From contig CALMVZ010000011.1 in NCBI GenBank assembly GCA_937873155.1, forward strand, positions 248,001 through 312,000: a DNA stretch of 64,000 nt, written 5' to 3'. The notes beneath the pieces were generated by a model. The model was not told the DNA's origin. It searched no databases and saw only the letters and a list, made by a program, of their open reading frames with translations. This document shows, one piece after another, positions 1-64,000 of this stretch (the first letter of the stretch is position 1; each line of letters begins with the position of its first letter). The translations under genes and the position numbers were made by a program. The DNA comes from an uncultured Bacteroidota bacterium (lineage in GTDB: Bacteria; Bacteroidota; Bacteroidia; B-17B0; Aurantibacillaceae).

Positions 1-114
1 TATATATTCTTACATTCTTCGCTATATTATCATTCTACTATACGTTTTTTTCATGCCCGAAAAAGTAAAGGAAAAGAAAATCAGAGAACGGTTAGCGGGT
101 TTAAGAATAGCGGA

Positions 115-573
115 TCATTTGAGGAGCGAACCTTGCGATTTACTTTTATGTATGAGGATAGCTTCCTCTATTGAATGAGAAACAGTAAGATCAGATTCTT
201 TTCTAGCCAGATCAGACAATGAACGGTAATATTTATGCAAAGTCGCTAATTCTTCTTCACTCAGGTCTTCAATATCCACTAACCGGTTGCTTGGTCCTTT
301 TAATGAAGCTATCAACTCGTTCAATTTTAAATGTAAGGCGAGTGAGTCTTTGTTTTGAGAACGCTGGATCAGAAACACCATTAAAAAAGTAATGATTGTT
401 GTACCGGTGTTTATTACCAATTGCCAGGTGGTTGAAAATTGAAATATTGGCCCTGTTACTAACCAAAGTAAAATTGATCCGGCTGCTAATATAAAAGCTA
501 TACTTGAACCTGTTATTCTCGTTGCGGCTTTAGCGATCCCCTCAAGAAAATGTATTTTACTTTTTTTAGACAT
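115..573 (-). CDS. Low-affinity iron permease family membrane protein
   Basis: 152 aa. Two hydrophobic segments (about residues 22-42 and 49-69) are followed by a hydrophilic helical tail with an acidic stretch around DIEDLSEEEL. This matches the compact low-affinity iron permease-like family common in bacteria. The family name comes from a fungal Fe transporter; iron transport is not demonstrated for bacterial members. The ATG overlaps the end of the upstream beta-CASP gene by 8 bases, so it is probably the last gene of the operon that starts at 3201. A role in membrane ion handling is inference. Confidence 0.75.
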   Translation of the reverse strand: MSKKSKIHFLEGIAKAATRITGSSIAFILAAGSILLWLVTGPIFQFSTTWQLVINTGTTIITFLMVFLIQRSQNKDSLALHLKLNELIASLKGPSNRLVDIEDLSEEELATLHKYYRSLSDLARKESDLTVSHSIEEAILIHKSKSQGSLLK

Positions 574-1939
574 GTAAAGTGTAAGTTTGATTTAGTACCG
601 GAATTTCTGCTTCGTACTTATATATCTCCATGATCTTTGATCTTAACCCCTCAGATGCTTCTTTCTCACCATGCACAATAAATATTTTTTCCGGCTTATT
701 TTCGAGATGACTTAACCAAGAGATCAAACCCGGTTGATCCGCATGAGATGAAAGCCCTTCAATTTGTTTTACCTTAGCCTTCACTTCATAGAATTTGCCC
801 AACAATTTTATTTTTGGTTCTCCATCCAGTAATCGTCGTCCTCTTGTTCCTTCAGCCTGGTATCCTACTAAAAGAATAGTTGCGGAAGGATCACCTAAGT
901 ACTTTTCGAAGTAGGTCAAAACACGTCCTCCTGTTGCCATTCCGCTTCCGGCAATAATGATCTTGTTTTTTGGCGACATAGCCAGTGCAATCGTTTCTTC
1001 AGGTGTTTTTACCATTTTTATCTGGCGGCACATTTCTTCACAAACTTTCTCAGGAAGTTTATGCCAGGAAGTGTTTTTTTTGAATAGTTCAAGAACATTC
1101 GCTCCCATCGGACTATCCATGTAGATCGATACATCAGGGATCTGATCTTTACTTTTCAACTGCCATAACAAATACATAAGCAATTGCGTTCTTTCTACCG
1201 CGAAACTTGGAATTAAAATTGTTCCCGGAAGGGATGTTTTTATGGTTGATGCAAGTTTTGCGACGTGCCCTGACGGATGGGTCTTGTTACCATATGTGGA
1301 TTCGATCAACATAACGTCTGCGTTCCCTGGCTTCTTAGGGGCAAACATAAGCGGGTCACTTTCTCTTCCGATATCTCCCGAAAATAAAATAATTCTATTC
1401 TTATACTTAACTTCAATATAAGTAGCGCCCAGAATATGTCCGTTATAATTGAACCTGCATGAGCAATCCTTATCGATTTCGATCCATTCGTCAAGATTTT
1501 TAAAAACAAAAAGCGGGGTAGTTAGCTCTACTGCCTTTAGATCATACAATGGAATTGCAGGTTTGTGCTTTGTATATCCTTTTTCATTGGCCCGCTGAGA
1601 GTCTTCCTCCTGGATCTTCGCACTGTCCGTTAATATTATTTCAGCTATCTCAAGGGTTGGCCTTGCTCCCCAGATCTCCCCCTTAAATCCACCGTGAACT
1701 AATCTCGGCAGATAGCCTACATGATCTAAATGTCCGTGTGTGAGCAATACCAGATCTATTGTTTTAGGATCAATCGCGAAATCCTCCCAATTCAGTAATC
1801 GCAATTCCTTTAAGCCCTGAAACAATCCGCAATCTATTAGTATTATTTTTCCGGGAATGGTCAGAAGGTATTTAGAGCCGGTAACCATACCTGTCGCCCC
1901 TAAAAATTGCAATGTTATTTTTTGATCATGAGTCCCCAT
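566..1939 (-). CDS. MBL-fold beta-CASP RNA-metabolising hydrolase
   Basis: 457 aa from the ATG at 1939. The frame is open further upstream to 2014, but that would overlap the preceding gene by 89 bases; the 1939 start gives a 14-base overlap. The metallo-beta-lactamase signature HGHLDH lies at about residues 68-73, with a later SGDIGRE motif. A beta-CASP insert follows (PSFAVERTQ, then GSGMATGGR), with C-terminal SSHAD and VHGE metal/phosphate motifs. This is the CPSF73/YSH1-like group of exo/endoribonucleases, expected to cut RNA in the cytoplasm using two zinc ions. It sits in an operon with an ATP-cone nuclease-like gene and an iron-permease-like gene, behind a tandem Crp/Fnr-type promoter. 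Confidence 0.9.
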   Translation of the reverse strand: MGTHDQKITLQFLGATGMVTGSKYLLTIPGKIILIDCGLFQGLKELRLLNWEDFAIDPKTIDLVLLTHGHLDHVGYLPRLVHGGFKGEIWGARPTLEIAEIILTDSAKIQEEDSQRANEKGYTKHKPAIPLYDLKAVELTTPLFVFKNLDEWIEIDKDCSCRFNYNGHILGATYIEVKYKNRIILFSGDIGRESDPLMFAPKKPGNADVMLIESTYGNKTHPSGHVAKLASTIKTSLPGTILIPSFAVERTQLLMYLLWQLKSKDQIPDVSIYMDSPMGANVLELFKKNTSWHKLPEKVCEEMCRQIKMVKTPEETIALAMSPKNKIIIAGSGMATGGRVLTYFEKYLGDPSATILLVGYQAEGTRGRRLLDGEPKIKLLGKFYEVKAKVKQIEGLSSHADQPGLISWLSHLENKPEKIFIVHGEKEASEGLRSKIMEIYKYEAEIPVLNQTYTLHV

Positions 1940-2798
1940 TCCCGTTTCCGTTCTTAAAGAGTTGTTCGCATAATTTTTTGACCTCTTCTGTAACTGCCGG
2001 GATGCGTCCTTCATTCACACCAATAGTACGCAGCAATCTTATATCCATATTTATTTCATGGCAGAGAACAATTTTTTTATCTAACAACTTTTGTTTTTCT
2101 GTTTTAGTTAATGTAGTCAGGCATGTTACAGGATATAACCCAAGTTTATCGATCTGGTCTTTAATTCCGTTTTTAGAAGGATAATCCCAACTCAATAAAT
2201 GCAGGCCCGCGCAAGTTCCGTATTGAACCGCATCGAATGAAAATCTTGTATTGGTAACCAGCCAACCGGCGTAGTTGTGATCTTTCCTTCCGGGAATATT
2301 CTTCCACGTGTACTCAAGATCTTTAAACCGGGAGTTAACATATAAAGGCACTTTCACATCGCAAAAGATCCCCGGTCTGTTGTGGTATTTACATTCTGCC
2401 ATGATAATATCACTTTCCTTCCTCGCAATAACATCTACTTCATGACTCACGCATTTTCCATGTGATATCACGCCGGTTTGCGTTTCATAACCCTGCCACT
2501 TCAATATTTCAGCGATAAATTTTTCGAAAGGAAAACCCGAAGGCCCTAATTCCATAATTGCATTCTTTAAATGATAGCGGGCCGCATTATGAGCTGACGC
2601 TTTCTTTAAAAGTTTGAATGCTATTCTGTAGATCTTTTTTGTCGGAATGTTTTCGAAAAGCTGCATCCGGATTTTAGTTGCAATTTCTTCGATAACTTCC
2701 CGACTTGCTCCTGCCCTGTGTAAAGACTTTTTCAGCCGATTAATATCGAAAGGAACAGATTCGCCCGAAGCTTTTGTGACCTGAATAGTTTTTTTCAT
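1926..2798 (-). CDS. ATP-cone plus PD-(D/E)XK restriction-endonuclease-like protein
   Basis: 290 aa. Residues 1-85 look like an ATP-cone, the nucleotide-sensing domain of ribonucleotide reductases and NrdR (SGESVPFDINRLKKSL near the start). The rest resembles an Mrr-like PD-(D/E)XK nuclease fold: a glycine/phenylalanine helix (GFPFEKFIAEIL), then EVDVIA and, about 10 residues later, AECKYH, giving the D...ExK catalytic pattern. No methyltransferase or specificity subunit is nearby, so it is not an ordinary restriction system. A nucleotide-gated nuclease is plausible but unproven. Its 3' end overlaps the beta-CASP gene by 14 bases, which suggests translational coupling. Confidence 0.8.
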   Translation of the reverse strand: MKKTIQVTKASGESVPFDINRLKKSLHRAGASREVIEEIATKIRMQLFENIPTKKIYRIAFKLLKKASAHNAARYHLKNAIMELGPSGFPFEKFIAEILKWQGYETQTGVISHGKCVSHEVDVIARKESDIIMAECKYHNRPGIFCDVKVPLYVNSRFKDLEYTWKNIPGRKDHNYAGWLVTNTRFSFDAVQYGTCAGLHLLSWDYPSKNGIKDQIDKLGLYPVTCLTTLTKTEKQKLLDKKIVLCHEINMDIRLLRTIGVNEGRIPAVTEEVKKLCEQLFKNGNGNGDS

Positions 2799-2823
2799 AA
2801 CCTGATAGACCGGGCGGGCTAAG

Positions 2824-3201
2824 TTAAGCGGCTGTCTTTTTATTACTTAAAGCTTCGCCTTGTTTATTCTGTTCTTCAAGCGTCCAACCATCTGTTACAG
2901 TAGTTTCCAACCAAATCTTTCCGGATTTACGGAACACTTGCGTTGAAAGTCCGAAAGTATCCGCAAAATTCTGCTCCAGCTCGCTTACTGTCATTTTTGG
3001 AGTAATAGTAATGGTTCCTTTTTTATGGATCGTTCTGCATTCTCCTAAAGTTTTGCTGCTGCTTTTCATTAGTTTTTTTGGAGAAGCTCCGCCGGCCTTG
3101 TGAGGCTTTGAAAAGAATTCAAGTTTCAAATAAGGAAACATTGTATTAAAGTCTTCCTGAATAGCGAAGATCTTGCGTCTGTCATTGATCGTGATTTTCA
3201 T
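2824..3201 (-). CDS. Conserved hypothetical protein, 125 aa
   Basis: No family recognised with certainty. The protein is soluble and mixed alpha/beta, with a basic middle (GGASPKKLMKSSSKTLG) followed by TITITPKMTVSELEQNF and a C-terminal strand-rich segment ending in an alanine/lysine tail. No signal peptide or membrane segment is visible. It is the first gene of the operon with the ATP-cone nuclease, the beta-CASP hydrolase and the iron-permease-like gene. It lies 28 bases downstream of a transcription start predicted from a perfect TAGCTTTG element with two Crp/Fnr-type palindromes upstream, so it is a member of the putative regulon. Confidence 0.7.
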   Translation of the reverse strand: MKITINDRRKIFAIQEDFNTMFPYLKLEFFSKPHKAGGASPKKLMKSSSKTLGECRTIHKKGTITITPKMTVSELEQNFADTFGLSTQVFRKSGKIWLETTVTDGWTLEEQNKQGEALSNKKTAA

Positions 3202-3233
3202 TTTTGCTTGTTTTTTTATGGTGTTTATTATAA

Positions 3234-3298
3234 CAAAGCTATAGCTACTCCGGGGGTTTGTTAATGACAGGAGTCAAAAACCTTTATGACTTTTGTCA
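3234..3298 (-). promoter_or_regulatory. Tandem Crp/Fnr-type sites and -7 element for the 3201 operon
   Basis: Palindromes TGAC-AGGA-GTCA (3265-3276) and TGAC-TTTT-GTCA (3287-3298) have centres exactly 22 bp apart. Read on the minus strand, TAGCTTTG (3241-3234) is a perfect TAnnTTTG -7 element. Its last G is 36.5 bp from the centre of the proximal site. The distal site overlaps the stop codon of mlaD. The predicted start of transcription is near 3229. Confidence 0.8.
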
Positions 3299-4264
3299 GT
3301 TTTTCGCCTTTTTTGCCTGCTTCTTAAAATAATTTCTCAATAGGAAGTTGTGCTTTAGCGCCTCCATGTTATCATCAAATCCTTTAGTGCCTTTATCCAA
3401 ATTTTTTAGCGTGCTCCTCAGATCGTTCGCAAACACCGAATCAGTTACTAACATTCCTATTGTTCCTTCACCACTTTTCATTTTAGATGTAAGAGTACTC
3501 AGATCACCGCTTACATATGCGATCTTATCACTGCTGACATTTAGTTTAAGTATCGTATTCTCTAATTCAGAGGATAGCATTGTATCTGTAAATAATGTAG
3601 CCACTAAGCTCTTGCTGTTTTTAAACCCTTTTGTGATCTCCTGCAGGTCTCCGGTAATAATTGCCGTACGGCTTCCGGTTACTTTAATATTCACAATAGC
3701 TTGTTTCAGATTGTCGGCTATCACGGTATCCATTAGCAAACTCCAAAGGGTATTACTGCTGTTGATCTTCTGAGTTATTTTCTTAAGATCGCCGGTAATG
3801 AATTTTATATTATCATTTGTGGTATTTAATGTTCGGAGCATTTCATCTGTTTCGATCGGTTTGAGGGTATTTAAAATATCCCCATCTTCCACATGAGCTA
3901 TTGAGCCGTTCTTGACAGAATTAATATTCACGAGTTTATTTCCCATTAGCCCGTCTGTTCCAACAGAAGCGACCGCACTCTTTTTAACATACTGTTTAAC
4001 TTTATCTTCTATCAGCATTGTGACTTTTATTGTTGAATCCGTATTAATTTCCACTTGCTCCACTATACCAACATTGATGCCTGAAAAGCGGACATTATTC
4101 CCTTCCATCAAACCGTTTACATTATAGAACTGCGCGGATATTCTGAAGGTTGAACTAAAGAGACTGCGTTTAGCTCCGATCATGTATAAAAGAACAACCA
4201 GGAAAACTGTTCCTGCAATAACAAATATTCCTAATCTTGCATTTTGTGAGATTGATTTTTTCAT
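3296..4264 (-). CDS. MlaD/MCE-family lipid transport protein with a C-terminal triple repeat
   Basis: 322 aa. One N-terminal membrane anchor (about residues 11-30) is followed by an MCE domain (about 38-117, including FSGINVGIVEQV) that in MlaD homologues forms a periplasmic hexamer passing phospholipids to the ABC permease. After it comes a threefold repeat of about 47 residues, each with a GDL motif (residues 158-160, 205-207, 253-255) and a following D-[TS]-V/M segment. The end is basic (KKQAKKAKN). The gene overlaps the upstream ATPase gene by 4 bases, so mlaE-F-D form one operon. Envelope lipid trafficking is established for the family; substrate and direction are inferred. Confidence 0.88.
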   Translation of the reverse strand: MKKSISQNARLGIFVIAGTVFLVVLLYMIGAKRSLFSSTFRISAQFYNVNGLMEGNNVRFSGINVGIVEQVEINTDSTIKVTMLIEDKVKQYVKKSAVASVGTDGLMGNKLVNINSVKNGSIAHVEDGDILNTLKPIETDEMLRTLNTTNDNIKFITGDLKKITQKINSSNTLWSLLMDTVIADNLKQAIVNIKVTGSRTAIITGDLQEITKGFKNSKSLVATLFTDTMLSSELENTILKLNVSSDKIAYVSGDLSTLTSKMKSGEGTIGMLVTDSVFANDLRSTLKNLDKGTKGFDDNMEALKHNFLLRNYFKKQAKKAKN

Positions 4265-5016
4265 ATTTCAAAAAATTCTTTAACTTTTTTATCCTTGTTT
4301 TCTTTCATTTCTTCATAAGTTCCCTGCGCATAATTTTTTCCATCGATGAGCATCACCAATTTGTCGGCCGTTATTTTAATGCAGTTCAGGTCATGCGAAA
4401 TAATTAATGAAGAAGTATTATATTTTTTCTGCACATCCACCATCAGCTGGCTGATCCCTTTTGCAGTAATGGGATCCAAACCGGTTGTTGGTTCGTCGTA
4501 CAAAATAATATCCGGTTTCAGAATGAGGGTGCGTGCTATGCTGATCCGTTTACGCATACCGCCTGACAATTCAGAGGGCATCATATCAATTGTATCCGGT
4601 AAGCCGACGTTAGTTAACGCTTCCTTTATCATTGCTTCTACTTCTTCAGGCGTTTTTTCTATCCAATGCCTTCGTAACGGAAATTCTAAATTTTCTCGCA
4701 CGGTCATTGAATCATATAAAGCATTGCTTTGGAAAAGAAAACCGATCCGTACTCTCGCTTGATCAAGTTCCTCTGCATTTAACCCGATCATATCTTTACC
4801 AAACACCTTAATGCTTCCGCTATCCGCTTGCATTAAACCAACTATACATTTTATTAATACAGATTTGCCGGAACCGGATTTTCCCAATACAGCCACGCTT
4901 TCTCCTTTATACAAATTAAGATCAAAATTGATGAGTACTTTATTGTCGCCAAAACCTTTATTGAGATCTTTAATTTCAATAACCATATTTTCTGTTATTT
5001 TTTCCTGGCTACTCAC
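4261..5016 (-). CDS. ABC transporter ATP-binding protein, MlaF type
   Basis: 251 aa, a complete ABC ATPase. Walker A is GKSGSGKS (about residues 45-52), the Q-loop is FLFQSNALYDS, the signature is LSGGMRKR, Walker B is IILYDEPTTGLDP, and the H-loop histidine is in ISHDL. LSGGM(R/K)KR and FQ..ALFDS-like Q-loops are typical of Mla/retrograde phospholipid transporters. It overlaps both neighbours by 4 bases (permease upstream, MCE protein downstream). It should power the inner-membrane complex from the cytoplasm. Confidence 0.92.
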   Translation of the reverse strand: MSSQEKITENMVIEIKDLNKGFGDNKVLINFDLNLYKGESVAVLGKSGSGKSVLIKCIVGLMQADSGSIKVFGKDMIGLNAEELDQARVRIGFLFQSNALYDSMTVRENLEFPLRRHWIEKTPEEVEAMIKEALTNVGLPDTIDMMPSELSGGMRKRISIARTLILKPDIILYDEPTTGLDPITAKGISQLMVDVQKKYNTSSLIISHDLNCIKITADKLVMLIDGKNYAQGTYEEMKENKDKKVKEFFEI

Positions 5017-5783
5017 GTTAAACCCAGCACATCAGCAATCTGAACTGCGATCAGATCAAGTATAAATATTAAGAGCGAGGCTATCACCACCGCCTGGTTA
5101 GCAGAACGGCCTACACCTTCTGTTCCTTTACGTGAATTATATCCTTTGTAACATCCGATTATCCCAACTGCGAATCCGAAAAAAAATGTTTTTGTGATAG
5201 CAGGAATTACATCGCTGTAGGTATTTGTTTCAAATACCTGGTTCCAAAATAGCCTCCAACTCACTGCGCCATGTATGTTGCATCCAAGATATCCACCATA
5301 AAGAGCGATCGCATCTGCGAGCAAAGCAAGCAACGGAATAGTAAGAACAGCTGCAACCACTCTTGTTACAACAAGGTATTTCATCGGATTGGTTCCCGAT
5401 ACTTCCATTGCATCGATCTGTTCTGTTACCCGCATTGAACCTAATTCAGCTCCGATACCGGAACCGATTTTTCCTGCGCAGATCAGCGCCGTGATCACAG
5501 GAACTATTTCCCGTATTAATGAGATCGATACCATTTTTGGCAACCATGCTTCAGCTCCAAATTCTACCAATGTTGGTCGTGATTGAATAGTGATCACCAG
5601 CCCCATAATAAATGCAGTTAATCCAACAAGCCCTAAAGACTTATAGCCTATAAAAAAACTTTGACGCAACAATTCATTGAACTCGAATCTTCCATGAAAT
5701 AATTCGCGAAAGAATCTTAAGGTAAATCGTGTGATATCGCCTGCCTCCTCTAAAAATCTGATTAATGCCGGTTTATTGATCAT
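5013..5783 (-). CDS. MlaE-family ABC permease
   Basis: 256 aa from the ATG at 5783. A GTG two codons upstream (5789) is in frame, but the predicted transcription start lies at about 5784, so ATG 5783 would begin an almost leaderless message. The MlaE/YrbE fold is recognisable from GLVITIQSRPTLVEFGAEAWLPKMV, the EIVPVITALICAGKIGSGIGAELGSMRVTEQIDAMEVSGTNP region and five to six hydrophobic segments. It is the inner-membrane core of a phospholipid transporter with the following ATPase and MCE genes. Two Crp/Fnr-type sites precede it. Confidence 0.92.
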   Translation of the reverse strand: MINKPALIRFLEEAGDITRFTLRFFRELFHGRFEFNELLRQSFFIGYKSLGLVGLTAFIMGLVITIQSRPTLVEFGAEAWLPKMVSISLIREIVPVITALICAGKIGSGIGAELGSMRVTEQIDAMEVSGTNPMKYLVVTRVVAAVLTIPLLALLADAIALYGGYLGCNIHGAVSWRLFWNQVFETNTYSDVIPAITKTFFFGFAVGIIGCYKGYNSRKGTEGVGRSANQAVVIASLLIFILDLIAVQIADVLGLT

Positions 5784-5788
5784 ATTCA

Positions 5789-5853
5789 CAAAGATTTGAT
5801 ATTTCAGCAGAAAAACCCATGAAGCCGGTCAGCACCTTAACTGATACAAGTCA
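5789..5853 (-). promoter_or_regulatory. Tandem Crp/Fnr-type sites and -7 element for mlaEFD
   Basis: Sites TGAA-GCCG-GTCA (5820-5831) and TGAT-ACAA-GTCA (5842-5853) are 22 bp apart. The minus-strand -7 element is AATCTTTG (5796-5789), its last G 36.5 bp from the proximal centre. The predicted transcription start is near 5784, one base before the ATG. Confidence 0.7.
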
Positions 5854-5856
5854 TAA

Positions 5857-6240
5857 TTACGGCTTACGAAAAGTTTTAAGCCACTGGATCGCTTTGGCCT
5901 TATCAGAAAAGATCTGAGTTGGCACAACAGGTTTATTGTGCTTTACATAAAAATCTGCTATGAGCTTTTGGGCTAATGAGCAATAAGCTATAGCATCAGC
6001 GAGTGTATATATATTACTTTCGGCACTTGCCGAAAAAATTCTGACCTCTTTATCCACACTTGCAAATTCTCCGGCATCAATCAGTACCGGGAATTTTTTT
6101 CCTCCTCCCAATTTGCCCATAGCTTCTACTATAAGTATTGCGTCGCTTAGTTCTATTTCCGAATTTGCTTTAAGATGAATATGAATGATTCTTTCATCTG
6201 TTAAAGTAACCAGGCTTTTCTTCAATTGAATTTTTCTCAT
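5857..6240 (-). CDS. STAS/SpoIIAA-like small protein
   Basis: 127 aa, soluble. The pattern of an N-terminal strand pair, ELSDAILIVEAMGKLGGG, then FPVLIDAGEFASVDKEVR, a helix AIAYCSLAQKLIADFY and a C-terminal FSDKAKAIQWLKTF is like the SpoIIAA/STAS-type fold seen in small Bacteroidota proteins. No catalytic residues are evident. It overlaps the upstream CBS gene by 4 bases and so shares its promoter. A signalling or anti-anti-sigma-like role is a guess from the fold. Confidence 0.65.
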   Translation of the reverse strand: MRKIQLKKSLVTLTDERIIHIHLKANSEIELSDAILIVEAMGKLGGGKKFPVLIDAGEFASVDKEVRIFSASAESNIYTLADAIAYCSLAQKLIADFYVKHNKPVVPTQIFSDKAKAIQWLKTFRKP

Positions 6241-6659
6241 GTTTCAACTGCATTAGTATTTAAAACATAACGAATAATATCAGCGGTTGAAACTATGCCT
6301 TTAATATAGTCCTTATCACAAACAACTATTGCATGAACATCGCCTTTTGCCAGGATTTCACAAACATCTTTTAAGCTTCGATCAGGTGTTATTGTTACAG
6401 GATGCTCTCTCATTACATCTCTTGCCAGCATTTCGTGATAAACATTCTCGTTATCGTTTAGTGTAGCGTTTTTAATAGCGAACAAAAAATCAATCAGGCT
6501 TATCATGCCCTTAAGCTTCCCATTTTCAGCTACGGGTATGTGATGATGAAAATTTCTTTTTTCAAAAATATGTTTTATGTCCACCAACTTTTGAGACGGC
6601 TTCACCGTTATTACTTCAGTGGTCATCACCTCCGCTATCGGAACATTGAGAATATTCAT
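6237..6659 (-). CDS. Tandem CBS-domain protein
   Basis: 140 aa made almost entirely of two CBS motifs (about residues 8-60 and 74-135). Each has the typical V-x-P-x-x-x-L-x-x-(I/V) start and a G-x-(I/V)-S end (GMISLIDF; GIVSTADIIRYV). Such stand-alone Bateman modules bind adenine nucleotides and report energy state. The mycobacterial hypoxia protein Hrp1 of the DosR regulon has the same architecture; that similarity of role is inference. It is the first gene of a two-gene operon, with a predicted 5' leader of about 6 bases behind the divergent two-site promoter at 6670-6765. Confidence 0.88.
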   Translation of the reverse strand: MNILNVPIAEVMTTEVITVKPSQKLVDIKHIFEKRNFHHHIPVAENGKLKGMISLIDFLFAIKNATLNDNENVYHEMLARDVMREHPVTITPDRSLKDVCEILAKGDVHAIVVCDKDYIKGIVSTADIIRYVLNTNAVET

Positions 6660-6669
6660 TTTTTTCTTA

Positions 6670-6765
6670 CAAAATTAAGTGTAGGGTTACGGGTGACTAA
6701 TGAGTAAGGTCACACTTCGAACTGAGAATTATCATGTCAGTAACAATCTGCATGCGCTTATTTTG
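6670..6765. promoter_or_regulatory. Divergent two-site Crp/Fnr-type promoter (CBS operon / phasin-aarF)
   Basis: Sites TGAG-TAAG-GTCA (6701-6712) and TGAG-AATT-ATCA (6723-6734) are 22 bp apart. The minus-strand -7 element is TAATTTTG (6677-6670), 36.5 bp from the first site. The plus-strand -7 element is TTATTTTG (6758-6765), 36.5 bp from the second. Each site would thus act at -41.5 for one direction and -63.5 for the other. Confidence 0.8.
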
Positions 6766-6778
6766 CTAAAAAAAGAAT

Positions 6779-7144
6779 ATGAAAGCAAAAACTATACTTG
6801 AACTAATGACTCTTTCAACTAATCTGTATATGATTACGAAAGATGAGAAGTTAATGAATAAGATCTCTGAGATGGGCGCTAAAGGAAAAGAGAAACTGGA
6901 TGACCTTATAGAAGGGCTTGAAGGTGACGACGAACAAAAGCTAAGCGAAAAGATCATGGAAAAAGCAATTCAGGCTAAAGAGGAATTGGAACACAGAATA
7001 GGTGAAGTGGTTGTTAAGCTCTATGATAAAATGAATATCGCCCATACTGCGCAGGTAGAAAAACTAACCAAACAAATTGATTCTTTAAAAGATGAGCTGG
7101 TGCTTGCAGAAGCCAGAATAATTAAACTTGAATCACAAAGGTAA
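6779..7144 (+). CDS. Phasin-like coiled-coil protein
   Basis: 121 aa, mostly helical: an N-terminal amphipathic region, an acidic middle (DDLIEGLEGDDEQKLSEKIMEKA) and a C-terminal coiled coil ending in AEARIIKLESQR. It resembles the phasin/PhaF-like helical proteins often placed beside AarF/UbiB kinases. The stop codon is one base before the ATG of the kinase gene. No polyhydroxyalkanoate synthase is present in this window, so granule binding cannot be assumed. It begins about 9 bases after the predicted start of the divergent promoter. Confidence 0.65.
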   Translation: MKAKTILELMTLSTNLYMITKDEKLMNKISEMGAKGKEKLDDLIEGLEGDDEQKLSEKIMEKAIQAKEELEHRIGEVVVKLYDKMNIAHTAQVEKLTKQIDSLKDELVLAEARIIKLESQR

Positions 7145-7145
7145 A

Positions 7146-8870
7146 ATGGAGATTTTCGCCGGGCTCACCAGACAATACCGACACATTAAACGTTACAACC
7201 AGGTAATAGGGGTTTTTCTTAAATACGGATTTGAAGACCTTGTATCATACCTTAATGAACAAAAGCGTTTCAATTTTATAAGGAAACTAATTCCTCGATC
7301 TACATATGCACACGCGCTTACTCTAAGCAAGTGGGAAAAAATGAGATTGGTATGCGAAGAACTGGGTCCCACTTTTGTAAAGTTTGGCCAGATCTTAAGC
7401 AATCGTCCGGATCTGTTGCCGGCGGATCTGATAAGGGAGCTCGAAAAACTGCAGGATAGTGTTCCGCCACTTCCCGGCATATTGGCTATTGAAGTGCTGG
7501 AAAAGGAATTGGGAAAGAAAACCACAGAGTTGTATGCTACGTTTGAACAGGAAGCATTTGCTTCAGCTTCGATGGCACAAGTGCACAAGGCTACTTTAAA
7601 GACCGGCGAGAACGTTGTAGTTAAAATACAAAGGCCGGGTATCCAGGAGGTCATTCAATCTGATATGAAAGTAATGTATTACCTGGCGGAATTGTTCAGC
7701 AGAAGAATTCCTTCCCTGAAAAGTTTTGATCCTGTTGGCTTAGTGAGAAATTTTGAAGATAGTATCACAAAAGAACTTGACTTCATCCGCGAATCAGTGA
7801 ATATTCAACGTTTCCATAATAATTTTAGTAAGGACGAAACAGATGAGGGCAACATTCATTCACCCAAAATGTATCCTGCGCTTACAACTTCAAAAGTACT
7901 GACGCTTGAATATATAGATGGAATAAAAATATCCAATCTTAATGTTCTTCGCCAAAAAGGCTACGATCTTCCGTTACTGGCACAGCGATTGGCGGTATCG
8001 TACTTCAAACAAATATTCAATTATGGTTTCTTTCATGCGGATCCCCATCCCGGCAATTTATTGGTGTTGCCCAATAATGTAGTTTGCTACCTGGATTATG
8101 GAATGATGGGAAGTATTATTCGTAAGGATCTTGAAGCACTCGGAAGTTTATTTTTAGCGGTTAAATCTAAAGATGTCAGGCGCATTATCAGATCCATTCA
8201 GCAATTATCGGATAGTGTTGTTATTAAAAATTATCGTGAATTGGAAAATGATGTAAATGAATTTGTTCAAAATTATTCTTTCAAAGACCTGCACCAAAAT
8301 GAACTTAGTACATTAATGCTGGAATTGAAGGACATTGTAGTTAAACATAACTTAAAAGTTCCCACACACTTCTTTCTGCTGATCCGGTCGATGGTAACTA
8401 TTGAAGGAGTTATCAGGCAACTTGATCCCGATCTGGATCTGCAAAAAACGATCAAGCCCTTCCTGATAAAGATGGCTGCAAAACACTATAATCCCTTGCA
8501 ATTTGGCAAACGTATTTTTAACTCGATCTACGAATTAGGAATGTACCTGGAAGACTTCCCGCGGGATCTGAAGAATGCCATGCGAAAAATTAATAGCGGA
8601 GAAATTAAAGTTGATCTTAGACATAAGGGAATTGATCCGATGGTTCATACGTTTAACAGGGTCAGCAAACAGATCATTACTGCAGTTATAATTGCCGGTT
8701 TGGTTGTTGGTTCTTCGCAAATGATAATTCATAACGTTCATCCGCTTTGGGGCGAATCTTCGGCCTACGGTATCATCGGTTTTATAATTGCGGGTGTCCT
8801 TGGGCTTGGAATGCTAAAGGATCTTAGAAGAGGCGATCATGATGACTGGGCCGGGTGGAGAGAACAATAA
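7146..8870 (+). CDS. ABC1/UbiB/AarF-family atypical kinase
   Basis: 574 aa from ATG 7146, one base after the upstream stop. A TTG six codons earlier is in frame but overlaps. Family hallmarks: the KxGQ motif in KFGQILSNRPDLLP, the alanine-rich loop ASASMAQVHKA replacing the glycine-rich loop, VVVKIQRPG with the catalytic lysine, ELDFIRE, HADPHPGNLLV and YLDYGMMG. Two transmembrane helices lie at the C-terminus. UbiB proteins are ATPases/kinases that help ubiquinone or isoprenoid lipid metabolism at the membrane. In Bacteroidota, which use menaquinone, the substrate is unknown. It is co-transcribed with the phasin-like gene. Confidence 0.9.
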   Translation: MEIFAGLTRQYRHIKRYNQVIGVFLKYGFEDLVSYLNEQKRFNFIRKLIPRSTYAHALTLSKWEKMRLVCEELGPTFVKFGQILSNRPDLLPADLIRELEKLQDSVPPLPGILAIEVLEKELGKKTTELYATFEQEAFASASMAQVHKATLKTGENVVVKIQRPGIQEVIQSDMKVMYYLAELFSRRIPSLKSFDPVGLVRNFEDSITKELDFIRESVNIQRFHNNFSKDETDEGNIHSPKMYPALTTSKVLTLEYIDGIKISNLNVLRQKGYDLPLLAQRLAVSYFKQIFNYGFFHADPHPGNLLVLPNNVVCYLDYGMMGSIIRKDLEALGSLFLAVKSKDVRRIIRSIQQLSDSVVIKNYRELENDVNEFVQNYSFKDLHQNELSTLMLELKDIVVKHNLKVPTHFFLLIRSMVTIEGVIRQLDPDLDLQKTIKPFLIKMAAKHYNPLQFGKRIFNSIYELGMYLEDFPRDLKNAMRKINSGEIKVDLRHKGIDPMVHTFNRVSKQIITAVIIAGLVVGSSQMIIHNVHPLWGESSAYGIIGFIIAGVLGLGMLKDLRRGDHDDWAGWREQ

Positions 8871-8873
8871 GGG

Positions 8874-9257
8874 CTAATTATCCGGCTGTGCTTTTAAACT
8901 CAATGCTAAACCTAATACAATTATTCCTGTTATAAAAATAACCGGTTGCAGCATAGAAACAAACCCGATCATCAATACCTGAATAGTTATCCATACAAGC
9001 ATTAAGATTCCTGTGAATACTGAAGCTGTTTTTGCCGATTTCCGGTTCCTGAATACAACTATCGAAGAATACAAACACGATCCACCTAATACTATAAAAA
9101 GAAATAATGAAGGAATAAAATAGGATTTGAAAGGGCTGCCATGCAGCCAATATAAAGGAATATCTTTAGCTCCTGCCATTCCGTAATAGCCTCCGCCAAA
9201 TGCATTAACCGCTACAATAGCAAGGATAACACCAAGGGTAATTCGAATTAATTTCAT
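8874..9257 (-). CDS. Hypothetical membrane protein, 127 aa
   Basis: Four hydrophobic stretches (an N-terminal one with ILAIVAVNAFGGGYYGMAG, then around residues 46-66, 79-97 and 100-121) suggest a small polytopic inner-membrane protein. No family motif that I can name. Five bases separate it from the upstream membrane gene, so it is probably the last gene of the BON-domain operon. It ends 3 bases from the convergent aarF-like gene with no hairpin terminator between them. Confidence 0.7.
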   Translation of the reverse strand: MKLIRITLGVILAIVAVNAFGGGYYGMAGAKDIPLYWLHGSPFKSYFIPSLFLFIVLGGSCLYSSIVVFRNRKSAKTASVFTGILMLVWITIQVLMIGFVSMLQPVIFITGIIVLGLALSLKAQPDN

Positions 9258-9262
9258 GCTAA

Positions 9263-9613
9263 TTAATAATTAGTGAAAAGACGATAAATTAATATAGCCA
9301 GCGTTACCAGAATAATAATGGTATAGATCTGCTTGTTGTATTTAGCCAACCAATCAGGCAAGAAAATATCGAAGTTTGCTTTCCGTGATTTAGAATAATT
9401 TCTTGCAACTAAAGTTAAAGGACAGCTCATTCCGAAAAGAAAAAGGACCATTACTTCAAAAACGATCAGATCAAAACATATCCATACCCATATATCTATT
9501 CTATTTATGCAAACGGCATAAAGCATATAGAAAATAACAACATTGTAAAACGTCCAGATAAACGTGTGCAGAGTTTTGATCCAGAATAACGGACTAAGCC
9601 TTCTTAACTGCAT
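9263..9613 (-). CDS. Hypothetical membrane protein, 116 aa
   Basis: Three hydrophobic segments (about residues 16-34, 41-60 and 94-112) and a central CPLTLVARNY loop. CPLT loops occur in DUF2784-like membrane proteins, but the resemblance is weak. The start overlaps the flavodoxin gene by 20 bases. It is in the BON/flavodoxin operon. Function unknown. Confidence 0.65.
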   Translation of the reverse strand: MQLRRLSPLFWIKTLHTFIWTFYNVVIFYMLYAVCINRIDIWVWICFDLIVFEVMVLFLFGMSCPLTLVARNYSKSRKANFDIFLPDWLAKYNKQIYTIIILVTLAILIYRLFTNY

Positions 9614-10049
9614 GATTCCTGTTTATAGTTTTTAAATGTGCCGCCCAACTTTTCGCTTTCTCGATTTCTCCTTCCGCCAAAGGGCCTTCTTTGTCCTTTA
9701 CGTAAAACGCTAATGGAGGAGTGATCAACTCTGCGCCTGCCTCGACAAGAGATTTACCAATTCGTTTAGCGGCATTTCCACTAAAAAATATCCGTATCCT
9801 TGTATCAAACGCGGCGGCGCTTATTTTATTTAATTTCAATGTTTTTAAGTTCGATAGAAAGTATCTGATTTTTTCTGTTGCCCGCCAGGCATTGATGGGA
9901 CTACCAACAACAAGTAGGTCAACCCCTGAAAGGTCATCTGCATTAAAATTGTTTACTGATTGGGCCTTGCCTCCAAGAACATCTGCGATCACTTCGGCAA
10001 TTATCTTTGTATTGCCGAAGTTTGAATCAAAAAGCACGAGTGATTTCAT
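9594..10049 (-). CDS. Flavodoxin-family protein
   Basis: 151 aa. The N-terminal beta-strand plus phosphate loop DSNFGNTKIIAEVIADVL fits the FMN-binding T/S-x-(T/F)-G-x-T loop of flavodoxins. The middle strand LLVVGSPINAW matches the 60s loop, and a GPLAEGEIEKAKSWAAHL helix closes the domain. It should be a cytoplasmic FMN electron carrier or oxidoreductase. It overlaps genes on both sides (23 bases with the upstream membrane gene), and its operon begins with a BON protein under a Crp/Fnr-type site. Confidence 0.88.
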   Translation of the reverse strand: MKSLVLFDSNFGNTKIIAEVIADVLGGKAQSVNNFNADDLSGVDLLVVGSPINAWRATEKIRYFLSNLKTLKLNKISAAAFDTRIRIFFSGNAAKRIGKSLVEAGAELITPPLAFYVKDKEGPLAEGEIEKAKSWAAHLKTINRNHAVKKA

Positions 10050-10908
10050 GATAATTTTTATTATTTAGTTTAAGAACTACAATAACTAAACAAACAATTG
10101 TAACTATTGTAAAAGTGGAAATGATATAAACAACGGGTATTATGTTATAGCCTAAGATTCCCATTGCAATGATCTTAGCTGTAAGGGCAAGCATAAGTAT
10201 ACTAAGGAAGACTGTGTAAACCGGCGCGATAATATATCCGTAACTTTTTCTCGTGAATAATAACCATCCTGAAATAAATGAAGCGGGTAAAAGAATAGAC
10301 AGATCAAGAGCTTGAACAACTAAAGTAGTATAATGTTCAACTGCAGCAGGTATGGAATTATTCAAGAACGGCGGTATTATAACAGAAAGCCAAAGGAAGG
10401 TAATGGCCAATGCACAAAACATTAAAAAACCACCTATAAATTTTACAGGTAACTCTTTTTGAAAGGAAACCTCATCATTATTTAGCGAAGTGAATACAAG
10501 AATAAACCCATAAAAACTTAATGCTAGATTAACGACCCATAAAAGAAACAATTGGTTATACATCGCCATCATTGTAAAGAAAAGGTAAGTCACTAAAAAA
10601 TAACCAAGAGTTCCAGCGAGTAATATTTTCCCCCGCACAGAACCTTTGTTATTTAATAGCAGGCTTATTATTAAGAGCGGTATTGCAATAAATAATGTCA
10701 CGTAATCCTGAGCAATTCCTTGAGGAGCCACTTGTGCTGACATATGATGATAGACTCCTTTCCCGTATAAAATTACTTTTTCTCCCCGTACAGAAATAAT
10801 ATTTCCCGGCCCTTCATTCTTATTAGAGAGTATGCCGATTGAAGATGCAATTGCTGAAAGGATCGCTATTGAAAGAACAAGTGCGTTTATTATGGTCTTC
10901 CTACTCAT
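10027..10908 (-). CDS. Polytopic membrane protein, function unknown
   Basis: 293 aa from ATG 10908, whose A is shared with the stop of the upstream BON gene (TGATG), a strong sign of coupled translation. The frame is open further to 10929, but that would overlap needlessly. About eight hydrophobic segments; a lumenal loop near the start contains YHHMSAQVAPQGIAQDYV. No family I can name. It lies between a BON-domain protein and a flavodoxin in the operon, so a role in the envelope under stress or low oxygen is only a contextual inference. Confidence 0.7.
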   Translation of the reverse strand: MSRKTIINALVLSIAILSAIASSIGILSNKNEGPGNIISVRGEKVILYGKGVYHHMSAQVAPQGIAQDYVTLFIAIPLLIISLLLNNKGSVRGKILLAGTLGYFLVTYLFFTMMAMYNQLFLLWVVNLALSFYGFILVFTSLNNDEVSFQKELPVKFIGGFLMFCALAITFLWLSVIIPPFLNNSIPAAVEHYTTLVVQALDLSILLPASFISGWLLFTRKSYGYIIAPVYTVFLSILMLALTAKIIAMGILGYNIIPVVYIISTFTIVTIVCLVIVVLKLNNKNYHEITRAF

Positions 10909-11570
10909 CAGATCATATCCTCGGCGCATTCAAGTTGATTTTCAATTGCTGTAACACCAGGCGATGACCATATTGCTTTCTCTGCGTCCAGCTTATCCGA
11001 AAAAGAAGACACGAACCCGCTTAAAGTCACCTTGTGTCCTTCTACTTTTACTTTAATTCTTTTAGCGTCAATTTTAGCATGTCTGTCTAATGCTGAATTG
11101 ATCTTCTCCTGAAGATTCGATGGCGGTGGGGTATCTGTTAGTTTGATATTATTTGTGATCCCGGTTACACCTTTAACATTCCATAGCGTTTTTGCGGCAG
11201 ACTTGCGCTGGAAATCCCAGTTTACTATCCCTTCCAATGTAACATTCCCGTCTTCAACAAGAACTTTTATTTTCTGAGGATCAAGATTACAATGCCATTC
11301 TAATTCATATAGAACTGCCTGCGCGATTTCACTGTCATCTTTTTTGTCGGTATCTTTCAATCTTACTTCAATGTTCTCAGCAATACCACGTACGCCTGCA
11401 ACTCTTTGAGCCACGCGCTCGGCTTTGATCTTTTTAGGATAAGAATCAACGATCCCTGACAAGGTTACTATACCGTTCTTAACGGCGACCCCAATCTCAT
11501 TTGAGTTTAATAATGGAATCCAGCTAAGCTCGTCCATTACATGTTTTTGAATTTCTAAGTCTTTTTTCAT
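10908..11570 (-). CDS. Triple BON-domain protein
   Basis: 220 aa consisting of three BON (OsmY-like) repeats at about residues 5-70, 77-143 and 150-216. Each has the pattern (W/L)...I.V.V..G.VTL.G.V....K..AE......GV..I.N. There is no signal peptide, so it is likely cytoplasmic. Family members bind membranes or phospholipid surfaces. It is the first gene of a five-gene operon with membrane proteins and a flavodoxin. A perfect minus-strand TAGTTTTG and a Crp/Fnr-type site precede it, with a predicted leader of about 15 bases. Confidence 0.9.
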   Translation of the reverse strand: MKKDLEIQKHVMDELSWIPLLNSNEIGVAVKNGIVTLSGIVDSYPKKIKAERVAQRVAGVRGIAENIEVRLKDTDKKDDSEIAQAVLYELEWHCNLDPQKIKVLVEDGNVTLEGIVNWDFQRKSAAKTLWNVKGVTGITNNIKLTDTPPPSNLQEKINSALDRHAKIDAKRIKVKVEGHKVTLSGFVSSFSDKLDAEKAIWSSPGVTAIENQLECAEDMI

Positions 11571-11589
11571 TTTACAGATTTTAATACTT

Positions 11590-11686
11590 CAAAACTATAC
11601 CGACAAACGACGAACTATCATGAGCCTGCTCAACCCGGAATATGACTTTTATCACATAGCCGGATCCGTGAATAATCTTATATTTG
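11590..11686. promoter_or_regulatory. Divergent two-site Crp/Fnr-type promoter (BON operon / chaN-like)
   Basis: Sites TGAG-CCTG-CTCA (11621-11632) and TGAC-TTTT-ATCA (11643-11654) are 22 bp apart. The minus -7 element TAGTTTTG (11597-11590) is 36.5 bp from the first site. The plus -7 element TATATTTG (11679-11686) is 37.5 bp from the second. Start points are predicted near 11585 and 11691. Confidence 0.8.
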
Positions 11687-11691
11687 TTAAT

Positions 11692-12546
11692 ATGAGAAAA
11701 CCACTGTTTATAGGCCTGTACGTATTATGTACTGCCTTTTCAATTAATAAGGAAGCTTATACTTTATATGATTCCAAAGGACAAAAATCAAATTACGATC
11801 AGTTATTAGCTGAGGCTAAAAAAGCAGATATTGTTTTATTTGGCGAATTACACGATAATCCAATATGCCACTGGCTTCAAAAAGAATTGACCCAGGATCT
11901 GTTCACAGATAAAAAAGATAAATTGGTATTAGGCGCTGAAATGTTTGAATCTGATGATCAAATTGCTCTTAACGAATATCTTGCCGGGCAGTTAAGTGAA
12001 AAAACTTTGAAAGAAGAAACAAAGATGTGGTCGAACTACACAACTGATTATAAACCTTTGGTTGATTTTGCAAAGAAAAATAAACTGAAGTTTGTTGCTG
12101 CAAATATTCCAAGACGTTACGCAAATATGGTTTATTTAAGGGGAGAGACTGCTTTAGATAGTATTTCTAAAGATGCTAAACAATGGATAGCGCCATTTCC
12201 AATAAAATATGATGCTGAATTAAAATGTTACAAGAGTATTTATGAGAGTGCCGGTGGCCATGGAGGACAAAACCTGCCAAAGTCACAAGCTTATAAAGAC
12301 GCAACAATGGCTCACTTCATTCTTAAAAACTGGACCAAAGGACAAACTTTTGTTCACTATAACGGTGCGTATCATAGTAACAATCACCAGGGCATTGAAT
12401 GGTATTTAAAACAAGTGAATCCTTCTTTAAAAGTACTGGTTATATCTACTATGGAGCAAAAAGATATATCAACTTTAGAAGAAGAAAATAAAGGCTTAGG
12501 AGATTTTATTATTTGTACTCCTGTGGGTATGACTAAAACGCACTAA
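11692..12546 (+). CDS. ChaN-family (haem-binding uptake) protein
   Basis: 284 aa from ATG 11692. The frame is open from 11620, but that start would lie upstream of the predicted transcription start (about 11691). The N-terminus MRKPLFIGLYVLCTAFS is a signal peptide. The core has FGELHDNPICHWLQ, GAEMFESDDQ, AANIPRRYANMVY and VHYNGAYHSNNHQGIEWYL, matching the ChaN/EreA-like fold. ChaN of Campylobacter binds haem; other members are uncharacterised. It is envelope-located and sits opposite the BON operon. Its stop is one base from the convergent PAS gene. Confidence 0.85.
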   Translation: MRKPLFIGLYVLCTAFSINKEAYTLYDSKGQKSNYDQLLAEAKKADIVLFGELHDNPICHWLQKELTQDLFTDKKDKLVLGAEMFESDDQIALNEYLAGQLSEKTLKEETKMWSNYTTDYKPLVDFAKKNKLKFVAANIPRRYANMVYLRGETALDSISKDAKQWIAPFPIKYDAELKCYKSIYESAGGHGGQNLPKSQAYKDATMAHFILKNWTKGQTFVHYNGAYHSNNHQGIEWYLKQVNPSLKVLVISTMEQKDISTLEEENKGLGDFIICTPVGMTKTH

Positions 12547-12547
12547 A

Positions 12548-13054
12548 TTATTTAAATCTGTTTTGTAATTCTAAGAGGGTTAATTTTGTTATATTAACTT
12601 TTAAGTCCGGGTTAAGAAATAAGTTTTCCAGTTCCTTAATATGTTCTTCCTTTTTGCTTTCCTGTTCTTTTCTTTCCGTTATTTCTTTGGTTAGCGAAAC
12701 ATACTGAATGTTTTTTGAGGTACCGATAGGTAAAATAATCGCATCAATCCAATAACATCTACCGTTCTTGGATTTATTTTTTATCTCACCAAACCAAATA
12801 TTTCCAGAACGAACCGTCGCCCATAAATTAGAGAAAAACTCTTTTGCGTGATGTTCAGAATTAACAATTCTATGATTCTGCCCAAGCAGCTCTGACGAGG
12901 AAAATCCTGATATCTCACAGAATTTTTTATTTACATATAAGATCCTCCCCCTTTGATCAGTAACCGAAGCAAGCATTCCCAGATCAATAGCCTTTTTATA
13001 CGTAATAAGAAGATCATCGAAATACACATTCTTAAACTCGTTCAAATAGTCCAT
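12548..13054 (-). CDS. Stand-alone PAS-domain protein
   Basis: 168 aa from ATG 13054. An upstream in-frame ATG at 13075 precedes the predicted start point and is disfavoured. It has one PAS fold (about residues 15-135: ITYKKAIDLGMLASVTDQRGRILYVNKKFCEISGFSSSELLGQ split by the usual loops; then WFGEIKNKSKNGRCYWIDAIILPI) with a PAC motif and a charged helix ending KEQESKKEEHIKEL. No kinase or output domain, so it may be a partner or decoy sensor. A perfect TACCTTTG lies at 13071-13064, giving a leader of about 5 bases. Confidence 0.85.
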   Translation of the reverse strand: MDYLNEFKNVYFDDLLITYKKAIDLGMLASVTDQRGRILYVNKKFCEISGFSSSELLGQNHRIVNSEHHAKEFFSNLWATVRSGNIWFGEIKNKSKNGRCYWIDAIILPIGTSKNIQYVSLTKEITERKEQESKKEEHIKELENLFLNPDLKVNITKLTLLELQNRFK

Positions 13055-13063
13055 AGTACAGAA

Positions 13064-13181
13064 CAAAGGTATCACTCAAGCTCAATCGTTTACAGGATAT
13101 TCCATAGCACTTCGCATGAACTAAAATATGTTAAGATATGAGAATTATCATATATTCTTTATGGTTATGAAAGTACTTTTG
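13064..13181. promoter_or_regulatory. Crp/Fnr-type site and -7 elements between the PAS and Crp/Fnr genes
   Basis: TGAG-AATT-ATCA (13139-13150) lies inside a perfect 6+6 inverted repeat (13136-13153). The plus -7 element TACTTTTG (13174-13181) is 36.5 bp downstream and predicts a start near 13186, 3 bases before the regulator's ATG. The opposite -7 element TACCTTTG (13071-13064) is 80.5 bp away, which is 36.5 plus two steps of 22. Only degenerate half-sites occupy the two intervening positions. Confidence 0.65.
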
Positions 13182-13188
13182 GCGCCTT

Positions 13189-13881
13189 ATGAATGGTCAT
13201 GGTGATTGCCAAACGTGCAGATCTTTTTTAAAAAGTGCTTTCTGTAGCGAGAAAGCTTCTACAATAGCTAATGTCTTATCGGGACATCTTTTATCTATCA
13301 GTTTTAAAAAGGGTCAGGATATCTATAAAGAGGGAACTCTTGGCAAGGGGGTTTTTTGCATTCAAAAGGGTAAAATAAAAATTTACAAGATCTGTGAAGG
13401 CCGGAACCTGGTTACAGATCTGGCCACTGATGGTGATCTTATCGGTTATGCAAATATTATGAATGAAGGTGTTTGTATCAATTCTGCCAAATGCATTGAA
13501 GATTCACAGATCTGCTTTATTCCAGAAAAAGCGTTCAAGATCTTATTGGAAAGTAAATCGGCTCTGATAGCCGATTTATTAAAACGAAGCTGCAGGGAAA
13601 CGGCACAATTATCAACTATTATTACCGCTTTGAAATGTATGAACACAGAGGGACGGATAGCCTGTGCGCTAACTACCATAGAAAAGAAATTTGGTGTGGA
13701 TAAAGCCGGTTGCCTGGATGTTAACCTGACCAGGAAAGATATATCGGAAATATCAGGAACAACAACAGAATCCGCGATCCGAATACTAAATAGTTTCAAA
13801 AAGGATCAATCCATTGCTTTTCAAAATAACCGGATCAAGATCATAGATAAGAATAAGCTTAAATTGTATTTATCCAATTAA
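13189..13881 (+). CDS. Crp/Fnr-family transcription regulator with N-terminal cysteines
   Basis: 230 aa. A cyclic-nucleotide-binding-like beta roll (about residues 30-140) is followed by a dimer helix and a C-terminal winged helix-turn-helix with recognition helix TTTESAIRIL. The helix keeps the Glu and Arg that read TGA half-sites in CRP and FNR. Cys7, Cys10 and Cys19 at the N-terminus, with further cysteines in the beta roll, resemble FNR-type iron-sulfur ligands in kind but not in exact spacing. Redox sensing is therefore possible, not shown. The gene lies behind a Crp/Fnr-type site in class II position, so auto- or cross-activation is likely. Confidence 0.88.
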   Translation: MNGHGDCQTCRSFLKSAFCSEKASTIANVLSGHLLSISFKKGQDIYKEGTLGKGVFCIQKGKIKIYKICEGRNLVTDLATDGDLIGYANIMNEGVCINSAKCIEDSQICFIPEKAFKILLESKSALIADLLKRSCRETAQLSTIITALKCMNTEGRIACALTTIEKKFGVDKAGCLDVNLTRKDISEISGTTTESAIRILNSFKKDQSIAFQNNRIKIIDKNKLKLYLSN

Positions 13882-13898
13882 ATCTCTTCTTTAGCTCC

Positions 13899-13963
13899 TG
13901 ACCAGTATCATTCTAATATTTGACTGCCGTCATTCAGGCCCGCTTTTTTCTATTGCATCTTTG
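13899..13963 (+). promoter_or_regulatory. Tandem Crp/Fnr-type sites for the DUF4136 lipoprotein gene
   Basis: TGAC-CAGT-ATCA (13899-13910) and TGAC-TGCC-GTCA (13921-13932) are 22 bp apart. CATCTTTG (13956-13963) is a near-consensus -7 element with its G 36.5 bp from the second centre. Predicted start near 13968. Confidence 0.75.
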
Positions 13964-13976
13964 CTTAAAACAAATT

Positions 13977-14633
13977 ATGAAAATAGAAAAGTATACTATT
14001 CTTATTTTATTGGCATCATCAATTGTACTTAGCTGCGGGGTTTATAACGATATTTCCGTCGATTGTGATTCAATGAAAGATCTTTCACAATATAACACTT
14101 TTGCGTGGTTACCAGATGTTAGAGATACTGTGGATTCTCCGTATAACAATGAGGTCATACGCAATAATTTAAAAAATTACTTTGGGCGAAACTTAGCAGA
14201 AAGAGGATTTAGTGTATGTTTAGATACTCCCGATGTACTCTTAAGAATTGTAATTGTTAATAATCCGAAAGTTCTTACTATCATTCATCCGCCGAGGCCT
14301 TTCAGATACTATTATGCTCCTTATTATTATAAGAGTGATTATTATTCTCCTTATCCCCAGGATTACTACTACAGCTATTCCGAGTATTGTACTCCTCATG
14401 GATACTGCACGGAAAAAATTAATTATGTTGAAGGATCAATTACTTTACAGGTGATTGAACGGGTACAAAGCAAGATCATATGGTCCTGCACCGCTAAAGG
14501 AGATATTTATGATCCGGTATACATTAACAGAAGCATTCATCCTGCAGTAATTAATATCATGAAGAAATTCCCCGCTAAACCAATACATCAGAAGAACGAT
14601 AAAAAAACTGAAAGTTCGGTTGCTTTAAACTAA
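13977..14633 (+). CDS. DUF4136-like lipoprotein
   Basis: 218 aa from ATG 13977. An in-frame TTG upstream at 13920 overlaps the regulatory site and precedes the predicted promoter. Signal peptide II: MKIEKYTILILLASSIVLSC with the lipobox cysteine at residue 20. The mature part has YNTFAWLPD near the start, a tyrosine-rich insertion (about residues 100-130, many YY pairs), then VEGSITLQVIERVQSKIIWSCTAKGDI, which fits DUF4136. Probably anchored in the outer or inner membrane facing the periplasm. The tyrosine-rich tract is unusual. Role unknown. Confidence 0.82.
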   Translation: MKIEKYTILILLASSIVLSCGVYNDISVDCDSMKDLSQYNTFAWLPDVRDTVDSPYNNEVIRNNLKNYFGRNLAERGFSVCLDTPDVLLRIVIVNNPKVLTIIHPPRPFRYYYAPYYYKSDYYSPYPQDYYYSYSEYCTPHGYCTEKINYVEGSITLQVIERVQSKIIWSCTAKGDIYDPVYINRSIHPAVINIMKKFPAKPIHQKNDKKTESSVALN

Positions 14634-14637
14634 ATTC

Positions 14638-15696
14638 TTAGTTTTTCATATTCACAAGTTTGTCAATATTTGTAACTGCAATAGTGCTGCCACTGACCTC
14701 AATTAATTTTTCATCTTTAAAATCACTCAAGGTACGGATCACCGTTTCGGTAGCGGTACCAACTATCTGCGCAAGGTCTTCTCTTGAAATGTTTATGCTA
14801 AATTTCTTTTCGTCCTCTTTTTTATATTTGTTGTAAAGTGTAACCAACGCTTCAGCACAACGTTTCCTGACAGAATTGTAAGCAAGTTTCATCAATTGTT
14901 CTTCGCGCTCCAGGATGTTATTGGACAAAATACTGATGAACTTTCGCGATACTTCCGGGCTTTTATACACCAACGAATAAAAATCTTCTTTTGGGATCAT
15001 ACTAATTTCAGAGTCTTCCAGCGTCATTGCGCTATCTGTGTATTTTCCATCTTCCAATAAAGCCAGATACCCGAAAAAATCCCCCTCATTGTATAAACTA
15101 TTGATCAATTCTTTTCCGAGATCATTTGTTTTAAAGGTTTTTACTTTTCCTTTTTTTACAAAGTAAACAGCTCGCGGCGTGCTTCCTTCATTATAGATCA
15201 CTTGTTTCTTTTTATAAGAGCTGGTGTCGTATTTTTCAGAAAGTTTTTTAAGCGCTTCAATACTTTTTACTTCTTTAATAAAACTATCAAAGCCTTCAGG
15301 CCCTTTTTCAAACTCCTTTTTTGCCAGATCCGATTTTTTAAGACGGCTCTCGATCGCGTTCAAAAGTTCAATATCATCGAATGGCTTTGTTACATAATCA
15401 TCCGCTCCCATTTCCATTCCTTTGCGAAAATCACTTCTCTCAGCTTTTGCCGATAAGAAGATAAATGGAATATTGGCGGTTTCAGGTTTTTTAGATAATA
15501 AATGTAAAACACCGTATCCGTCCAAGACCGGCATCATAATATCACAGATAATAAGATCCGGTTTTTCTTTTTGTGCCTTTTCCACGCCTATCTTTCCATT
15601 TTCAGCGGTAAATACTTTATAATTTGAAAGCTCAAGGATCTCGGACGTATTCTCGCGCATTTCCTTATTATCTTCGATCAATAAAATTGTTTTCAT
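14638..15696 (-). CDS. Response regulator receiver fused to a Crp/Fnr regulator
   Basis: 352 aa. The receiver domain (1-120) has acidic residues at 8-9, phospho-acceptor Asp52 in CDIMMPVLDG, Ser82 and Lys104 in VTKPF. A linker (about 121-155) leads to a cNMP-binding beta roll (about 155-260) and a Crp-type winged helix (about 285-345) with ISREDLAQIVGTATETVIRTL. So phosphorylation, rather than or in addition to a small ligand, may control a TGA-reading DNA-binding module. The start is 4 bases from the upstream histidine kinase stop, a clear cognate pair. It converges with the lipoprotein gene with a 4-base gap. It is a strong candidate for the regulator that binds the sites in this window. 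Confidence 0.92.
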   Translation of the reverse strand: MKTILLIEDNKEMRENTSEILELSNYKVFTAENGKIGVEKAQKEKPDLIICDIMMPVLDGYGVLHLLSKKPETANIPFIFLSAKAERSDFRKGMEMGADDYVTKPFDDIELLNAIESRLKKSDLAKKEFEKGPEGFDSFIKEVKSIEALKKLSEKYDTSSYKKKQVIYNEGSTPRAVYFVKKGKVKTFKTNDLGKELINSLYNEGDFFGYLALLEDGKYTDSAMTLEDSEISMIPKEDFYSLVYKSPEVSRKFISILSNNILEREEQLMKLAYNSVRKRCAEALVTLYNKYKKEDEKKFSINISREDLAQIVGTATETVIRTLSDFKDEKLIEVSGSTIAVTNIDKLVNMKN

Positions 15697-15699
15697 GTT

Positions 15700-16929
15700 C
15701 TATTTCATAAAAGTTATTATAAATGTAGTGCCTTCTTCTAATTTACTTACACATTCTATAGTTCCGTCCATCATCTCAACATATTTTGCAACAATGTTAA
15801 GGCCAAGCCCGGTTCCCTGGATATTAGTTGCATTCTCTCCCCGGAAAAAACGCTCAAATAAATGTTTTTGATCTTCCTCTGAAATCCCGATGCCGTTGTC
15901 CTTGACCTTTAAAACAATTGTTTTTTCGTTGATCTCTGATGTGATCTCAATTGGTTTATTCTCAGGTGAAAATTTAATGGCATTTGAAACAAGGTTAAAT
16001 ACTACATGCCTGATGATTTTTTTATCAAGATTAACATTTACTTCATCACCAACGTGCAAATAATCGAGACTTTGTCCTGCCCTGCAAATTCCGCGCATCT
16101 CACCGATTAATGCAATAATAAACGATTTAATATCGAAATTCTCTCGCGAAACAGTTATACCTCCTTCTTCCAGTTTACTTATTGAAAGCATATCATTAAG
16201 TATATCCGTTAGATTAGTGATCGACTGCTTGATCCGCGCCATATGCTTGCTCTGTTTTTCCTTATCTCCTTGTTCGCCATATTTTGCTACAAGTGATAAT
16301 GATGACAAAACAGTGGCAAGAGGAGTTCTGAATTCATGCGAAGCCATTGAAACAAATCTGGATTTTAATTCACTCAACTCCCGCTCCTTCTCTAAAGCCT
16401 TATTCAATTCTTCTTTCGTCTTTTCCAATTCTTCAATAGCCTCACTCATGATCATAGTACGGTTCTCAACCTGTTTTTCAAGCTCAACCGAATAGTTCTT
16501 TAACCTTTCTTCAGCTTGTTTACGGAGCGTGATGTCTATTACAAATCCAATAACGAATTTTTCGTTATCGAAGGTATAAGGACTCAGGCTAATTTCTACA
16601 GGGAATTCGGAACCGTCCTTCCGTTTTCCATTCAAATCAAATCCCGCTCCCATTGATCTGGCATGTGGATTTTCAGAAAAATTATCCCTGTGCTGCTCAT
16701 GTCTTTTAACATAACGTGTAGGCACTAATACTTCTACTCTTTTTCCGAGCAACTCTCCTTCTGAATATCCAAACATTCGTTCGGCGGCAGGATTAACTTT
16801 TACCAATTCGCCTTTTGCGTTAGTAACAACAATGCCTTCAGTTGCGTACTTGAACAAAGCCTCCAGACCTTCTCTTCCTTCCATTAATTTATTAAGTTTT
16901 GTATGCTCTAAAGTACTCACTTCTATCAT
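15700..16929 (-). CDS. PAS-domain sensor histidine kinase
   Basis: 409 aa from ATG 16929. The frame opens three codons earlier at a TTG, but the predicted start of transcription (about 16931) supports ATG 16929. PAS domain at about 20-140 (ALFKYATEGIVVTN... MFGYSEGELLGK; PAC end FVIGFVIDITLRKQ), then a coiled coil to about 190. HisKA follows with phospho-acceptor His198 in SHEFRTPL, then HATPase_c with N box HVVFNLVSNAIKFSPE, DNGIGI and GTGLGLNIV. No membrane segment, so it is a cytosolic sensor; FixL/DosS-like oxygen or redox sensing is possible, but no haem motif can be asserted. It forms an operon with the REC-Crp fusion gene. Confidence 0.93.
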   Translation of the reverse strand: MIEVSTLEHTKLNKLMEGREGLEALFKYATEGIVVTNAKGELVKVNPAAERMFGYSEGELLGKRVEVLVPTRYVKRHEQHRDNFSENPHARSMGAGFDLNGKRKDGSEFPVEISLSPYTFDNEKFVIGFVIDITLRKQAEERLKNYSVELEKQVENRTMIMSEAIEELEKTKEELNKALEKERELSELKSRFVSMASHEFRTPLATVLSSLSLVAKYGEQGDKEKQSKHMARIKQSITNLTDILNDMLSISKLEEGGITVSRENFDIKSFIIALIGEMRGICRAGQSLDYLHVGDEVNVNLDKKIIRHVVFNLVSNAIKFSPENKPIEITSEINEKTIVLKVKDNGIGISEEDQKHLFERFFRGENATNIQGTGLGLNIVAKYVEMMDGTIECVSKLEEGTTFIITFMK

Positions 16930-16935
16930 TTTAAG

Positions 16936-17000
16936 CAAAATAACGGCAAATAAAAGCTGTTATGGCTGATGTGAGTCAGTCAAGTATATGATTTTTGTCA
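16936..17000 (-). promoter_or_regulatory. Tandem Crp/Fnr-type sites for the kinase / REC-Crp operon
   Basis: TGAT-GTGA-GTCA (16967-16978) and TGAT-TTTT-GTCA (16989-17000) are 22 bp apart. The minus -7 element TTATTTTG (16943-16936) has its G 36.5 bp from the proximal centre. Because the operon encodes a Crp-type DNA-binding module, this could be a positive feedback loop. Confidence 0.75.
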
Positions 17001-17012
17001 TGTCTCTGCTTT

Positions 17013-17828
17013 CTACCCGTGAATTGCCATTACAGGAATCCTTGACTGGAAAGCTATTGTTTTTGTATTGGTTTCGTTAAAGAACTTATATAAAACAGAA
17101 TGAGATTGACTTACAATGGTTATTAGATCCGCATTTTTATCTTTCGCATATTCAGCAATACCATCAGTAAAAGATTTTGCTTCTACTACCTCTAATTTCA
17201 TTTTTTTTGCTTTTGCCGAATTATCATTAAAGAAAAAGTTTGCCGGAGTTTTTACATGAACGGTAGAAATTCCGGTTTTAAAATACAAGCTAAAATCCTT
17301 TACCTTTTTAAGTATTGGATAAGTCGCGGTTTGTAAATTATCAATTGCCAAGATCGCTTTTACAAGTTTATGGTCTTTATATTTTTGAGGGACAATAATC
17401 ACAGGACAATTTACTTTGCCAGCAATACTTGTACCATGAGAACCATAAATAAATTTTGAGATCCGTGACTTTGTTTCTAAACCAAGAACTATATACTGCA
17501 CTTTTCGGCGACGGATCAAGTCCTCAATTTGCATTTGGAACGGTTCACTCGATGTCAGAATTTCTATATGCAGCCTTGGATACTTTTCTTTAAGAATGTC
17601 TCTATAATTCTCTAATTTAGTTTCACTGGTCTCCTTAATAGCTTTATACGAAATAAAGTACATACCGGAATTTGTGTGTACTACCGGCGCTTCGAAAATA
17701 TGGAACAACATTAAGGATGCATTTCCCTGTTCTGCAAGCATTGCTGCATATTCAACAGCATTTCCCGATGACTTGGTATAATCAATACCAACCAGGATCG
17801 TTTTGTGAGATTTTTTTGATTTTTTCAT
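17013..17828 (-). CDS. Tandem universal stress protein (UspA family)
   Basis: 271 aa with two Usp folds. The first (about 1-145) opens with KTILVGIDYTKSSGNAVEYAAMLA and closes with a G-2x-G-9x-G(S/T)-like ATP-binding run, YGSHGTSIAGKVNCPVIIVPQ. The second (about 150-271) is more degenerate and ends NTKTIAFQSRIPVMAIHG. Cytoplasmic stress and energy-starvation proteins of this type are strongly induced by low oxygen in many bacteria. One base separates it from the upstream doxX-like gene, whose promoter it shares. Confidence 0.92.
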   Translation of the reverse strand: MKKSKKSHKTILVGIDYTKSSGNAVEYAAMLAEQGNASLMLFHIFEAPVVHTNSGMYFISYKAIKETSETKLENYRDILKEKYPRLHIEILTSSEPFQMQIEDLIRRRKVQYIVLGLETKSRISKFIYGSHGTSIAGKVNCPVIIVPQKYKDHKLVKAILAIDNLQTATYPILKKVKDFSLYFKTGISTVHVKTPANFFFNDNSAKAKKMKLEVVEAKSFTDGIAEYAKDKNADLITIVSQSHSVLYKFFNETNTKTIAFQSRIPVMAIHG

Positions 17829-17829
17829 A

Positions 17830-18252
17830 TTACTTAGTTAATAGGTTTGCGATCAGATGATCAATACTAAAATATCCCCAGGCGGCCGGGAACATCAGTA
17901 AAGCAGAAACAAGAACCAGTCTTGGATACACATGTTTCATATCCCACATTGGCTGTATTACTGAAAAAGCGACAGCAACTAATACAAGATCCAAGCCAAT
18001 CAAACTGAGAATTATCGTTTTAAAGGCGCCAAGGATTAACAATATGCCGCCGAAAAATTCAATAGTTGATGTATAAGCGGCCATCACCTTAACAAAGCCT
18101 TGGGGAACATTTTGTTTTTGAGCTTCGAAATTAAATGCTTCAACTACCCCGCTTATTTTAAGCTTAAATAGTTTGTCGTAACCCTGGAACAGGAACAAGA
18201 TGCCTGTAAAAACCCGGACCAATAGTTCTAATATATAATATCTGTCTTCCAT
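17830..18252 (-). CDS. DoxX-family membrane protein
   Basis: 140 aa with four hydrophobic segments. The DoxX pattern is visible in LVRVFTGILFLFQGYDKLFK, FGGILLILGAFKTIILSLIGLDL and the C-terminal PAAWGYFSIDHL. DoxX proteins are four-helix inner-membrane proteins linked in different organisms to quinol oxidation, thiosulfate metabolism or redox control; the activity here is unknown. It is the first gene of a two-gene operon with the universal stress protein. A perfect TAGATTTG -7 element and a Crp/Fnr-type site upstream give a leader of about 12 bases. Confidence 0.88.
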   Translation of the reverse strand: MEDRYYILELLVRVFTGILFLFQGYDKLFKLKISGVVEAFNFEAQKQNVPQGFVKVMAAYTSTIEFFGGILLILGAFKTIILSLIGLDLVLVAVAFSVIQPMWDMKHVYPRLVLVSALLMFPAAWGYFSIDHLIANLLTK

Positions 18253-18268
18253 GCTGTTTATTTTAATA

Positions 18269-18364
18269 CAAATCTATGGCAAGGGTTTTTCTTGTCACCT
18301 AATCAATGTCAGTACCTCGTATGACTTACATCATTATTTTTCCGGGATAATGGTCTCAACTTTG
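18269..18364. promoter_or_regulatory. Divergent two-site Crp/Fnr-type promoter (doxX-usp / 18384 operon)
   Basis: TAAT-CAAT-GTCA (18300-18311; one half-site mismatch) and TGAC-TTAC-ATCA (18322-18333) are 22 bp apart. Minus -7 TAGATTTG (18276-18269) and plus -7 CAACTTTG (18357-18364) each lie exactly 36.5 bp from their proximal site. The two -7 elements end 95 bp apart. Confidence 0.8.
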
Positions 18365-18383
18365 TACCATACAAAACCACAAT

Positions 18384-18779
18384 ATGAAAACAGAAACAAT
18401 TAAAACTGAAAAAGTTTACACTCAACACGAAGAGAATAAAGAATGGTTAAGTAAACTGGCGTTCTATAAAGATGAAGTTAAAGTAATGGAGCATCGCATA
18501 GAAGAGATCGCTTCCAAAAATACTTCAAAAGATGTTTTAGGCAAAGTAGAACAGTTTCAGAATCGTCTTATCATTAATAAGAACACTATGGATATTTTAA
18601 AACATAAGATCAATCTTAGTAATGATGCTATTCATAGCGATATAAACAAGAACGAAACCGCGGCAGATCATCGTTCTATAAAAGATCATTCTGAATTACG
18701 TGACGAGATGAAACTATTTGAACTGCATTTTATCTCGTTTAAATCTGAATTGAATTTGTTCTTAGTTAAATGGATGTAA
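18384..18779 (+). CDS. Hypothetical helical protein, 131 aa
   Basis: Not a family I recognise. Almost entirely helical and charged (EENKEWLSKLAFYKDEVKVMEHRIEEIA then NKNTMDILKHKINLSND), with two predicted coiled-coil stretches around residues 17-60 and 95-130. No signal peptide. It is the first gene of a three-gene group that begins about 15 bases after a predicted promoter carrying a perfect Crp/Fnr-type site, opposite the doxX-usp operon. A structural or stress-protective role is possible but unsupported. Confidence 0.75.
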   Translation: MKTETIKTEKVYTQHEENKEWLSKLAFYKDEVKVMEHRIEEIASKNTSKDVLGKVEQFQNRLIINKNTMDILKHKINLSNDAIHSDINKNETAADHRSIKDHSELRDEMKLFELHFISFKSELNLFLVKWM

Positions 18780-18807
18780 ATAATTTTAAACTCAAATAAA
18801 TAATAAA

Positions 18808-19152
18808 ATGGAAACCACAATCAACACACGCACTGGTACAATGAGAAGTACCGCTGAAAAAACTAACGTTGTCTCTTCAAATGTTAGCGCTTACGATCGC
18901 TGGATTGAAACACTGAAATTCAGTCATTTTGGGATCATTAGTATGACTATTTTGGTTGGCAGCATCCTTGGAGGAATTGCATCTATGTATGTTTTTCAAA
19001 ACGATGCGCCGTTCTGGCAATTTGTAGTTGGACTTTATTGTACAATGGCCAACTTAGTAGCTTCAATTGCACAAGCACCAACAAAATGGGTGGTAAATTT
19101 ATTTTTCTTGTCTGCCACTGTAAGTACACTGTTGATCATAATTAATTTATAA
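18808..19152 (+). CDS. Small two-to-three-helix membrane protein
   Basis: 114 aa. A hydrophilic N-terminus of about 30 residues rich in Ser/Thr precedes hydrophobic segments at about 42-64 (FGIISMTILVGSILGGIASMYVF), 71-89 and 95-113. No recognised family. The last base of its stop is the first base of the next gene's ATG, so the two are translationally coupled. It lies 28 bases downstream of the helical-protein gene. Confidence 0.72.
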   Translation: METTINTRTGTMRSTAEKTNVVSSNVSAYDRWIETLKFSHFGIISMTILVGSILGGIASMYVFQNDAPFWQFVVGLYCTMANLVASIAQAPTKWVVNLFFLSATVSTLLIIINL

Positions 19153-19529
19153 TGAGCCCTCGTCAACAATTGTGCTATGCCTTGGGTGAGTTGGCCTACG
19201 CTGTAGCGAAAATAGACGGTGAGGTTGTGAAGGAGGAACGGGAGAAATTGCATAAGATCATTTCTGAAGATCTTAGTCCCGTTGATTACAATTTCGAAAT
19301 TTCTAAGATCATTTTTGAAATGGTGGACAAGCAGAATAAAGATGCTGAAACCGTATATAACGATGCGGTAAAAACCATTCAATGTTACAGTGATAGTTTT
19401 GATCGTGATATGAGATTAGTATTCTTAAGAACACTTGAGAAAATAGAAAGAGCTTCGCCTCCGATTGTAAGCGCTCAAAAAGAATTGCTACAGCGATTCA
19501 GGCATGAGATAAAACAATTAAGCAATTGA
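19152..19529 (+). CDS. TerB-like helical protein
   Basis: 125 aa. The N-terminal pattern ALGELAYAVAKIDGEVVKEEREKLHKII resembles the TerB/DjlA helical fold (A-x-x-D-G-x-(V/I)-x-x-x-E), and the rest is helical. TerB-like proteins occur in stress and tellurite-resistance clusters and may bind metal through the acidic loop. It is the third gene of the 18384 group and overlaps the membrane gene by one base. It converges directly on the VOC gene with no spacer. Confidence 0.65.
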   Translation: MSPRQQLCYALGELAYAVAKIDGEVVKEEREKLHKIISEDLSPVDYNFEISKIIFEMVDKQNKDAETVYNDAVKTIQCYSDSFDRDMRLVFLRTLEKIERASPPIVSAQKELLQRFRHEIKQLSN

Positions 19530-19910
19530 TTATCTGGCAAAAGCAATGACGTGGCCATCCGGGTCACTACAATAAGCAACAGTATCGCCCCATGAGCGCA
19601 TTTCCGCCTGGCTGATCTCCTTTGCTCCGGCGCTTAATGCAATCTGAAGGGCTTCTTGTGGGCCGTCTACTATTAAATATAATTCACAACGTGGAATCCC
19701 ATTGCCACTTTCAGGATGCTTGGTTTTATTCCCTAATATTTTTGCAATTCCGCTTTCAGGCATTAAGCCCAACAAGAAATTGTCAGAAATTTGGAATTCT
19801 GTCATGCCCGGAACATTAAGCAAAGGTTTTTTACGGAGAATTGTTTTATAGAACTGTGTGCTGCGCTTTTGATCTGCAACATAAAGAATGATCATAGGAA
19901 ATTTTGCCAT
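19530..19910 (-). CDS. VOC/glyoxalase-superfamily protein
   Basis: 126 aa from ATG 19910. Two beta-alpha-beta-beta-beta units: ...MIILYVADQKRSTQFYKTILRKKP and RCELYLIVDGPQEALQIALSAGAKEISQ, ending DTVAYCSDPDGHVIAFAR, the usual VOC terminus. Small proteins of this kind are metal-dependent lyases, dioxygenases or resistance proteins; the substrate cannot be told. No Crp/Fnr-type site is visible upstream. Confidence 0.88.
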   Translation of the reverse strand: MAKFPMIILYVADQKRSTQFYKTILRKKPLLNVPGMTEFQISDNFLLGLMPESGIAKILGNKTKHPESGNGIPRCELYLIVDGPQEALQIALSAGAKEISQAEMRSWGDTVAYCSDPDGHVIAFAR

Positions 19911-19954
19911 GCTAAATAAATAGGGCGTAAATATACCAAACAATTACTAATTAA

Positions 19955-20275
19955 ATGAGAATTGCATTTATAATACTTTTGATAGCCCATGCCGGAATCC
20001 ATTTGATCGGCTTCTCTAAAGAATTTTGGTTACTCAGAACTCAGACTTTAAATGCTTTATTTAAATCTGCCGGGATAGTTTGGCTATTTTCAACAATTCT
20101 TTGGTTAACTACATCCATTCTGTTTGGCTTTAAATATGAATATTGGTGGGTTTTAGGAAGTATTTCTATCCTATCGTCGCAAGCCATCATATTTACCGCA
20201 TGGTCAGAAACCAAATACGGGACTATCCCTAACATTATTATATTATTGGTTCTGTTTATGGGGGTTATAAAATAA
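19955..20275 (+). CDS. Hypothetical membrane protein, 106 aa
   Basis: Four hydrophobic segments filling nearly the whole length (starts MRIAFIILLIAHAGIHLIGF; later STILWLTTSILFGF and IIILLVLFMG). Short loops and no charged motif that names a family. The divergent VOC gene starts 45 bases away. No regulatory site noticed. Confidence 0.65.
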   Translation: MRIAFIILLIAHAGIHLIGFSKEFWLLRTQTLNALFKSAGIVWLFSTILWLTTSILFGFKYEYWWVLGSISILSSQAIIFTAWSETKYGTIPNIIILLVLFMGVIK

Positions 20276-20290
20276 CGTTTACGGTTTACT

Positions 20291-21016
20291 TTAAAACCAC
20301 TTTATCACTTCAATAGTCCCGATCAAAAACAATAAGCCGAGTACTATTTTCCGGAAAGATTCTTTATTGATCCTGTTAAGTATCAACTTACCTAAATAAG
20401 ATCCCAATAAGGCAATCCCAAATAATATCGGTATCAAATAAAAATATTTTTTATCCATAAAATCATTATTCAGATAGATCACTGACCGGCTGAGATCCAC
20501 TCCAAAGTCAACTGCTGCAGAAGTTGCAACAAATGTTTCTTTAGATAAATTAAATGCGGCTAAACTCAATCCTCTGATAGCTCCACCGGTACCAATTAAT
20601 CCGGCCATAAATCCGGCAAGACCACCTGCGCCCACCGTTATTAGTTTATCTTGCGGTAATTTTACATCAGGATAAAAAAAGAAAAAAATGCTGAAAGCAA
20701 CAATAAACACTCCTAATATTAACTGAAGGTATTTAAATGTTACGTGTGCTGTAATTTCTGCACCTACTATTACCATTATTACACTTGGTACACCAAGCCA
20801 AAGTAATAATTTGTAATCGATCTGCTTTCTGAATAAAAAGAGTTTGGAGGTATTGCTAAACACATGAAGGATGGCTGTAATTGCTAAAACTGTCTGAAAG
20901 TCGAAAAAGAATCCCGCGATGGGTACAAAAAATATTGAAGAACCGAACCCTCCAATGGTACCTGCAACTTCTGCAACCAAAGCGGCTAAAATAAAAATGA
21001 GCAAAGCTGTAATCAT
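20291..21016 (-). CDS. TauE/SafE-family sulfite/anion exporter-like protein
   Basis: 241 aa from ATG 21016. The frame is open to 21085, but that would overlap the upstream gene by 73 bases; the chosen start gives a 4-base overlap. It has seven to eight hydrophobic segments, an N-terminal repeat with GTIGGFGSSIFFVPI and a second copy VGAGGLAGFMAGLIGTGGAIRG, the inverted-repeat signature of the family. Family members export sulfite, sulfoacetate or other organic anions; the substrate is unknown. Coupled to the CPBP protease gene under the divergent promoter at 21828-21923. Confidence 0.88.
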   Translation of the reverse strand: MITALLIFILAALVAEVAGTIGGFGSSIFFVPIAGFFFDFQTVLAITAILHVFSNTSKLFLFRKQIDYKLLLWLGVPSVIMVIVGAEITAHVTFKYLQLILGVFIVAFSIFFFFYPDVKLPQDKLITVGAGGLAGFMAGLIGTGGAIRGLSLAAFNLSKETFVATSAAVDFGVDLSRSVIYLNNDFMDKKYFYLIPILFGIALLGSYLGKLILNRINKESFRKIVLGLLFLIGTIEVIKWF

Positions 21017-21822
21017 TTTACGGGATCTATATAGTACCCTGTGAAAAAATCTTTTCTGAAGATGAGTAATGTTGTTAGTCCCCAAATGGTAACGATCACG
21101 CCAATAGTATTCATTGCCGAAGGATCAACTTCCGCCGAAGTAAAAACAATATCGATCGTTGCGTGAAAAACAGCACAAACTAAAATACTCTTCGACCTGT
21201 TATACATCCATGTCAGAAGTATACTTCCGGTTAATAAACTCATTGTCCAGCCAACTATTCCTGCTAATCCCATTTCTGTGTAACCAGGACGGTATAGAAA
21301 AAGCGGCCAATGCCAAATTGCCCAACCAACAGTTAGAATAACGCTTGCCATGAATGGATTAAATTTTCTTTGCAACATCGGCAAAGCATAACCTCTCCAG
21401 CCGGTTTCTTCACCGTAACCAAAAGTGAGAAAATTATAAAGAAAAAAAGTAATAATAGTAAATTCAGGGAATTCCGCTGATCTCCCAATGTTTTTAGTCG
21501 TAAAGGCTGAGTCATTTGAAAAGGAATGAATGAATAATGCGATGACTAAGATCAAAAATGGAGCAAAGGTCGCGGTTACGATACAAAGTATCCGGCCTTT
21601 TATATTAAACATCCTATTAATTAAATTTCTAAAAGGCTCTGGTCCATCCTTAAACGAGAAAACAATTCCCGCTATCAAAGGCCCGAACGCACCTATAGCA
21701 TGATGATATGGTAGCTGCGGTATCCCTTGTATTCCAAACGCCGGCAAATATAATGGCAACCAAATGATCCATGAGATAAGGTAGGCTAAACTGAAAAATT
21801 GAAACAGTCTTTTATAATCCAT
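21013..21822 (-). CDS. CPBP (CAAX-like) intramembrane metalloprotease
   Basis: 269 aa from ATG 21822. An in-frame ATG at 21855 lies upstream of the predicted transcription start (about 21823), so 21822 is preferred and would be leaderless. Motifs: EETGWRGYALP (motif 1, the two glutamates and arginine), WAIWHWPLF (motif 2 histidine) and HATIDI (later histidine), within about eight membrane segments. These are the catalytic residues of the Rce1/CPBP family. Substrates in bacteria are mostly unknown. Forms an operon with the TauE-like gene. Confidence 0.9.
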   Translation of the reverse strand: MDYKRLFQFFSLAYLISWIIWLPLYLPAFGIQGIPQLPYHHAIGAFGPLIAGIVFSFKDGPEPFRNLINRMFNIKGRILCIVTATFAPFLILVIALFIHSFSNDSAFTTKNIGRSAEFPEFTIITFFLYNFLTFGYGEETGWRGYALPMLQRKFNPFMASVILTVGWAIWHWPLFLYRPGYTEMGLAGIVGWTMSLLTGSILLTWMYNRSKSILVCAVFHATIDIVFTSAEVDPSAMNTIGVIVTIWGLTTLLIFRKDFFTGYYIDPVK

Positions 21823-21827
21823 CTTCA

Positions 21828-21923
21828 CAAAGCTATTCACTGTTTGATATATCATAACTGACAGAAATCATAATTCGTATTGATTACCATCACCAAAACA
21901 GGATTGTCCTCCACTTAAATTTG
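21828..21923. promoter_or_regulatory. Divergent two-site Crp/Fnr-type promoter (CPBP-TauE / ccoI)
   Basis: TGAC-AGAA-ATCA (21859-21870) and TGAT-TACC-ATCA (21881-21892) are 22 bp apart. Minus -7 TAGCTTTG (21835-21828) and plus -7 TAAATTTG (21916-21923) are both perfect TAnnTTTG and both 36.5 bp from the proximal site. Predicted starts fall about one base from each ATG. Confidence 0.85.
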
Positions 21924-21928
21924 TACTG

Positions 21929-24358
21929 ATGATAAAAGCTCTAAAAACCACAACCTTATGTTATCATTGTGGTGAGGAATGCGATGGAACAGAAATTCAC
22001 ATTGAAGAAAAGAAATTCTGCTGCCAGGGGTGTAAAACAGTTTATGAGATCATAAATAAAGTTGATCTGTGTGAATACTATGATCTGAACGAAAACCCCG
22101 GGCTAAAACAAAATAAAACTCAACGAAAAGACAAATTTGCTTTTCTGGATGATGAATTGATCCGGTCAAAGCTTATTCATTTTAAAGATGACAAACAGAG
22201 TCATATCATATTTTACCTGCCGCAGATGCATTGCAGTTCATGCATTTGGATTCTGGAGAACCTTTCTAAGATTGATCCGGGGATAATAAAATCACAGGTA
22301 AATTTCTTAAGAAAAGAAGTTAGTTTGGTATTTGAACATGGTAAAACCTCAATTCGGAAAATTGCTGAACTATTAACGGCAATTGGCTACGAACCTCACA
22401 TAAGTTTTAATGCTATATCCTCTGAGAAAGTAAAAAAATACGATCGCTCAAGGATCTTTAAAATCGGAGTTTCAGGCTTTTGCTTTGGCAATATAATGAT
22501 GTTAAGCTTTCCGGAATATTTTTCATTCGGGCAACTGGAAGATCCTTCCCTGGCAAAGTTATTTTCCTATCTGAACCTGGGATTATCCCTCCCGGTTTTC
22601 CTTTATAGTGCTTCTGAATTTTTCATCAGCGCATGGAAAGGTCTAAAGCAAAAGTTTTTAAATATAGATGCGCCAATTGCTTTAGCAGTACTTATTACTT
22701 TTATCAGGAGTGTATATGAAATATTAACCGGAACGGGCCCGGGCTATCTTGATTCCATGTCTGGTATTGTTTTCTTCATGCTGGTAGGCCGTTTCTTCCA
22801 GGATAAAACCTATAACACTTTAACTTTTAATCGTGATTACACATCTTACTTCCCTCTTGGTGTAACAATTATTAATGAACTTGGAAAAGAGGATCAAATA
22901 CCTATATCAAAGTTAAAAGTTGGTGATAGGATCAAGATCTTCAATCAGGAGATTATTCCTGCCGATGCAATTCTCTTCCTCGGGAAAGCAAAGATCGATT
23001 ATAGTTTTGTTACAGGTGAATCCCTTCCGGTAGAAAAAAGTATTGGCGAAATTATTTATGCAGGCGGCAGACAGACGGAAGGCGCGATAGAATTAGAAAT
23101 TGTAAAAGAGGTTTCGCAGAGTTATCTGACCCAATTATGGAACAATGATAATTTTAAAGAAGGTGATCCCGAAAAAGAAACTTCCTTCATTCATAAAGTA
23201 AGCAGGTATTTTACCATAACCTTATTTACAATTGCATTAAGCAGTGGCATATTTTGGCTGCTCAATGATCCATCTAAAGTTTGGGATGCCGTAACAGCTG
23301 TCTTGATCGTCGCTTGTCCTTGTGCTTTATTGTTATCTGCCACATTTACGAATGGGAATATGATCAGAGTACTACAGAATTTTGGCTTCTATCCTAAAAA
23401 CGCCAATGTATTGGAAAGGATAGCTAATGCCAATCATATTGTATTTGATAAGACAGGAACCCTGACATTACAACAAGAATCAAATATTCTATTTGTTGGT
23501 CATAAACTAAATGCAGTTCAGGAACAATTGGTAAGGTCACTTGCCAATCAGTCGAATCATCCTCTTAGCAGGGCGGTAGTTTCAATTTTGCCATTTAGTA
23601 AAACACTTCCTGTAAAAAGCTTTTCTGAATTAAAAGGCAAAGGCGTTAGCGGAATGATAAATGGTACCGAAGTACGTCTTGGTTCTTCAGAATATACTTT
23701 AGGAAAGAATTTAGGATTACCTGGAAGCAGAGTCTACGTAAAGATCGGTGATGAGATATCAGGCCATTTTGAGATCAGGGCCTGCTACCGATCTTCACTG
23801 ACAAATGTTATTGATCTTTTAAAGAAAAAATTCTCCCTTTCAATTATATCAGGCGATAATGAAACCGAAAGATCTAAACTGGAATCCATTTTCGGTAAGC
23901 GCTCGCAGATACTTTTCAACCGGTCACCTCATGATAAACTTGAATACGTAAAGGCATTACAACAGAATAAAAAAGTAATTATGATCGGCGATGGTTTAAA
24001 TGATGCCGGAGCTCTTAAACAAAGTAATGTGGGAATTGCCGTCAGTGATAACATAAATAATTTTTCACCGGCATGCGATGCTATCTTAGACGGGAACAGT
24101 TTTGAAAAGTTACCTGCCCTGCTTAATTATTGCAGGAAAAACAAAACTATAATTATTGGAAGCTTTATACTTTCGATTCTGTATAATCTTATCGGTTTGT
24201 TTTATGCAGTCCGGGGTGAATTAGAGCCGGTGATTGCCGCCATCCTAATGCCTATAAGTTCCATCAGCATTATTCTATTCACTACAGGATTAAGCACGCT
24301 TTATTCAATAAAACTTAAAAATAAAACAAACAATGGAAACAATAGTAAAAGTAGATAA
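21929..24358 (+). CDS. ccoI: Copper-translocating P-type ATPase for cbb3 oxidase assembly (CcoI/FixI type)
   Basis: 809 aa. An N-terminal cysteine-rich module (CYHCGEEC...FCCQGC, residues 11-36) is followed by an HMA-like domain with MHCSSC (about 96-101). Eight membrane helices include the CPC ion-binding motif in VACPCALLL; the P-domain has DKTGTLT and the hinge is GDGLNDAGAL. The N-terminal zinc/copper module plus CPC is typical of CcoI, which supplies copper to cytochrome cbb3. It is placed just before the oxidase genes. It overlaps the next gene (copper chaperone-like) by 26 bases. Expression is predicted from a Crp/Fnr-type promoter with almost no leader. Confidence 0.93.
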   Translation: MIKALKTTTLCYHCGEECDGTEIHIEEKKFCCQGCKTVYEIINKVDLCEYYDLNENPGLKQNKTQRKDKFAFLDDELIRSKLIHFKDDKQSHIIFYLPQMHCSSCIWILENLSKIDPGIIKSQVNFLRKEVSLVFEHGKTSIRKIAELLTAIGYEPHISFNAISSEKVKKYDRSRIFKIGVSGFCFGNIMMLSFPEYFSFGQLEDPSLAKLFSYLNLGLSLPVFLYSASEFFISAWKGLKQKFLNIDAPIALAVLITFIRSVYEILTGTGPGYLDSMSGIVFFMLVGRFFQDKTYNTLTFNRDYTSYFPLGVTIINELGKEDQIPISKLKVGDRIKIFNQEIIPADAILFLGKAKIDYSFVTGESLPVEKSIGEIIYAGGRQTEGAIELEIVKEVSQSYLTQLWNNDNFKEGDPEKETSFIHKVSRYFTITLFTIALSSGIFWLLNDPSKVWDAVTAVLIVACPCALLLSATFTNGNMIRVLQNFGFYPKNANVLERIANANHIVFDKTGTLTLQQESNILFVGHKLNAVQEQLVRSLANQSNHPLSRAVVSILPFSKTLPVKSFSELKGKGVSGMINGTEVRLGSSEYTLGKNLGLPGSRVYVKIGDEISGHFEIRACYRSSLTNVIDLLKKKFSLSIISGDNETERSKLESIFGKRSQILFNRSPHDKLEYVKALQQNKKVIMIGDGLNDAGALKQSNVGIAVSDNINNFSPACDAILDGNSFEKLPALLNYCRKNKTIIIGSFILSILYNLIGLFYAVRGELEPVIAAILMPISSISIILFTTGLSTLYSIKLKNKTNNGNNSKSR

Positions 24359-24632
24359 TCTCAAATGCGGAGGATGCGCTGCAACTATCAAAAAAAACTT
24401 ACTCCTTATTAAGGGTGTTGAATCCCTGGAGGTGATCCCGGAAAATGAAGAGGTAAAGATCAACCATAATGATGCTCTTTCTTTAAAACTTGCCAAAGAC
24501 GAATTGGACCGACTTGGTTATCCTGAACAAGGAACAACTGAAGGCTTAGAAAAATTAAGTAAGAATGTGAAATCGTATCTAAGCTGTGCCATCGGAAAAC
24601 TCACAAAGCCCGAGGATGACAAAGATCAGTAA
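24333..24632 (+). CDS. HMA-domain copper chaperone-like protein
   Basis: 99 aa. HMA fold with the metal-binding CGGC at about residues 12-15 (LKCGGCAATIKKNLL), followed by GVESLEV and DELDRLGYPEQG, the usual last strand. A 30-residue C-terminal extension (LEKLSKNVKSYLSCAIGKLTKPEDDKDQ, split here by nothing recognisable) is not part of the fold. The canonical Met before the first Cys is replaced by Lys in LKCGGC. Overlaps ccoI by 26 bases, so it is co-translated with the pump and probably passes copper to it. Confidence 0.85.
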   Translation: METIVKVDNLKCGGCAATIKKNLLLIKGVESLEVIPENEEVKINHNDALSLKLAKDELDRLGYPEQGTTEGLEKLSKNVKSYLSCAIGKLTKPEDDKDQ

Positions 24633-24682
24633 TTCGGTTGACGACGCTCAGTAATTCAATAGCCTCACTCCCGGTAAATTTG
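24617..24682 (+). promoter_or_regulatory. Tandem Crp/Fnr-type sites for the cbb3 oxidase operon
   Basis: TGAC-AAAG-ATCA (24617-24628, inside the end of the HMA gene) and TGAC-GACG-CTCA (24639-24650) are 22 bp apart. The -7 element TAAATTTG (24675-24682) is perfect, its G 37.5 bp from the second centre. A second promoter thus serves ccoS and the oxidase genes separately from ccoI. Confidence 0.82.
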
Positions 24683-24692
24683 TCCTGTATTT

Positions 24693-24878
24693 ATGTCCGC
24701 CATTTTTATACTCATAGCCGCAAGTTTAATAGTTGCCTTAGGTTTTCTTGCCGCTTTCATTTGGTCAGTCAAGAGCGGACAATATGATGATGATTATACG
24801 CCATCTGTCCGCATGTTATTTGACGATAATTTAAAAAATAATACTCCTGATAAAAACAACACTAAAAAACAAGATTAG
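24693..24878 (+). CDS. ccoS: cbb3 oxidase maturation protein CcoS
   Basis: 61 aa. One N-terminal membrane helix (SAIFILIAASLIVALGFLAAFIW) followed by SVKSGQYDDDYTPSVRMLFDD, the conserved (W)xxKxGQ(Y/F)DD pattern of CcoS. In other bacteria CcoS is needed for insertion of haem and copper into CcoN. It sits one base before ccoNO and about 6 bases after the predicted transcription start. Confidence 0.93.
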   Translation: MSAIFILIAASLIVALGFLAAFIWSVKSGQYDDDYTPSVRMLFDDNLKNNTPDKNNTKKQD

Positions 24879-24879
24879 T

Positions 24880-26997
24880 ATGGAACTCGAAAAATTCAAT
24901 TATGACAACAAAACAGTAAAATGGTTTGCTTATGCAACACTTTTCTGGGGTATTGTCGGTATGCTGGCGGGCTTGCTTGCAGCGCTTCAGTTGGTATTCC
25001 CTGTACTTAATATGGACCTTCCTTATACAACCTTCGGTCGTGTCAGACCGGTGCATACCAATGCAGTGATCTTCGCTTTTGTCGGTAACGGGATTTTTAT
25101 GGGCGTATATTATTCTTTACAACGCTTGTTAAAAGCGAGAATGTTTAGTGACTTTTTAAGTAAGCTACATTTCTGGGGATGGCAGTTAATAATTGTAGGA
25201 GCTGCTATCACCTTATTTCTTGGCTACACAACCGGCAAAGAATATGCAGAATTAGAATGGCCTTTAGATATTTTGATCACCCTTGTCTGGGTAGTATTCG
25301 GTTGGAACATGTTCGGAACAATTTTACGTCGGCGCGAAAGACATTTGTATGTGGCCATTTGGTTCTACATCGCCACTTTTATTACCGTTGCGATGCTTCA
25401 CGTTGTAAATTCTATAGAAATTCCGGTTTCATTCTGGAAATCTTATTCTTGGTATGCAGGCGTACAAGACGCATTAGTACAATGGTGGTACGGTCATAAC
25501 GCGGTTGCCTTTTTCTTAACTACGCCTTATTTAGGGTTGATGTATTATTTCATTCCGAAAGCGGCGAACCGCCCGGTTTATTCCTATCGTCTTTCCATCA
25601 TTCACTTCTGGGCTCTTATATTTATTTACATCTGGGCTGGTCCGCACCACTTATTGTACACTGCTGTTCCTGATTGGGCACAATCACTTGGTGTTGTGTT
25701 CTCGGTTATGCTGATCGCACCATCATGGGGCGGGATGATCAATGGATTGCTTACACTTCGCGGCGCATGGGATAAAGTTCGTGAAGATGTTGTTCTTAAA
25801 TTTTTAGTTGTCGCGATCACAGCTTACGGTATGGCAACATTCGAAGGCCCGATGCTTTCATTGAAAAGTGTGAATGCAATTAGTCACTTTACAGATTGGA
25901 CCATCGCGCACGTTCACGTTGGTGCTCTTGGATGGAACGGATTCTTAACCTTCGGTATCATTTACTGGTTGATCCCAAGAATGTTCCAGACAAAATTATA
26001 TTCTACACGATTAGCCAATATGCATTTCTGGATCGGTACACTTGGCATCATCATTTACGCTGTTCCAATGTATTGGGCCGGCGTCATGCAAAGTTTAATG
26101 TGGAAAGAATTTACTCCTGAAGGACAATTGAAATGGCAATTCATGGATACTGTTACTAAGATGGCTCCGTTTTACGCGGCGCGCGCAATCGGCGGAACAT
26201 TATTCCTAATTGGCGCACTGATGATGGTTTACAATATTATTAAAACTGTAAAGCAAGGGTCTTTCCTCGCAGAAGAAACCGCAGAAGCTCCTGCGCTTGC
26301 TAAAGAATATCACCAGCATAGTAAAGATCACTGGCACCGTTGGATCGAGCGCAGGCCTGTTCAATTAATGATAGTGAGTTTTATTGTTGTTGCCATTGGA
26401 GGTATAATAGAATTCGTGCCGACATTTTTGGTTCAGTCTAACATCCCGACAATTTCATCAGTGAAACCCTATACGCCACTCGAATTAAATGGCAGAGATA
26501 TTTATGTCCGCGAAGGCTGTTACTTATGCCATTCACAAATGGTTCGTCCCTTCAGAAGCGAAACCTCCCGTTATGGCGAATATTCAAAAGCAGGAGAATT
26601 TGTTTACGATCATCCATTCCAATGGGGAAGCAAAAGAACGGGGCCTGACCTTGCGCGTCTTGGCGGAAAATATCCTGACAGCTGGCATTACAATCACATG
26701 CTTGATCCAACATCTATGTCGCCAAATTCTATTATGCCGCCTTATCCCTGGTTGTTTGATGATAAAGTGAAGGTTTCTGAGATCGTTGGAAAGATAAAAG
26801 CAATGAAACGGTTAGGGGTTCCTTATCCCGACGGTTACGAAAATATTGCCGCGAAGGAAATGGAAAAACAAGCGAATGAGATCGCTGCTAACTTAAAGAA
26901 AGATGGCATTCAAACAATGCCGGACAAAGAGATCGTAGCATTGATCGCTTACTTACAAAGAATGGGAACTGATATTAAGGCAACCGCTAAAAACTAA
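24880..26997 (+). CDS. ccoN: Fused cytochrome cbb3 oxidase subunits I and II (CcoNO)
   Basis: 705 aa. The CcoN part (about 1-480) has 12 or more membrane helices and haem/copper histidines in RPVHTNAVIFAF, YGHNAVAFFL, GPHHLLY and TDWTIAHVHVGALGWNGF. The CcoO part (about 500-705) has one membrane anchor and a c-type haem site REGCYLCHSQMVRPF, with GPDLARLGGKY and the axial Met region SPNSIMPPYPWL. Fusion of CcoN and CcoO is common in Bacteroidota. It reduces O2 at high affinity at the inner membrane, feeding on cytochrome c via CcoP. Confidence 0.97.
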   Translation: MELEKFNYDNKTVKWFAYATLFWGIVGMLAGLLAALQLVFPVLNMDLPYTTFGRVRPVHTNAVIFAFVGNGIFMGVYYSLQRLLKARMFSDFLSKLHFWGWQLIIVGAAITLFLGYTTGKEYAELEWPLDILITLVWVVFGWNMFGTILRRRERHLYVAIWFYIATFITVAMLHVVNSIEIPVSFWKSYSWYAGVQDALVQWWYGHNAVAFFLTTPYLGLMYYFIPKAANRPVYSYRLSIIHFWALIFIYIWAGPHHLLYTAVPDWAQSLGVVFSVMLIAPSWGGMINGLLTLRGAWDKVREDVVLKFLVVAITAYGMATFEGPMLSLKSVNAISHFTDWTIAHVHVGALGWNGFLTFGIIYWLIPRMFQTKLYSTRLANMHFWIGTLGIIIYAVPMYWAGVMQSLMWKEFTPEGQLKWQFMDTVTKMAPFYAARAIGGTLFLIGALMMVYNIIKTVKQGSFLAEETAEAPALAKEYHQHSKDHWHRWIERRPVQLMIVSFIVVAIGGIIEFVPTFLVQSNIPTISSVKPYTPLELNGRDIYVREGCYLCHSQMVRPFRSETSRYGEYSKAGEFVYDHPFQWGSKRTGPDLARLGGKYPDSWHYNHMLDPTSMSPNSIMPPYPWLFDDKVKVSEIVGKIKAMKRLGVPYPDGYENIAAKEMEKQANEIAANLKKDGIQTMPDKEIVALIAYLQRMGTDIKATAKN

Positions 26998-27003
26998 TAC
27001 AGA

Positions 27004-27171
27004 ATGAAATTTATAAATTATTTGGAATCAATAACCGGCGTGGGTATTTATCCATTGGCATCACTGCTGATCTTTTTTCTTTTCTTTTCCATTGTTGGAG
27101 TTTACCTGATAATCGGGCGAAAAGAATATTTTGAATACTTAAGAAATCTTCCTGTTAACAATAACGACTAA
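27004..27171 (+). CDS. ccoQ: Small cbb3 oxidase subunit CcoQ-like
   Basis: 55 aa, read directly between ccoNO and ccoP. One membrane helix (about residues 15-38, SLLIFFLFFSIVGVYLIIG) and a hydrophilic C-terminus with RKEYFEYLRNLP. Position and shape are those of CcoQ, which stabilises the oxidase complex; sequence identity among CcoQ proteins is low, so the symbol rests mainly on position. The gaps to its neighbours are 6 and 4 bases. Confidence 0.85.
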   Translation: MKFINYLESITGVGIYPLASLLIFFLFFSIVGVYLIIGRKEYFEYLRNLPVNNND

Positions 27172-27175
27172 AATC

Positions 27176-28342
27176 ATGAAAGCAAATACATTTATCTATC
27201 GGATCGCTGTGTTAAGCTGTATTGTACTGCCTTTTTCCGGAATTGCAGCGAGTGGAACTGTTACCGAAACATCCACTGTTTTTTCAAATTCGCTTTTTAA
27301 TATTTTGCTGGCTACAATCATTTTACTGCTAATCGTAAATGTTGTATTATCTCAGGCCCTGAAAAATATTGCCCAAAGCGATTATATTGTTAACAAATTA
27401 AAAGAGAACAAAGAAAAAATTAATACTATAAAACCTTTAAGTATTCTGCTTCTTTGCTTGTTCCTGACAAATAATGCCGACGCACAAATTTTAGCAAAAA
27501 GAGATTGGGAGATCGGCGGGCTGGGTTTATGGACCTTTTATTCACTGGCTGGTATTATTTTGCTCGAACTTATTGTTATGATCGTTTTGCTTCGATTAAT
27601 AAAAATCGCATTGGGTAACGATGTTGAAACAAAACCGTTGCTTGTTGCAAAAGAAAATATACTCCTTCAGAAACTAACAGGTGCTGTTGCAATAGAAAAT
27701 GAAGGTGACATCATGCTTGATCACGATTATGATGGCATCCGCGAATTAGATAATGATCTTCCGCCATGGTGGAAATACGGCTTCTACCTCACGATCATGG
27801 TTGCTGTTGTTTATTTGATCCATTATCACGTAGCGCATACCGGCGCTCTTCAGTTAACTGAATACAACACTGAAGTTGAAAAAGGGAAACAGGAAGTAGC
27901 TGAGTTCATGAAGAACGCTGCAAATAACGTAGACGAAAGCAGTGTAAAGATGTTGGAGGGCACTGACATTGAAAACGGAAAACAATTATTCATTTCAACT
28001 TGCGCGGCTTGTCATGGCAAATTTGGTGAAGGCGGAGTTGGCCCGAATCTTACGGATGCTTATTGGGTACACGGCGGATCGATCCGGGATATTTTCAAAA
28101 CAATTAAATATGGCTGGCCTGATAAAGGCATGAAATCTTGGAAGGAAGATCTTTCTCCGGTGCAGATTGCTCAGATCTCCAGTTTTGTTAAAACGATCAT
28201 CGGAACAAATCCTCCGAATGGTAAAGCGCCTCAGGGAGATCTTTATAAGGAAGAGATTACTGTTTCTGATACGTTACAAGTTGATTCAATGAAAACAAAC
28301 ATTAAAGCAGATACGATCAAAGTAACTGCAAGTTCTAAATGA
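27176..28342 (+). CDS. ccoP: cbb3 oxidase cytochrome c subunit CcoP, single haem
   Basis: 388 aa. N-terminal hydrophobic segments (about 8-28, 40-60, 85-102, 118-142), then a CcoP-type region LDHDYDGIRELDNDLPPWWKYGFYLT with another membrane helix (about 203-222). One cytochrome c domain follows with CAACH at about 278-282, GVGPNLTDAYWVHGG and the axial Met in GMKSW. Proteobacterial CcoP has two haem c sites; only one is visible here. The extra N-terminal membrane part is longer than usual. It overlaps ccoG by 4 bases. Confidence 0.93.
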   Translation: MKANTFIYRIAVLSCIVLPFSGIAASGTVTETSTVFSNSLFNILLATIILLLIVNVVLSQALKNIAQSDYIVNKLKENKEKINTIKPLSILLLCLFLTNNADAQILAKRDWEIGGLGLWTFYSLAGIILLELIVMIVLLRLIKIALGNDVETKPLLVAKENILLQKLTGAVAIENEGDIMLDHDYDGIRELDNDLPPWWKYGFYLTIMVAVVYLIHYHVAHTGALQLTEYNTEVEKGKQEVAEFMKNAANNVDESSVKMLEGTDIENGKQLFISTCAACHGKFGEGGVGPNLTDAYWVHGGSIRDIFKTIKYGWPDKGMKSWKEDLSPVQIAQISSFVKTIIGTNPPNGKAPQGDLYKEEITVSDTLQVDSMKTNIKADTIKVTASSK

Positions 28343-29745
28343 TAGATTCCGCCGATATACAAAAAGATCCCATTGAAAGCTTCAGAGATACTATATCCAC
28401 AGTGAATAAAGAAGGGAAACGGGTATGGCTTTATCCTACAAAACCAAAAGGGAGGTTGTATAATCTAAGGTCTTACTTAAGTATTCTTTATTTAGTCCTT
28501 TTTTTTGGGGTTCCATTTATAAAAGTTGATGGCGAGCCCTTATTCCTTATAAATATTGTTGAGCGTAAATTCATTTTATTCGGAAGCATTTTCTGGCCGC
28601 AGGATTTTTTCATTTTTGGATTAGGGATGCTCATATTTATTGTGTTCATTGCCTTGTTCACCGTTGTATTCGGTCGCGTGTTCTGCGGATGGGCTTGTCC
28701 ACAAACTGTTTTCATGGAAATGATCTTCCGGAGAATAGAATATTGGATCGAGGGCGACGCCAATTATCAAAAAGCATTAGATAAGTCGCCATGGACTTCT
28801 GAAAAAATCTCCAAGCGCATCTTAAAATTTATTTTGTTCTTTTTACTATCTGTTCTGATCGCAAATACATTTCTTGCTTATATAATAGGTACCGATGCCT
28901 TGTTTAAGCTCACAAGCGAACCGATCAGTTATCACAAAGGCGGTTTTATAGGTATGCTTTTGTTTTCAGGCGTTTTCTTTTTTATTTATTCATGGTTCCG
29001 CGAACAGGTTTGCATTATAGTTTGTCCTTACGGCCGTATGCAAGGTGTTTTACTTGACAAAAACTCTATTGTTGTTGCTTATGATTATGAAAGAGGAGAA
29101 CCAAGATCAAAATTCAAAAAAAACGAGATAAATCTTAAAGGTGATTGCATCGACTGTAACTTGTGTGTTAAAGTTTGTCCAACAGGAATTGATATCCGTA
29201 ACGGAACTCAACTGGAATGTACAAATTGTACCGCTTGTATTGACGCGTGTGATAACATCATGGAAAGCATTAAACGTCCGAAAGGATTGATCCGGTTCGA
29301 TTCTGAGAACGGAATAAAGGAAAAAATAAAATCAAAGTTCACCCTTAGAATGAAAGCTTACACAACTGTTCTTATCCTTCTTATTGGCGTTGAAGCCACC
29401 CTACTTGCTACACGTTCTGATTATGATGCAACTATCTTACGAGCTAAAGGATTGCTTTATCAGGAACAACCTAATGATCAGATCAGTAATTTATTTACCA
29501 TAAAACTCGTTAACAAAACACGTGACAGCATGCCGGTTACTCTTAAAGTTGAGAACTTGAACGGCGATATAAAGGTCATCGGAAAAGATATAATTGTAAA
29601 AAAAGAAGGCATGACTGAAGGCACCTTCTTTATTTTTCTAAATAAAAAAGATCTGCTCAAAAGGAAAACAATATTAAAAATAGGTGTTTATAGCAATGAT
29701 AAAAAAATTAAAATAGTCACGACCAATTTTCTTGGTCCTTCATAA
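28339..29745 (+). CDS. ccoG: cbb3 oxidase accessory iron-sulfur protein CcoG
   Basis: 468 aa. Membrane helices include one ending in FGRVFCGWACPQTVFMEMIFR and EQVCIIVCPYGRMQG, both CcoG hallmarks. Two 4Fe-4S motifs follow (CIDCNLCVKVCP and CTNCTACIDACD, about 272-310), then another helix and a periplasmic Ig-like C-terminus with KLVNKTRDSMPV. CcoG is a cupric reductase that helps copper delivery to CcoN. Overlaps ccoP by 4 bases. Confidence 0.95.
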   Translation: MIDSADIQKDPIESFRDTISTVNKEGKRVWLYPTKPKGRLYNLRSYLSILYLVLFFGVPFIKVDGEPLFLINIVERKFILFGSIFWPQDFFIFGLGMLIFIVFIALFTVVFGRVFCGWACPQTVFMEMIFRRIEYWIEGDANYQKALDKSPWTSEKISKRILKFILFFLLSVLIANTFLAYIIGTDALFKLTSEPISYHKGGFIGMLLFSGVFFFIYSWFREQVCIIVCPYGRMQGVLLDKNSIVVAYDYERGEPRSKFKKNEINLKGDCIDCNLCVKVCPTGIDIRNGTQLECTNCTACIDACDNIMESIKRPKGLIRFDSENGIKEKIKSKFTLRMKAYTTVLILLIGVEATLLATRSDYDATILRAKGLLYQEQPNDQISNLFTIKLVNKTRDSMPVTLKVENLNGDIKVIGKDIIVKKEGMTEGTFFIFLNKKDLLKRKTILKIGVYSNDKKIKIVTTNFLGPS

Positions 29746-29757
29746 AACAAAACTATC

Positions 29758-30192
29758 ATGAGTTGGTCATACAGAATAACAACATTGTACCTGGGCTTTG
29801 TCGCCTTAATAGTTACTCTTGTAACAATTTCAAGCAGGCAAAAAATAGATCTGGAATCCAAAGATTATTATCAACAGGAATTAAAATACCAGGATAAATT
29901 GCAGGCAATTTACAATGCCTCCGGGTTAAACTGGAAAATGGAACATTCCATTGATAATAAAAACGTAACTATCTCCATTCCTTCTGATCAGATAACTGCA
30001 TTATCGGGAGAGATCTACTTTTTTTGCCCTGCTAATTCTGATAATGATCTTAAGATTAAAATGAACTTTGATAAAACAGGGAAGCAGGTCATTTCAAAAA
30101 CAAAACTAAAACCCGGTGCTTACAAATTAAAATTAAGCTGGTCGACTAATGGGAAAGATTATTTTGCAGAAAAAGTAATTAAAATTAAGTGA
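29758..30192 (+). CDS. ccoH: FixH/CcoH-family protein
   Basis: 144 aa. A single N-terminal membrane helix (about 9-24, TLYLGFVALIVTLVTI) is followed by KDYYQQELKYQDKLQAI, the conserved YYQ..(I/L)xY motif of FixH, and a beta-rich periplasmic domain ending PGAYKLKLSWSTNGKDYFAEKVIKIK. FixH/CcoH is an assembly factor of cbb3 oxidase. The A of its TGA stop is the A of the next ATG. Confidence 0.92.
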   Translation: MSWSYRITTLYLGFVALIVTLVTISSRQKIDLESKDYYQQELKYQDKLQAIYNASGLNWKMEHSIDNKNVTISIPSDQITALSGEIYFFCPANSDNDLKIKMNFDKTGKQVISKTKLKPGAYKLKLSWSTNGKDYFAEKVIKIK

Positions 30193-30917
30193 TGGAATCC
30201 GTAATTGCAGCCATATCATTAGGTTTATTAGGCAGCTTTCATTGTGTAGGTATGTGCGGCCCGCTTGCGTTGGCATTACCTATTCATCATAAAAGTACTT
30301 CTTTCAAAATAATTTCTGTGTTAGCATATAATATTGGCAGGGCTCTGACCTACTTTCTTCTAGGGGTGTTTTTTGGTTTAATTGGTCAGGGCTTTGCCAT
30401 TTTTGGTTTACAACAAATCTTATCCATTACACTTGGCTCATTGATCTTACTATCAATTATTCTTCCCAAATTATTCCATCTTAATTTTCTTAACAATCCT
30501 GGCTGGCAATCACTGGTAAGTAAGTTAAAAATGGCAATGTCCGGTTTTATTACTAATGCCAACGCATCCTCTTTTTTAGGTATTGGCCTTTTAAACGGTT
30601 TGCTTCCTTGCGGGCTTGTGTACATGGCAATCACAGGAGCGATTGCAACCGGGAGCATTTTAAATGGTGGATTATTCATGGCTTTTTTTGGACTCGGTAC
30701 AATACCGGCAATGTTTAGTATGATGTGGTTTGGACAATTAATTAGTATCAGGTTCAGATCCGGGATCAGAAAAGCATTTCCATACATGATATCACTGATC
30801 GCAATCATGATGATATTACGAGGGCTCAATCTTGGCATTCCTTATGTAAGTCCTAAAACGGGAAGTGATAAGACCGGAGTTTCTTGTCATGAACAAAAAG
30901 AATGTTGTCATAAATGA
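30192..30917 (+). CDS. Sulfite exporter TauE/SafE-like (CcoI-associated, UreH type) membrane protein
   Basis: 241 aa from ATG 30192; a GTG one codon upstream is in frame. Six hydrophobic segments. LGLLGSFHCVGMCGPLALAL near the start and FLGIGLLNGLLPCGLVYMAI in the second half are the paired GxxHCxGMCGP/LPCGxVY motifs of the DsbD-like UreH/SafE group that accompanies cbb3 loci. The tail is cysteine/histidine-rich (CHEQKECCHK) and may bind copper. It probably imports or handles copper for oxidase assembly (inference). Overlaps the decarboxylase gene by 4 bases. Confidence 0.87.
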   Translation: MESVIAAISLGLLGSFHCVGMCGPLALALPIHHKSTSFKIISVLAYNIGRALTYFLLGVFFGLIGQGFAIFGLQQILSITLGSLILLSIILPKLFHLNFLNNPGWQSLVSKLKMAMSGFITNANASSFLGIGLLNGLLPCGLVYMAITGAIATGSILNGGLFMAFFGLGTIPAMFSMMWFGQLISIRFRSGIRKAFPYMISLIAIMMILRGLNLGIPYVSPKTGSDKTGVSCHEQKECCHK

Positions 30918-32152
30918 ACTGGCCTAAATTAGATAGTCATAAAATAAAATTAAAGGTATTTGAAGCTTTAAGTGCAAATGCGAATTACCGCTCTGAGAAT
31001 ATTTTAGGATTACCGGGAACATATCTTGACACTGAGGTATTTTACGACGACGCTCCCTTTCTCAAAGATGCTCCTTTTCTATCAGCCCTTATCGCGAATC
31101 CTAATCATATTGGCTGTCATACTTTGAAGGATGAACATGAAGAAATGTTTCAGGGCACTCAACAATTGGAAAAAGATCTGATTCGCATCTGTGCTGAAGA
31201 GATCTTCAAAGCGAAACCAAATGAATATGATGGATACGTTGCATCAGGCGGCACCGAAGCTAATCTCGAAGCGCTTTGGATCTACAGGAATTATTACAAA
31301 CAGGAACTTGATGCAAGATTGGATGAAATAGCGATCATTTATTCCGAAGACACACATTACTCCATCGCAAAAGGCGCGGATCTTTTATGCCTGGATACAA
31401 TTGCTATTACTGTTGATGGAAACAATCGGGAATTAAGTTTACCGGACCTTGAACACAAAATTGATGAATCTTATCGCAACGGAAAGAAATATTTTATCGT
31501 TGTGTTGAACATGGCAACAACCATGTTCGGCAGTGTGGATCCGATTGAAAAGGTTTGTAATTATCTTAACTTGATAAATATCAATTATAAATTACATATT
31601 GATGCCGCTTACGGTGGATTTATTTATCCTTTCACCGTACCTGAACATCAATTTCATTTCGGAAATCCAAATGTAAGTTCGATATCACTTGATGCGCATA
31701 AATTATTACAAGCTCCATACGGAACCGGGATTTTTCTGATAAGGAAGAATTTCATGAAGTATGTTCAGACTAAGAAAGCCTCTTATGTAAAAGGAACTGA
31801 TTATACTTTAGTGGGAAGTCGTTCCGGAGCAAATGCGATCTGCGTATGGATGATACTACATTCACATGGCTCTGTTGGCTGGACGGTCAAGATGCATCAG
31901 CTGATCGATAAAACCACTGTCGTATGTTGCGCTCTTGATGAATTGGATATTCAATACTATAGGAATCCATTATTAAATATCATTTCAATTAAGAGTGAGT
32001 ATATGCCACCGGAACTTGTTAAACAATTCTATTTGGTTCCGGATACTCATGACGGGGAAGCTAAATGGCACAAAATGGTGATCATGCCACATGTGAAACA
32101 AGGAGTGCTTGACAATTTCATTTCTAAATTATCCGCATTAAAACAATCATGA
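30914..32152 (+). CDS. Group II PLP-dependent amino-acid decarboxylase
   Basis: 412 aa. Fold-type I PLP enzyme of the glutamate/histidine/aromatic decarboxylase group. VASGGTEANLEALWI binds the cofactor phosphate, HIDAAYGGFIYPF carries the Asp that contacts the pyridine nitrogen, and SISLDAHKLLQAPYGTG contains the Schiff-base lysine. The substrate cannot be assigned from the sequence. It is unusual inside a cbb3 operon: it overlaps the gene before and the hemN gene after by 4 bases each. It may supply an amine or consume protons under low oxygen, but this is speculation. Confidence 0.88.
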   Translation: MNWPKLDSHKIKLKVFEALSANANYRSENILGLPGTYLDTEVFYDDAPFLKDAPFLSALIANPNHIGCHTLKDEHEEMFQGTQQLEKDLIRICAEEIFKAKPNEYDGYVASGGTEANLEALWIYRNYYKQELDARLDEIAIIYSEDTHYSIAKGADLLCLDTIAITVDGNNRELSLPDLEHKIDESYRNGKKYFIVVLNMATTMFGSVDPIEKVCNYLNLININYKLHIDAAYGGFIYPFTVPEHQFHFGNPNVSSISLDAHKLLQAPYGTGIFLIRKNFMKYVQTKKASYVKGTDYTLVGSRSGANAICVWMILHSHGSVGWTVKMHQLIDKTTVVCCALDELDIQYYRNPLLNIISIKSEYMPPELVKQFYLVPDTHDGEAKWHKMVIMPHVKQGVLDNFISKLSALKQS

Positions 32153-33492
32153 ACTTAGTTGAAAAATATAATATTCCCGTTCCAAGATATACCAGTTACC
32201 CTACAGTCCCGTCATGGAATAATACGCTGACATCTGAACAATGGAAGCAACACGTGAAAAAGGTTTTTGGAATTACTAATGCCAAAGACGGAATCAGTCT
32301 CTATATCCATTTACCTTTCTGCGAAAGTTTATGTACTTATTGCGCATGTAATACACGGATCACGGTCAATCATACAGTAGAAGAACCTTACATAAATACT
32401 ATTTTAAAAGAGTGGGAAATGTATTGTGCTGTTTTTAACGAGCCGCCAAGGATAAAAGAAATTCATTTAGGCGGAGGCACTCCGACCTTTTTTAATCCCA
32501 ACAATCTAAAAAAACTAATTGAGGGGGTCTTAAAAAAGAGCACCGTTTGTCCTGATGCTGAATTTAGTTTTGAAGCACATCCTTCCAATACTTTACCCGG
32601 ACACTTAATTGCCTTATATAATTTGGGTTTCAGGAGGATCAGTTTTGGCATTCAGGATTTTGATATAAAAGTTCAGGACGCGATCAATCGCTTTCAATCT
32701 TTTGAAGAAGTTGAAACCGTAGTTAATCAAGCAAAAAATGTTGGATATGATTCAATTAATTTTGATTTGGTATACGGATTGCCTTTTCAAACATTAGAAA
32801 GTATTACCGATACAATAAAGAAAGTCCTTAAATTGAACCCGGATCGAATAGCATTCTATAGTTATGCTCATGTTCCATGGATAAAACCGGGGCAAAGAAA
32901 ATTTACCGAGAATGATCTGCCATTGGACGAAGAAAAAAGAAAACTGTATGAAAAGGGAAAGGCGCTTTTTTTTGAAAATGACTACAAAGAAATAGGCATG
33001 GATCATTTTTCTTTAAGAACCGATTCACTTTACACAGCATCGGGATTGCATCGCAATTTTATGGGGTATACTTCCAAATATACACGCTTATTAATAGGAT
33101 TAGGCGCTTCTTCTATCAGTGATTCGTGGACGGCTTTTGCTCAAAACATTAAAACTGTTGAAGAATATAAAGAAGCTATTGAGAAAGGAAATTTACCCCT
33201 TTTCAGAGGGCATATTTTAAATGCTGAAGACCTGATCCTTAGAAAACACATCCTTAATATTATGTGCCGCTTTGAAACGGAATGGATTGAAGTTAATTTA
33301 CAATGCGAAGCATTGAATGACGGACTTGAACGGGCAAAAGAATTGGAAACAGACGGAATGATCGAAATACACCCCTCTTATCTTAAAGTAACTGAAAAAG
33401 GGAAACCTTTCTTGAGGAATATTTGTTTGTGTTTTGATAAATACTATTGGGAGAACGCCATCAATAAAAGAGCATTCAGCACTTCCATTTAA
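32149..33492 (+). CDS. hemN: Oxygen-independent coproporphyrinogen III dehydrogenase
   Basis: 447 aa. Radical-SAM motif CESLCTYC (CxxxCxxC, about residues 58-65), GGGTPTFF, EAHPSNT, GFRRISFGIQDFD and the HemN-specific YSYAHVPWIKPGQR, plus the C-terminal HemN domain (about 340-440). It decarboxylates coproporphyrinogen III without oxygen in haem synthesis. As the last gene of the cbb3 operon it would keep haem supply going when oxygen is low. It overlaps the convergent DUF983 gene by 4 bases. Confidence 0.95.
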   Translation: MNLVEKYNIPVPRYTSYPTVPSWNNTLTSEQWKQHVKKVFGITNAKDGISLYIHLPFCESLCTYCACNTRITVNHTVEEPYINTILKEWEMYCAVFNEPPRIKEIHLGGGTPTFFNPNNLKKLIEGVLKKSTVCPDAEFSFEAHPSNTLPGHLIALYNLGFRRISFGIQDFDIKVQDAINRFQSFEEVETVVNQAKNVGYDSINFDLVYGLPFQTLESITDTIKKVLKLNPDRIAFYSYAHVPWIKPGQRKFTENDLPLDEEKRKLYEKGKALFFENDYKEIGMDHFSLRTDSLYTASGLHRNFMGYTSKYTRLLIGLGASSISDSWTAFAQNIKTVEEYKEAIEKGNLPLFRGHILNAEDLILRKHILNIMCRFETEWIEVNLQCEALNDGLERAKELETDGMIEIHPSYLKVTEKGKPFLRNICLCFDKYYWENAINKRAFSTSI

Positions 33493-33896
33493 AAGTCAGG
33501 TTTATATTCTACGAATAAATTGATCCAGATGGCACGTGCCATTCTGAACACAACCGGAAAAAGGCCAATAATAATTGAGAGGAGAAATATAAGATGAGGG
33601 GCTATTTCCCAACCATAAAAATGAAACACGGTTAAGTGTACTATAACCGCGATAACGGTTGTAAGCGCGTGGCTGATCATCATCGCGCCATAATAAAAAC
33701 CCGTTTCCCTGACAAGATCTAATCCGCAAACCGGACAATTCTTCGGCATTTTGTCTAACGTGCATAAGTTGTAAGGGTTCTTATTTAAGAATAAATATCC
33801 CTCTTGACACCGGGGACACTTTAGTCTTAAGATACTATATAACCTTTTTCCTTTATGAAAAGGGTTAATTTGGTATATAAACGGTTTATTTCGCAT
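33489..33896 (-). CDS. DUF983 zinc-ribbon membrane protein
   Basis: 135 aa. Two CPxC knuckles (CPRC at about 28-31 and CPVC at about 55-58) precede the DUF983 signature GFYYGAMMISHALTTV. Two hydrophobic segments (about 70-93 and 99-119). Function unknown in the family; often near cytochrome oxidase genes. It starts 15 bases after the SulP stop and may be the last gene of the pckA-SulP run. Confidence 0.88.
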   Translation of the reverse strand: MRNKPFIYQINPFHKGKRLYSILRLKCPRCQEGYLFLNKNPYNLCTLDKMPKNCPVCGLDLVRETGFYYGAMMISHALTTVIAVIVHLTVFHFYGWEIAPHLIFLLSIIIGLFPVVFRMARAIWINLFVEYKPDF

Positions 33897-33911
33897 TTAA
33901 TCTTGAAAGTA

Positions 33912-35453
33912 TTAATGAGCGGAAACAATTTTTATCTTTTCAATTCCTTTAAGTTGCAATTTAATATGTCTTTCGTGGGCCTTTGTGCTAAATGAGGTAA
34001 TAACTTCCAAAACGTCATAATCAATAAAATTACATTCACTTCCGTCGATGACCAGGGAGGAATACTCAGGTAGTTGATCAAGAACTTTTTTTAATCTTAC
34101 TTTATTAAGAAAAGTAACGTTAGTGTTCAATTTTATATAATATGCATTAATACCCGAATTGTCAGTTGCGGTTAATCTATAATCCGCCTTAAAATTATTT
34201 CGGATGATGAAGTAAATTGACAGTAATAACCCAATGCCCACGCCGAGTAATAGGTCTGTTGAAAGTATCCCGAATATGGTAAGCACAAAAGGAATGAATT
34301 GGTTCCATCCTAAACGCCATATATTTTTATAATGCGCGGGTCGAGTTAAATTATATCCCGTAATAATTAAAATGCTTGCAAGTGAAGCCAAAGGAATTTT
34401 ATTAAGCAAAAAAGGAATGGTTACTACTGATACTAATAGAAATATTCCATGCGTTATGGCTGACATTTTTGTTCTACCGCCGGCATCTATATTGGCTGAA
34501 CCTCTTACTATAACGGAGGTAATTGGAATAGCACCCAAGAGGCCACAGGTTATATTTCCAATTCCCTGAGCAATCAATTCCCGGTCAATTGGGGTGATCC
34601 GATTATGCTTATCAATTTTGTCGATCGCCTCAATTGAAAGCAGAGATTCAACAGTCGCAATAACTCCGATCAATAAACCGTTTTTCCAAATGTCAACAGT
34701 AGAAAATAATTTACTTAAATCGGGAAATTGAATAGCTGAAAAGATATCTGTTGGTACGCGTATCATATTTTCAGCTTTCAACGCAAAGATAGAATCAGTA
34801 CTAATAAATAACCCGCTCAAGATAGAACCTAAAACCACTATAACCAAGGCTAAAGGCAAACGTACACTTTTGCTTTTAAAGTAAGGCGATCCGAAAAAAA
34901 TAAAGATCAGCAATGAAATTGCAGTTATTAAAACAGGCCCATTTGCAAGTTGCATATTAACTGCGCTTTGACTATCAGAGAAAAAAGAAAAAATATCAGA
35001 CCAAAAATCAGATTGTTCATATCCTAAAGCGATTGGTATTTGGTTTGTAATTAATATTAGCCCTATTGCAGCCAACATGCCTTTTATAACAGCCGAAGGA
35101 AAATAACTAACAATTATTCCCCACTTAAGCACCCCAAGTAGAAATTGAAATAGCCCGGCGATAATCACTGTTAGCAAAAAAACGCGATAATCACCTAATG
35201 AAACTATTGCGCCCGCGACTATTGTTGATAAGCCGGCAGCAGGGCCCGAGACTCCGAGTTGAGACCCACTGATAATCGAAACTACCAAGCCGCCTATTAT
35301 GCCGGAAATCAAGCCGGCATAAACCGGTGCGCCAGAGGCAAGTGCTATTCCCATGCACAAGGGCAATGCAATAAGAAAAACCGACAAGCCGGCGAATAGA
35401 TCATGCTTTAACCAGACTTTGAAATAGTATCTTAATTTTCTGTCGGGAAACAT
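33912..35453 (-). CDS. SulP-family inorganic anion transporter with STAS domain
   Basis: 513 aa. About 12 membrane segments with the SulP signature LSVFLIALPLCMGIALASGAP..AGLISGIIGG and GSQLGVSGPAAGLSTI, and a central ESLLSIEAIDKIDKHNRITPIDRELIAQGIGN. The C-terminal STAS domain (about 420-513) has SLVIDGSECNFIDYD in the position of the conserved loop. Likely a bicarbonate or sulfate transporter; no carbonic anhydrase is adjacent, so the ion is undetermined. A 36-codon reading frame lies directly upstream. Confidence 0.92.
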   Translation of the reverse strand: MFPDRKLRYYFKVWLKHDLFAGLSVFLIALPLCMGIALASGAPVYAGLISGIIGGLVVSIISGSQLGVSGPAAGLSTIVAGAIVSLGDYRVFLLTVIIAGLFQFLLGVLKWGIIVSYFPSAVIKGMLAAIGLILITNQIPIALGYEQSDFWSDIFSFFSDSQSAVNMQLANGPVLITAISLLIFIFFGSPYFKSKSVRLPLALVIVVLGSILSGLFISTDSIFALKAENMIRVPTDIFSAIQFPDLSKLFSTVDIWKNGLLIGVIATVESLLSIEAIDKIDKHNRITPIDRELIAQGIGNITCGLLGAIPITSVIVRGSANIDAGGRTKMSAITHGIFLLVSVVTIPFLLNKIPLASLASILIITGYNLTRPAHYKNIWRLGWNQFIPFVLTIFGILSTDLLLGVGIGLLLSIYFIIRNNFKADYRLTATDNSGINAYYIKLNTNVTFLNKVRLKKVLDQLPEYSSLVIDGSECNFIDYDVLEVITSFSTKAHERHIKLQLKGIEKIKIVSAH

Positions 35454-35454
35454 T

Positions 35455-35565
35455 TTACAGAATAAAAATTGTGGCGATTATCATTATAACAATAATGATG
35501 AGATATTGCCATATATCGACAAAATAACTGCCATATTTTTTATATAAATCAAGCAGCTGTTTCAT
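35455..35565 (-). CDS. Possible small membrane protein, 36 aa
   Basis: A short reading frame from ATG 35565 to TAA 35455. It encodes MKQLLDLYKKYG, then a hydrophobic helix (about residues 15-36, with YLIIIVIMIIA). The ATG overlaps the 3' end of the spermidine-synthase-like gene by 17 bases, and the stop lies one base before the SulP ATG. The tight fit and clean amphipathic-plus-transmembrane design favour a real gene, but there is no homology evidence. Confidence 0.4.
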   Translation of the reverse strand: MKQLLDLYKKYGSYFVDIWQYLIIIVIMIIATIFIL

Positions 35566-36271
35566 TTCCTTTTATAGTTTTTTGTCTCGTGTCTCTTCCG
35601 GCATTAACGCATATGATCTTGTTTTCCACTCCATGTTCAGCATAGGATAAAAAACTCAACGTTCCAAAAGCTTGCGACATTTCATAGACCAAATTATTAT
35701 ACTCTTTTTCTTTGGTTTTACTTCCCAACATTTTGTTAAATAAAACTACAGTATTATTATGGGATATATTATAAAGCGAAAAAACAAACTCTTTTGAATG
35801 AAACTCACTTGGAACTTCATCGTTAATATATAGATCAATAATAATTAAGTCGTACTCTAAAACATTTTTCCTGACAAAGCTGAATGCGTCTTCGTTTACA
35901 ATGGTAAGATCCGTATAACCGGCAAGGTTGAAGTATTTATATCCTAATTGAATTACGATCGGATCTATTTCTACAGCTGTTATAGGGATATTTAAAGTGT
36001 ATTTTTCCTTAAGTAATTGGATCACACTTCCACCACCCAAACCTAATACCAAACAGTTAGAGACATTTAAAGTGTTTAATTTTATATCTCTGAATGTGTG
36101 TTCAAATATATTATACAGACTTCCAAATGAATAATTTGCATTTTCAGAATTCATCACGTGCTTACCCTTACTTAATAAAACTTCAAGAAAACTATTATAT
36201 TGACTTGACGTTGCCTCTAACTGCAATGGGAAAATATAACTAATTATTTCTATAAGCTTTCCGGGTTTCAT
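35549..36271 (-). CDS. Spermidine-synthase-like methyltransferase-fold protein
   Basis: 240 aa. A Rossmann core like spermidine synthase: NCLVLGLGGGSVIQLLKEKY (glycine-rich strand-loop, about 92-112), TAVEIDPIVIQLGYKYFNL (acidic ligand) and DLIIIDLYINDEVPSEFHSKEF. The aminopropyltransferase gatekeeper motif is not obvious, so it may be an SpeE-like paralogue with another role. It overlaps the upstream small gene by 4 bases in a run of unknown genes between pckA and the SulP transporter. Confidence 0.75.
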   Translation of the reverse strand: MKPGKLIEIISYIFPLQLEATSSQYNSFLEVLLSKGKHVMNSENANYSFGSLYNIFEHTFRDIKLNTLNVSNCLVLGLGGGSVIQLLKEKYTLNIPITAVEIDPIVIQLGYKYFNLAGYTDLTIVNEDAFSFVRKNVLEYDLIIIDLYINDEVPSEFHSKEFVFSLYNISHNNTVVLFNKMLGSKTKEKEYNNLVYEMSQAFGTLSFLSYAEHGVENKIICVNAGRDTRQKTIKGNETAA

Positions 36272-36501
36272 ACTTTCGCTTGTATTAGATATAATAACAT
36301 TTCTACTTGTTTATCGAGTTCTTTGCTTTTCCCCCTTTGAGAATCCAAAAAGCGAGTAAAGAAAAAAACGTAGACTTCATCCGTTAAGATATTTTCCTCA
36401 TTAACGTTTTCAAATCCGAAAAGCTTTAGTTTTTTTACGCCTTCATCTACAAGATCTGAGAAACCTATATTTCTATTACTTATAGGGGTCGGCTTTTTCA
36501 T
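36268..36501 (-). CDS. Hypothetical protein, about 77 aa
   Basis: From the ATG at 36501; the frame opens ten codons earlier at 36531, inside the preceding gene. A soluble, charged protein: GFSDLVDEGVKKLKLFGFENVNEENILTDEVYVFFFTRFL, then SKELDKQVEMLLYLIQAKV. No family recognised. It overlaps the spermidine-synthase-like gene by 4 bases and follows a methyltransferase gene, so it is probably part of the same transcript. Confidence 0.6.
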   Translation of the reverse strand: MKKPTPISNRNIGFSDLVDEGVKKLKLFGFENVNEENILTDEVYVFFFTRFLDSQRGKSKELDKQVEMLLYLIQAKV

Positions 36502-36512
36502 ATTCTGCTGTT

Positions 36513-37109
36513 CTATTTTTCCTTTATCCAAAATTTGAGATCACCGCCGTAAAACTTATCAACCATTTTATAGGAAGCTGGTACTTCTGAATTGCACCCG
36601 TGATATGTGGCCAATCTTGTCCCAATTTTAGCTGTCGCCAATTGTGCCCTGGTATGTTGTATGTAAATGCAATAAAAATCTTCAGATAACAAAATATTAT
36701 CATCCATTCTTAAAAAAGGAACTATGTTTTCATGGAACGGATTATATAAGTAAAACGCGCTAAATTCCCCGAATTGAAACTCAGTAATATTTCCGTGAAT
36801 TATTTTCGCATTTTTCGTGCCGAAGTATCTAAAAACATCTTCGGCAATTTTCACCAGATGGGAACGCATTTCGATTCCGGTAAAATTGCTATTGGTATTT
36901 AAAGCGCCAAACAAACAAAATTTTCCTACTCCTGCTCCAATGTCTAAAATATTTCTATTATCGCTTCCTGATAGCCATTTGGCCGCTTGAATTGCAATAC
37001 TTGCAGGCGTGAAAAAACGTTTCGATTTCATCATTATCTTTTCAGGCAAGAGCAAATCAAAAGCATCTTCATCCAAATTACTGCTGGCTTCATTTTTCAC
37101 TTTGTTCAT
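36513..37109 (-). CDS. SAM-dependent methyltransferase-like protein
   Basis: 198 aa. Class I methyltransferase core: NILDIGAGVGKFCLFGAL (motif I, about 54-71), FTGIEMRSHLVKIAEDVF (acidic motif II), AKIIHGNITEF and AFYLYNPFHENIVPF, where an NPF follows the hydrophobic strand as in some N-methyltransferases. The target is unknown. Its ATG shares a base with the stop of the preceding small gene. Confidence 0.78.
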   Translation of the reverse strand: MNKVKNEASSNLDEDAFDLLLPEKIMMKSKRFFTPASIAIQAAKWLSGSDNRNILDIGAGVGKFCLFGALNTNSNFTGIEMRSHLVKIAEDVFRYFGTKNAKIIHGNITEFQFGEFSAFYLYNPFHENIVPFLRMDDNILLSEDFYCIYIQHTRAQLATAKIGTRLATYHGCNSEVPASYKMVDKFYGGDLKFWIKEK

Positions 37110-37372
37110 TATTTAATTTTAACGGACCACTCTAAAAAATCTTCTCTGAATAAAAGCTCATATCCTTCTCCAAGAAAACCGTTTTCAGAAAACTTAAATA
37201 AATATTTCAGGTTATTGGGGTTGTTTCCTTTGTTAATGGAAAAAGGTTCACCTAACACACTTTCTATTTCTGCTTTTGTCATTCCTCTTTTGATCCTGAT
37301 CATTTTCGATCCCTTCCTGATCAAATAGAAATTTGAAGGCGAGAGAATAACTTGCTTTTTATATTCTCTCAT
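37109..37372 (-). CDS. Small hypothetical protein with a BamE/SmpA-like motif
   Basis: 87 aa from ATG 37372, which overlaps the pckA stop by 14 bases; an internal ATG (residue 24) is an alternative. The segment RGMTKAEIESVLGEPFSINKG resembles the G-M-T-x-x-x-V-x-x-x-L-G-x-P helix of BamE/SmpA-like folds. The rest (LKYLFKFSENGFLGEGYELLFREDFLEWS) is beta-like. No signal peptide, so it is not a typical OmlA lipoprotein. Function unknown. Confidence 0.6.
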   Translation of the reverse strand: MREYKKQVILSPSNFYLIRKGSKMIRIKRGMTKAEIESVLGEPFSINKGNNPNNLKYLFKFSENGFLGEGYELLFREDFLEWSVKIK

Positions 37373-38966
37373 AGATCTTTGGGGCTCCGGTCATTATTTC
37401 TTCATTGGCAAAATCTTTATAGGCGCTAAAGTTATTTACAAATGCTTCCGCAAGTTTTTTAGCCGTTTCATCATATTCACCCTTGTTTTTCCAGGTATTT
37501 GCCGGATCTAAGATTTCAGAAGGAACATCAGGGCAGGATATAGGCATCTGCAATCCGAACACAGGATGATCGATATACCCTACCTTGTTCAATTGCCCCG
37601 ATAAGGCCGCTGTGATCATTGCGCGTGTATATCTTAAACTAATCCGCTCTCCGGTTCCGTAACTTCCTCCTGTCCACCCTGTGTTAATTAACCATACGTT
37701 TATTTTATTCTCTTTTAATTTTTCACCCAATAGCTCCGCGTATTTTGTTGGATGAAGTGGTAGAAATGGCTTACCAAAACAAGCTGAAAAAGTGGTTTGA
37801 GGTTCGGTGATCCCTGCTTCAGTACCTGCAACTTTTGCGGTATAACCCGAAATAAAATGAAACATGGCCTGACCAACTGTTAATTTAGAAATTGGAGGAA
37901 GGACTCCGAATGCATCTGCAGTTAAAAAGAATATGTTTTTTGGGGCCTTACCCATTGATGGTTCAACCGCATTATCTATAAAATCGATCGGGTAAGCAGC
38001 TCTTGTGTTTTCTGTTATGGATACGTCCTCGTAATTAACGGCTTTTGTCCCATCATAACATTTGACATTTTCCAACAACGTTCCGAATTTAATAGCGCCA
38101 AAAATTTGTGGCTCTTTTTCTTTAGTTAGATTAACGCATTTGGCGTAGCAACCGCCTTCAAAATTAAATACCGAATCTTCATCCCATCCATGTTCATCAT
38201 CTCCAATAAGTTTTCTGTTAGGGTCAGCTGATAGAGTCGTTTTACCGGTGCCTGATAACCCAAAGAAAACAGCTGTATCGCCACCCGCCCCGATATTGGC
38301 ACTACAATGCATTGATAATACCTTTTTTTCATGAGGTAAAATATAATTGAGCACAGTAAATATTCCTTTCTTAATTTCACCGGTATATGCTGAACCGCCA
38401 ATGAGAATGATTTTCTTGGTAAAATCTATTATGGTAAAATTATGTGCCCGCGTGCCGTCTGTTTTAGGGTCAGCTTTAAAACTTGGTGCACATAAGATCG
38501 TCCATTCCGCTTTAAAATTTTCCAATTCGTTTTCCGCCGGCCTTAAAAAAAGATTATGCGCAAATAAACTTTGCCATGGCATTTCAGTTACTACCCGGAT
38601 ATTTAATTTATACTTGGGACTGGCACAGGCATAACACTCTTTTATATAAATTTCGCGGTCCGCTAAATGGCTGATGACCTTTTCATACAGGTTGTAGAAT
38701 GATTCTACCGAAAACTTATTGTTAACTTCGCCCCACCAAACGGAATCTCTTGTCTTAATATCTTCTACTACAAACTTGTCCTTTGGTGAGCGGCCCGTAA
38801 ACTCTCCGGTATTACAGGCTAATGCACCGCTACTTGTTAAAATACCTTGCTCTTTAGATATAGTTTCTTCAACGAGCTCTCGCACGCTCAAGTTTAATTT
38901 TGCATTCTTAGCTCTTGAGAGCCTTAATTCAGTTAAAACATTCTTTAGTCTTTCCGCGTTGCTCAT
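37359..38966 (-). CDS. pckA: ATP-dependent phosphoenolpyruvate carboxykinase
   Basis: 535 aa, full length. The kinase-1a P-loop is GLSGTGKTTLSADPNR (about 244-259) and kinase-2 is IGDDEHGW. The oxaloacetate-binding CNTGEFTGRSPKDKFVVED lies near the N-terminus, and NTGWTGGSYGTGERISLRYTRAMITA is conserved. It converts oxaloacetate plus ATP to PEP plus CO2 in gluconeogenesis, or runs in reverse during fermentation. A perfect minus-strand TACCTTTG lies at 39001-38994. A Crp/Fnr-type site at 39071-39082 is 82.5 bp away, not in the geometry used elsewhere. Confidence 0.97.
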   Translation of the reverse strand: MSNAERLKNVLTELRLSRAKNAKLNLSVRELVEETISKEQGILTSSGALACNTGEFTGRSPKDKFVVEDIKTRDSVWWGEVNNKFSVESFYNLYEKVISHLADREIYIKECYACASPKYKLNIRVVTEMPWQSLFAHNLFLRPAENELENFKAEWTILCAPSFKADPKTDGTRAHNFTIIDFTKKIILIGGSAYTGEIKKGIFTVLNYILPHEKKVLSMHCSANIGAGGDTAVFFGLSGTGKTTLSADPNRKLIGDDEHGWDEDSVFNFEGGCYAKCVNLTKEKEPQIFGAIKFGTLLENVKCYDGTKAVNYEDVSITENTRAAYPIDFIDNAVEPSMGKAPKNIFFLTADAFGVLPPISKLTVGQAMFHFISGYTAKVAGTEAGITEPQTTFSACFGKPFLPLHPTKYAELLGEKLKENKINVWLINTGWTGGSYGTGERISLRYTRAMITAALSGQLNKVGYIDHPVFGLQMPISCPDVPSEILDPANTWKNKGEYDETAKKLAEAFVNNFSAYKDFANEEIMTGAPKIYERI

Positions 38967-38993
38967 AGATCATAATGATTTAGAATTCTCATG

Positions 38994-39118
38994 CAAAGGT
39001 ATTTCCGATACTTATTAAAGTCTTTGATGCTCATTGCCCCTTTTATGAGATTCTTATTACAGTCAAAGTGTGACTTAAATCACATTTTTATTTAACCTCA
39101 GAATAAATCTTAACTTTG
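38994..39118. promoter_or_regulatory. pckA / Crp-Fnr gene intergenic promoters with one off-register site
   Basis: One symmetric site, TGAC-TTAA-ATCA (39071-39082; it extends to TGTGACTTAAATCACA, 39069-39084). Perfect -7 elements are TAACTTTG (39111-39118, plus, G 41.5 bp away) and TACCTTTG (39001-38994, minus, G 82.5 bp away). Neither spacing equals the 36.5 bp found at other promoters, so the control mode here may differ. The extended TGTGA half-sites are CRP-like. Confidence 0.65.
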
Positions 39119-39147
39119 GAACTCCTTTATCCATCGACAGATTAGTT

Positions 39148-39852
39148 ATGAATCCATTCGATTTCCCTTTCGAAAAATTTAATTTTGGCAGCGATTCTGT
39201 TTTGGAAGGATTATCGACGGAAGATAATCATATCCTGAATCGGAACATGGTTACTCATAGATACAAAAAAGGGGAGATATTATTTCGGGAGGGAAGTTAT
39301 CCGACAGGGATCTATTTTGTAAAAAAAGGCAAAGTAAAAAAATACACAACCGACAAAGACGGTCGCGAACAAATTATTTATATCTGCCAGGCCGGTGAAT
39401 TATTAGGTTACCATGCGCTAATTAGTCAGGAATATTTTCGAGATTCAGCCGCTGCATTAGAAGATTCTGCAATTTCTTTTATCCCAAAAGAAGATTTTCT
39501 TTTTGCATTAAATTTTTCGTCAACTTTATCTAACCGCTTATTAAAATGTTTAAGTCATGAATTTGGTGTGTTAGCGCACACAATATCTATTTTTGCAAAC
39601 AAAACAGTAAGGGAACGCCTAGCACTTAGCTTATTAATATTAAGAGATAAATACAAAAAAGACAGTGCTAAAGGTCAACCGGTAGAATTGAATTTAACTC
39701 GGGAGGATCTTGCAAAATTAGTAGGAACGGCCCGTGAAACTTTAGTAAGGCTATTGCAGGAATTTAAACAAGATGGTCTTATCGAAATTAATGGTCGGAA
39801 GATCATTCTTATTAAGGCCAAAGAGCTTTCAAAAATAGCGAATTTATACTAA
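39148..39852 (+). CDS. Crp/Fnr-family transcription regulator
   Basis: 234 aa. cNMP-binding beta roll (about 25-140: RYKKGEILFREGSYPTGIYFVKKGKVKKYT, then GREQIIYICQAGELLGYHAL), dimer helix, and a winged helix with LTREDLAKLVGTARETLVRLLQEF. The recognition helix has Arg-Glu-Thr-x-x-Arg as in CRP, unlike the Thr-Glu of the other two Crp-type proteins in the window. No cysteine cluster at the N-terminus. The beta roll is close in pattern to that of the REC-Crp fusion (IYNEGSTPRAVYFVKKGKVKTF), so the two look like paralogues. Confidence 0.93.
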   Translation: MNPFDFPFEKFNFGSDSVLEGLSTEDNHILNRNMVTHRYKKGEILFREGSYPTGIYFVKKGKVKKYTTDKDGREQIIYICQAGELLGYHALISQEYFRDSAAALEDSAISFIPKEDFLFALNFSSTLSNRLLKCLSHEFGVLAHTISIFANKTVRERLALSLLILRDKYKKDSAKGQPVELNLTREDLAKLVGTARETLVRLLQEFKQDGLIEINGRKIILIKAKELSKIANLY

Positions 39853-39880
39853 GATCAAGTGATTCCCGTTTAAGAATGGC

Positions 39881-40093
39881 TTATTTTTCTTTCGAAACGT
39901 TCATTAGCTTAATCGATTTTAACCCCCAACTTATAAAACACCAACCAAGACACGCTGTTCCCGCAAGATATAGTACAAGGAATACATAAACGTAATAATT
40001 ATTTCCCAAAAGCAAATGAGAGCAAACTAAAATAATCCCCAACGGAAAAGCAATAGCCAGCCGCATGATACGATTATTCACAGAAAGATCCAT
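39881..40093 (-). CDS. DUF2892-like small membrane protein
   Basis: 70 aa from ATG 40093; the frame is open to 40168, but that passes through both regulatory sites. MDLSVNNRIMRLAIAFPLGIIL resembles the N-R-I-x-R start of DUF2892 (YgaP C-terminal type) proteins. Two hydrophobic hairpin helices with AGTACLGWCFISWGL between. The family often sits by rhodanese or stress genes; function unknown. Leader predicted at about 5 bases behind a perfect TAGTTTTG. Confidence 0.7.
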   Translation of the reverse strand: MDLSVNNRIMRLAIAFPLGIILVCSHLLLGNNYYVYVFLVLYLAGTACLGWCFISWGLKSIKLMNVSKEK

Positions 40094-40102
40094 TTCTGGT
40101 TT

Positions 40103-40198
40103 CAAAACTAATAATAGAACACCAGGCCTCAACTGATCATTCTCATTGCTTCTACTGATAAGCATCATTTAAATTCATTGCGCTTATATCGATCTTTA
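40103..40198. promoter_or_regulatory. Divergent two-site Crp/Fnr-type promoter (DUF2892-like / paaABCD)
   Basis: TGAT-CATT-CTCA (40134-40145) and TGAT-AAGC-ATCA (40156-40167) are 22 bp apart. Minus -7 TAGTTTTG (40110-40103) is perfect. Plus -7 GATCTTTA (40191-40198) is degenerate but exactly in register. The -7 ends are 95 bp apart, as at the other divergent modules. Confidence 0.72.
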
Positions 40199-40210
40199 GA
40201 AAAAACTTTT

Positions 40211-41158
40211 ATGCACAACGAACATACCGATCAGCATTTTCAGTTAAGGATCGACACTGAAGGTCATATTGAACCTCGTGATTATATGCCTGAAGGATAT
40301 CGTAAACATTTGATCCGGCAAATTTCTCAGCACGCTCATTCTGAAGTTATAGGTATGCAGCCTGAAGGAAATTGGATAACCCGCGCACCTAGCTTAAGGG
40401 CCAAACAAATTTTACTTGCAAAGATCCAGGACGAAGGAGGACACGGATTGTACTTATACAGCGCCGCCGAAACACTTGGTATTTCAAGGGAAGAAATGAT
40501 AGAACAATTGCATTCAGGCAAAGCTAAATATTCAAATATATTTAATTACCCTGCTCTTAATTGGGCAGATATTGGCGCGATCGGATGGTTAGTGGACGGA
40601 GCTGCTATAGTGAATCAGGTTTCGTTACAGCGAACATCCTATGGTCCATACAGCCGTGCAATGGTACGTATTTGTAAGGAAGAAAGTTTTCATCAACGTC
40701 AAGGCTATGAGATAATGGCTAAAATGATGAATGGGACCAAAGAACAAAAAGAAATGGCTCAGGATGCGATGAACCGCTGGTGGTGGCCTGCTCTCATGAT
40801 GTTCGGCCCGCATGATAAAGACTCACCACACACAGGAGATGCGGTAAAATGGAAAATAAAAAGAGAATCGAACGATACGCTTCGCCAAAAATTCATTGAC
40901 AAAACAGTTCAACAAGCTGAATTGATCGGCTTAAAAATACCGGATAACGATATAAAATGGAATGAGAAAACAGAACACTATGACCATGGCGAGATCGACT
41001 GGAATGAATTTCACAGAGTGATAAAAGGAAATGGTCCTTGCAATAAACAACGGATGGATCATCATATTAAATATCACAACGAAGGCGCCTGGGTAAGAGA
41101 GGCAGCGGCGGCATACAAAACAAAAAAATTAAAGAAAGAAGAATTAGTAATAGGATAA
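40211..41158 (+). CDS. paaA: 1,2-phenylacetyl-CoA epoxidase subunit PaaA
   Basis: 315 aa from ATG 40211; an in-frame start at 40178 lies upstream of the predicted promoter start and is disfavoured. Ferritin-like di-iron oxygenase with [15 protein letters not shown] (E..H) and [14 protein letters not shown] (E..H) metal motifs, and the [12 protein letters not shown] segment specific to PaaA. It is the catalytic subunit that epoxidises the ring of phenylacetyl-CoA with O2. First gene of paaABCD; no reductase PaaE follows. Confidence 0.95.
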
Positions 41159-41160
41159 TT

Positions 41161-41457
41161 ATGAAAACAACTAACGATACGCAATTCGATCTGTGGGAAG
41201 TATTCATCCAAAGCAAGCCGGGACTTCCGCATATACACGCAGGTAATGTACATGCATCAGATGCAAAAATGGCTTTACAAAATGCCCGTGATACTTATAC
41301 AAGACGCGGTGAAGGCACCAGTATTTGGGTGGTCCCATCTGCCAATATACGCGCCTCAAATCCGGATGATCATGAAATGTTATTCGATCCGTCGAATGAA
41401 AAAATGTTCCGCCATCCAACTTTTTATACAATGCCCGAAGGCGCTAAAAATATTTAA
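41161..41457 (+). CDS. paaB: 1,2-phenylacetyl-CoA epoxidase subunit PaaB
   Basis: 98 aa, usual PaaB length. LWEVFIQSKPGLPHIHAGNVHASDAKMALQNARDTYTRRGEGTSIWVVPS is the conserved region, read here with SANIRASNP following. PaaB bridges PaaA-PaaC units in the epoxidase complex. It starts 2 bases after paaA. Confidence 0.95.
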   Translation: MKTTNDTQFDLWEVFIQSKPGLPHIHAGNVHASDAKMALQNARDTYTRRGEGTSIWVVPSANIRASNPDDHEMLFDPSNEKMFRHPTFYTMPEGAKNI

Positions 41458-41459
41458 CT

Positions 41460-42218
41460 ATGGAAACGAAAAATGAATTATATAAATATTGTTTACGTTT
41501 AGGCGATGATGCCCTGATACTGGGCCATCGCCTGTCTGAACTATGCAGTAAGGCTCCATTTCTCGAAGAAGATCTTGCGCTAACTAATATTTCTTTAGAC
41601 ATGATCGGTAGGGCTCAGGCTTTTCTAAAATACGCTTCTGAACTTAGTGATAATTTCATTACAGAAGATGATATAGCCTACCGCCGCCCGGAAAATGAAT
41701 ATTACAATCATTTGATCACAGAACAGCCTAATGGCGATTTTGCACATACGATCGTACGACAATTCTTTGTTTCGGTCTTTGAATATCATTTTTTTGAAGC
41801 GCTGACTAAAAGTAAAGACAAATCTTTAGCGGCTATTGCTTCCAAAACGGTTAAAGAAGTCAAGTACCATATGGAACACGCAACTGATTGGGTTGTTAGA
41901 TTAGGAGACGGAACTGAAGAGAGCCATAGAAGAATGCAAATTGCCATTGAAGATCTTTGGATGTATACCGGCGAATTTTTTGAAATGGACTACGTTGATG
42001 ATATTTTATTATCGGCCGGGATTGCCGTTGACAAAAGCCTGATCAAAGAAAAATGGATGAAAGAAATAATTAAACCATTGGAGGAAGCGACTTTAATTCT
42101 TCCTGCATACACCCATATGCAAACAGGTAGCAAAAAAGGAATCCATACTGAGTGTTTAGGACATATTCTCTCCGAAATGCAATATTTACAAAGAGCCTAT
42201 CCTGATGCAAAATGGTAA
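41460..42218 (+). CDS. paaC: 1,2-phenylacetyl-CoA epoxidase subunit PaaC
   Basis: 252 aa. Ferritin-like fold related to PaaA but without a full di-iron site. GDDALILGHRLSELCSKAPFLEEDLALTNISLDMIGRAQ and VKYHMEHATDWVVRLGDGTEESHRRMQ are typical. It is the structural partner of PaaA. It overlaps paaD by 14 bases. Confidence 0.95.
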   Translation: METKNELYKYCLRLGDDALILGHRLSELCSKAPFLEEDLALTNISLDMIGRAQAFLKYASELSDNFITEDDIAYRRPENEYYNHLITEQPNGDFAHTIVRQFFVSVFEYHFFEALTKSKDKSLAAIASKTVKEVKYHMEHATDWVVRLGDGTEESHRRMQIAIEDLWMYTGEFFEMDYVDDILLSAGIAVDKSLIKEKWMKEIIKPLEEATLILPAYTHMQTGSKKGIHTECLGHILSEMQYLQRAYPDAKW

Positions 42219-42693
42219 TATGAATATTTCGAAAATAGAAACCATTATTTCGGAGATCCCTGATCCGGAAATTCCTGTAATAAACATTAAGGAATTGGGA
42301 ATATTGAGAAATATCGAGTGTAAAGACAACCATTACACTGTTACGATCACTCCTACATATACAGCATGTCCGGCAATGAGCTTTATAGAAAATGAAATAA
42401 GAAATAAACTGTTACGTGTCGGGATAACAGATGTTGAAGTAAAAACCACCTATACGCCGGCCTGGACAACAGATTGGATAAGTGAACGTGCCAAACAAAA
42501 ATTGAAAGAGTACGGCATTGCGCCACCAATGCACTCTTCCTGCGCAATGAACTTTACCACCCAAAAAGTAACATGCCCGCATTGCGGCTCTTCAGATACA
42601 AAAACGATCAGTCGGTTTGGGTCTACTGCTTGTAAATCCCTCCTAAAATGTAATATATGCAAAGAGCCGTTTGAGCAATTCAAATGCCATTGA
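42205..42693 (+). CDS. paaD: Phenylacetate-CoA oxygenase assembly protein PaaD
   Basis: 162 aa; an ATG five codons in (42220) is an equally good start. The MIP18/DUF59 fold is seen in ISEIPDPEIPVINIKELGIL and TYTACPAMSFIENEI, with a C-terminal zinc ribbon (CPHCGSSD...CNICKEPF). PaaD is thought to insert iron or iron-sulfur cofactors into the epoxidase system. Last gene of the cluster; PaaE, PaaG, PaaZ and PaaK are not in this window. Confidence 0.94.
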   Translation: MQNGNMNISKIETIISEIPDPEIPVINIKELGILRNIECKDNHYTVTITPTYTACPAMSFIENEIRNKLLRVGITDVEVKTTYTPAWTTDWISERAKQKLKEYGIAPPMHSSCAMNFTTQKVTCPHCGSSDTKTISRFGSTACKSLLKCNICKEPFEQFKCH

Positions 42694-42703
42694 TTGCCTC
42701 GTA

Positions 42704-42746
42704 TGACCAAAATCATTTTTCATGATCTTAATTTTCATCAAATTGG
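42704..42746 (+). promoter_or_regulatory. Crp/Fnr-type site for the 42753 gene
   Basis: TGAC-CAAA-ATCA (42704-42715). A weak -7-like CAAATTGG (42739-42746) is in register at 36.5 bp. The predicted start, about 42751, is 2 bases before the ATG. There is no second site 22 bp upstream. Confidence 0.55.
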
Positions 42747-42752
42747 TTATGA

Positions 42753-43091
42753 ATGAAAGACAAAGAGAGGTCGTCTGAATTGATTTCACTTGCCGAACAA
42801 TATCTGGCAAGCGGAATGAATTTTGAAACAATTAAGGAAAAATTACTTCAGCGGTACAATAATGATGAAGTTATCATGATCATCATCTCTCAAATAAAGA
42901 GGGAGTATTACAATAAACGCAGAAAGGAAGGTACAAGTATTCTTGGCATAGGTTTAGCAATCATACTGGTAGGATTTGTGCTTACATGTTTCAACTATCA
43001 CGCAAACGAATCCGTAACCTTTGCTATGTATGGTTTAACTTCAACAGGAATTCTTATTGTATTGTGGGGTTTATATAAAATATTGGGTTAG
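42753..43091 (+). CDS. Hypothetical membrane protein, 112 aa
   Basis: The N-terminal 55 residues are helical and charged (LISLAEQYLASGMNFETIKEKLLQRYNNDEVIMIIISQIKREYY). Two hydrophobic helices follow (about 63-82 and 92-110) with CFNYHANESV between. No family recognised. It lies directly behind a perfect Crp/Fnr-type palindrome and between the paa genes and a thioredoxin-like gene with its own such promoter. Confidence 0.72.
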   Translation: MKDKERSSELISLAEQYLASGMNFETIKEKLLQRYNNDEVIMIIISQIKREYYNKRRKEGTSILGIGLAIILVGFVLTCFNYHANESVTFAMYGLTSTGILIVLWGLYKILG

Positions 43092-43107
43092 ATCATGTTT
43101 TATTAGC

Positions 43108-43150
43108 TGACTTTAATCATTTACCTTTATATAAAGATTGCTGACATTTG
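43108..43150 (+). promoter_or_regulatory. Crp/Fnr-type site for the thioredoxin-like gene
   Basis: TGAC-TTTA-ATCA (43108-43119) and -7 element GACATTTG (43143-43150), G 36.5 bp from the centre. The predicted start, about 43155, coincides with the A of the ATG, implying a leaderless message. Confidence 0.68.
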
Positions 43151-43154
43151 AATC

Positions 43155-43559
43155 ATGATGAGATCTGCTGGTTTAAAAACATTTTTGCTGTTACTGCTTT
43201 TGATCACTGGTATTGGAAAGATCAAAGGTCAGGACGAAAGTCATTTTCAGGGTCTGACCGTAGAGGAATTTTTCAAAAAGGTAAATATAAAGGATACCAG
43301 TGTTTTCGTTTACTTTAATGCAGACTGGTGTGTTCCCTGTGTTAAGCTAAAGCCGGTGATCAAAGATCTGGAAAAAGAATATCAGGGAAAGATCAAATTC
43401 TTAATTCTTGATGTTGACAAAAATCCGGAAATTTCCTTGCATTTTGAAATTAATACTTTACCCTATTTTAGTATCTATAAAAACTCCAAAGAGGTTTGGC
43501 ACAAGAACATTTTCATGAGTAAGGAGAAATTAGCTGCGGCCCTGAATCAATACAAGTAA
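43155..43559 (+). CDS. Exported thioredoxin-family protein
   Basis: 134 aa. Signal peptide of about 25 residues (KTFLLLLLLITGIGKIKGQ), then a thioredoxin fold with active site WCVPC (about 57-61) in FNADWCVPCVKLKPVI and a cis-Pro region INTLPYFSIY. Predicted periplasmic disulfide reductase or isomerase; a second ATG one codon in is an alternative start. Near copper and haem biogenesis genes on a regional scale, but its partner is unknown. Confidence 0.9.
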   Translation: MMRSAGLKTFLLLLLLITGIGKIKGQDESHFQGLTVEEFFKKVNIKDTSVFVYFNADWCVPCVKLKPVIKDLEKEYQGKIKFLILDVDKNPEISLHFEINTLPYFSIYKNSKEVWHKNIFMSKEKLAAALNQYK

Positions 43560-43570
43560 AACACCTAGCA

Positions 43571-43636
43571 TGACGCAGCTCATGCTGATCCCCTGACCAA
43601 CGTCATTTAAACTTGTTTTATTGATTCTGAACTTTG
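43571..43636 (+). promoter_or_regulatory. Tandem Crp/Fnr-type sites for the hmgA-hppD operon
   Basis: TGAC-GCAG-CTCA (43571-43582) and TGAC-CAAC-GTCA (43594-43605) are 23 bp apart, the only pair not at 22. GAACTTTG (43629-43636) has its G 36.5 bp from the second centre. Predicted start near 43641. Confidence 0.75.
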
Positions 43637-43655
43637 TTTCAACAAATTTCACTGT

Positions 43656-44837
43656 ATGTCAATCTATCAAAAACAAGGTAAAATTCCTGATAAGCGCCAT
43701 GTCGTATTCAGGAAAAATAATGGGAGCCTTTATCACGAAGAGTTATTCGGAACAGAAGGGTTCGGTGGCATCTCATCACTTGTATATCATCTTAACCCTC
43801 CAACCATGGTAAAAGATATTGGAAAGCCTTACGGTGTCAGACCAGAAGCAGCAATTGAGGATAATCTGAAAGCTCTAAGTTTTAAAGGGATTAACTTAGA
43901 ACAGCAGAAGGATTATCTTCAAAGCCGTAAAATATTTTTCTTTAATGATGATATGAATATTGGTTTGGCTGCTCCGTCAGAATCAATGAATGATTATTTT
44001 TTTAAGAATGCAGATTCTGATGAGATCCTTTTCATTCATAAAGGAGAGGGTGTTTGTAAAACAATGTATGGCAGCGTCGATTTTTGTTATGGTGATTATA
44101 TAGTGATCCCCAGAGGTACAGTCTACCAATTAAAATTCACGAATAGTGAAAATAAGATCTTATTCATTGAATCGCATAGCCCCGTACATACACCGAAACG
44201 TTACAGAAATGAATTCGGACAGCTTTTAGAACATTCTCCGTTTTGCGAACGTGACCTTAAACTACCGCGCTCTTTTGAAACAGTTGACCAAAAAGGAGAA
44301 TTTAAGATCATGATCAAAAAGCGTGGATTAATTTATCCATACACGTATGCGACCCACCCATTTGATCTTATTGGCTGGGATGGATATAACTATCCCTACG
44401 CCTTCTCGATATTTAATTTTGAACCTATAACAGGAAGAATTCACATGCCGCCTCCGATCCATCAGCAATTTGAAGGCCGGAATTTTGTGATCTGCTCTTT
44501 TGTACCACGTTTATATGATTACCATCCTGATGCGATCCCCGCTCCATATCATCACAGCAATATTGATTCTGATGAAATATTGTATTATGTAGAAGGAGAT
44601 TTCATGAGCAGAAATGATATTGAGCCCGGACAATTCACTCTACATCCGGGCGGTGTTCCCCATGGTCCTCATCCCGGTGCCATTGAAAGAAGCATCGGAA
44701 AAAAAGAAACAAAAGAATTAGCGGTAATGATAGATCCGTTCAATCCGGTAAAGATCACAAAGGATGCATTGCAATATGAAGTAAAAGATTACTATAAATC
44801 GTGGTTATCTGTAGATGACCACAAAACCTTAGTTTAA
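43656..44837 (+). CDS. hmgA: Homogentisate 1,2-dioxygenase
   Basis: 393 aa, a double cupin. The C-terminal cupin carries the iron ligands in HHSNIDSDEILYYVEGDF, HPGGVPHGPHPG and the preceding HMPPPIHQQFEGRNF. The N-terminal cupin has SDEILFIHKGEG and GDYIVIPRGTVYQL. It opens the ring of homogentisate with O2 to maleylacetoacetate in tyrosine breakdown. It is one base ahead of the 4-hydroxyphenylpyruvate dioxygenase gene. Confidence 0.93.
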   Translation: MSIYQKQGKIPDKRHVVFRKNNGSLYHEELFGTEGFGGISSLVYHLNPPTMVKDIGKPYGVRPEAAIEDNLKALSFKGINLEQQKDYLQSRKIFFFNDDMNIGLAAPSESMNDYFFKNADSDEILFIHKGEGVCKTMYGSVDFCYGDYIVIPRGTVYQLKFTNSENKILFIESHSPVHTPKRYRNEFGQLLEHSPFCERDLKLPRSFETVDQKGEFKIMIKKRGLIYPYTYATHPFDLIGWDGYNYPYAFSIFNFEPITGRIHMPPPIHQQFEGRNFVICSFVPRLYDYHPDAIPAPYHHSNIDSDEILYYVEGDFMSRNDIEPGQFTLHPGGVPHGPHPGAIERSIGKKETKELAVMIDPFNPVKITKDALQYEVKDYYKSWLSVDDHKTLV

Positions 44838-44838
44838 T

Positions 44839-45996
44839 ATGGCAACAAAAACTTTAAAAGCTTTAAAAAATTATTCTTATTCAGATAAAAAGATCTTTAA
44901 GAAAGCTAAAGATTTTCTTCCGATTAACGGAACCGACTATGTAGAATTATATGTCGGTAATGCAAAACAAGCCGCACATTATTACAAAACAGCTTTTGGT
45001 TTCCAGGAATTAGCATATAGCGGATTAGAGACCGGAATGCGCGAAAGTTGTTCGTACGTTTTAACTCAGGGAAAAATAAGATTGGTGCTCACCACTCCTC
45101 TAAGCCCGAATTCACCGATAGCAGACCATCTAAAAAAACACGGGGATGGCGTAAAAGTGATCGCTCTTGAAGTAGATGATGTTCGTACCGCTTATTATGA
45201 AACAATGCGCAGGGGAGCGAAATCCTTTTTTCCACCGGAGATCATTTTAGATGCCGATGGTGAAATTATCAGGGCAGGAATTCACACTTACGGTGAAACG
45301 GTACATGTATTTGTTGAAAGGAAGAATTACAAAGGAATCTTTTTGCCCGGATTTGTAAAATGGAAAACAGGATACAATCCTTCGTCTGTAGGGCTTAAGT
45401 ATATCGATCACATGGTTGGAAATGTAGAATTAGGCGCCATGAATACATGGTCGAAGTTTTACGAAGAAGTAATGGGTTTTGCGAATATTGTTACGTTCGA
45501 TGATAAAGATATTTCTACAGAATATACTGCACTCATGAGTAAGGTAATGAGTAACGGCAACGGAAGAATTAAATTTCCGATAAATGAACCGGCAGCAGGA
45601 AAAAAGAAATCGCAAGTTGAAGAGTATTTGGATTTTTATAATGGACCGGGATGTCAACATATCGCTGTAGCTACGGATGATATTGTTTTCACTATTTCAG
45701 AAATGAGAAAAAGAGGTATAGAATTTCTTTATGTTCCCGGATCTTATTATGACACTGTAAAAAAACGTGTTGGTATAATTGATGAGGATCTGAAAAAATT
45801 AAAAGAGTTGGGGATTATGGTAGACAGGGATGATGAAGGATACTTATTGCAGATCTTCACAAAACCTGTTGAAGACCGCCCAACTCTGTTCTTCGAGATC
45901 ATTCAAAGAAAAGGAGCCAAATCTTTCGGCAAAGGAAATTTTCAGGCGCTTTTTGAAAGTATAGAAGCTGAACAAGCTAAAAGAGGAACTCTTTAA
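44839..45996 (+). CDS. hppD: 4-hydroxyphenylpyruvate dioxygenase
   Basis: 385 aa with two VOC domains. Iron ligands of the second domain: His in IDHMVGNVE (about 184-192), His in GCQHIAVATDDI and Glu in LFFEIIQRKGAKSFGKGNF, the invariant C-terminal helix region. It converts 4-hydroxyphenylpyruvate to homogentisate with O2, the substrate of the enzyme encoded just upstream. Next steps (MaiA, FahA) are not in the window. Confidence 0.96.
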   Translation: MATKTLKALKNYSYSDKKIFKKAKDFLPINGTDYVELYVGNAKQAAHYYKTAFGFQELAYSGLETGMRESCSYVLTQGKIRLVLTTPLSPNSPIADHLKKHGDGVKVIALEVDDVRTAYYETMRRGAKSFFPPEIILDADGEIIRAGIHTYGETVHVFVERKNYKGIFLPGFVKWKTGYNPSSVGLKYIDHMVGNVELGAMNTWSKFYEEVMGFANIVTFDDKDISTEYTALMSKVMSNGNGRIKFPINEPAAGKKKSQVEEYLDFYNGPGCQHIAVATDDIVFTISEMRKRGIEFLYVPGSYYDTVKKRVGIIDEDLKKLKELGIMVDRDDEGYLLQIFTKPVEDRPTLFFEIIQRKGAKSFGKGNFQALFESIEAEQAKRGTL

Positions 45997-46003
45997 TTGA
46001 ATT

Positions 46004-46483
46004 ATGAAAGCGCCTAAACCAAAATACGCTGAAGAAAATATAAGAGTTACGAAAAGATTTAATTTTGAAATGGCTCATGCGCTTCTTAATTATGAAGGTC
46101 CGTGCAAAAACATTCATGGACATTCTTACGTGCTAGAAATTACAATACTTGGAAGGCCGATTTTATCAAAGAGCCATCCGAATGATGGGCTTGTCATCGA
46201 TTTTACTGATATAAAAAACATTGTACAAAAAGAAATAATTGATCATGTAGACCACGCGCTTGTTATAAATAACCAATCGCCGGAGAAGATCACAAAGCAT
46301 TTATTCAAGCAATATGAGAAAGTTATAACAGTACCATATCAACCAACATGTGAAAATCTACTCATCGATTTTAAAAACAGGTTAGTGCCCTTATTCAAAG
46401 GCAATCATAAACTGGCCGCGGTAAAACTGAAAGAAACTAAGAGTTCCTGGGCTGAGTGGCGCTTAAATGATAATAGAGTTTAA
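46004..46483 (+). CDS. 6-pyruvoyl-tetrahydropterin synthase / QueD-family protein
   Basis: 159 aa. Zinc histidines in FEMAHAL and NIHGHSY, the catalytic cysteine in GPCKNIHGHSY, and PTCENLLIDFKNRL with the pterin-anchoring Glu later in LKETKSSWAEW. It could serve queuosine synthesis (QueD) or pterin-cofactor synthesis. Its place 7 bases after the tyrosine-degradation genes favours tetrahydropterin for phenylalanine hydroxylase, which is an inference; no hydroxylase gene is in the window. Confidence 0.85.
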   Translation: MKAPKPKYAEENIRVTKRFNFEMAHALLNYEGPCKNIHGHSYVLEITILGRPILSKSHPNDGLVIDFTDIKNIVQKEIIDHVDHALVINNQSPEKITKHLFKQYEKVITVPYQPTCENLLIDFKNRLVPLFKGNHKLAAVKLKETKSSWAEWRLNDNRV

Positions 46484-46513
46484 TAAAAGTAATAACCTTA
46501 TAAAAATAAACAT

Positions 46514-47878
46514 ATGTACGTTCAACAATTATATACCAATTGTCTCGCTCAGGCGGCTTATTATGTAGAATCTAACGGAGAAGTATTGATCATAGACCCT
46601 TTACGAGACCCGGGTCCTTATCTTGATCTGGCGAAAAAGAGAAAGGCAAAGATCCGCTATGTTTTCGAAACTCATTTTCATGCAGATTTTGTTTCCGGAC
46701 ATCTGGAATTATCAAGGAAAACCGGAGCCACGATCATATTTGGGCCTAACGCCAACCCTAAGTACAAAGCCTTTATTGCAAAAGATCTTGAACCATTTGA
46801 ATTAGGAAAAACAAAATTCCAGGTCCTTCACACACCGGGACACACAATTGAATCTTCCTGCGTTTTGCTTTTTAATGAAGAAGGCAAGCCCCATTGCATC
46901 TTCACGGGCGATACCTTGTTTGCCGGTGATGTCGGCAGGCCTGATCTGCTAAGCGGGAATTTAAATAAAGAAGAGCTCGCCGGAATGCTATTCGAATCCT
47001 TGAAAAAAATTAAAGCTTTACCTGATGATTTGCTTGTTTACCCAGGGCATGGCGCCGGATCTGCTTGCGGAAAGAATATTGGTAAGGAAACTGTAACAAC
47101 TATTGGCATTCAGAAAAGAAGAAATTATGCACTGGGCAATTTATCTAAAAATGAATTTATTAAAACCGTTACAACAGGATTACCAAATCCGCCGGCCTAC
47201 TTTTTTAAGGATGCAAGCATTAACATTAGCGGTTACGATAGTTACGACGCCATAATGTCGAAAGAACTTATAGCGTTACATCTTGACCCTTTTAAAACAG
47301 AGGTTAAAGACGGGGCGATTATTCTTGACACAAGAAATGCTGCTGATTTTGCACGAGGATTTATCCCGGGTTCAATTAATGTGGGTTTAAATGGGGATTT
47401 TGCTGTTTGGGCAGGAACGATGATCGCTTTTGGAACTCCGCTTGTAATTGTAGCTGAAAAAGGGAAAGAAAGAGAAAGCATTGTACGATTAGCGAGAATT
47501 GGGTTCGATACTATAAAAGGTTATCTGAATGGAGGGTTTGAAATATGGAGTGCTAATGGTGAGCCTGTTGATTTTGTTAAGGAAATTGAAATGAAGGATT
47601 TAAAACAGCTTCATACTAAGGATACGATCATATTGGATGTAAGGAGAAATGACGAACATGAAAAAGGAGCAATTCCAAATGCCCTGCATGTTCCTCTCGA
47701 TTTTCTTCACAATCATATGAGCGAGTTGAATAAAGATAAAAACTATGTGGTTTATTGTGCCGGAGGTTATCGATCAATGATAGCAGTAAGTATACTTAAA
47801 AAATATGGTATCAAACACATTCAAAATCTTAAAAACGGCATTAATGCGTATTCAAAACCAAAATTGGCCAAATCCTGA
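46514..47878 (+). CDS. Persulfide dioxygenase (ETHE1-like) fused to two rhodanese domains
   Basis: 454 aa. MBL domain (1-250) with THFHADFVSGH, HTPGHTIES and TGDTLFAGDVGRPDL, the ETHE1-type glutathione persulfide dioxygenase signatures. The first rhodanese (about 262-350) lacks the catalytic Cys (VAEKGKERE in its place). The second (about 365-450) is active-looking with CAGGYRS. It should oxidise persulfide sulfur to sulfite in the cytoplasm. Fusions like this are known in Bacteroidota. The stop codon lies within a Crp/Fnr-type site for the next gene. Confidence 0.93.
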   Translation: MYVQQLYTNCLAQAAYYVESNGEVLIIDPLRDPGPYLDLAKKRKAKIRYVFETHFHADFVSGHLELSRKTGATIIFGPNANPKYKAFIAKDLEPFELGKTKFQVLHTPGHTIESSCVLLFNEEGKPHCIFTGDTLFAGDVGRPDLLSGNLNKEELAGMLFESLKKIKALPDDLLVYPGHGAGSACGKNIGKETVTTIGIQKRRNYALGNLSKNEFIKTVTTGLPNPPAYFFKDASINISGYDSYDAIMSKELIALHLDPFKTEVKDGAIILDTRNAADFARGFIPGSINVGLNGDFAVWAGTMIAFGTPLVIVAEKGKERESIVRLARIGFDTIKGYLNGGFEIWSANGEPVDFVKEIEMKDLKQLHTKDTIILDVRRNDEHEKGAIPNALHVPLDFLHNHMSELNKDKNYVVYCAGGYRSMIAVSILKKYGIKHIQNLKNGINAYSKPKLAKS

Positions 47879-47940
47879 TTACAATCAGTTTCAGATTTGA
47901 CAGACCTCATAATTTTTGCGTTGTGTAAAGCATACTTTTG
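47876..47940 (+). promoter_or_regulatory. Tandem Crp/Fnr-type sites for hsp20
   Basis: TGAT-TACA-ATCA (47876-47887, starting at the stop of the preceding gene) and TGAC-AGAC-CTCA (47898-47909) are 22 bp apart. A perfect TACTTTTG (47933-47940) is 36.5 bp from the second centre. Predicted start near 47945, leader about 31 bases. Confidence 0.82.
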
Positions 47941-47975
47941 AGTCATAATTAATGTTTAACCAAAAAACCAAAGTT

Positions 47976-48410
47976 ATGACACTTGTAAAAAACAACGGGA
48001 CTTTGTTCCCAAGCCTATCAGAATTCTTTGATAACGATAGTTGGATCTCACCGGATCGTTTCTTCAAAGGCTTCCAAAACTCTTTACCCGCAACGAATGT
48101 ATCGGAAACAGAAAAAGAATACAAAATTGAGCTTGCTATTCCGGGCTTTAAAAAGGACGACGTAAAAATCAACCTGGAGAATGACATTCTAACCGTAAGC
48201 GCGGAAAACAAAAACGAAAAAGAAGAAAAAAACAAAAAGTTTACTCGCCGCGAATTCAGTTACAATTCTTTTTCACGTTCGTTCCAGTTACCAAAGGCGG
48301 CAAACGGAGAAAAGATCGAAGCGAAATATGAGGACGGCTTATTAAAGCTCGATATTCTTAAAAAAGAAGAAGCGTTGGCAAAATCTTCTAAAGAAATCAA
48401 AATCAATTAA
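47976..48410 (+). CDS. Hsp20/alpha-crystallin family small heat-shock protein
   Basis: 144 aa from ATG 47976; an upstream in-frame ATG at 47952 is less likely. The alpha-crystallin domain (about 38-130) has ATNVSETEKEYKIELAIPGFKKDDVKINLEND and RREFSYNSFSRSFQLP, and a final DGLLKLDILKKEEA. ATP-independent holdase in the cytoplasm. A small Hsp20 (HspX/Acr) is the best-known member of the mycobacterial dormancy regulon; here it has the same type of low-oxygen-like promoter as the Usp genes. Confidence 0.95.
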   Translation: MTLVKNNGTLFPSLSEFFDNDSWISPDRFFKGFQNSLPATNVSETEKEYKIELAIPGFKKDDVKINLENDILTVSAENKNEKEEKNKKFTRREFSYNSFSRSFQLPKAANGEKIEAKYEDGLLKLDILKKEEALAKSSKEIKIN

Positions 48411-48461
48411 TCAAATTAACTGAAGTTAATAGCCCCGTAAGGCTGCTGACTTATTTATTAA

Positions 48462-49118
48462 ATGCGCGAAATCAAAAATAAATTGGCCGCTCTTAGAAAT
48501 GAGTACAATGGCGAATTCCTGGATGCCAAAACAGTTTTCCCTGATCCCTTAAAACAATTTGAAAAATGGATGAGTGAAGCTTTATTTAAGGAATTGCCGG
48601 ACCCGAATGCAATGATATTGGCAACCGCTTCAAAAAACGGGCAACCTTCAATAAGAACTGTTCTTCTAAAGGATTATGGCGAAAAAGGCTTTGTGTTTTT
48701 TACTAATTACAATAGCCAGAAGGGGAAAGAGATCGAAGAAAATCCAAAAGCTTCAGTGCTGTTTTTTTGGCCAAAGTCAATGCGCCAATTAAAGATTGAA
48801 GGCGTATTGGAAAAGGTAGATCCGGCGGAATCTGAAGAATACTTTAAAACACGTCCTTTCGGAAACCAAGTAGCGGCCTGGGTTTCGCAACAAAGTAGTG
48901 AGATTGCGGGCAAGGATCTGCTTGAAGAAAAATATAAAGCACTTGAAGAAAAATATAAAGGAAAAGAAATTCCTTATCCCGAATTTTGGGGTGGTTACAG
49001 ATTAATTCCGAAAGCATACGAGTTTTGGCAAGGTCAGGCTAACCGTTTACATGACAGGATCCGTTATGATTTGGAGTGTGAAGAATGTAAGTGGAAAATA
49101 AAGCGGTTAGCTCCGTAA
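48462..49118 (+). CDS. pdxH: Pyridoxamine 5'-phosphate oxidase
   Basis: 218 aa, full length. FMN- and substrate-binding segments SIRTVLLKDYGEKGFVFFTNYNSQKGKEI, ASVLFFWPKSMRQLKIEGVLEKV and the C-terminal FWQGQANRLHDRIRYD are all typical. It makes pyridoxal 5'-phosphate with O2. No Crp/Fnr-type site precedes it. Confidence 0.96.
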   Translation: MREIKNKLAALRNEYNGEFLDAKTVFPDPLKQFEKWMSEALFKELPDPNAMILATASKNGQPSIRTVLLKDYGEKGFVFFTNYNSQKGKEIEENPKASVLFFWPKSMRQLKIEGVLEKVDPAESEEYFKTRPFGNQVAAWVSQQSSEIAGKDLLEEKYKALEEKYKGKEIPYPEFWGGYRLIPKAYEFWQGQANRLHDRIRYDLECEECKWKIKRLAP

Positions 49119-49131
49119 TTTCTTATATTGC

Positions 49132-50007
49132 ATGATGGATGCTGAGAAGAGTGCTGTACAAACAACTTATTTTAGTATTGCAGGAAATGTATTCTTAGCA
49201 ATCACTAAAACTATTACCGGAATTTTCGGGAACTCATATGCATTGATCGCTGATGGCATTGAATCCGCTACCGATATATTCTCTTCCATACTTGTTTTAT
49301 TCGGAATAAAATACTCAAACCGTCCTGCGGATAAGAACCATCCTTATGGACATGGGAGAGCAGAAACGCTTGTGACCTTTATTGTTGTGGGTTTTCTGAT
49401 CACCTCAGCAACAATCATTGCTATAGAAAGTATAAAGCATATAAGAACTCCGCATGAATTACCCCGTCCTTACACTTTATTCGTCTTAGGAATAATTATT
49501 GTTTGGAAAGAATTTTCCTATCGGATCGTCATTAAAAAAAGTAAATCTACTCATAGTTCAGCTTTAAAAGCGGATGCATGGCATCACCGAAGCGATGCCT
49601 TTACGTCCGTTGCTGCTTTTATCGGAATATCTATCGCTTTGATCTTTGGTAAAGGTTATGAGTCGGCTGATGATTGGGCCGCATTATTTTCATCAGGAAT
49701 TATTTTCTATAATAGTTACCTGATCTTCCGGCCGGCTCTTGGAGATATTATGGACGAACATCTTTACGATGATCTTGTTGACGAAATAAAAAAAGAATCA
49801 ATTAAAGTTGAAGGAGTTGTTGATACAGAAAAATGTTTTATCCGCCGGTCAGGAATGAAATACCATGTTGATCTTCACGCAAGAGTTGATGGTGATTTAA
49901 CTGTAAGTGAGGGCCACAAAATTGCTCACCTGTTAAAAAACCATTTAAGACAAGTCATTCCTCAATTGGGGCATGTGCTTATTCACATAGAACCCGCCAC
50001 GAAATAA
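49132..50007 (+). CDS. Cation diffusion facilitator family transporter
   Basis: 291 aa; ATG 49132 and 49135 are adjacent alternatives. Six membrane segments with metal motifs: ALIADGIESATDIFSS in helix 2 (D..D/E), HPYGHGRAE in the loop, and ADAWHHRSDAFTSVAAF in helix 5 (H..D). The C-terminal cytoplasmic domain ends VIPQLGHVLIHIEPA. It exports Zn, Fe or similar divalent ions by proton antiport. Starts 13 bases after pdxH. Confidence 0.93.
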   Translation: MMDAEKSAVQTTYFSIAGNVFLAITKTITGIFGNSYALIADGIESATDIFSSILVLFGIKYSNRPADKNHPYGHGRAETLVTFIVVGFLITSATIIAIESIKHIRTPHELPRPYTLFVLGIIIVWKEFSYRIVIKKSKSTHSSALKADAWHHRSDAFTSVAAFIGISIALIFGKGYESADDWAALFSSGIIFYNSYLIFRPALGDIMDEHLYDDLVDEIKKESIKVEGVVDTEKCFIRRSGMKYHVDLHARVDGDLTVSEGHKIAHLLKNHLRQVIPQLGHVLIHIEPATK

Positions 50008-50033
50008 AATTAGTGCCGCCTGCGAATAATGAA

Positions 50034-50243
50034 CTACGCATTGTGCGTTTCTTTATGATGAATTAATTGACTTTTAAGAGCTGTCAAATAATCTTCTAAA
50101 TCCTCAAGACATACCATAGAATTTTTTGTTGAACAGATTTCAATAGGGGTTTCATCCAAAAATTTATATAATTCCGGATACTTCGTTTCTATCTCAGTAG
50201 TCAACTGAATTATTTCTGACATCAATTCGTTTAATTTTTTCAT
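50034..50243 (-). CDS. Hypothetical small protein, 69 aa
   Basis: Helical, acidic, with LMSEIIQLTTEIETKYPELYKFLDETPI then CLEDLEDYLTALKSQLIHH. Small proteins of this make-up follow Usp genes in several Bacteroidota, as here (3 bases after the usp stop). No function known. Probably expressed with the stress protein from the tandem-site promoter. Confidence 0.72.
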   Translation of the reverse strand: MKKLNELMSEIIQLTTEIETKYPELYKFLDETPIEICSTKNSMVCLEDLEDYLTALKSQLIHHKETHNA

Positions 50244-50246
50244 TGT

Positions 50247-51140
50247 TTAAATGGAGTTAGAACCGGACAGCGAAACGGAATCATAGATCCCTTCAAGAGG
50301 ACGCATGCTTATAACCGGAATAACTGAGTGATTCACGATCTGTTTAGCAAAACCATTAAGAAAGATTCCGCTTAAACTTGATTCATGGTTAGTTAAAATT
50401 GAAATAAGATCGGCTCTTACTTTTTTAGAGTAACGCATCGCCGTTATTGCCAGGTTATCTCCCTTGACTACCTTTCTTATATAAGGCAACCCGGCTTTCT
50501 TAACTGCTTTTTCAACTGAATCCATTTTTATTTTAAACTCTTTTGGATTAGTCCCCTCTCCTTTATTGAGCAAGCCTAAAATATGAACCCTGGCAGCAAA
50601 CATTTTTGCCAGCATTATCGTTAAGTCGACTTTAGCTCTTGAATACAACGAATTGTCAATGGGTAAAACAATATTAGTAAAACCAACTTTCTTAGCTTTT
50701 TCCTGAACTGAAATTACAGGGCAAGGACAGATAGTTACTACTTTGTGAGCGTTGCTGCCAACAAAGAATTCATCGAAGCCATGTGCTCCATGAGTTCCCA
50801 TAATGACCAGGTCGATCTTTTTGCTTTTTACAGTTTCAACAATTTCATAAGCAGGGCGACCATTTTTACAGATCGTTTTAACTGTTATGCTATGTTTGCG
50901 GGAAAGCTGTTTAGCCATTATATCCAATTGCTTTAACCCTTCAGCTTCCATTAAATTTATATCATCCACAGTAACTAAAGGTTTATAGATGTAGCCCGAA
51001 TCAGGCACCTCTACTACATGAATGAGATAAAGATCAGCTTTGCTTAATCTGGTAATAAAAGCCGCGTGTTCAATTGCTAACAGGCTTGTTTTTGAAAAGT
51101 CAGTAGGAACCAGAATCTTTTTTGGTTGGGTTGTTTTCAT
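50247..51140 (-). CDS. Tandem universal stress protein (UspA family)
   Basis: 297 aa, two Usp domains. The first (1-150) has KKILVPTDFSKTSLLAIEHAAFI and the ATP-binding run VIMGTHGAHGFDEFFVGSNAHKVVTICPCPVISVQ. The second (about 152-280) has NIVLPIDNSLYSRAKVDLTIMLA and a shorter loop ending HSVIPVISMRP. Paralogous to the Usp gene at 17013 but of different subfamily. The promoter has two Crp/Fnr-type sites and a predicted leader of about 13 bases. Confidence 0.93.
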   Translation of the reverse strand: MKTTQPKKILVPTDFSKTSLLAIEHAAFITRLSKADLYLIHVVEVPDSGYIYKPLVTVDDINLMEAEGLKQLDIMAKQLSRKHSITVKTICKNGRPAYEIVETVKSKKIDLVIMGTHGAHGFDEFFVGSNAHKVVTICPCPVISVQEKAKKVGFTNIVLPIDNSLYSRAKVDLTIMLAKMFAARVHILGLLNKGEGTNPKEFKIKMDSVEKAVKKAGLPYIRKVVKGDNLAITAMRYSKKVRADLISILTNHESSLSGIFLNGFAKQIVNHSVIPVISMRPLEGIYDSVSLSGSNSI

Positions 51141-51157
51141 AATTTCATTTTATGGAT

Positions 51158-51222
51158 CAAAGATTGAGGTAAACAACTATATCTGATATGAATCCGGTCA
51201 GACCTGGTAATGATTTAAGTCA
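51158..51222 (-). promoter_or_regulatory. Tandem Crp/Fnr-type sites for the usp gene at 50247
   Basis: TGAA-TCCG-GTCA (51189-51200) and TGAT-TTAA-GTCA (51211-51222) are 22 bp apart. The minus -7 element AATCTTTG (51165-51158) is 36.5 bp from the proximal centre. This is the last such module in the window. Confidence 0.75.
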
Positions 51223-51327
51223 GCTTCCGGATCGGTTCTAAATAATGTGAATGTTAGCTGATTACCTTAAAAACTTTACATTGCTTCAATACTTGTTCAT
51301 CTTTGTTTCACCTAAAATTTTTCTACC

Positions 51328-51393
51328 TTAGTCAATAATTGGTGCCTCAAAATAGTTAGGACAGCATGTTCGATTCCTACCAGGGTTACTAAA
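51328..51393 (+). other. Possible degenerate tRNA 3' remnant
   Basis: The stretch has a T-loop-like TTCGATT (51369-51375) followed by CCTACCAGGGTTACT, like a tRNA T-arm plus acceptor 3' strand. Pairing of the T-stem is poor (three of five), and no matching acceptor 5' strand is found upstream, so it is not a working tRNA. The rest of the 279-base gap (51141-51419) holds only the Usp promoter. Confidence 0.2.
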
Positions 51394-51419
51394 TTGATTC
51401 TTATAATGGATCAAAGTAT

Positions 51420-53039
51420 ATGCAAAGATCATTGGGTCAAGTCCGTAAATATTTTCCTTTTCTTTTAGTACTGCTGTTACTGAGCGCTGCAGAATGTATA
51501 ATTTATCCTGTTGGCGATTTTGCCTTAAACGATGATTTTGCGTACGCAAGATCTGTATATATCTGGGATAAAACCGGAGAGTTTCAAATCGGAGGCTGGC
51601 CGGCCATGTCATTATTCTCCCATTCTTTATTAGGGCTTTTCTTTGTAAAGTTATTTGGTTTTTCATATACGGTCTTGCGTTTTTCCAATATGGCGCTCTG
51701 TCTTATCACATTGTTTTTTATCTACCGTTTTTTTCTTAAGTATCAGCGTCCGGGTATATCTGCTTTAGTTTGTGTATTCATTGTTTTTAATCCTTATTAC
51801 ATGAATATTTTTAATTCGTTCATGACAGATCTGACCTTTTTCAATTATTCTTTTCTGGCTTTTTATTTTTTACACAATTACTACGTTCATCGGAAATACA
51901 AATGGTTAATTCCATTCTTTTTATTTACAGTACTTTCTATTCTGGCCCGGCAATTTGGCGTGTTGTTATTGTTTGCCTTTGTCGCAGAGTCTGTGATCGA
52001 TTTCATACGATCCCGCCGCGCAAAACAGATCCTTATCTCACTTTCATTATTGGCACTTGGATTTTTTATCCTTTTTTATTTCGAAAAAAATGTATTCCAT
52101 ATACAAAAAGGTTACAATTACCAGGGGATTTTTGTTGCGGGCAATGAGTTGGAAGTTGACACCAATATATGGCGGAACATATTCGAGAAAACAATATTGT
52201 TCCTGAAATTCAGCGGCAGTCTTTTTATTCTGTTCTTTGTTTTAAATTTTACCGTTTTAAAACAACGCATGCTTAATTCGCATAAAATCTTATTTTTTAT
52301 TGGTGTTCTCATATTTGTTGGCTCCTTGTTTTTGGTTGATCATAAAGAGATCACAGGCCATCTTGTAATTAATTTTGGCCTCGGAATTGAATCGACCGTC
52401 GACCGTCTTTACATAGGAACTAATGTAACACACGGCAGCTGTAATATTTTGTTTTATGGTTTGATCTCTTTGTTTTTTGGAGGTTATATTTTATTTGCCT
52501 TATGGGTCTCATCAAAAAAGATCAATAAAGATCTTTCAATTAACCCTCAAAAACAGTTTATCATTTTTCTGGTTACAGGTTATTTTCTTCTGTTGGCGAT
52601 CGCCGAAACCGCTTTTGACCGCTATTGTATTTTTGTCGCTTTTTTTAGTGTTATGTATTTAATGATGGGGGAAATAAAAGTCTCGAAATACTCTGTTATT
52701 GCATCCCTTTCTATAACGGTTCTAATAGGTGGCTTTTCTGTATTAGCGACAAAAGATTATTTCAGGGCTGCCAGGTTAAAGGAAAAGATCAGGGCCGATC
52801 TGATAGCTAATTATGGAGTCAAGGACCATGAGTTGAATGCCGGTGCCGAACATGTATTCTGGGATAGATCTGTAAACGAATTCAATTGGGTAAATTGGGA
52901 TCACTTTAATGATAAAAAATATTTGGTAACACGCGGGCCCTTACAAAATTTCACTGTTTTCAAGGTCTATACTTACAAGCGTACTATGCCACCATGTATT
53001 GATACCTTTTATGTCTTACAAAAAAGCCCTGTAAAATAG
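51420..53039 (+). CDS. Membrane glycosyltransferase-like protein (GT39/ArnT type)
   Basis: 539 aa with about 11-13 membrane segments. After helix 1 comes FALNDDFAYARSVYIWDKTGEFQIGGWP, the first periplasmic loop with the DD acid pair typical of GT-C enzymes that use lipid-linked sugars. The C-terminal 90 residues are soluble (ending CIDTFYVLQKSPVK). Donor and acceptor are unknown. Alone on its transcript, followed by a hairpin terminator; no Crp/Fnr-type site. Confidence 0.78.
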   Translation: MQRSLGQVRKYFPFLLVLLLLSAAECIIYPVGDFALNDDFAYARSVYIWDKTGEFQIGGWPAMSLFSHSLLGLFFVKLFGFSYTVLRFSNMALCLITLFFIYRFFLKYQRPGISALVCVFIVFNPYYMNIFNSFMTDLTFFNYSFLAFYFLHNYYVHRKYKWLIPFFLFTVLSILARQFGVLLLFAFVAESVIDFIRSRRAKQILISLSLLALGFFILFYFEKNVFHIQKGYNYQGIFVAGNELEVDTNIWRNIFEKTILFLKFSGSLFILFFVLNFTVLKQRMLNSHKILFFIGVLIFVGSLFLVDHKEITGHLVINFGLGIESTVDRLYIGTNVTHGSCNILFYGLISLFFGGYILFALWVSSKKINKDLSINPQKQFIIFLVTGYFLLLAIAETAFDRYCIFVAFFSVMYLMMGEIKVSKYSVIASLSITVLIGGFSVLATKDYFRAARLKEKIRADLIANYGVKDHELNAGAEHVFWDRSVNEFNWVNWDHFNDKKYLVTRGPLQNFTVFKVYTYKRTMPPCIDTFYVLQKSPVK

Positions 53040-53056
53040 CACCCGGTTCGGGGTTT

Positions 53057-53082
53057 AGAAGGCAGAAATCCTTCTTTTTTTT
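53057..53082 (+). terminator. Rho-independent terminator after the glycosyltransferase gene
   Basis: AGAAGG (53057-53062) pairs with CCTTCT (53070-53075) around a 7-base loop and is followed by a run of T to 53082. Confidence 0.75.
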
Positions 53083-53165
53083 GGTTCAATTAGCTCAAAA
53101 TTTGCGGTTTTCTGTTGCTTATATCCAAAATACGTAGTAATATTGCACCCCCAGTTTGGGAATAT

Positions 53166-53239
53166 TCCTTCTTAGCTCAGCTGGTTAGAGCACGTGACTG
53201 TTAATCACGGGGTCCCTGGTTCGAGCCCAGGAGAAGGAG
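53166..53239 (+). tRNA. tRNA-Asn (GTT)
   Basis: Complete cloverleaf of 74 bases. The acceptor stem TCCTTCT pairs perfectly with AGAAGGA (53232-53238), and the D-arm has GCTCAGCTGGTTAGAGC. The anticodon stem CGTGA/TCACG encloses CTGTTAA with anticodon GTT. The T-arm is CCTGG-TTCGAGC-CCAGG and the discriminator is G. CCA is not encoded (GCA follows). Confidence 0.97.
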
Positions 53240-53302
53240 CAACAAAATAAGAGGATGCATCACCTGCATCCTTTTGTTTTTATTAAATTTAAATTAAAAA
53301 AC

Positions 53303-54226
53303 ATGAGTTTACTAGTTGTAGGTACCGTTGCTTTCGATGCTATTGAAACCCCGTTCGGGAAAACAGATAAAATTGTAGGGGGCGCAGCATCTTACATTGC
53401 ATTGGCCGCATCTTATTTTCATAAAGATATTAGTTTGGTTTCCGTTGTAGGTGATGATTTTCCGCAGGATTTTTTAAATATTTTAAAGAACAAAGGCACA
53501 AAGCTTGACGGGTTACAAATAAAAAAAGGAGAGAAGTCTTTTTTCTGGGCAGGTAAATATCATAACGACCTCAACAGCCGCGATACATTGGAAACACAAC
53601 TCAATGTATTGGAAAAATTTGATCCGATCGTCCCTGAAAACGCTAAACAAGTTGATTTTTTAATGTTAGGGAATTTAGTTCCCGCTGTTCAGCAAAAAGT
53701 TATTTCACAAATGACAAAACGCCCGAAGTTAATTGTATTGGATACAATGAATTTCTGGATGGATATTGCTTTAGATGACCTTAAAACAACATTGACCATG
53801 GTTGATGTGTTGACAATCAACGATTCTGAAGCAAGACAATTATCAGGCGAATATTCCTTGGTAAAAGCTGCACAGAAGATCTTAAAAATGGGGCCTTCTG
53901 TTCTTGTGATTAAAAAAGGAGAACACGGCGCTTTGTTATTCAATAAAGAAGAAGTGTTCTTTGCTCCTGCCCTTCCGTTAGAAGATGTTTATGACCCAAC
54001 CGGAGCAGGCGACAGTTTTGCAGGGGGATTTATCGGTTACCTGGCAAAAACAAAAGATGTTTCATTTGAGAACATGAAGCGTGCGATCATTTTCGGCAGT
54101 GCAATGGCAAGTTTCACTGTTGAAAAATTCGGAACAGAACGCCTAATTGATCTTTCAGCGAATGATATTGAAGAGCGCGTGCAGGAGTTTGTTGATCTTG
54201 TTCAGTTCGATATTTCACTGGTGTAA
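53303..54226 (+). CDS. PfkB-family carbohydrate/nucleoside kinase
   Basis: 307 aa from ATG 53303; the open frame extends to 53255, right after the tRNA, but without start signals. PfkB signatures: GGAASYIALAASYFHKDISLVSVVGDDFP near the N-terminus and DPTGAGDSFAGGFIGYLA with the catalytic Asp. VLTINDSEARQLSG and VLVIKKGEHGALLF are also typical. The sugar is unknown. Followed by an inverted repeat. Confidence 0.92.
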   Translation: MSLLVVGTVAFDAIETPFGKTDKIVGGAASYIALAASYFHKDISLVSVVGDDFPQDFLNILKNKGTKLDGLQIKKGEKSFFWAGKYHNDLNSRDTLETQLNVLEKFDPIVPENAKQVDFLMLGNLVPAVQQKVISQMTKRPKLIVLDTMNFWMDIALDDLKTTLTMVDVLTINDSEARQLSGEYSLVKAAQKILKMGPSVLVIKKGEHGALLFNKEEVFFAPALPLEDVYDPTGAGDSFAGGFIGYLAKTKDVSFENMKRAIIFGSAMASFTVEKFGTERLIDLSANDIEERVQEFVDLVQFDISLV

Positions 54227-54236
54227 TTCTCGATAC

Positions 54237-54261
54237 GTTTTGGATTTTTTTAATCCAAAAC
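54237..54261. terminator. Inverted repeat after the PfkB gene, probable terminator
   Basis: Perfect 10-bp stem GTTTTGGATT (54237-54246) / AATCCAAAAC (54252-54261) with a T-rich loop of 5. AT-rich but the right place for transcription to end. It could also be a remnant of a short palindromic repeat, since the next gene encodes a GIY-YIG protein. Confidence 0.55.
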
Positions 54262-54296
54262 TACTCGAATTGACAATCTCGGTTCCAAAATAAATT

Positions 54297-54635
54297 ATGT
54301 CTCAAAAGTATCTCTATGTATATATTCTTCTATGCGAAAATAATACATACTATATTGGCGTTACAAATGATGTTGAAAGAAGGTTTGAGGAACATTGCGA
54401 GGCTAAAAACCCTAATTCCTTTACTGCACGAAACCGTCCGGTTAAAGTAGTTTATACTCAGAAATTCGATGATTTTAATGCTGCTATCGATCTTGAGACC
54501 CGCTTAAAAAAATGGAGCCGAAAGAAAAAAGAAGCTTTAATTTCAGGTGAACTTCATCTTTTGCCAGAGTTATCAAAAAAGAAAAATTTCAAACGAAAGC
54601 AAACTGTCATTCCGAGTAATAATAGGAATCCATAG
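54297..54635 (+). CDS. GIY-YIG nuclease-family protein
   Basis: 112 aa. YVYILLCENNTYYIGVTNDVERRFEEH gives the (G/Y)-x-Y and Y-I-G motifs of the UvrC/YhbQ-type GIY-YIG domain, with Arg and Glu in the following helices. Single-domain members are common, often multicopy, in Bacteroidota, and their targets are unknown. It is bounded by perfect 10-bp inverted repeats on both sides (54237-54261 and 54621-54644). Confidence 0.92.
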   Translation: MSQKYLYVYILLCENNTYYIGVTNDVERRFEEHCEAKNPNSFTARNRPVKVVYTQKFDDFNAAIDLETRLKKWSRKKKEALISGELHLLPELSKKKNFKRKQTVIPSNNRNP

Positions 54636-54644
54636 ATTCCTATT
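54621..54644. terminator. Bidirectional hairpin between convergent genes
   Basis: AATAGGAATC (54621-54630) and GATTCCTATT (54635-54644) form a perfect 10-bp stem with loop CATA. It spans the stop codons of the GIY-YIG gene and the convergent S4 gene. Confidence 0.6.
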
Positions 54645-55047
54645 ATGTATCGAGGAACCAACCGCCGTCTTTCTTTAATTTTCTTCGGTCTTTTTTAGTC
54701 GGACGGCCACTTCCTTTTTCGTTTTTTACATTCATCGTGAAAAAAGCTTTTGCTTGTTTTTCCGCTTTTTCAATTGGAGGAGAATGATCTGCATAGAATT
54801 TTTTCGCCGTTTCGAAATTGCCCCGTTTATCTGTGATCTCTAAAACTTCAATTATTTTTTTGTTAGAAGAAGAAACTGTAATTGTGTAAACTTCTCCTAT
54901 TTTGACTATATGTGAAGGCTTAATGTTGCTTTCCTTCAACTTCACTTTTCCTCCCTTAATGGCGTCACTTGTCAACGACCGCGACTTGAACATTCGTATG
55001 GCCCAGAGATAAGTATCGATCCTGACTTCTGCTTTTTCAGTTTTCAC
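54643..55047 (-). CDS. S4-domain RNA-binding protein (Hsp15/HslR-like)
   Basis: 134 aa. S4 domain at about 8-65 (RIDTYLWAIRMFKSRSLTSDAIKGGKVKLKESNIKPSHIVKIGE). The C-terminus is basic (GSGRPTKKDRRKLKKDGGW), the usual HslR pattern. HslR recycles stalled 50S subunits carrying nascent chains in E. coli. Divergent from nadK with a 52-base gap. Confidence 0.92.
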   Translation of the reverse strand: MKTEKAEVRIDTYLWAIRMFKSRSLTSDAIKGGKVKLKESNIKPSHIVKIGEVYTITVSSSNKKIIEVLEITDKRGNFETAKKFYADHSPPIEKAEKQAKAFFTMNVKNEKGSGRPTKKDRRKLKKDGGWFLDT

Positions 55048-55099
55048 AGCTAAAATTTAACATTCTAAATGTAAAAAAATTATTTCGTATCTTTGAGGT

Positions 55100-55978
55100 A
55101 TGACAATTGCCGTATACGCGCGCAACACCAAAGACAATCACCCGCTTTATCTTGAAAAATTAGCTGCACTTTTGCAAAAAGAAAAAGTAAAGCTGATCGT
55201 ACACGAATCCTATTACCAGTTCCTGCAAAAAGAATATAATTTCAGCACACAACTTGAAACTTTTTCAAATTCTGAAACTCTAAAATCGAAAGCGGATTAT
55301 GTTATTTGTCTGGGTGGTGATGGCACCATGCTAGAAACATTAGCGCTTGTGCGAAAATCAGGTATCCCTGTACTGGGCGTAAACACCGGCCGCCTGGGCT
55401 TTTTGGCTTCTGTATCAAAAGATGATATCGAAAAAGCAGCTTTACTTTTAACCTCAGAAAAATTCACTTTAGATAAACGCGAATTACTTGAAATTGTTGG
55501 CGGCGAAAAAGAATTTGACGGATTGAATTACGGATTGAATGAATTTACCATTCACAAAAAAGATTCTTCCGCAATGATCCACATCGATACTTATGTTGAC
55601 GGTGTATTCCTGAATTCATATTTCGCTGACGGATTGATTGTCTCAACACCTACCGGTTCAACAGCTTATTCGCTAAGTTGTGGCGGGCCGATCATGGTTC
55701 CTGACTCTGAAAATTTTATCATTACTCCTATCGCTCCACATAATTTGAACGTTCGCCCGATCGTAATTTCCAATAATAAAACTTTGACTTTTAAAGTGAG
55801 CGGGCGAAATGACGACTTCAATGTTTCATTGGATTCACGCAGTTCGCAGATCAATTCAAGTACCGAAATAACCATCAAAAAAGCTGATTTCAGATTTAAC
55901 ATGATCAGCTTCGAAGGACAGCATTTCTTTCAAACACTTCGCAACAAATTATTGTGGGGTTTAGACAAGCGTCAATAA
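55100..55978 (+). CDS. nadK: NAD kinase
   Basis: 292 aa. GGDGTMLETLAL (about 76-87), GVNTGRLGFLAS, GLNEFTIHK and TPTGSTAYSLSCGGPIMVP are the family's ATP/NAD-binding motifs. Makes NADP from NAD and ATP in the cytoplasm. Standard length. Confidence 0.96.
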   Translation: MTIAVYARNTKDNHPLYLEKLAALLQKEKVKLIVHESYYQFLQKEYNFSTQLETFSNSETLKSKADYVICLGGDGTMLETLALVRKSGIPVLGVNTGRLGFLASVSKDDIEKAALLLTSEKFTLDKRELLEIVGGEKEFDGLNYGLNEFTIHKKDSSAMIHIDTYVDGVFLNSYFADGLIVSTPTGSTAYSLSCGGPIMVPDSENFIITPIAPHNLNVRPIVISNNKTLTFKVSGRNDDFNVSLDSRSSQINSSTEITIKKADFRFNMISFEGQHFFQTLRNKLLWGLDKRQ

Positions 55979-56078
55979 TAGCTTAACAAACTGATTATCA
56001 GGGTATTTAATCCGTGTTAAAATCTGCCTGTTTTCTAAAGTTTTCGTATTTTCGCTATTCACTAATTTTTGAAAATTT

Positions 56079-58349
56079 ATGGCCAAATTCAGAAGAGAAG
56101 ATGCGCTTGATTATCACTCACAAGGCAGGCCCGGAAAAATTGAAGTAATCCCCACAAAACCATACAGTACCCAACGAGATCTAACCCTTGCATACTCTCC
56201 CGGAGTTGCAGAACCGTGTTTAGAGATCGAAAAAAATCCTGAAGACGCTTACAAATACACTGCGAAAGGAAATTTAGTTGCAGTTATTTCAAACGGAACA
56301 GCTGTTCTTGGTCTGGGCGACATTGGCGCTTTAGCATCAAAACCTGTTATGGAAGGTAAAGGGTTGCTTTTTAAAATTTTTGCCGATATAGATGTTTTCG
56401 ATATTGAAGTTGACACAAAAAACATTGATGAGTTTGTAAATACAGTAAAGAATATTGCTCCGACCTTTGGCGGAATAAATTTAGAAGATATAAAAGCGCC
56501 TGAATGTTTTGAAATTGAGCGCCGTTTAAAAGAAGAATTGAACATCCCTTTGATGCATGATGATCAGCATGGAACCGCGATCATTTCCGCTGCGGGATTA
56601 TTGAACGCTGTTGAGATTGCCGGAAAGAAAATGGAGAAAGTGAAGTTGGTGATCAATGGCGCCGGTGCTTCTGCTAACTCGTGTGCAAAAATGTACATCG
56701 CCGTCGGAGTGAAAAAAGAAAACATCCTGATGCTTGATAGTAAAGGTGTAATTCACAAAGGCCGTACTGATCTTGACCAATACAAATCTTTCTTTGCTTC
56801 AGAGAACACAAAAATAAATACACTGGAAGAAGCCATCAAAGGCGCTGATGTATTCGTTGGTCTTTCGAAAGGAAATATTTTGAACCAGCAAATGGTTCAA
56901 AGCATGGCAAAAAAATGCATCGTGTTCGCTCTTGCGAATCCAACTCCTGAGATCTCTTACGAAGATGCCATGGCTGCACGTAAAGATATTATTGTTGCTA
57001 CAGGAAGAAGCGATCATCCTAACCAGGTAAATAACGTATTAGGATTCCCTTTCATTTTCAGAGGCGCCATGGATGTTCGTGCCACTTGCATTAACGAAGA
57101 AATGAAACTGGCAGCTACAAAAGCTATTGCTGCACTTGCAAAAGAACCGGTTCCTGATTATGTGAACTTAGCTTATGGTTCAAAGAATTTAACTTTCGGT
57201 GAAGACTACATCATTCCTAAACCGATCGACAGCCGTTTGATCTCTGCGGTATCTGCTGCAGTTGCAAAGGCTGCTATCGACAGTGGTGTTGCAAAACATA
57301 AGATAACGGATTGGGATGCATACAAAACATCTTTAGATAACCGTTTAGGAAAAGATAATAAGCTGATGCGCTCACTTGCTAATAAAGCTAAAAGCAATCC
57401 TAAGCGTGTTGTGTTCACTGAAGCTGATACTTATAAAATCTTAAAAGCTGCACAGGTTGTCCGTGACGAAGGTATTGCTAAACCAATTCTATTAGGTAAC
57501 AAAGAAAAAATTCTGAAGCTATTAGAAGAATATCAATTGGATCTTGGCGATACGCCTATCATTGATCCGTGGTTGGCAGAAGAGGAAGCTAAGCGTAATG
57601 AATATGGTGATCAGCTATGGCGTAAACGTAACCGCCGCGGGTTAACACAATACGAGGCGAGAAAATTAATGCGCGATAGAAATTATTTCGGCGCAACAAT
57701 GGTTGAACTCGGGTTAGCTGATGCTATGATCTCAGGTTTAACAAGAAAATATAATGCTCCTATTAAACCTGCATTAGAAATTATCGGTGTACAACAGGGC
57801 GTAAGTAAAGTAGCGGGGCTTTACATGATGATCACAAAAAAAGGCCCTTACTTTTTTGCTGATACAACCATGAATGTAAATCCAACAGCACAAGAATTAG
57901 TTGATATCGCTGTGCTAACTGCAAATACAGTTAAGAGTTATAACATTACGCCACGTATTGCAATGTTGTCGTACTCGAACTTTGGTTCAGTTAGTGGCGA
58001 AGTTCCGAATAAAGTTGCTGAAGCTGTTAAAATCTTGCACAACAATTATCCCGGCCTGATCGTGGATGGTGATATCCAGGCGAATTTTGCCATGAATAAC
58101 AACTTGATGAAAGAACAGTTCCCGTTCAGTCATTTGGTTGACAAAAGCGTGAACACATTTATCTTCCCGAATCTTGCTGCAGGAAACATCGCTTACAAAT
58201 TGATGCAGGAAATGGGCGGATCAGAAGCTATCGGTCCGGTCTTAATGGGGTTGAAAAAACCTGTACACGTTCTGCAATTAGGCAGTTCCGTTCGTGAAAT
58301 AGTAAATATGATCATCATCTCTGTGCTCGACGCACAAAATAAAAAATGA
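56079..58349 (+). CDS. maeB: NADP-dependent malic enzyme with phosphotransacetylase-like C-terminus
   Basis: 756 aa. The malic enzyme part (1-420) has YSPGVAEPC, the catalytic region of GKGLLFKIFADIDVFDIEVD, HDDQHGTAIISAAGLLNA and a Rossmann stretch VINGAGASANSCAKMY. The C-terminal half (about 430-756) is phosphate acetyltransferase-like (VVFTEADTYKILKAAQVV, then MVELGLADAMISGL) and is regulatory in MaeB. Decarboxylates malate to pyruvate giving NADPH; upstream nadK fits this use. Overlaps ruvA by 4 bases. Confidence 0.96.
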   Translation: MAKFRREDALDYHSQGRPGKIEVIPTKPYSTQRDLTLAYSPGVAEPCLEIEKNPEDAYKYTAKGNLVAVISNGTAVLGLGDIGALASKPVMEGKGLLFKIFADIDVFDIEVDTKNIDEFVNTVKNIAPTFGGINLEDIKAPECFEIERRLKEELNIPLMHDDQHGTAIISAAGLLNAVEIAGKKMEKVKLVINGAGASANSCAKMYIAVGVKKENILMLDSKGVIHKGRTDLDQYKSFFASENTKINTLEEAIKGADVFVGLSKGNILNQQMVQSMAKKCIVFALANPTPEISYEDAMAARKDIIVATGRSDHPNQVNNVLGFPFIFRGAMDVRATCINEEMKLAATKAIAALAKEPVPDYVNLAYGSKNLTFGEDYIIPKPIDSRLISAVSAAVAKAAIDSGVAKHKITDWDAYKTSLDNRLGKDNKLMRSLANKAKSNPKRVVFTEADTYKILKAAQVVRDEGIAKPILLGNKEKILKLLEEYQLDLGDTPIIDPWLAEEEAKRNEYGDQLWRKRNRRGLTQYEARKLMRDRNYFGATMVELGLADAMISGLTRKYNAPIKPALEIIGVQQGVSKVAGLYMMITKKGPYFFADTTMNVNPTAQELVDIAVLTANTVKSYNITPRIAMLSYSNFGSVSGEVPNKVAEAVKILHNNYPGLIVDGDIQANFAMNNNLMKEQFPFSHLVDKSVNTFIFPNLAAGNIAYKLMQEMGGSEAIGPVLMGLKKPVHVLQLGSSVREIVNMIIISVLDAQNKK

Positions 58350-58939
58350 TTAGTTATATAGAAGGTCATATTTCTGAATTGAACCCCGCTCTCATTACCG
58401 TTGAAACCGGTGGTATTGGTTATTCTTTATTGATATCATTGAATACTTATACCGCTTTCGCAGGAAAAGAAAAGGCAAAATTATTTATCGAAAGTGTTTT
58501 TGTTCGTGATGACAATCCGCGCTATTACGGCTTTTACAATTTAGATGAACGAGACTTGTTCCGTAAACTTATTTCGGTCTCAGGTGTTGGCGGTTCAAGT
58601 GCTATGTTAATGTTATCATCACTTGCTCCGGCAGAAATTGCAGGCGCTATCAATACCGCCAATGTGGCTTTGTTAAAAAGCATCAAGGGTATTGGTGAAA
58701 AAACGGCCCAGCGTATTGTTGTAGACCTAAAAGGAAAGTTAGGCAAGCATGAAGGAGGAATATCACAGATTTTAACACCATCGTACAATAAAAACAAGGA
58801 CGAGGCGTTAATGGCTTTAACTACATTAGGCTTTCCCCGGGCTACCGCTGAAAAGGCTCTCGAAAAGAGCTTAAAACAACTTGGCGTAAGTTCTGATAAT
58901 GTAGAGACACTGATAAAAACGGCATTAAAAAATTTATAG
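58346..58939 (+). CDS. ruvA: Holliday junction helicase subunit RuvA
   Basis: 197 aa. OB fold at about 1-64 with FVRDDNPRYYGFYNLDERDLFRKLISVSGVGGSSAMLML. Two HhH motifs (SVSGVGG and SIKGIGEKTAQRIVVDLKGKL) and a short C-terminal domain III (EALMALTTLGFPRATAEKAL). Binds four-way junctions as a tetramer with RuvB. maeB-ruvA-sprA order is a known Bacteroidota synteny. Confidence 0.96.
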   Translation: MISYIEGHISELNPALITVETGGIGYSLLISLNTYTAFAGKEKAKLFIESVFVRDDNPRYYGFYNLDERDLFRKLISVSGVGGSSAMLMLSSLAPAEIAGAINTANVALLKSIKGIGEKTAQRIVVDLKGKLGKHEGGISQILTPSYNKNKDEALMALTTLGFPRATAEKALEKSLKQLGVSSDNVETLIKTALKNL

Positions 58940-58949
58940 AATTATTTTT

Positions 58950-61900
58950 GTGAGGCTTAAAGGCGTTTTAAATTTTTTGGTTTTTGGGGCAACATCAGCT
59001 GCCCTGATGGGCGTTGTGTTCAATTCGAACGCCAACCGGAATTTATTTAAACCCGTTTATGATCTTTCAGGAAAAACAGCTCCTTTAGCTATTGATACAC
59101 CTGAAGTAGATCTTCCCTATAAATTCGAAGATAATAAAGGGAATGAGCCTATCTACGATGATAAGCACCAGCTTTATCTCAATAATCCATCGAACATAAA
59201 AACCGATATCCAGTACAATCCCTCCACCGGAAATTATGATGTGACCCAAAAAATGGGAAACCTTGATTATCGTCCGGATACTTACATCGACGCACAGGAT
59301 TACCAGGATTACATGTTCAAAAAAACAACACACGATTACTGGAAAACAAAAATTGCGGCTGATGATATGAACCAGCCGCGCAAAGGCATTGTTCCGAAAT
59401 TACAGGTGAACAGCGAATTATTCGACAGGATCTTCGGTGGCAATACAGTTGATATCCGCCCTACAGGAACTGCAGAATTAATTTTTGGATTGAACAGAAA
59501 TAAAACTTTGAACCCCGCTATTCCGCAAAAACAACAAAAGGTAACCAACTTCGATTTCAACATGCGTATCCAGTTGAACTTAATTGGTAAGATCGGTGAT
59601 AAATTAAAAATTACTACAAGCTATAATACGGAAGCATCTTTCGATTGGGAGAACCAGGTGAAATTAGATTACACCGGTTATGAAGACGAGATCATCAAAA
59701 AAATTGAAGCGGGTAACGTTGCCTTGCCATTAAACAGCTCTTTGATAACCGGCAGTCAGAGTTTATTCGGTATCAAAACACAATTACAATTCGGCCGCTT
59801 AACAATGACCACCATCTTATCGCAACAGCGTGGTAAAAAGCAAGAGGTGAATATCCAGGGCGGCGCACAAACACAACAGTTCGCCGTTAATGGTGATCAG
59901 TACGAGGCCAACAAACACTTTTTCTTATCGCATTATTTCCGTGACAACTATAACAGCTGGATGGGAACATTGCCTGTTGTGAGCACGCCGATCGTTATCA
60001 CAAAGATAGAAGTTTACTTATTGAACCAAACCGGTAATACAGAACAAACACGTAACATCATCGCGTTTGAAGATCTCGGTGAAGACTCAACACATGTGCA
60101 TCCCAATCTGAAAGCAACTCCATTCGCAACGAATCCATGTTTGAGTAACCAGGCTTATGCGGTTTATGATAGTGCGGGATTTATTCCGCATAACGGTGCT
60201 AACAGCTTATATTCTATTATATCAAACACTTTGAATGGAATCTTAAAAGACCGCCAGATCTCTGCAGCTTCTTCAGCATTAACAAGCGCAACTTTAGTTT
60301 CAAATTCTTGTAATGGTTCATCAAACCAATACATGATCCAGTCGCGCGATTTCGATCTTATCGGAAATGCGAGAAAACTAAATTCAACTGAATATACTTT
60401 GAACAACCGTTTAGGTTTTATCTCCCTGAATCAAACATTGAACAACGACCAGGCGCTGGCTGTTTCGTTCCAATTCACCTATAACGGAAAAACCTACCAG
60501 GTCGGCGAATTCAGTGATCAGTTGCCGGATAACACACAAGCCATGTTCGCAAAATTATTAAAGGGCGTGAACGTGAATGTGAAATATCCGACATGGGACC
60601 TAATGATGAAGAACGTTTATTCGTTAGGCGCATACAACCTCAACCAACAGGATTTCCAATTAAATGTTTTCTATAATAATATCGAAACAGGCGTTGATAT
60701 TCCTTATATCCCTTTCGGATCCATTAATGGAACGCAATTGATCCGCGTTTTAGATTGTGATAAGTTAAGCGTGAATGGTGATCGTTTTTCAGATGGTGTT
60801 TATGACTTTTTACCTGGGTATACGATCAATCCTGCTAACGGAAGGATTTATTTTACAACCATCGAACCGTTCGGGTCAACTTTAAAATCCAAATTTACAG
60901 GTGGTGATGATTTCCCGACAGCGAATAAATATTTGTTCCAGGAACTTTATGATTCAACGCGTGTTTCTGCACAAACGTTGCAGGAAAAGAACCGTTACAA
61001 AATAAAAGGTTCCTATAAATCTGCTTCCGGATCTGAGATCTCTTTGAATGCGCTGAATATTCCGCAAGGCGCAGTTGTTGTAACAGCGAATGGCGTTCGT
61101 TTGACAGAAAATACAGATTACACTGTTGATTATACTTTAGGCCGTGTAAAGATCATCAACGAAAGTATTTTGAACAGCGGCGCACAAATTAAAGTTTCTG
61201 TTGAAAGCAACTCGCTCTTCAATGTACAGCAAAAAAGTTTAATGGGTACACGTTTGGATTTTAAAGTGAACCGCGACCTGACCTTGGGGGGAAGCTTCCT
61301 TCGCTTCTCAGAAAAACCTGTTACTCAAAAAGTGAGCACAGGTGACGAACCTGTATCGAATATTATTTACGGATTAGATTACAATTATAAAACTGAAGTT
61401 CCGTTCTTAACGCGTGTCATCGACCGTATCCCTTTGATCAATACAAAAGAGATGAGCAGCATCACTACTCAAGGTGAATATGCACAACTCATTCCGGGTA
61501 ACGCAGCTGCTATCGGTAAAAAAGGTAATTCTTACATCGATGATTTTGAAGGAAGTATTTCCTTGATCGATATCCGCAGCCCTCAATCCTGGTTCCTTGC
61601 AAGTATTCCCCAGGGACAACCTGCTTTATTCCCTGAAGCAAGCAGTAACGATGACCTGGATATCGGAAAGAACCGCGCGCGCTTTAATTGGTACACTATT
61701 GATCCGGGTTTAACAAGACAGCAATCAGGTGTAACCCCCCCGGGATATAATAAAGATGTTTACTCGAATAACTTATACCGACAGATCCTGGAAACAGAAT
61801 TATTCCCGGGTAAAACACCGCCTAACGGTCAGCCCGTTGTGCTTCCTGTTCTGGAACTTGGTTTTTATCCTGCGGAACGCGGTCCGTATAACATGGATGT

Positions 61901-64000
61901 ATTACCGGTTGGCGGTAAAACAGCAGGAGCTGACGGGCCAACTGGAAAATTAAATAATCCGACAACCCGCTGGGGTGGTATCATGCGCCGTTTAGAGACG
62001 AATGATTTTCAGGCTGCGAATATCGAGTACATTCAGTTCTGGTTAATGGATCCGTTCAATGAGGATTATGATGTAGCCACTCATCCGGATATGGACAAAA
62101 ATAATACACCATCCGGAGATCTTTATATTAACCTTGGTAACGTATCGGAAGATATTTTGAAGGACGGGCACATGGCTTACGAAAATGGTATTCCCGGAAA
62201 TTCGGCCAACACTTCTAACTTACCTGTTGTTTCAACTAATCTTGGTGTTACTCCTACTTTACCTCCGATCACTAATTCATTTGCTTCAGATGAGAATGAC
62301 CGCGTGAAACAAGACGTTGGTTATGACGGTATGGATAATGAGGCAGAGAATAACAAATTCGGCGCAGCTCTTGCCGCTATGCAAACTTTGCCCGGGTTTG
62401 ACGCGAACTCTGAATTAAATCAAAGATTTTTTACCGATCCTTCTTCTGATGATTATAATTTTTTCCGGGATGATGATTTTGACAATGCCAGTTTAAAAAC
62501 CTTAGACCGTTATAAATATTATAACAATACACAGGGTAACTCACCAACCGAAGCTCAATATAACAGCGCGAATCCTTCAGGTGGGAACTACCCGACTTCA
62601 GCAACCAATAACCCTAACATTGAGGATATCAATAAAGATAACACTTTAAGTGAAACAGAGAACTACTATCAATATCGTATTAAGATTTCTAAACAGGATC
62701 TTGATCCGAATAACGTTGGAAGCAATTTCATAGTTAATTCATTTGAAGGAACCGGTGACATTGAAGGCATTAAAAAAACAGTGCGCTGGTATCAATTCAA
62801 AATTCCTGTTACGCAATTTGAAACTGCGATCGGCGGAATTGAAGGGCTCAACTCTATCCGTTTCATGCGCGTTTATATGAAAGGGTTTAGTAAGCCTGTT
62901 GTTTTACGTATGGCACGTTTAGAAATGGTGCGCAGTGATTGGCGCCGGTATTTATTTGATCTTACTAAACCCGGTGAATTCTTGGGAAATGAGGATAACA
63001 CGACTTCATTCGACGTATCTGCAGTCAGTGTACAGGAGAACGGTGAAAAAACTCCGGTGAACTATGTGATCCCTCCTGGCATCCAGCAACAACAAAATAT
63101 TCAGACCACCAATTTGGTTTTACAGAACGAACAGGCTTTACAGCTCCGTACAACTAATTTGAAAGATGGTGATAGCCGCGCTGTTTTCAGAAACCTTGAC
63201 CAGGATATGCGTATGTTCAAGAATCTTAAAATGTTCGTGCATGGCGAAAAACTTGGTTCAAATCCATTGAAGGATGGTGATCTGACAGTGTTCATCCGTT
63301 TAGGTTCTGACTACAACAATAACTACTACGAATATGAGATCCCGTTACAATTAACTGCGCCGGGTTATTATGATCCGAATAATGAGAACGACAAAAGCAT
63401 TGTTTGGCCGGGCGCTAACGAAATAAACATTGCATTTGATGAATTAACAAGCGCTAAAGAAACAAGGAACAGTGTTACCGGAAAAGATCTTTCACAAAAT
63501 CAAAAGCCATATTCCATTGCATCAGGCAATAACACAATTACTATTGTAGGTAACCCGAATTTAGGCGGTGTAAAAAGCATCATGATCGGGATCCGGAACC
63601 CTAAAGATGAAGGCGCTTTACCTTACAGTGCGGAAGTTTGGGTAAATGAATTACGCTTAACTGATTTCAATAATAAAGGCGGGTGGGCAACAACAGGGCG
63701 TATTCAGGCCAAGCTCGCCGATCTCGGACAAGTATCGCTTGCAGGAACTTACAGCAAACCATTTTTCGGAAGTGTAGAAAAGAAGATCAACGAACGGAGT
63801 AAAGAAACTACTTTGAATTGGGATTTCACTTCTCAATTCCAGATCGGGAAATTCTTCCCTGCTAAATGGAAAGTAAGTTTGCCCGTTTATTACTCTTACG
63901 GTGAAACGCGCATCAAGCCATTGTTCAATCCTTACGAACCTGATGTTGCCCTGGATAATTTAAAGGAGAATGAACATTTTACTTCAGAGGATATTAAAAA
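58950..64000 (+). CDS. sprA: Gliding/T9SS translocon protein SprA, 5' part
   Basis: Open from a GTG at 58950 to the window edge (1683 codons, no stop). N-terminal hydrophobic segment VLNFLVFGATSAALMGVVF, then the SprA N-terminal region: FDFNMRIQLNLIGKIGDKLKITTSYNTEASFDWENQVKLDYTGYEDEIIKKIEAGNVALPL. It continues through many GxxxL and NLGN-type beta-strand repeats. Later GKKGNSYIDDFEGSISLIDI and VPLTQF-like segments (KIPVTQFETAIGGIEGLNSIRFMRVYMKGF) are also conserved. In Flavobacterium, SprA is the outer-membrane pore of the type IX secretion system, over 2,000 residues, so the gene runs on past the end. A GTG start is inferred because no ATG lies near. Confidence 0.95.
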   Translation, partial: MRLKGVLNFLVFGATSAALMGVVFNSNANRNLFKPVYDLSGKTAPLAIDTPEVDLPYKFEDNKGNEPIYDDKHQLYLNNPSNIKTDIQYNPSTGNYDVTQKMGNLDYRPDTYIDAQDYQDYMFKKTTHDYWKTKIAADDMNQPRKGIVPKLQVNSELFDRIFGGNTVDIRPTGTAELIFGLNRNKTLNPAIPQKQQKVTNFDFNMRIQLNLIGKIGDKLKITTSYNTEASFDWENQVKLDYTGYEDEIIKKIEAGNVALPLNSSLITGSQSLFGIKTQLQFGRLTMTTILSQQRGKKQEVNIQGGAQTQQFAVNGDQYEANKHFFLSHYFRDNYNSWMGTLPVVSTPIVITKIEVYLLNQTGNTEQTRNIIAFEDLGEDSTHVHPNLKATPFATNPCLSNQAYAVYDSAGFIPHNGANSLYSIISNTLNGILKDRQISAASSALTSATLVSNSCNGSSNQYMIQSRDFDLIGNARKLNSTEYTLNNRLGFISLNQTLNNDQALAVSFQFTYNGKTYQVGEFSDQLPDNTQAMFAKLLKGVNVNVKYPTWDLMMKNVYSLGAYNLNQQDFQLNVFYNNIETGVDIPYIPFGSINGTQLIRVLDCDKLSVNGDRFSDGVYDFLPGYTINPANGRIYFTTIEPFGSTLKSKFTGGDDFPTANKYLFQELYDSTRVSAQTLQEKNRYKIKGSYKSASGSEISLNALNIPQGAVVVTANGVRLTENTDYTVDYTLGRVKIINESILNSGAQIKVSVESNSLFNVQQKSLMGTRLDFKVNRDLTLGGSFLRFSEKPVTQKVSTGDEPVSNIIYGLDYNYKTEVPFLTRVIDRIPLINTKEMSSITTQGEYAQLIPGNAAAIGKKGNSYIDDFEGSISLIDIRSPQSWFLASIPQGQPALFPEASSNDDLDIGKNRARFNWYTIDPGLTRQQSGVTPPGYNKDVYSNNLYRQILETELFPGKTPPNGQPVVLPVLELGFYPAERGPYNMDVLPVGGKTAGADGPTGKLNNPTTRWGGIMRRLETNDFQAANIEYIQFWLMDPFNEDYDVATHPDMDKNNTPSGDLYINLGNVSEDILKDGHMAYENGIPGNSANTSNLPVVSTNLGVTPTLPPITNSFASDENDRVKQDVGYDGMDNEAENNKFGAALAAMQTLPGFDANSELNQRFFTDPSSDDYNFFRDDDFDNASLKTLDRYKYYNNTQGNSPTEAQYNSANPSGGNYPTSATNNPNIEDINKDNTLSETENYYQYRIKISKQDLDPNNVGSNFIVNSFEGTGDIEGIKKTVRWYQFKIPVTQFETAIGGIEGLNSIRFMRVYMKGFSKPVVLRMARLEMVRSDWRRYLFDLTKPGEFLGNEDNTTSFDVSAVSVQENGEKTPVNYVIPPGIQQQQNIQTTNLVLQNEQALQLRTTNLKDGDSRAVFRNLDQDMRMFKNLKMFVHGEKLGSNPLKDGDLTVFIRLGSDYNNNYYEYEIPLQLTAPGYYDPNNENDKSIVWPGANEINIAFDELTSAKETRNSVTGKDLSQNQKPYSIASGNNTITIVGNPNLGGVKSIMIGIRNPKDEGALPYSAEVWVNELRLTDFNNKGGWATTGRIQAKLADLGQVSLAGTYSKPFFGSVEKKINERSKETTLNWDFTSQFQIGKFFPAKWKVSLPVYYSYGETRIKPLFNPYEPDVALDNLKENEHFTSEDIK

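Follow-up and report, generated by a model that had tools for sequence, protein, structure and literature searches.

The window analysed here, a stretch of 64,000 nucleotides from an uncultured Bacteroidota bacterium, carries an operon for a sensor kinase and a response regulator, together with two further regulators of the Crp/Fnr type and a universal stress protein (Usp) gene:

14638..15696 (-): REC-cNMP-HTH_Crp response regulator ("the fusion"), 352 aa; recognition helix GTATETVIRTLSDFK; Fnr cysteine motif absent
15700..16929 (-): PAS-HisKA-HATPase kinase; likely start ATG 16929, ORF listed from TTG 16938
13189..13881 (+): stand-alone Fnr-type regulator; CQTCRSFLKSAFC motif; helix GTTTESAIR
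39148..39852 (+): third Crp-type regulator, here crp3; helix GTARETLVR; no N-terminal cysteine motif
17013..17828 (-): universal stress protein; forms a run with DoxX 17830-18252(-)

An earlier note on this DNA had described the response regulator as a receiver followed by a cNMP fold and a Crp winged helix, encoded behind a PAS histidine kinase. Pfam confirmed this architecture, with Response_reg (E 5e-29, residues 4-116), cNMP_binding (E 5.5e-21, residues 160-243) and HTH_Crp_2 (E 9e-16, residues 279-349) on 14638-15696(-), and PAS_9 (4.6e-18), HisKA (8e-14) and HATPase_c (6e-29) on 15700-16938(-). Among the best 25 NCBIfam models listed for each of the two proteins, none reached its cut-off. 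Receivers were among the fold-comparison matches listed for the regulator and histidine kinases among those listed for the kinase core, the Crp half and the PAS being barely tested because one domain filled each list. The AlphaFold model of the fusion (pLDDT 86.7) has a long C-helix (262-291) and terminal helices. The receiver residues D9, D52 and K104 are invariant in 29/29 aligned fusions, as is the phospho-acceptor His in 29/29 aligned kinases. The Fnr motif, an N-terminal cysteine cluster plus a central Cys, was found in 0/29 of the fusion Crp halves (residue 141 onward), and by eye no Arg stands in the window's fusion at the place of the Arg of the CRP cAMP cassette. The fusions form one clade. 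The kinase adjoins the fusion directly upstream in all 39 loci with an intact fusion (L080, where the frame is broken, was dropped) and in 66/76 named loci. The titles and abstract beginnings listed from open-licence papers contained no description of a REC-Crp regulator or of the tandem code below in Bacteroidota.

The promoter code consists of two TGA-N6-TCA sites 22 bp apart, followed after 23 bp by the Bacteroidota -7 box TAnnTTTG, a distance that places the near site at about -41.5. The window holds 44 exact TGA-N6-TCA sites, against 22.4 +/- 5.0 in 100 shuffles (largest 39), and the spacings of up to 60 bp between them are 22 bp eleven times and 23, 43 and 54 bp once each, with none other. 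The whole genome (4.85 Mb) has 14 exact 22-bp pairs, 11 of them inside this 64-kb window. The promoters are as follows:

16967..17000 (-): tandem pair of the kinase-regulator operon promoter, 22 bp period, facing the kinase; sites TGATGTGAGTCA (16967-16978) and TGATTTTTGTCA (16989-17000)
16936..16943 (-): -7 box of the kinase operon, TTATTTTG, matching 5/6, 23 bp beyond the near site
3265..3298 (-): tandem pair; -7 TAGCTTTG; before 2824-3201(-), no Pfam match
5820..5853 (-): tandem pair; -7 AATCTTTG; before MlaE/ABC/MlaD genes 5789-3296(-)
6701..6734 (both directions): tandem pair, -7 box each side; CBS protein 6237-6659(-) and phasin-like/ABC1 genes 6779-8870(+)
11621..11654 (-): tandem pair; -7 TAGTTTTG; before BON-domain gene 10908-11570(-)
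13139..13150 (+): single exact site; -7 TACTTTTG; before the stand-alone Fnr; 22 bp upstream lies TGAACTAAAATA, with 2 mismatches
13899..13932 (+): tandem pair; -7 CATCTTTG; before lipoprotein-like ORF 13920-14633(+)
18300..18333 (both directions): pair with one mismatch, -7 box each side; DoxX-Usp (-) and 18384-18779(+)
21859..21892 (both directions): tandem pair, full -7 boxes each side; P-type ATPase 21929-24358(+) and (-) ORFs 21855-20291
24617..24650 (+): tandem pair; before cbb3 oxidase ccoNO 24880-26997(+); TAAATTTG lies 24 bp on, not 23
40134..40167 (strand not assigned): tandem pair; before PaaA/PaaC-like 40178(+); -7 box only 4/6 on that side, full box on the opposite side
43571..43605 (+): 23-bp pair; -7 GAACTTTG; before HgmA-like gene 43656(+)
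47876..47909 (+): tandem pair; -7 TACTTTTG; before Hsp20 47952(+)
51189..51222 (-): tandem pair; -7 AATCTTTG; before double-Usp 50247-51140(-)

The pair at 11621..11654 overlaps the listed start of a ChaN-like ORF (11620(+)), and the listed TTG start of the lipoprotein-like ORF falls inside the pair at 13899..13932.

A site pair in class II position had been claimed for the kinase-regulator operon itself, and this was borne out in the window by the pair at 16967-17000 with its -7 box at 23 bp. The same geometry suggests that ATG 16929 is a likelier kinase start than TTG 16938. The layout expected of the proposed feedback loop is thus present here; it is not general, as an exact pair no more than 350 bp ahead of the kinase start is present in only 17/40 related loci (L041-L080, a chosen set) and in 23/63 named loci, two sets that overlap. 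General autoregulation is thus not supported.

The geometry recurs across genomes. Among 99 pairs, a -7-like box (at least 5/6) stands at offset 23 on 110/198 sides, against a mean of 2.07 at the other offsets (maximum 7), and 91/99 pairs have such a box on at least one side. The 80 named loci, which overlap the set of 99 pairs, hold 106 pairs at 22 bp, 7 at 23 bp and no more than 3 at each of the other spacings between 12 and 60, with the -7 box at offset 23 on 114/212 sides versus 2.43 elsewhere. A reversed control pattern gave 0 matches in 883 kb of named loci and one match each in 6/87 order genomes; it matched in 35/395 class genomes (counted by eye), so that a lone pair in one genome may be chance. 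Genome G394, with 135 pairs and 68 control matches, probably contains a repeat. A 23-bp period was rejected as the main code: it is a minor form, found in 134/395 class genomes versus 267/395 for 22 bp. Three plasmid copies of the fusion have four pairs nearby, namely one 22-bp pair without a fitting -7 box on a Runella plasmid and three 23-bp pairs on two Hymenobacter plasmids; pHsw1 is among the carriers of 23-bp pairs.

The expectation that the fusion and the promoter code co-occur was upheld strongly in class and order genomes, within families too. The fusion was counted as present at a best E of 1e-60 or below, which includes partial copies (G001, G002, G036, G072, G080 and others) and G031, with a distant paralogue only, and leaves G066, with a fragment at a contig end, among those without. 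In the class (379 of 395 genomes, excluding 15 order genomes and the repeat outlier G394), pairs occur in 168/186 genomes with the fusion versus 86/193 without (Fisher 2e-22), and in 28 mixed families the mean pair count is higher with the fusion in 23 and lower in 5 (Wilcoxon 4.5e-4); these p-values are too small because the genomes are related, which only the within-family comparison partly corrects. In the order, the counts are 65/70 with the fusion versus 7/17 without. Genomes with the fusion and no exact 22-bp pair, which the earlier note had named as a refutation, do exist, as a minority of 18/186 in the class and 5/70 in the order, and not as the majority. A census of HTH_Crp_2 matches in 17 genomes, chosen for few Fnr-like matches, found the fusion to be the only match in five, all of them pair-bearing (G011 4, G027 6, G074 4, G077 3 and G081 3 pairs); resting on one model, this census would miss regulators with another helix type. 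G018 has 10 pairs and no fusion was found in its 630 contigs, and three genomes of family f5 (G136, G204, G456) have 2-3 pairs each with neither the fusion nor a stand-alone Fnr found.

Genes behind pairs encode cbb3 oxidase, a copper-type (CcoI-like) ATPase, Usp, DoxX and Hsp20. A FixK-type layout is seen at the pairs at 24617 (cbb3 oxidase) and 21859 (P-type ATPase), at several other loci and, with 23-bp pairs, on pHsw1. Two truncated haemoglobins, ccoS, ccoN and ccoG lie next to the operon in Hymenobacter swuensis.

An exclusive link between code and fusion was rejected, as pairs with the same geometry occur in fusion-less genomes, where the -7 box stands at offset 23 on 25/54 sides versus a mean of 0.71 elsewhere. 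There, a stand-alone Fnr scores highly in 54/86 pair-bearing class genomes; the copies that were read carry the cysteine motif and a recognition helix nearly as in the fusion. Class genomes scoring for neither protein have a pair in 18/79 cases, and those with intermediate Fnr-profile scores (1e-40 to 1e-70) in 14/42. Six genomes chosen for having pairs supplied the Fnr alignment (A1); without these six the contrast is 48/66 versus 18/79 with pairs (Fisher 2e-9). Nor does the code belong to the fusion alone: in other Bacteroidota, stand-alone proteins of the Fnr type with the cysteine motif seem to read it. With pairs in 86/193 fusion-less genomes, the window's Fnr or crp3 may read some pairs too, crp3 being a possible extra reader. 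One could go further and suppose a stand-alone Fnr or Crp to be the main reader of the pairs, with the fusion a passenger of the gene neighborhood. The fusion-less pairs would fit this, as they lie directly beside a stand-alone Crp/Fnr-type gene in 6/10 chosen genomes, and so would the two such genes in the window (13189 and 39148) and the 3/15 order genomes (G020, G052, G053) that also score at or below 1e-77 with the Fnr profile. We nevertheless hold it to be unlikely: close relatives of the window's Fnr (50-55% identity) occur in only 4/86 other order genomes whereas pairs occur in 72/87, the five genomes of the census have pairs without any other HTH_Crp_2 match, and the helix of crp3 differs from those of the fusion and Fnr, which are nearly identical. 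As a general reader the window's own Fnr was rejected, with at least 50% identity in only 5/87 order genomes, its own included.

The kinase PAS is nearest to the haem PAS of FixL (E 5e-17, gapless alignment), and its His80 (numbered from TTG) stands in the proximal haem-His column and is kept in 41/41. FixL is its best solved relative and DosP is among the next; both are haem O2 sensors. By this likeness haem binding and O2-controlled activity are putative properties of the kinase, and with the target genes the FixL-like PAS indicates that the signal is probably O2 or redox. That the fusion acts on these promoters while the kinase responds to another signal than O2, be it redox, NO, a flavin or metabolite or general stress, has only slightly less than an even chance in our estimation. 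The distal Arg220 of FixL is replaced by Phe in the window and by Met, Leu or Ile in 31/41, the positions of Arg206 and Ile215 also differ, the sub-motif H...R......P..R.MG is also found outside haem proteins, and Usp, Hsp20, DoxX, BON and Mla targets fit broad stress. Against it stand the two haem sensors as closest solved structures, the recurrence of cbb3 and the ATPase as targets and the truncated haemoglobins of Hymenobacter swuensis. Repression from the near site, which abuts the -35/-33 region, appears improbable, even more so than a stand-alone main reader: the exact class II spacing, a -7 box free of sites and the second site upstream all fit activation, and oxygen limitation raises cbb3 oxidase in Flavobacterium psychrophilum (PMC9723704, in passages that name no regulator). 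That the spacing arises from a repeat or from sequence composition, as the repeat-like G394 and the reversed-pattern matches in the class might suggest, can practically be dismissed, and it is rejected for the whole set by the shuffles, the reversed-pattern controls and the fixed -7 offset.

We favor a two-protein low-oxygen/stress switch, present in many Bacteroidota and acting through tandem sites, a model that we consider likely as a whole. On sensing a signal that is probably O2 or redox, the PAS kinase would phosphorylate Asp52 of its operon partner, as suggested by the adjacency of the genes and the conserved residues, and phosphorylation may favor dimerisation of the Fnr-type half. Two dimers are predicted to bind the TGA-N6-TCA sites, which are centred near -63.5 and -41.5 and thus separated by two helical turns; the dimer at the near site would activate a sigma-A-type RNA polymerase at the TAnnTTTG promoter in class II fashion. 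Candidate targets are the cbb3 oxidase, copper-type ATPase, Usp, DoxX, Hsp20 and Mla genes, joined here by the stand-alone Fnr and in certain genomes by the switch itself. Two proteins would thus do the job of FixL, FixJ and FixK.

Because some members without the switch seem to read the same sites through an ordinary iron-sulphur Fnr, the sensor may have been exchanged under a promoter code that did not change. In this tentative scenario, to which we give a little under an even chance, an old tandem-site Fnr regulon was kept and its reader changed from an iron-sulphur Fnr, itself the O2 sensor, to a phospho-switched REC-Fnr with a FixL-like kinase, by one fusion event followed by wide spread, plasmids included, the old reader sometimes coexisting. 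The proposed switch offers a testable model for the control of high-affinity respiration and stress genes in aerobic Bacteroidota, with a promoter grammar rigid enough for regulon prediction from sequence. Across the class, the phospho-switched and cysteine-motif (presumably iron-sulphur) readers would form a natural experiment in which a sensor is rewired and the promoters are left unchanged.

Among known systems, DosST-DosR of mycobacteria is a two-component control of hypoxia and stress with Usp and Hsp20 targets, and by description the present system resembles it. However, DosR is a NarL-type regulator and DosST carries haem in GAF domains, whereas Pfam finds a Crp-type and no DosR-like NarL-type output in the fusion. 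In E. coli, class II sites of CRP and FNR lie near -41.5, like the near site here, and tandem CRP or FNR sites can cooperate; here, unlike in E. coli, the second site at -63.5 is at a fixed 22 bp and is repeated at many promoters per genome. The stand-alone Fnr of other Bacteroidota (for example at L108, L110, L116 and L117) shares with the fusion a nearly identical helix, the tandem code, the -7 spacing and the cbb3 and ATPase targets, but is a one-component protein with C-x2-C-x8-C plus a central Cys, which suggests an iron-sulphur cluster, and has no receiver. The earlier note had proposed a counterpart of FixL-FixJ-FixK, which is partly supported: the target genes (cbb3, CcoI-like ATPase, Usp, Hsp20) resemble a FixK-type regulon, but the code is not private and autoregulation is patchy. 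Like the rhizobial system, this one has a PAS kinase with a FixL-type PAS and the haem-His position, a response regulator and an Fnr-type DNA code, and cbb3 oxidase and a copper-type ATPase are among the targets. Unlike it, it lacks Arg220 of FixL, uses tandem 22-bp sites and the Bacteroidota -7 box, and appears to have the functions of FixJ and FixK fused in one protein.

The fusion regulator of the window and the kinase gene that precedes it form an operon:

14638-15696, minus strand: fusion of a receiver, a cNMP-binding fold and a Crp winged helix
15700-16938, minus strand: PAS-HisKA-HATPase kinase, directly upstream of the fusion

Usp and DoxX genes are found farther upstream of the kinase. 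The AlphaFold model of the fusion (mean pLDDT 86.7) shows the receiver, then a short linker helix (133-143) leading into the cNMP fold, and after that a long C-helix (262-291) with terminal winged-helix elements; none of the best 60 of 165 listed structures held both regulator halves in one solved chain. Receiver residues D9, D52 and K104 were invariant in 29/29 regulators, and the phospho-acceptor histidine of the kinase was likewise invariant (29/29). The kinase probably transfers its phosphate to the regulator, and phosphorylation would drive dimerisation. The source assembly comprises 4.85 Mb in 39 contigs; the closest named records are MAGs of Bacteroidota, and isolates, among them Flavisolibacter ginsengisoli DSM 18119, are more distant.

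The best matches of the kinase PAS domain were FixL haem PAS structures (E 5e-17), with DosP among the next-best, and the FixL alignment was gapless over query residues 10-128. Kinase His80 (numbered from TTG 16938) aligned with the FixL histidine that we take to be the haem histidine, and His80, Pro91, Arg94 and Met96 were invariant in 41/41 kinases. At the position of FixL Arg220 the kinase of the window lacks arginine, and 31/41 kinases have Met, Leu or Ile there. Because this FixL-like PAS keeps His80 and not Arg220, a haem PAS with distal chemistry unlike that of FixL is plausible from the sequence. We infer that the kinase carries haem and that O2 or redox is the signal.

The window contains 44 exact TGA-N6-TCA sites versus 22.4 expected, and 11 pairs of them are spaced exactly 22 bp (hereafter, pairs); the only other spacings within 60 bp were 23, 43 and 54, each seen once. 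The whole genome has 14 such 22-bp pairs, 11 of them inside the window. Across 80 named loci, which overlap the 41-sequence set used below, we counted 106 pairs at 22 bp, 7 at 23 and at most 3 at any other spacing from 12 to 60, with a pair present in 58/80 loci and the reversed control pattern found 0 times. Triple sites with a 22-bp period were also seen (G348:C4:65227-65282, G348:C6:103282-103337 and G377:C5:324937-324992).

The window together with the 40 loci L041-L080 (41 sequences) supplied 99 pairs. A -7-like box (5/6 or more of TAnnTTTG) lay exactly 23 bp past the near site on 110/198 sides, versus an average of 2.07 across the 69 remaining offsets; the box flanked 72 pairs on one side, 19 on both and 8 on neither. 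Where only one side of the pair faces a gene (47 promoters), an exact box stood at offset 23 in 23, and every other offset within 70 bp gave at most 1. Since the pair is symmetric, one pair is able to serve two divergent genes. According to a start-site study in Flavobacterium psychrophilum (PMC9723704), this box spans -12 to -5, which would put the near site at about -41.5 and the far site at about -63.5; a B. thetaiotaomicron paper (PMC7366714) refers to an identical box in B. fragilis. The regulator presumably binds the pairs and activates from them. Judged by its -7 box, transcription of the kinase gene would start about 2 nt before the ATG at 16929, giving a nearly leaderless messenger.

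Those pairs of the window whose -7 box (5/6 or better) stands at 23 bp precede the kinase-regulator operon, P-type ATPase, Hsp20, Usp, Mla and BON genes and a lipoprotein-like ORF, and a divergent pair with the box at 23 bp separates a CBS protein from a phasin-like-ABC1 run; the box of the cbb3 pair is one bp farther. DoxX-Usp, Hsp20, ATPase, cbb3 and Mla recur at related loci. The stand-alone Fnr gene (window 13139-13881) has a single site and a well-placed -7 box upstream, which suggests a cascade with the fusion above Fnr, or may reflect Fnr self-regulation. On the Hymenobacter swuensis plasmid pHsw1, typed as mobilizable, the kinase-regulator genes adjoin two truncated haemoglobins and a cco/FixH cluster, and 23-bp pairs stand before the ATPase and ccoN:

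5471-20096 of pHsw1 (L218, NZ_CP007144.1): kinase-fusion operon, two group III truncated haemoglobins, P-type ATPase, ccoS, ccoN, ccoG, FixH, Usp

This stretch is perhaps a portable microoxic respiration module.

Fusion and pairs occur together. In the order set (87 genomes, one family), pairs were present in 65/70 genomes with the fusion versus 7/17 without, and the reversed pattern in 6/87, once each. In the 379 class genomes outside the order (G394 excluded as a repeat artefact), the counts were 168/186 versus 86/193 (Fisher 2e-22), and within 28 mixed families the fusion went with a higher mean pair count in 23 and a lower one in 5 (Wilcoxon 4.5e-4). The control pattern matches 35/395 class genomes (counted by eye), so an isolated pair may have arisen by chance. 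The excluded G394 (family f57) has 135 pair and 68 reversed-pattern matches, probably from a tandem repeat. When 17 chosen genomes were surveyed for HTH_Crp_2, the fusion was the sole match in G011, G027, G074, G077 and G081 (93-100% complete), which hold 4, 6, 4, 3 and 3 pairs; both matches in G040 (73% complete; 6 pairs) were fusions. A close relative of the window's stand-alone Fnr was found in only 5/87 order genomes, source genome included. Besides the first fusion, many of the order genomes richest in pairs carry a more distant paralogue of it (43-51% identity; it occurs in G003, G004, G026, G032, G040, G048, G051, G060, G079 and G083); G031 has only the distant paralogue, and 0 pairs.

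The same code also occurs without the fusion. Ten fusion-less, pair-bearing genomes were chosen, and in 20 stretches read from nine of them the -7 box stood at offset 23 on 25/54 sides versus a mean of 0.71 elsewhere, and the genes preceded by pairs included cbb3, ATPase and Usp. A stand-alone Crp/Fnr-type gene immediately adjoins a pair in 6/10 (G088, G124, G154, G188, G227, G377), and 7/10 (G088, G154, G188, G202, G227, G348, G377) encode a Crp-type protein that carries C-x2-C-x8-C plus a central cysteine near residue 112; G124 has a looser motif, and the proteins read in G416 and G018 lacked it. The NCBIfam Fnr model aligned to one cysteine-motif protein from its first cysteine, below cut-off. 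With a profile built from an alignment of six of the seven proteins, pairs were found in 54/72 fusion-less genomes scoring 1e-70 or better, a profile-score class, the cysteine motif having been read in the chosen genomes only; the fraction was 48/66 with the six training genomes removed, 14/42 between 1e-70 and 1e-40 and 18/79 at 1e-40 or worse. Exceptions, with at least 2 pairs and neither reader, numbered 8/79.

The two candidate readers have nearly identical recognition helices: the six Fnr proteins of the alignment share GTATE[ST].IR.LSE, and the fusions mostly have GTATE[ST].IRTLSDFK; the helix of the third Crp-type regulator of the window, crp3, reads GTARETLVR. The cysteine motif was absent from the fusions read. 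A tree of 57 Crp parts groups the 29 fusions in a single clade (support 98/89), compatible with one fusion event for these 29, and the branching of the stand-alone proteins is partly weak.

Plasmid copies of the fusion are annotated "response regulator" or "transcriptional regulator", and our literature search, limited to open-licence papers, turned up nothing on either the fusion or the tandem code. The kinase-fusion system would work like FixLJ-FixK; the fusion is neither a FixJ nor an iron-sulphur Fnr.
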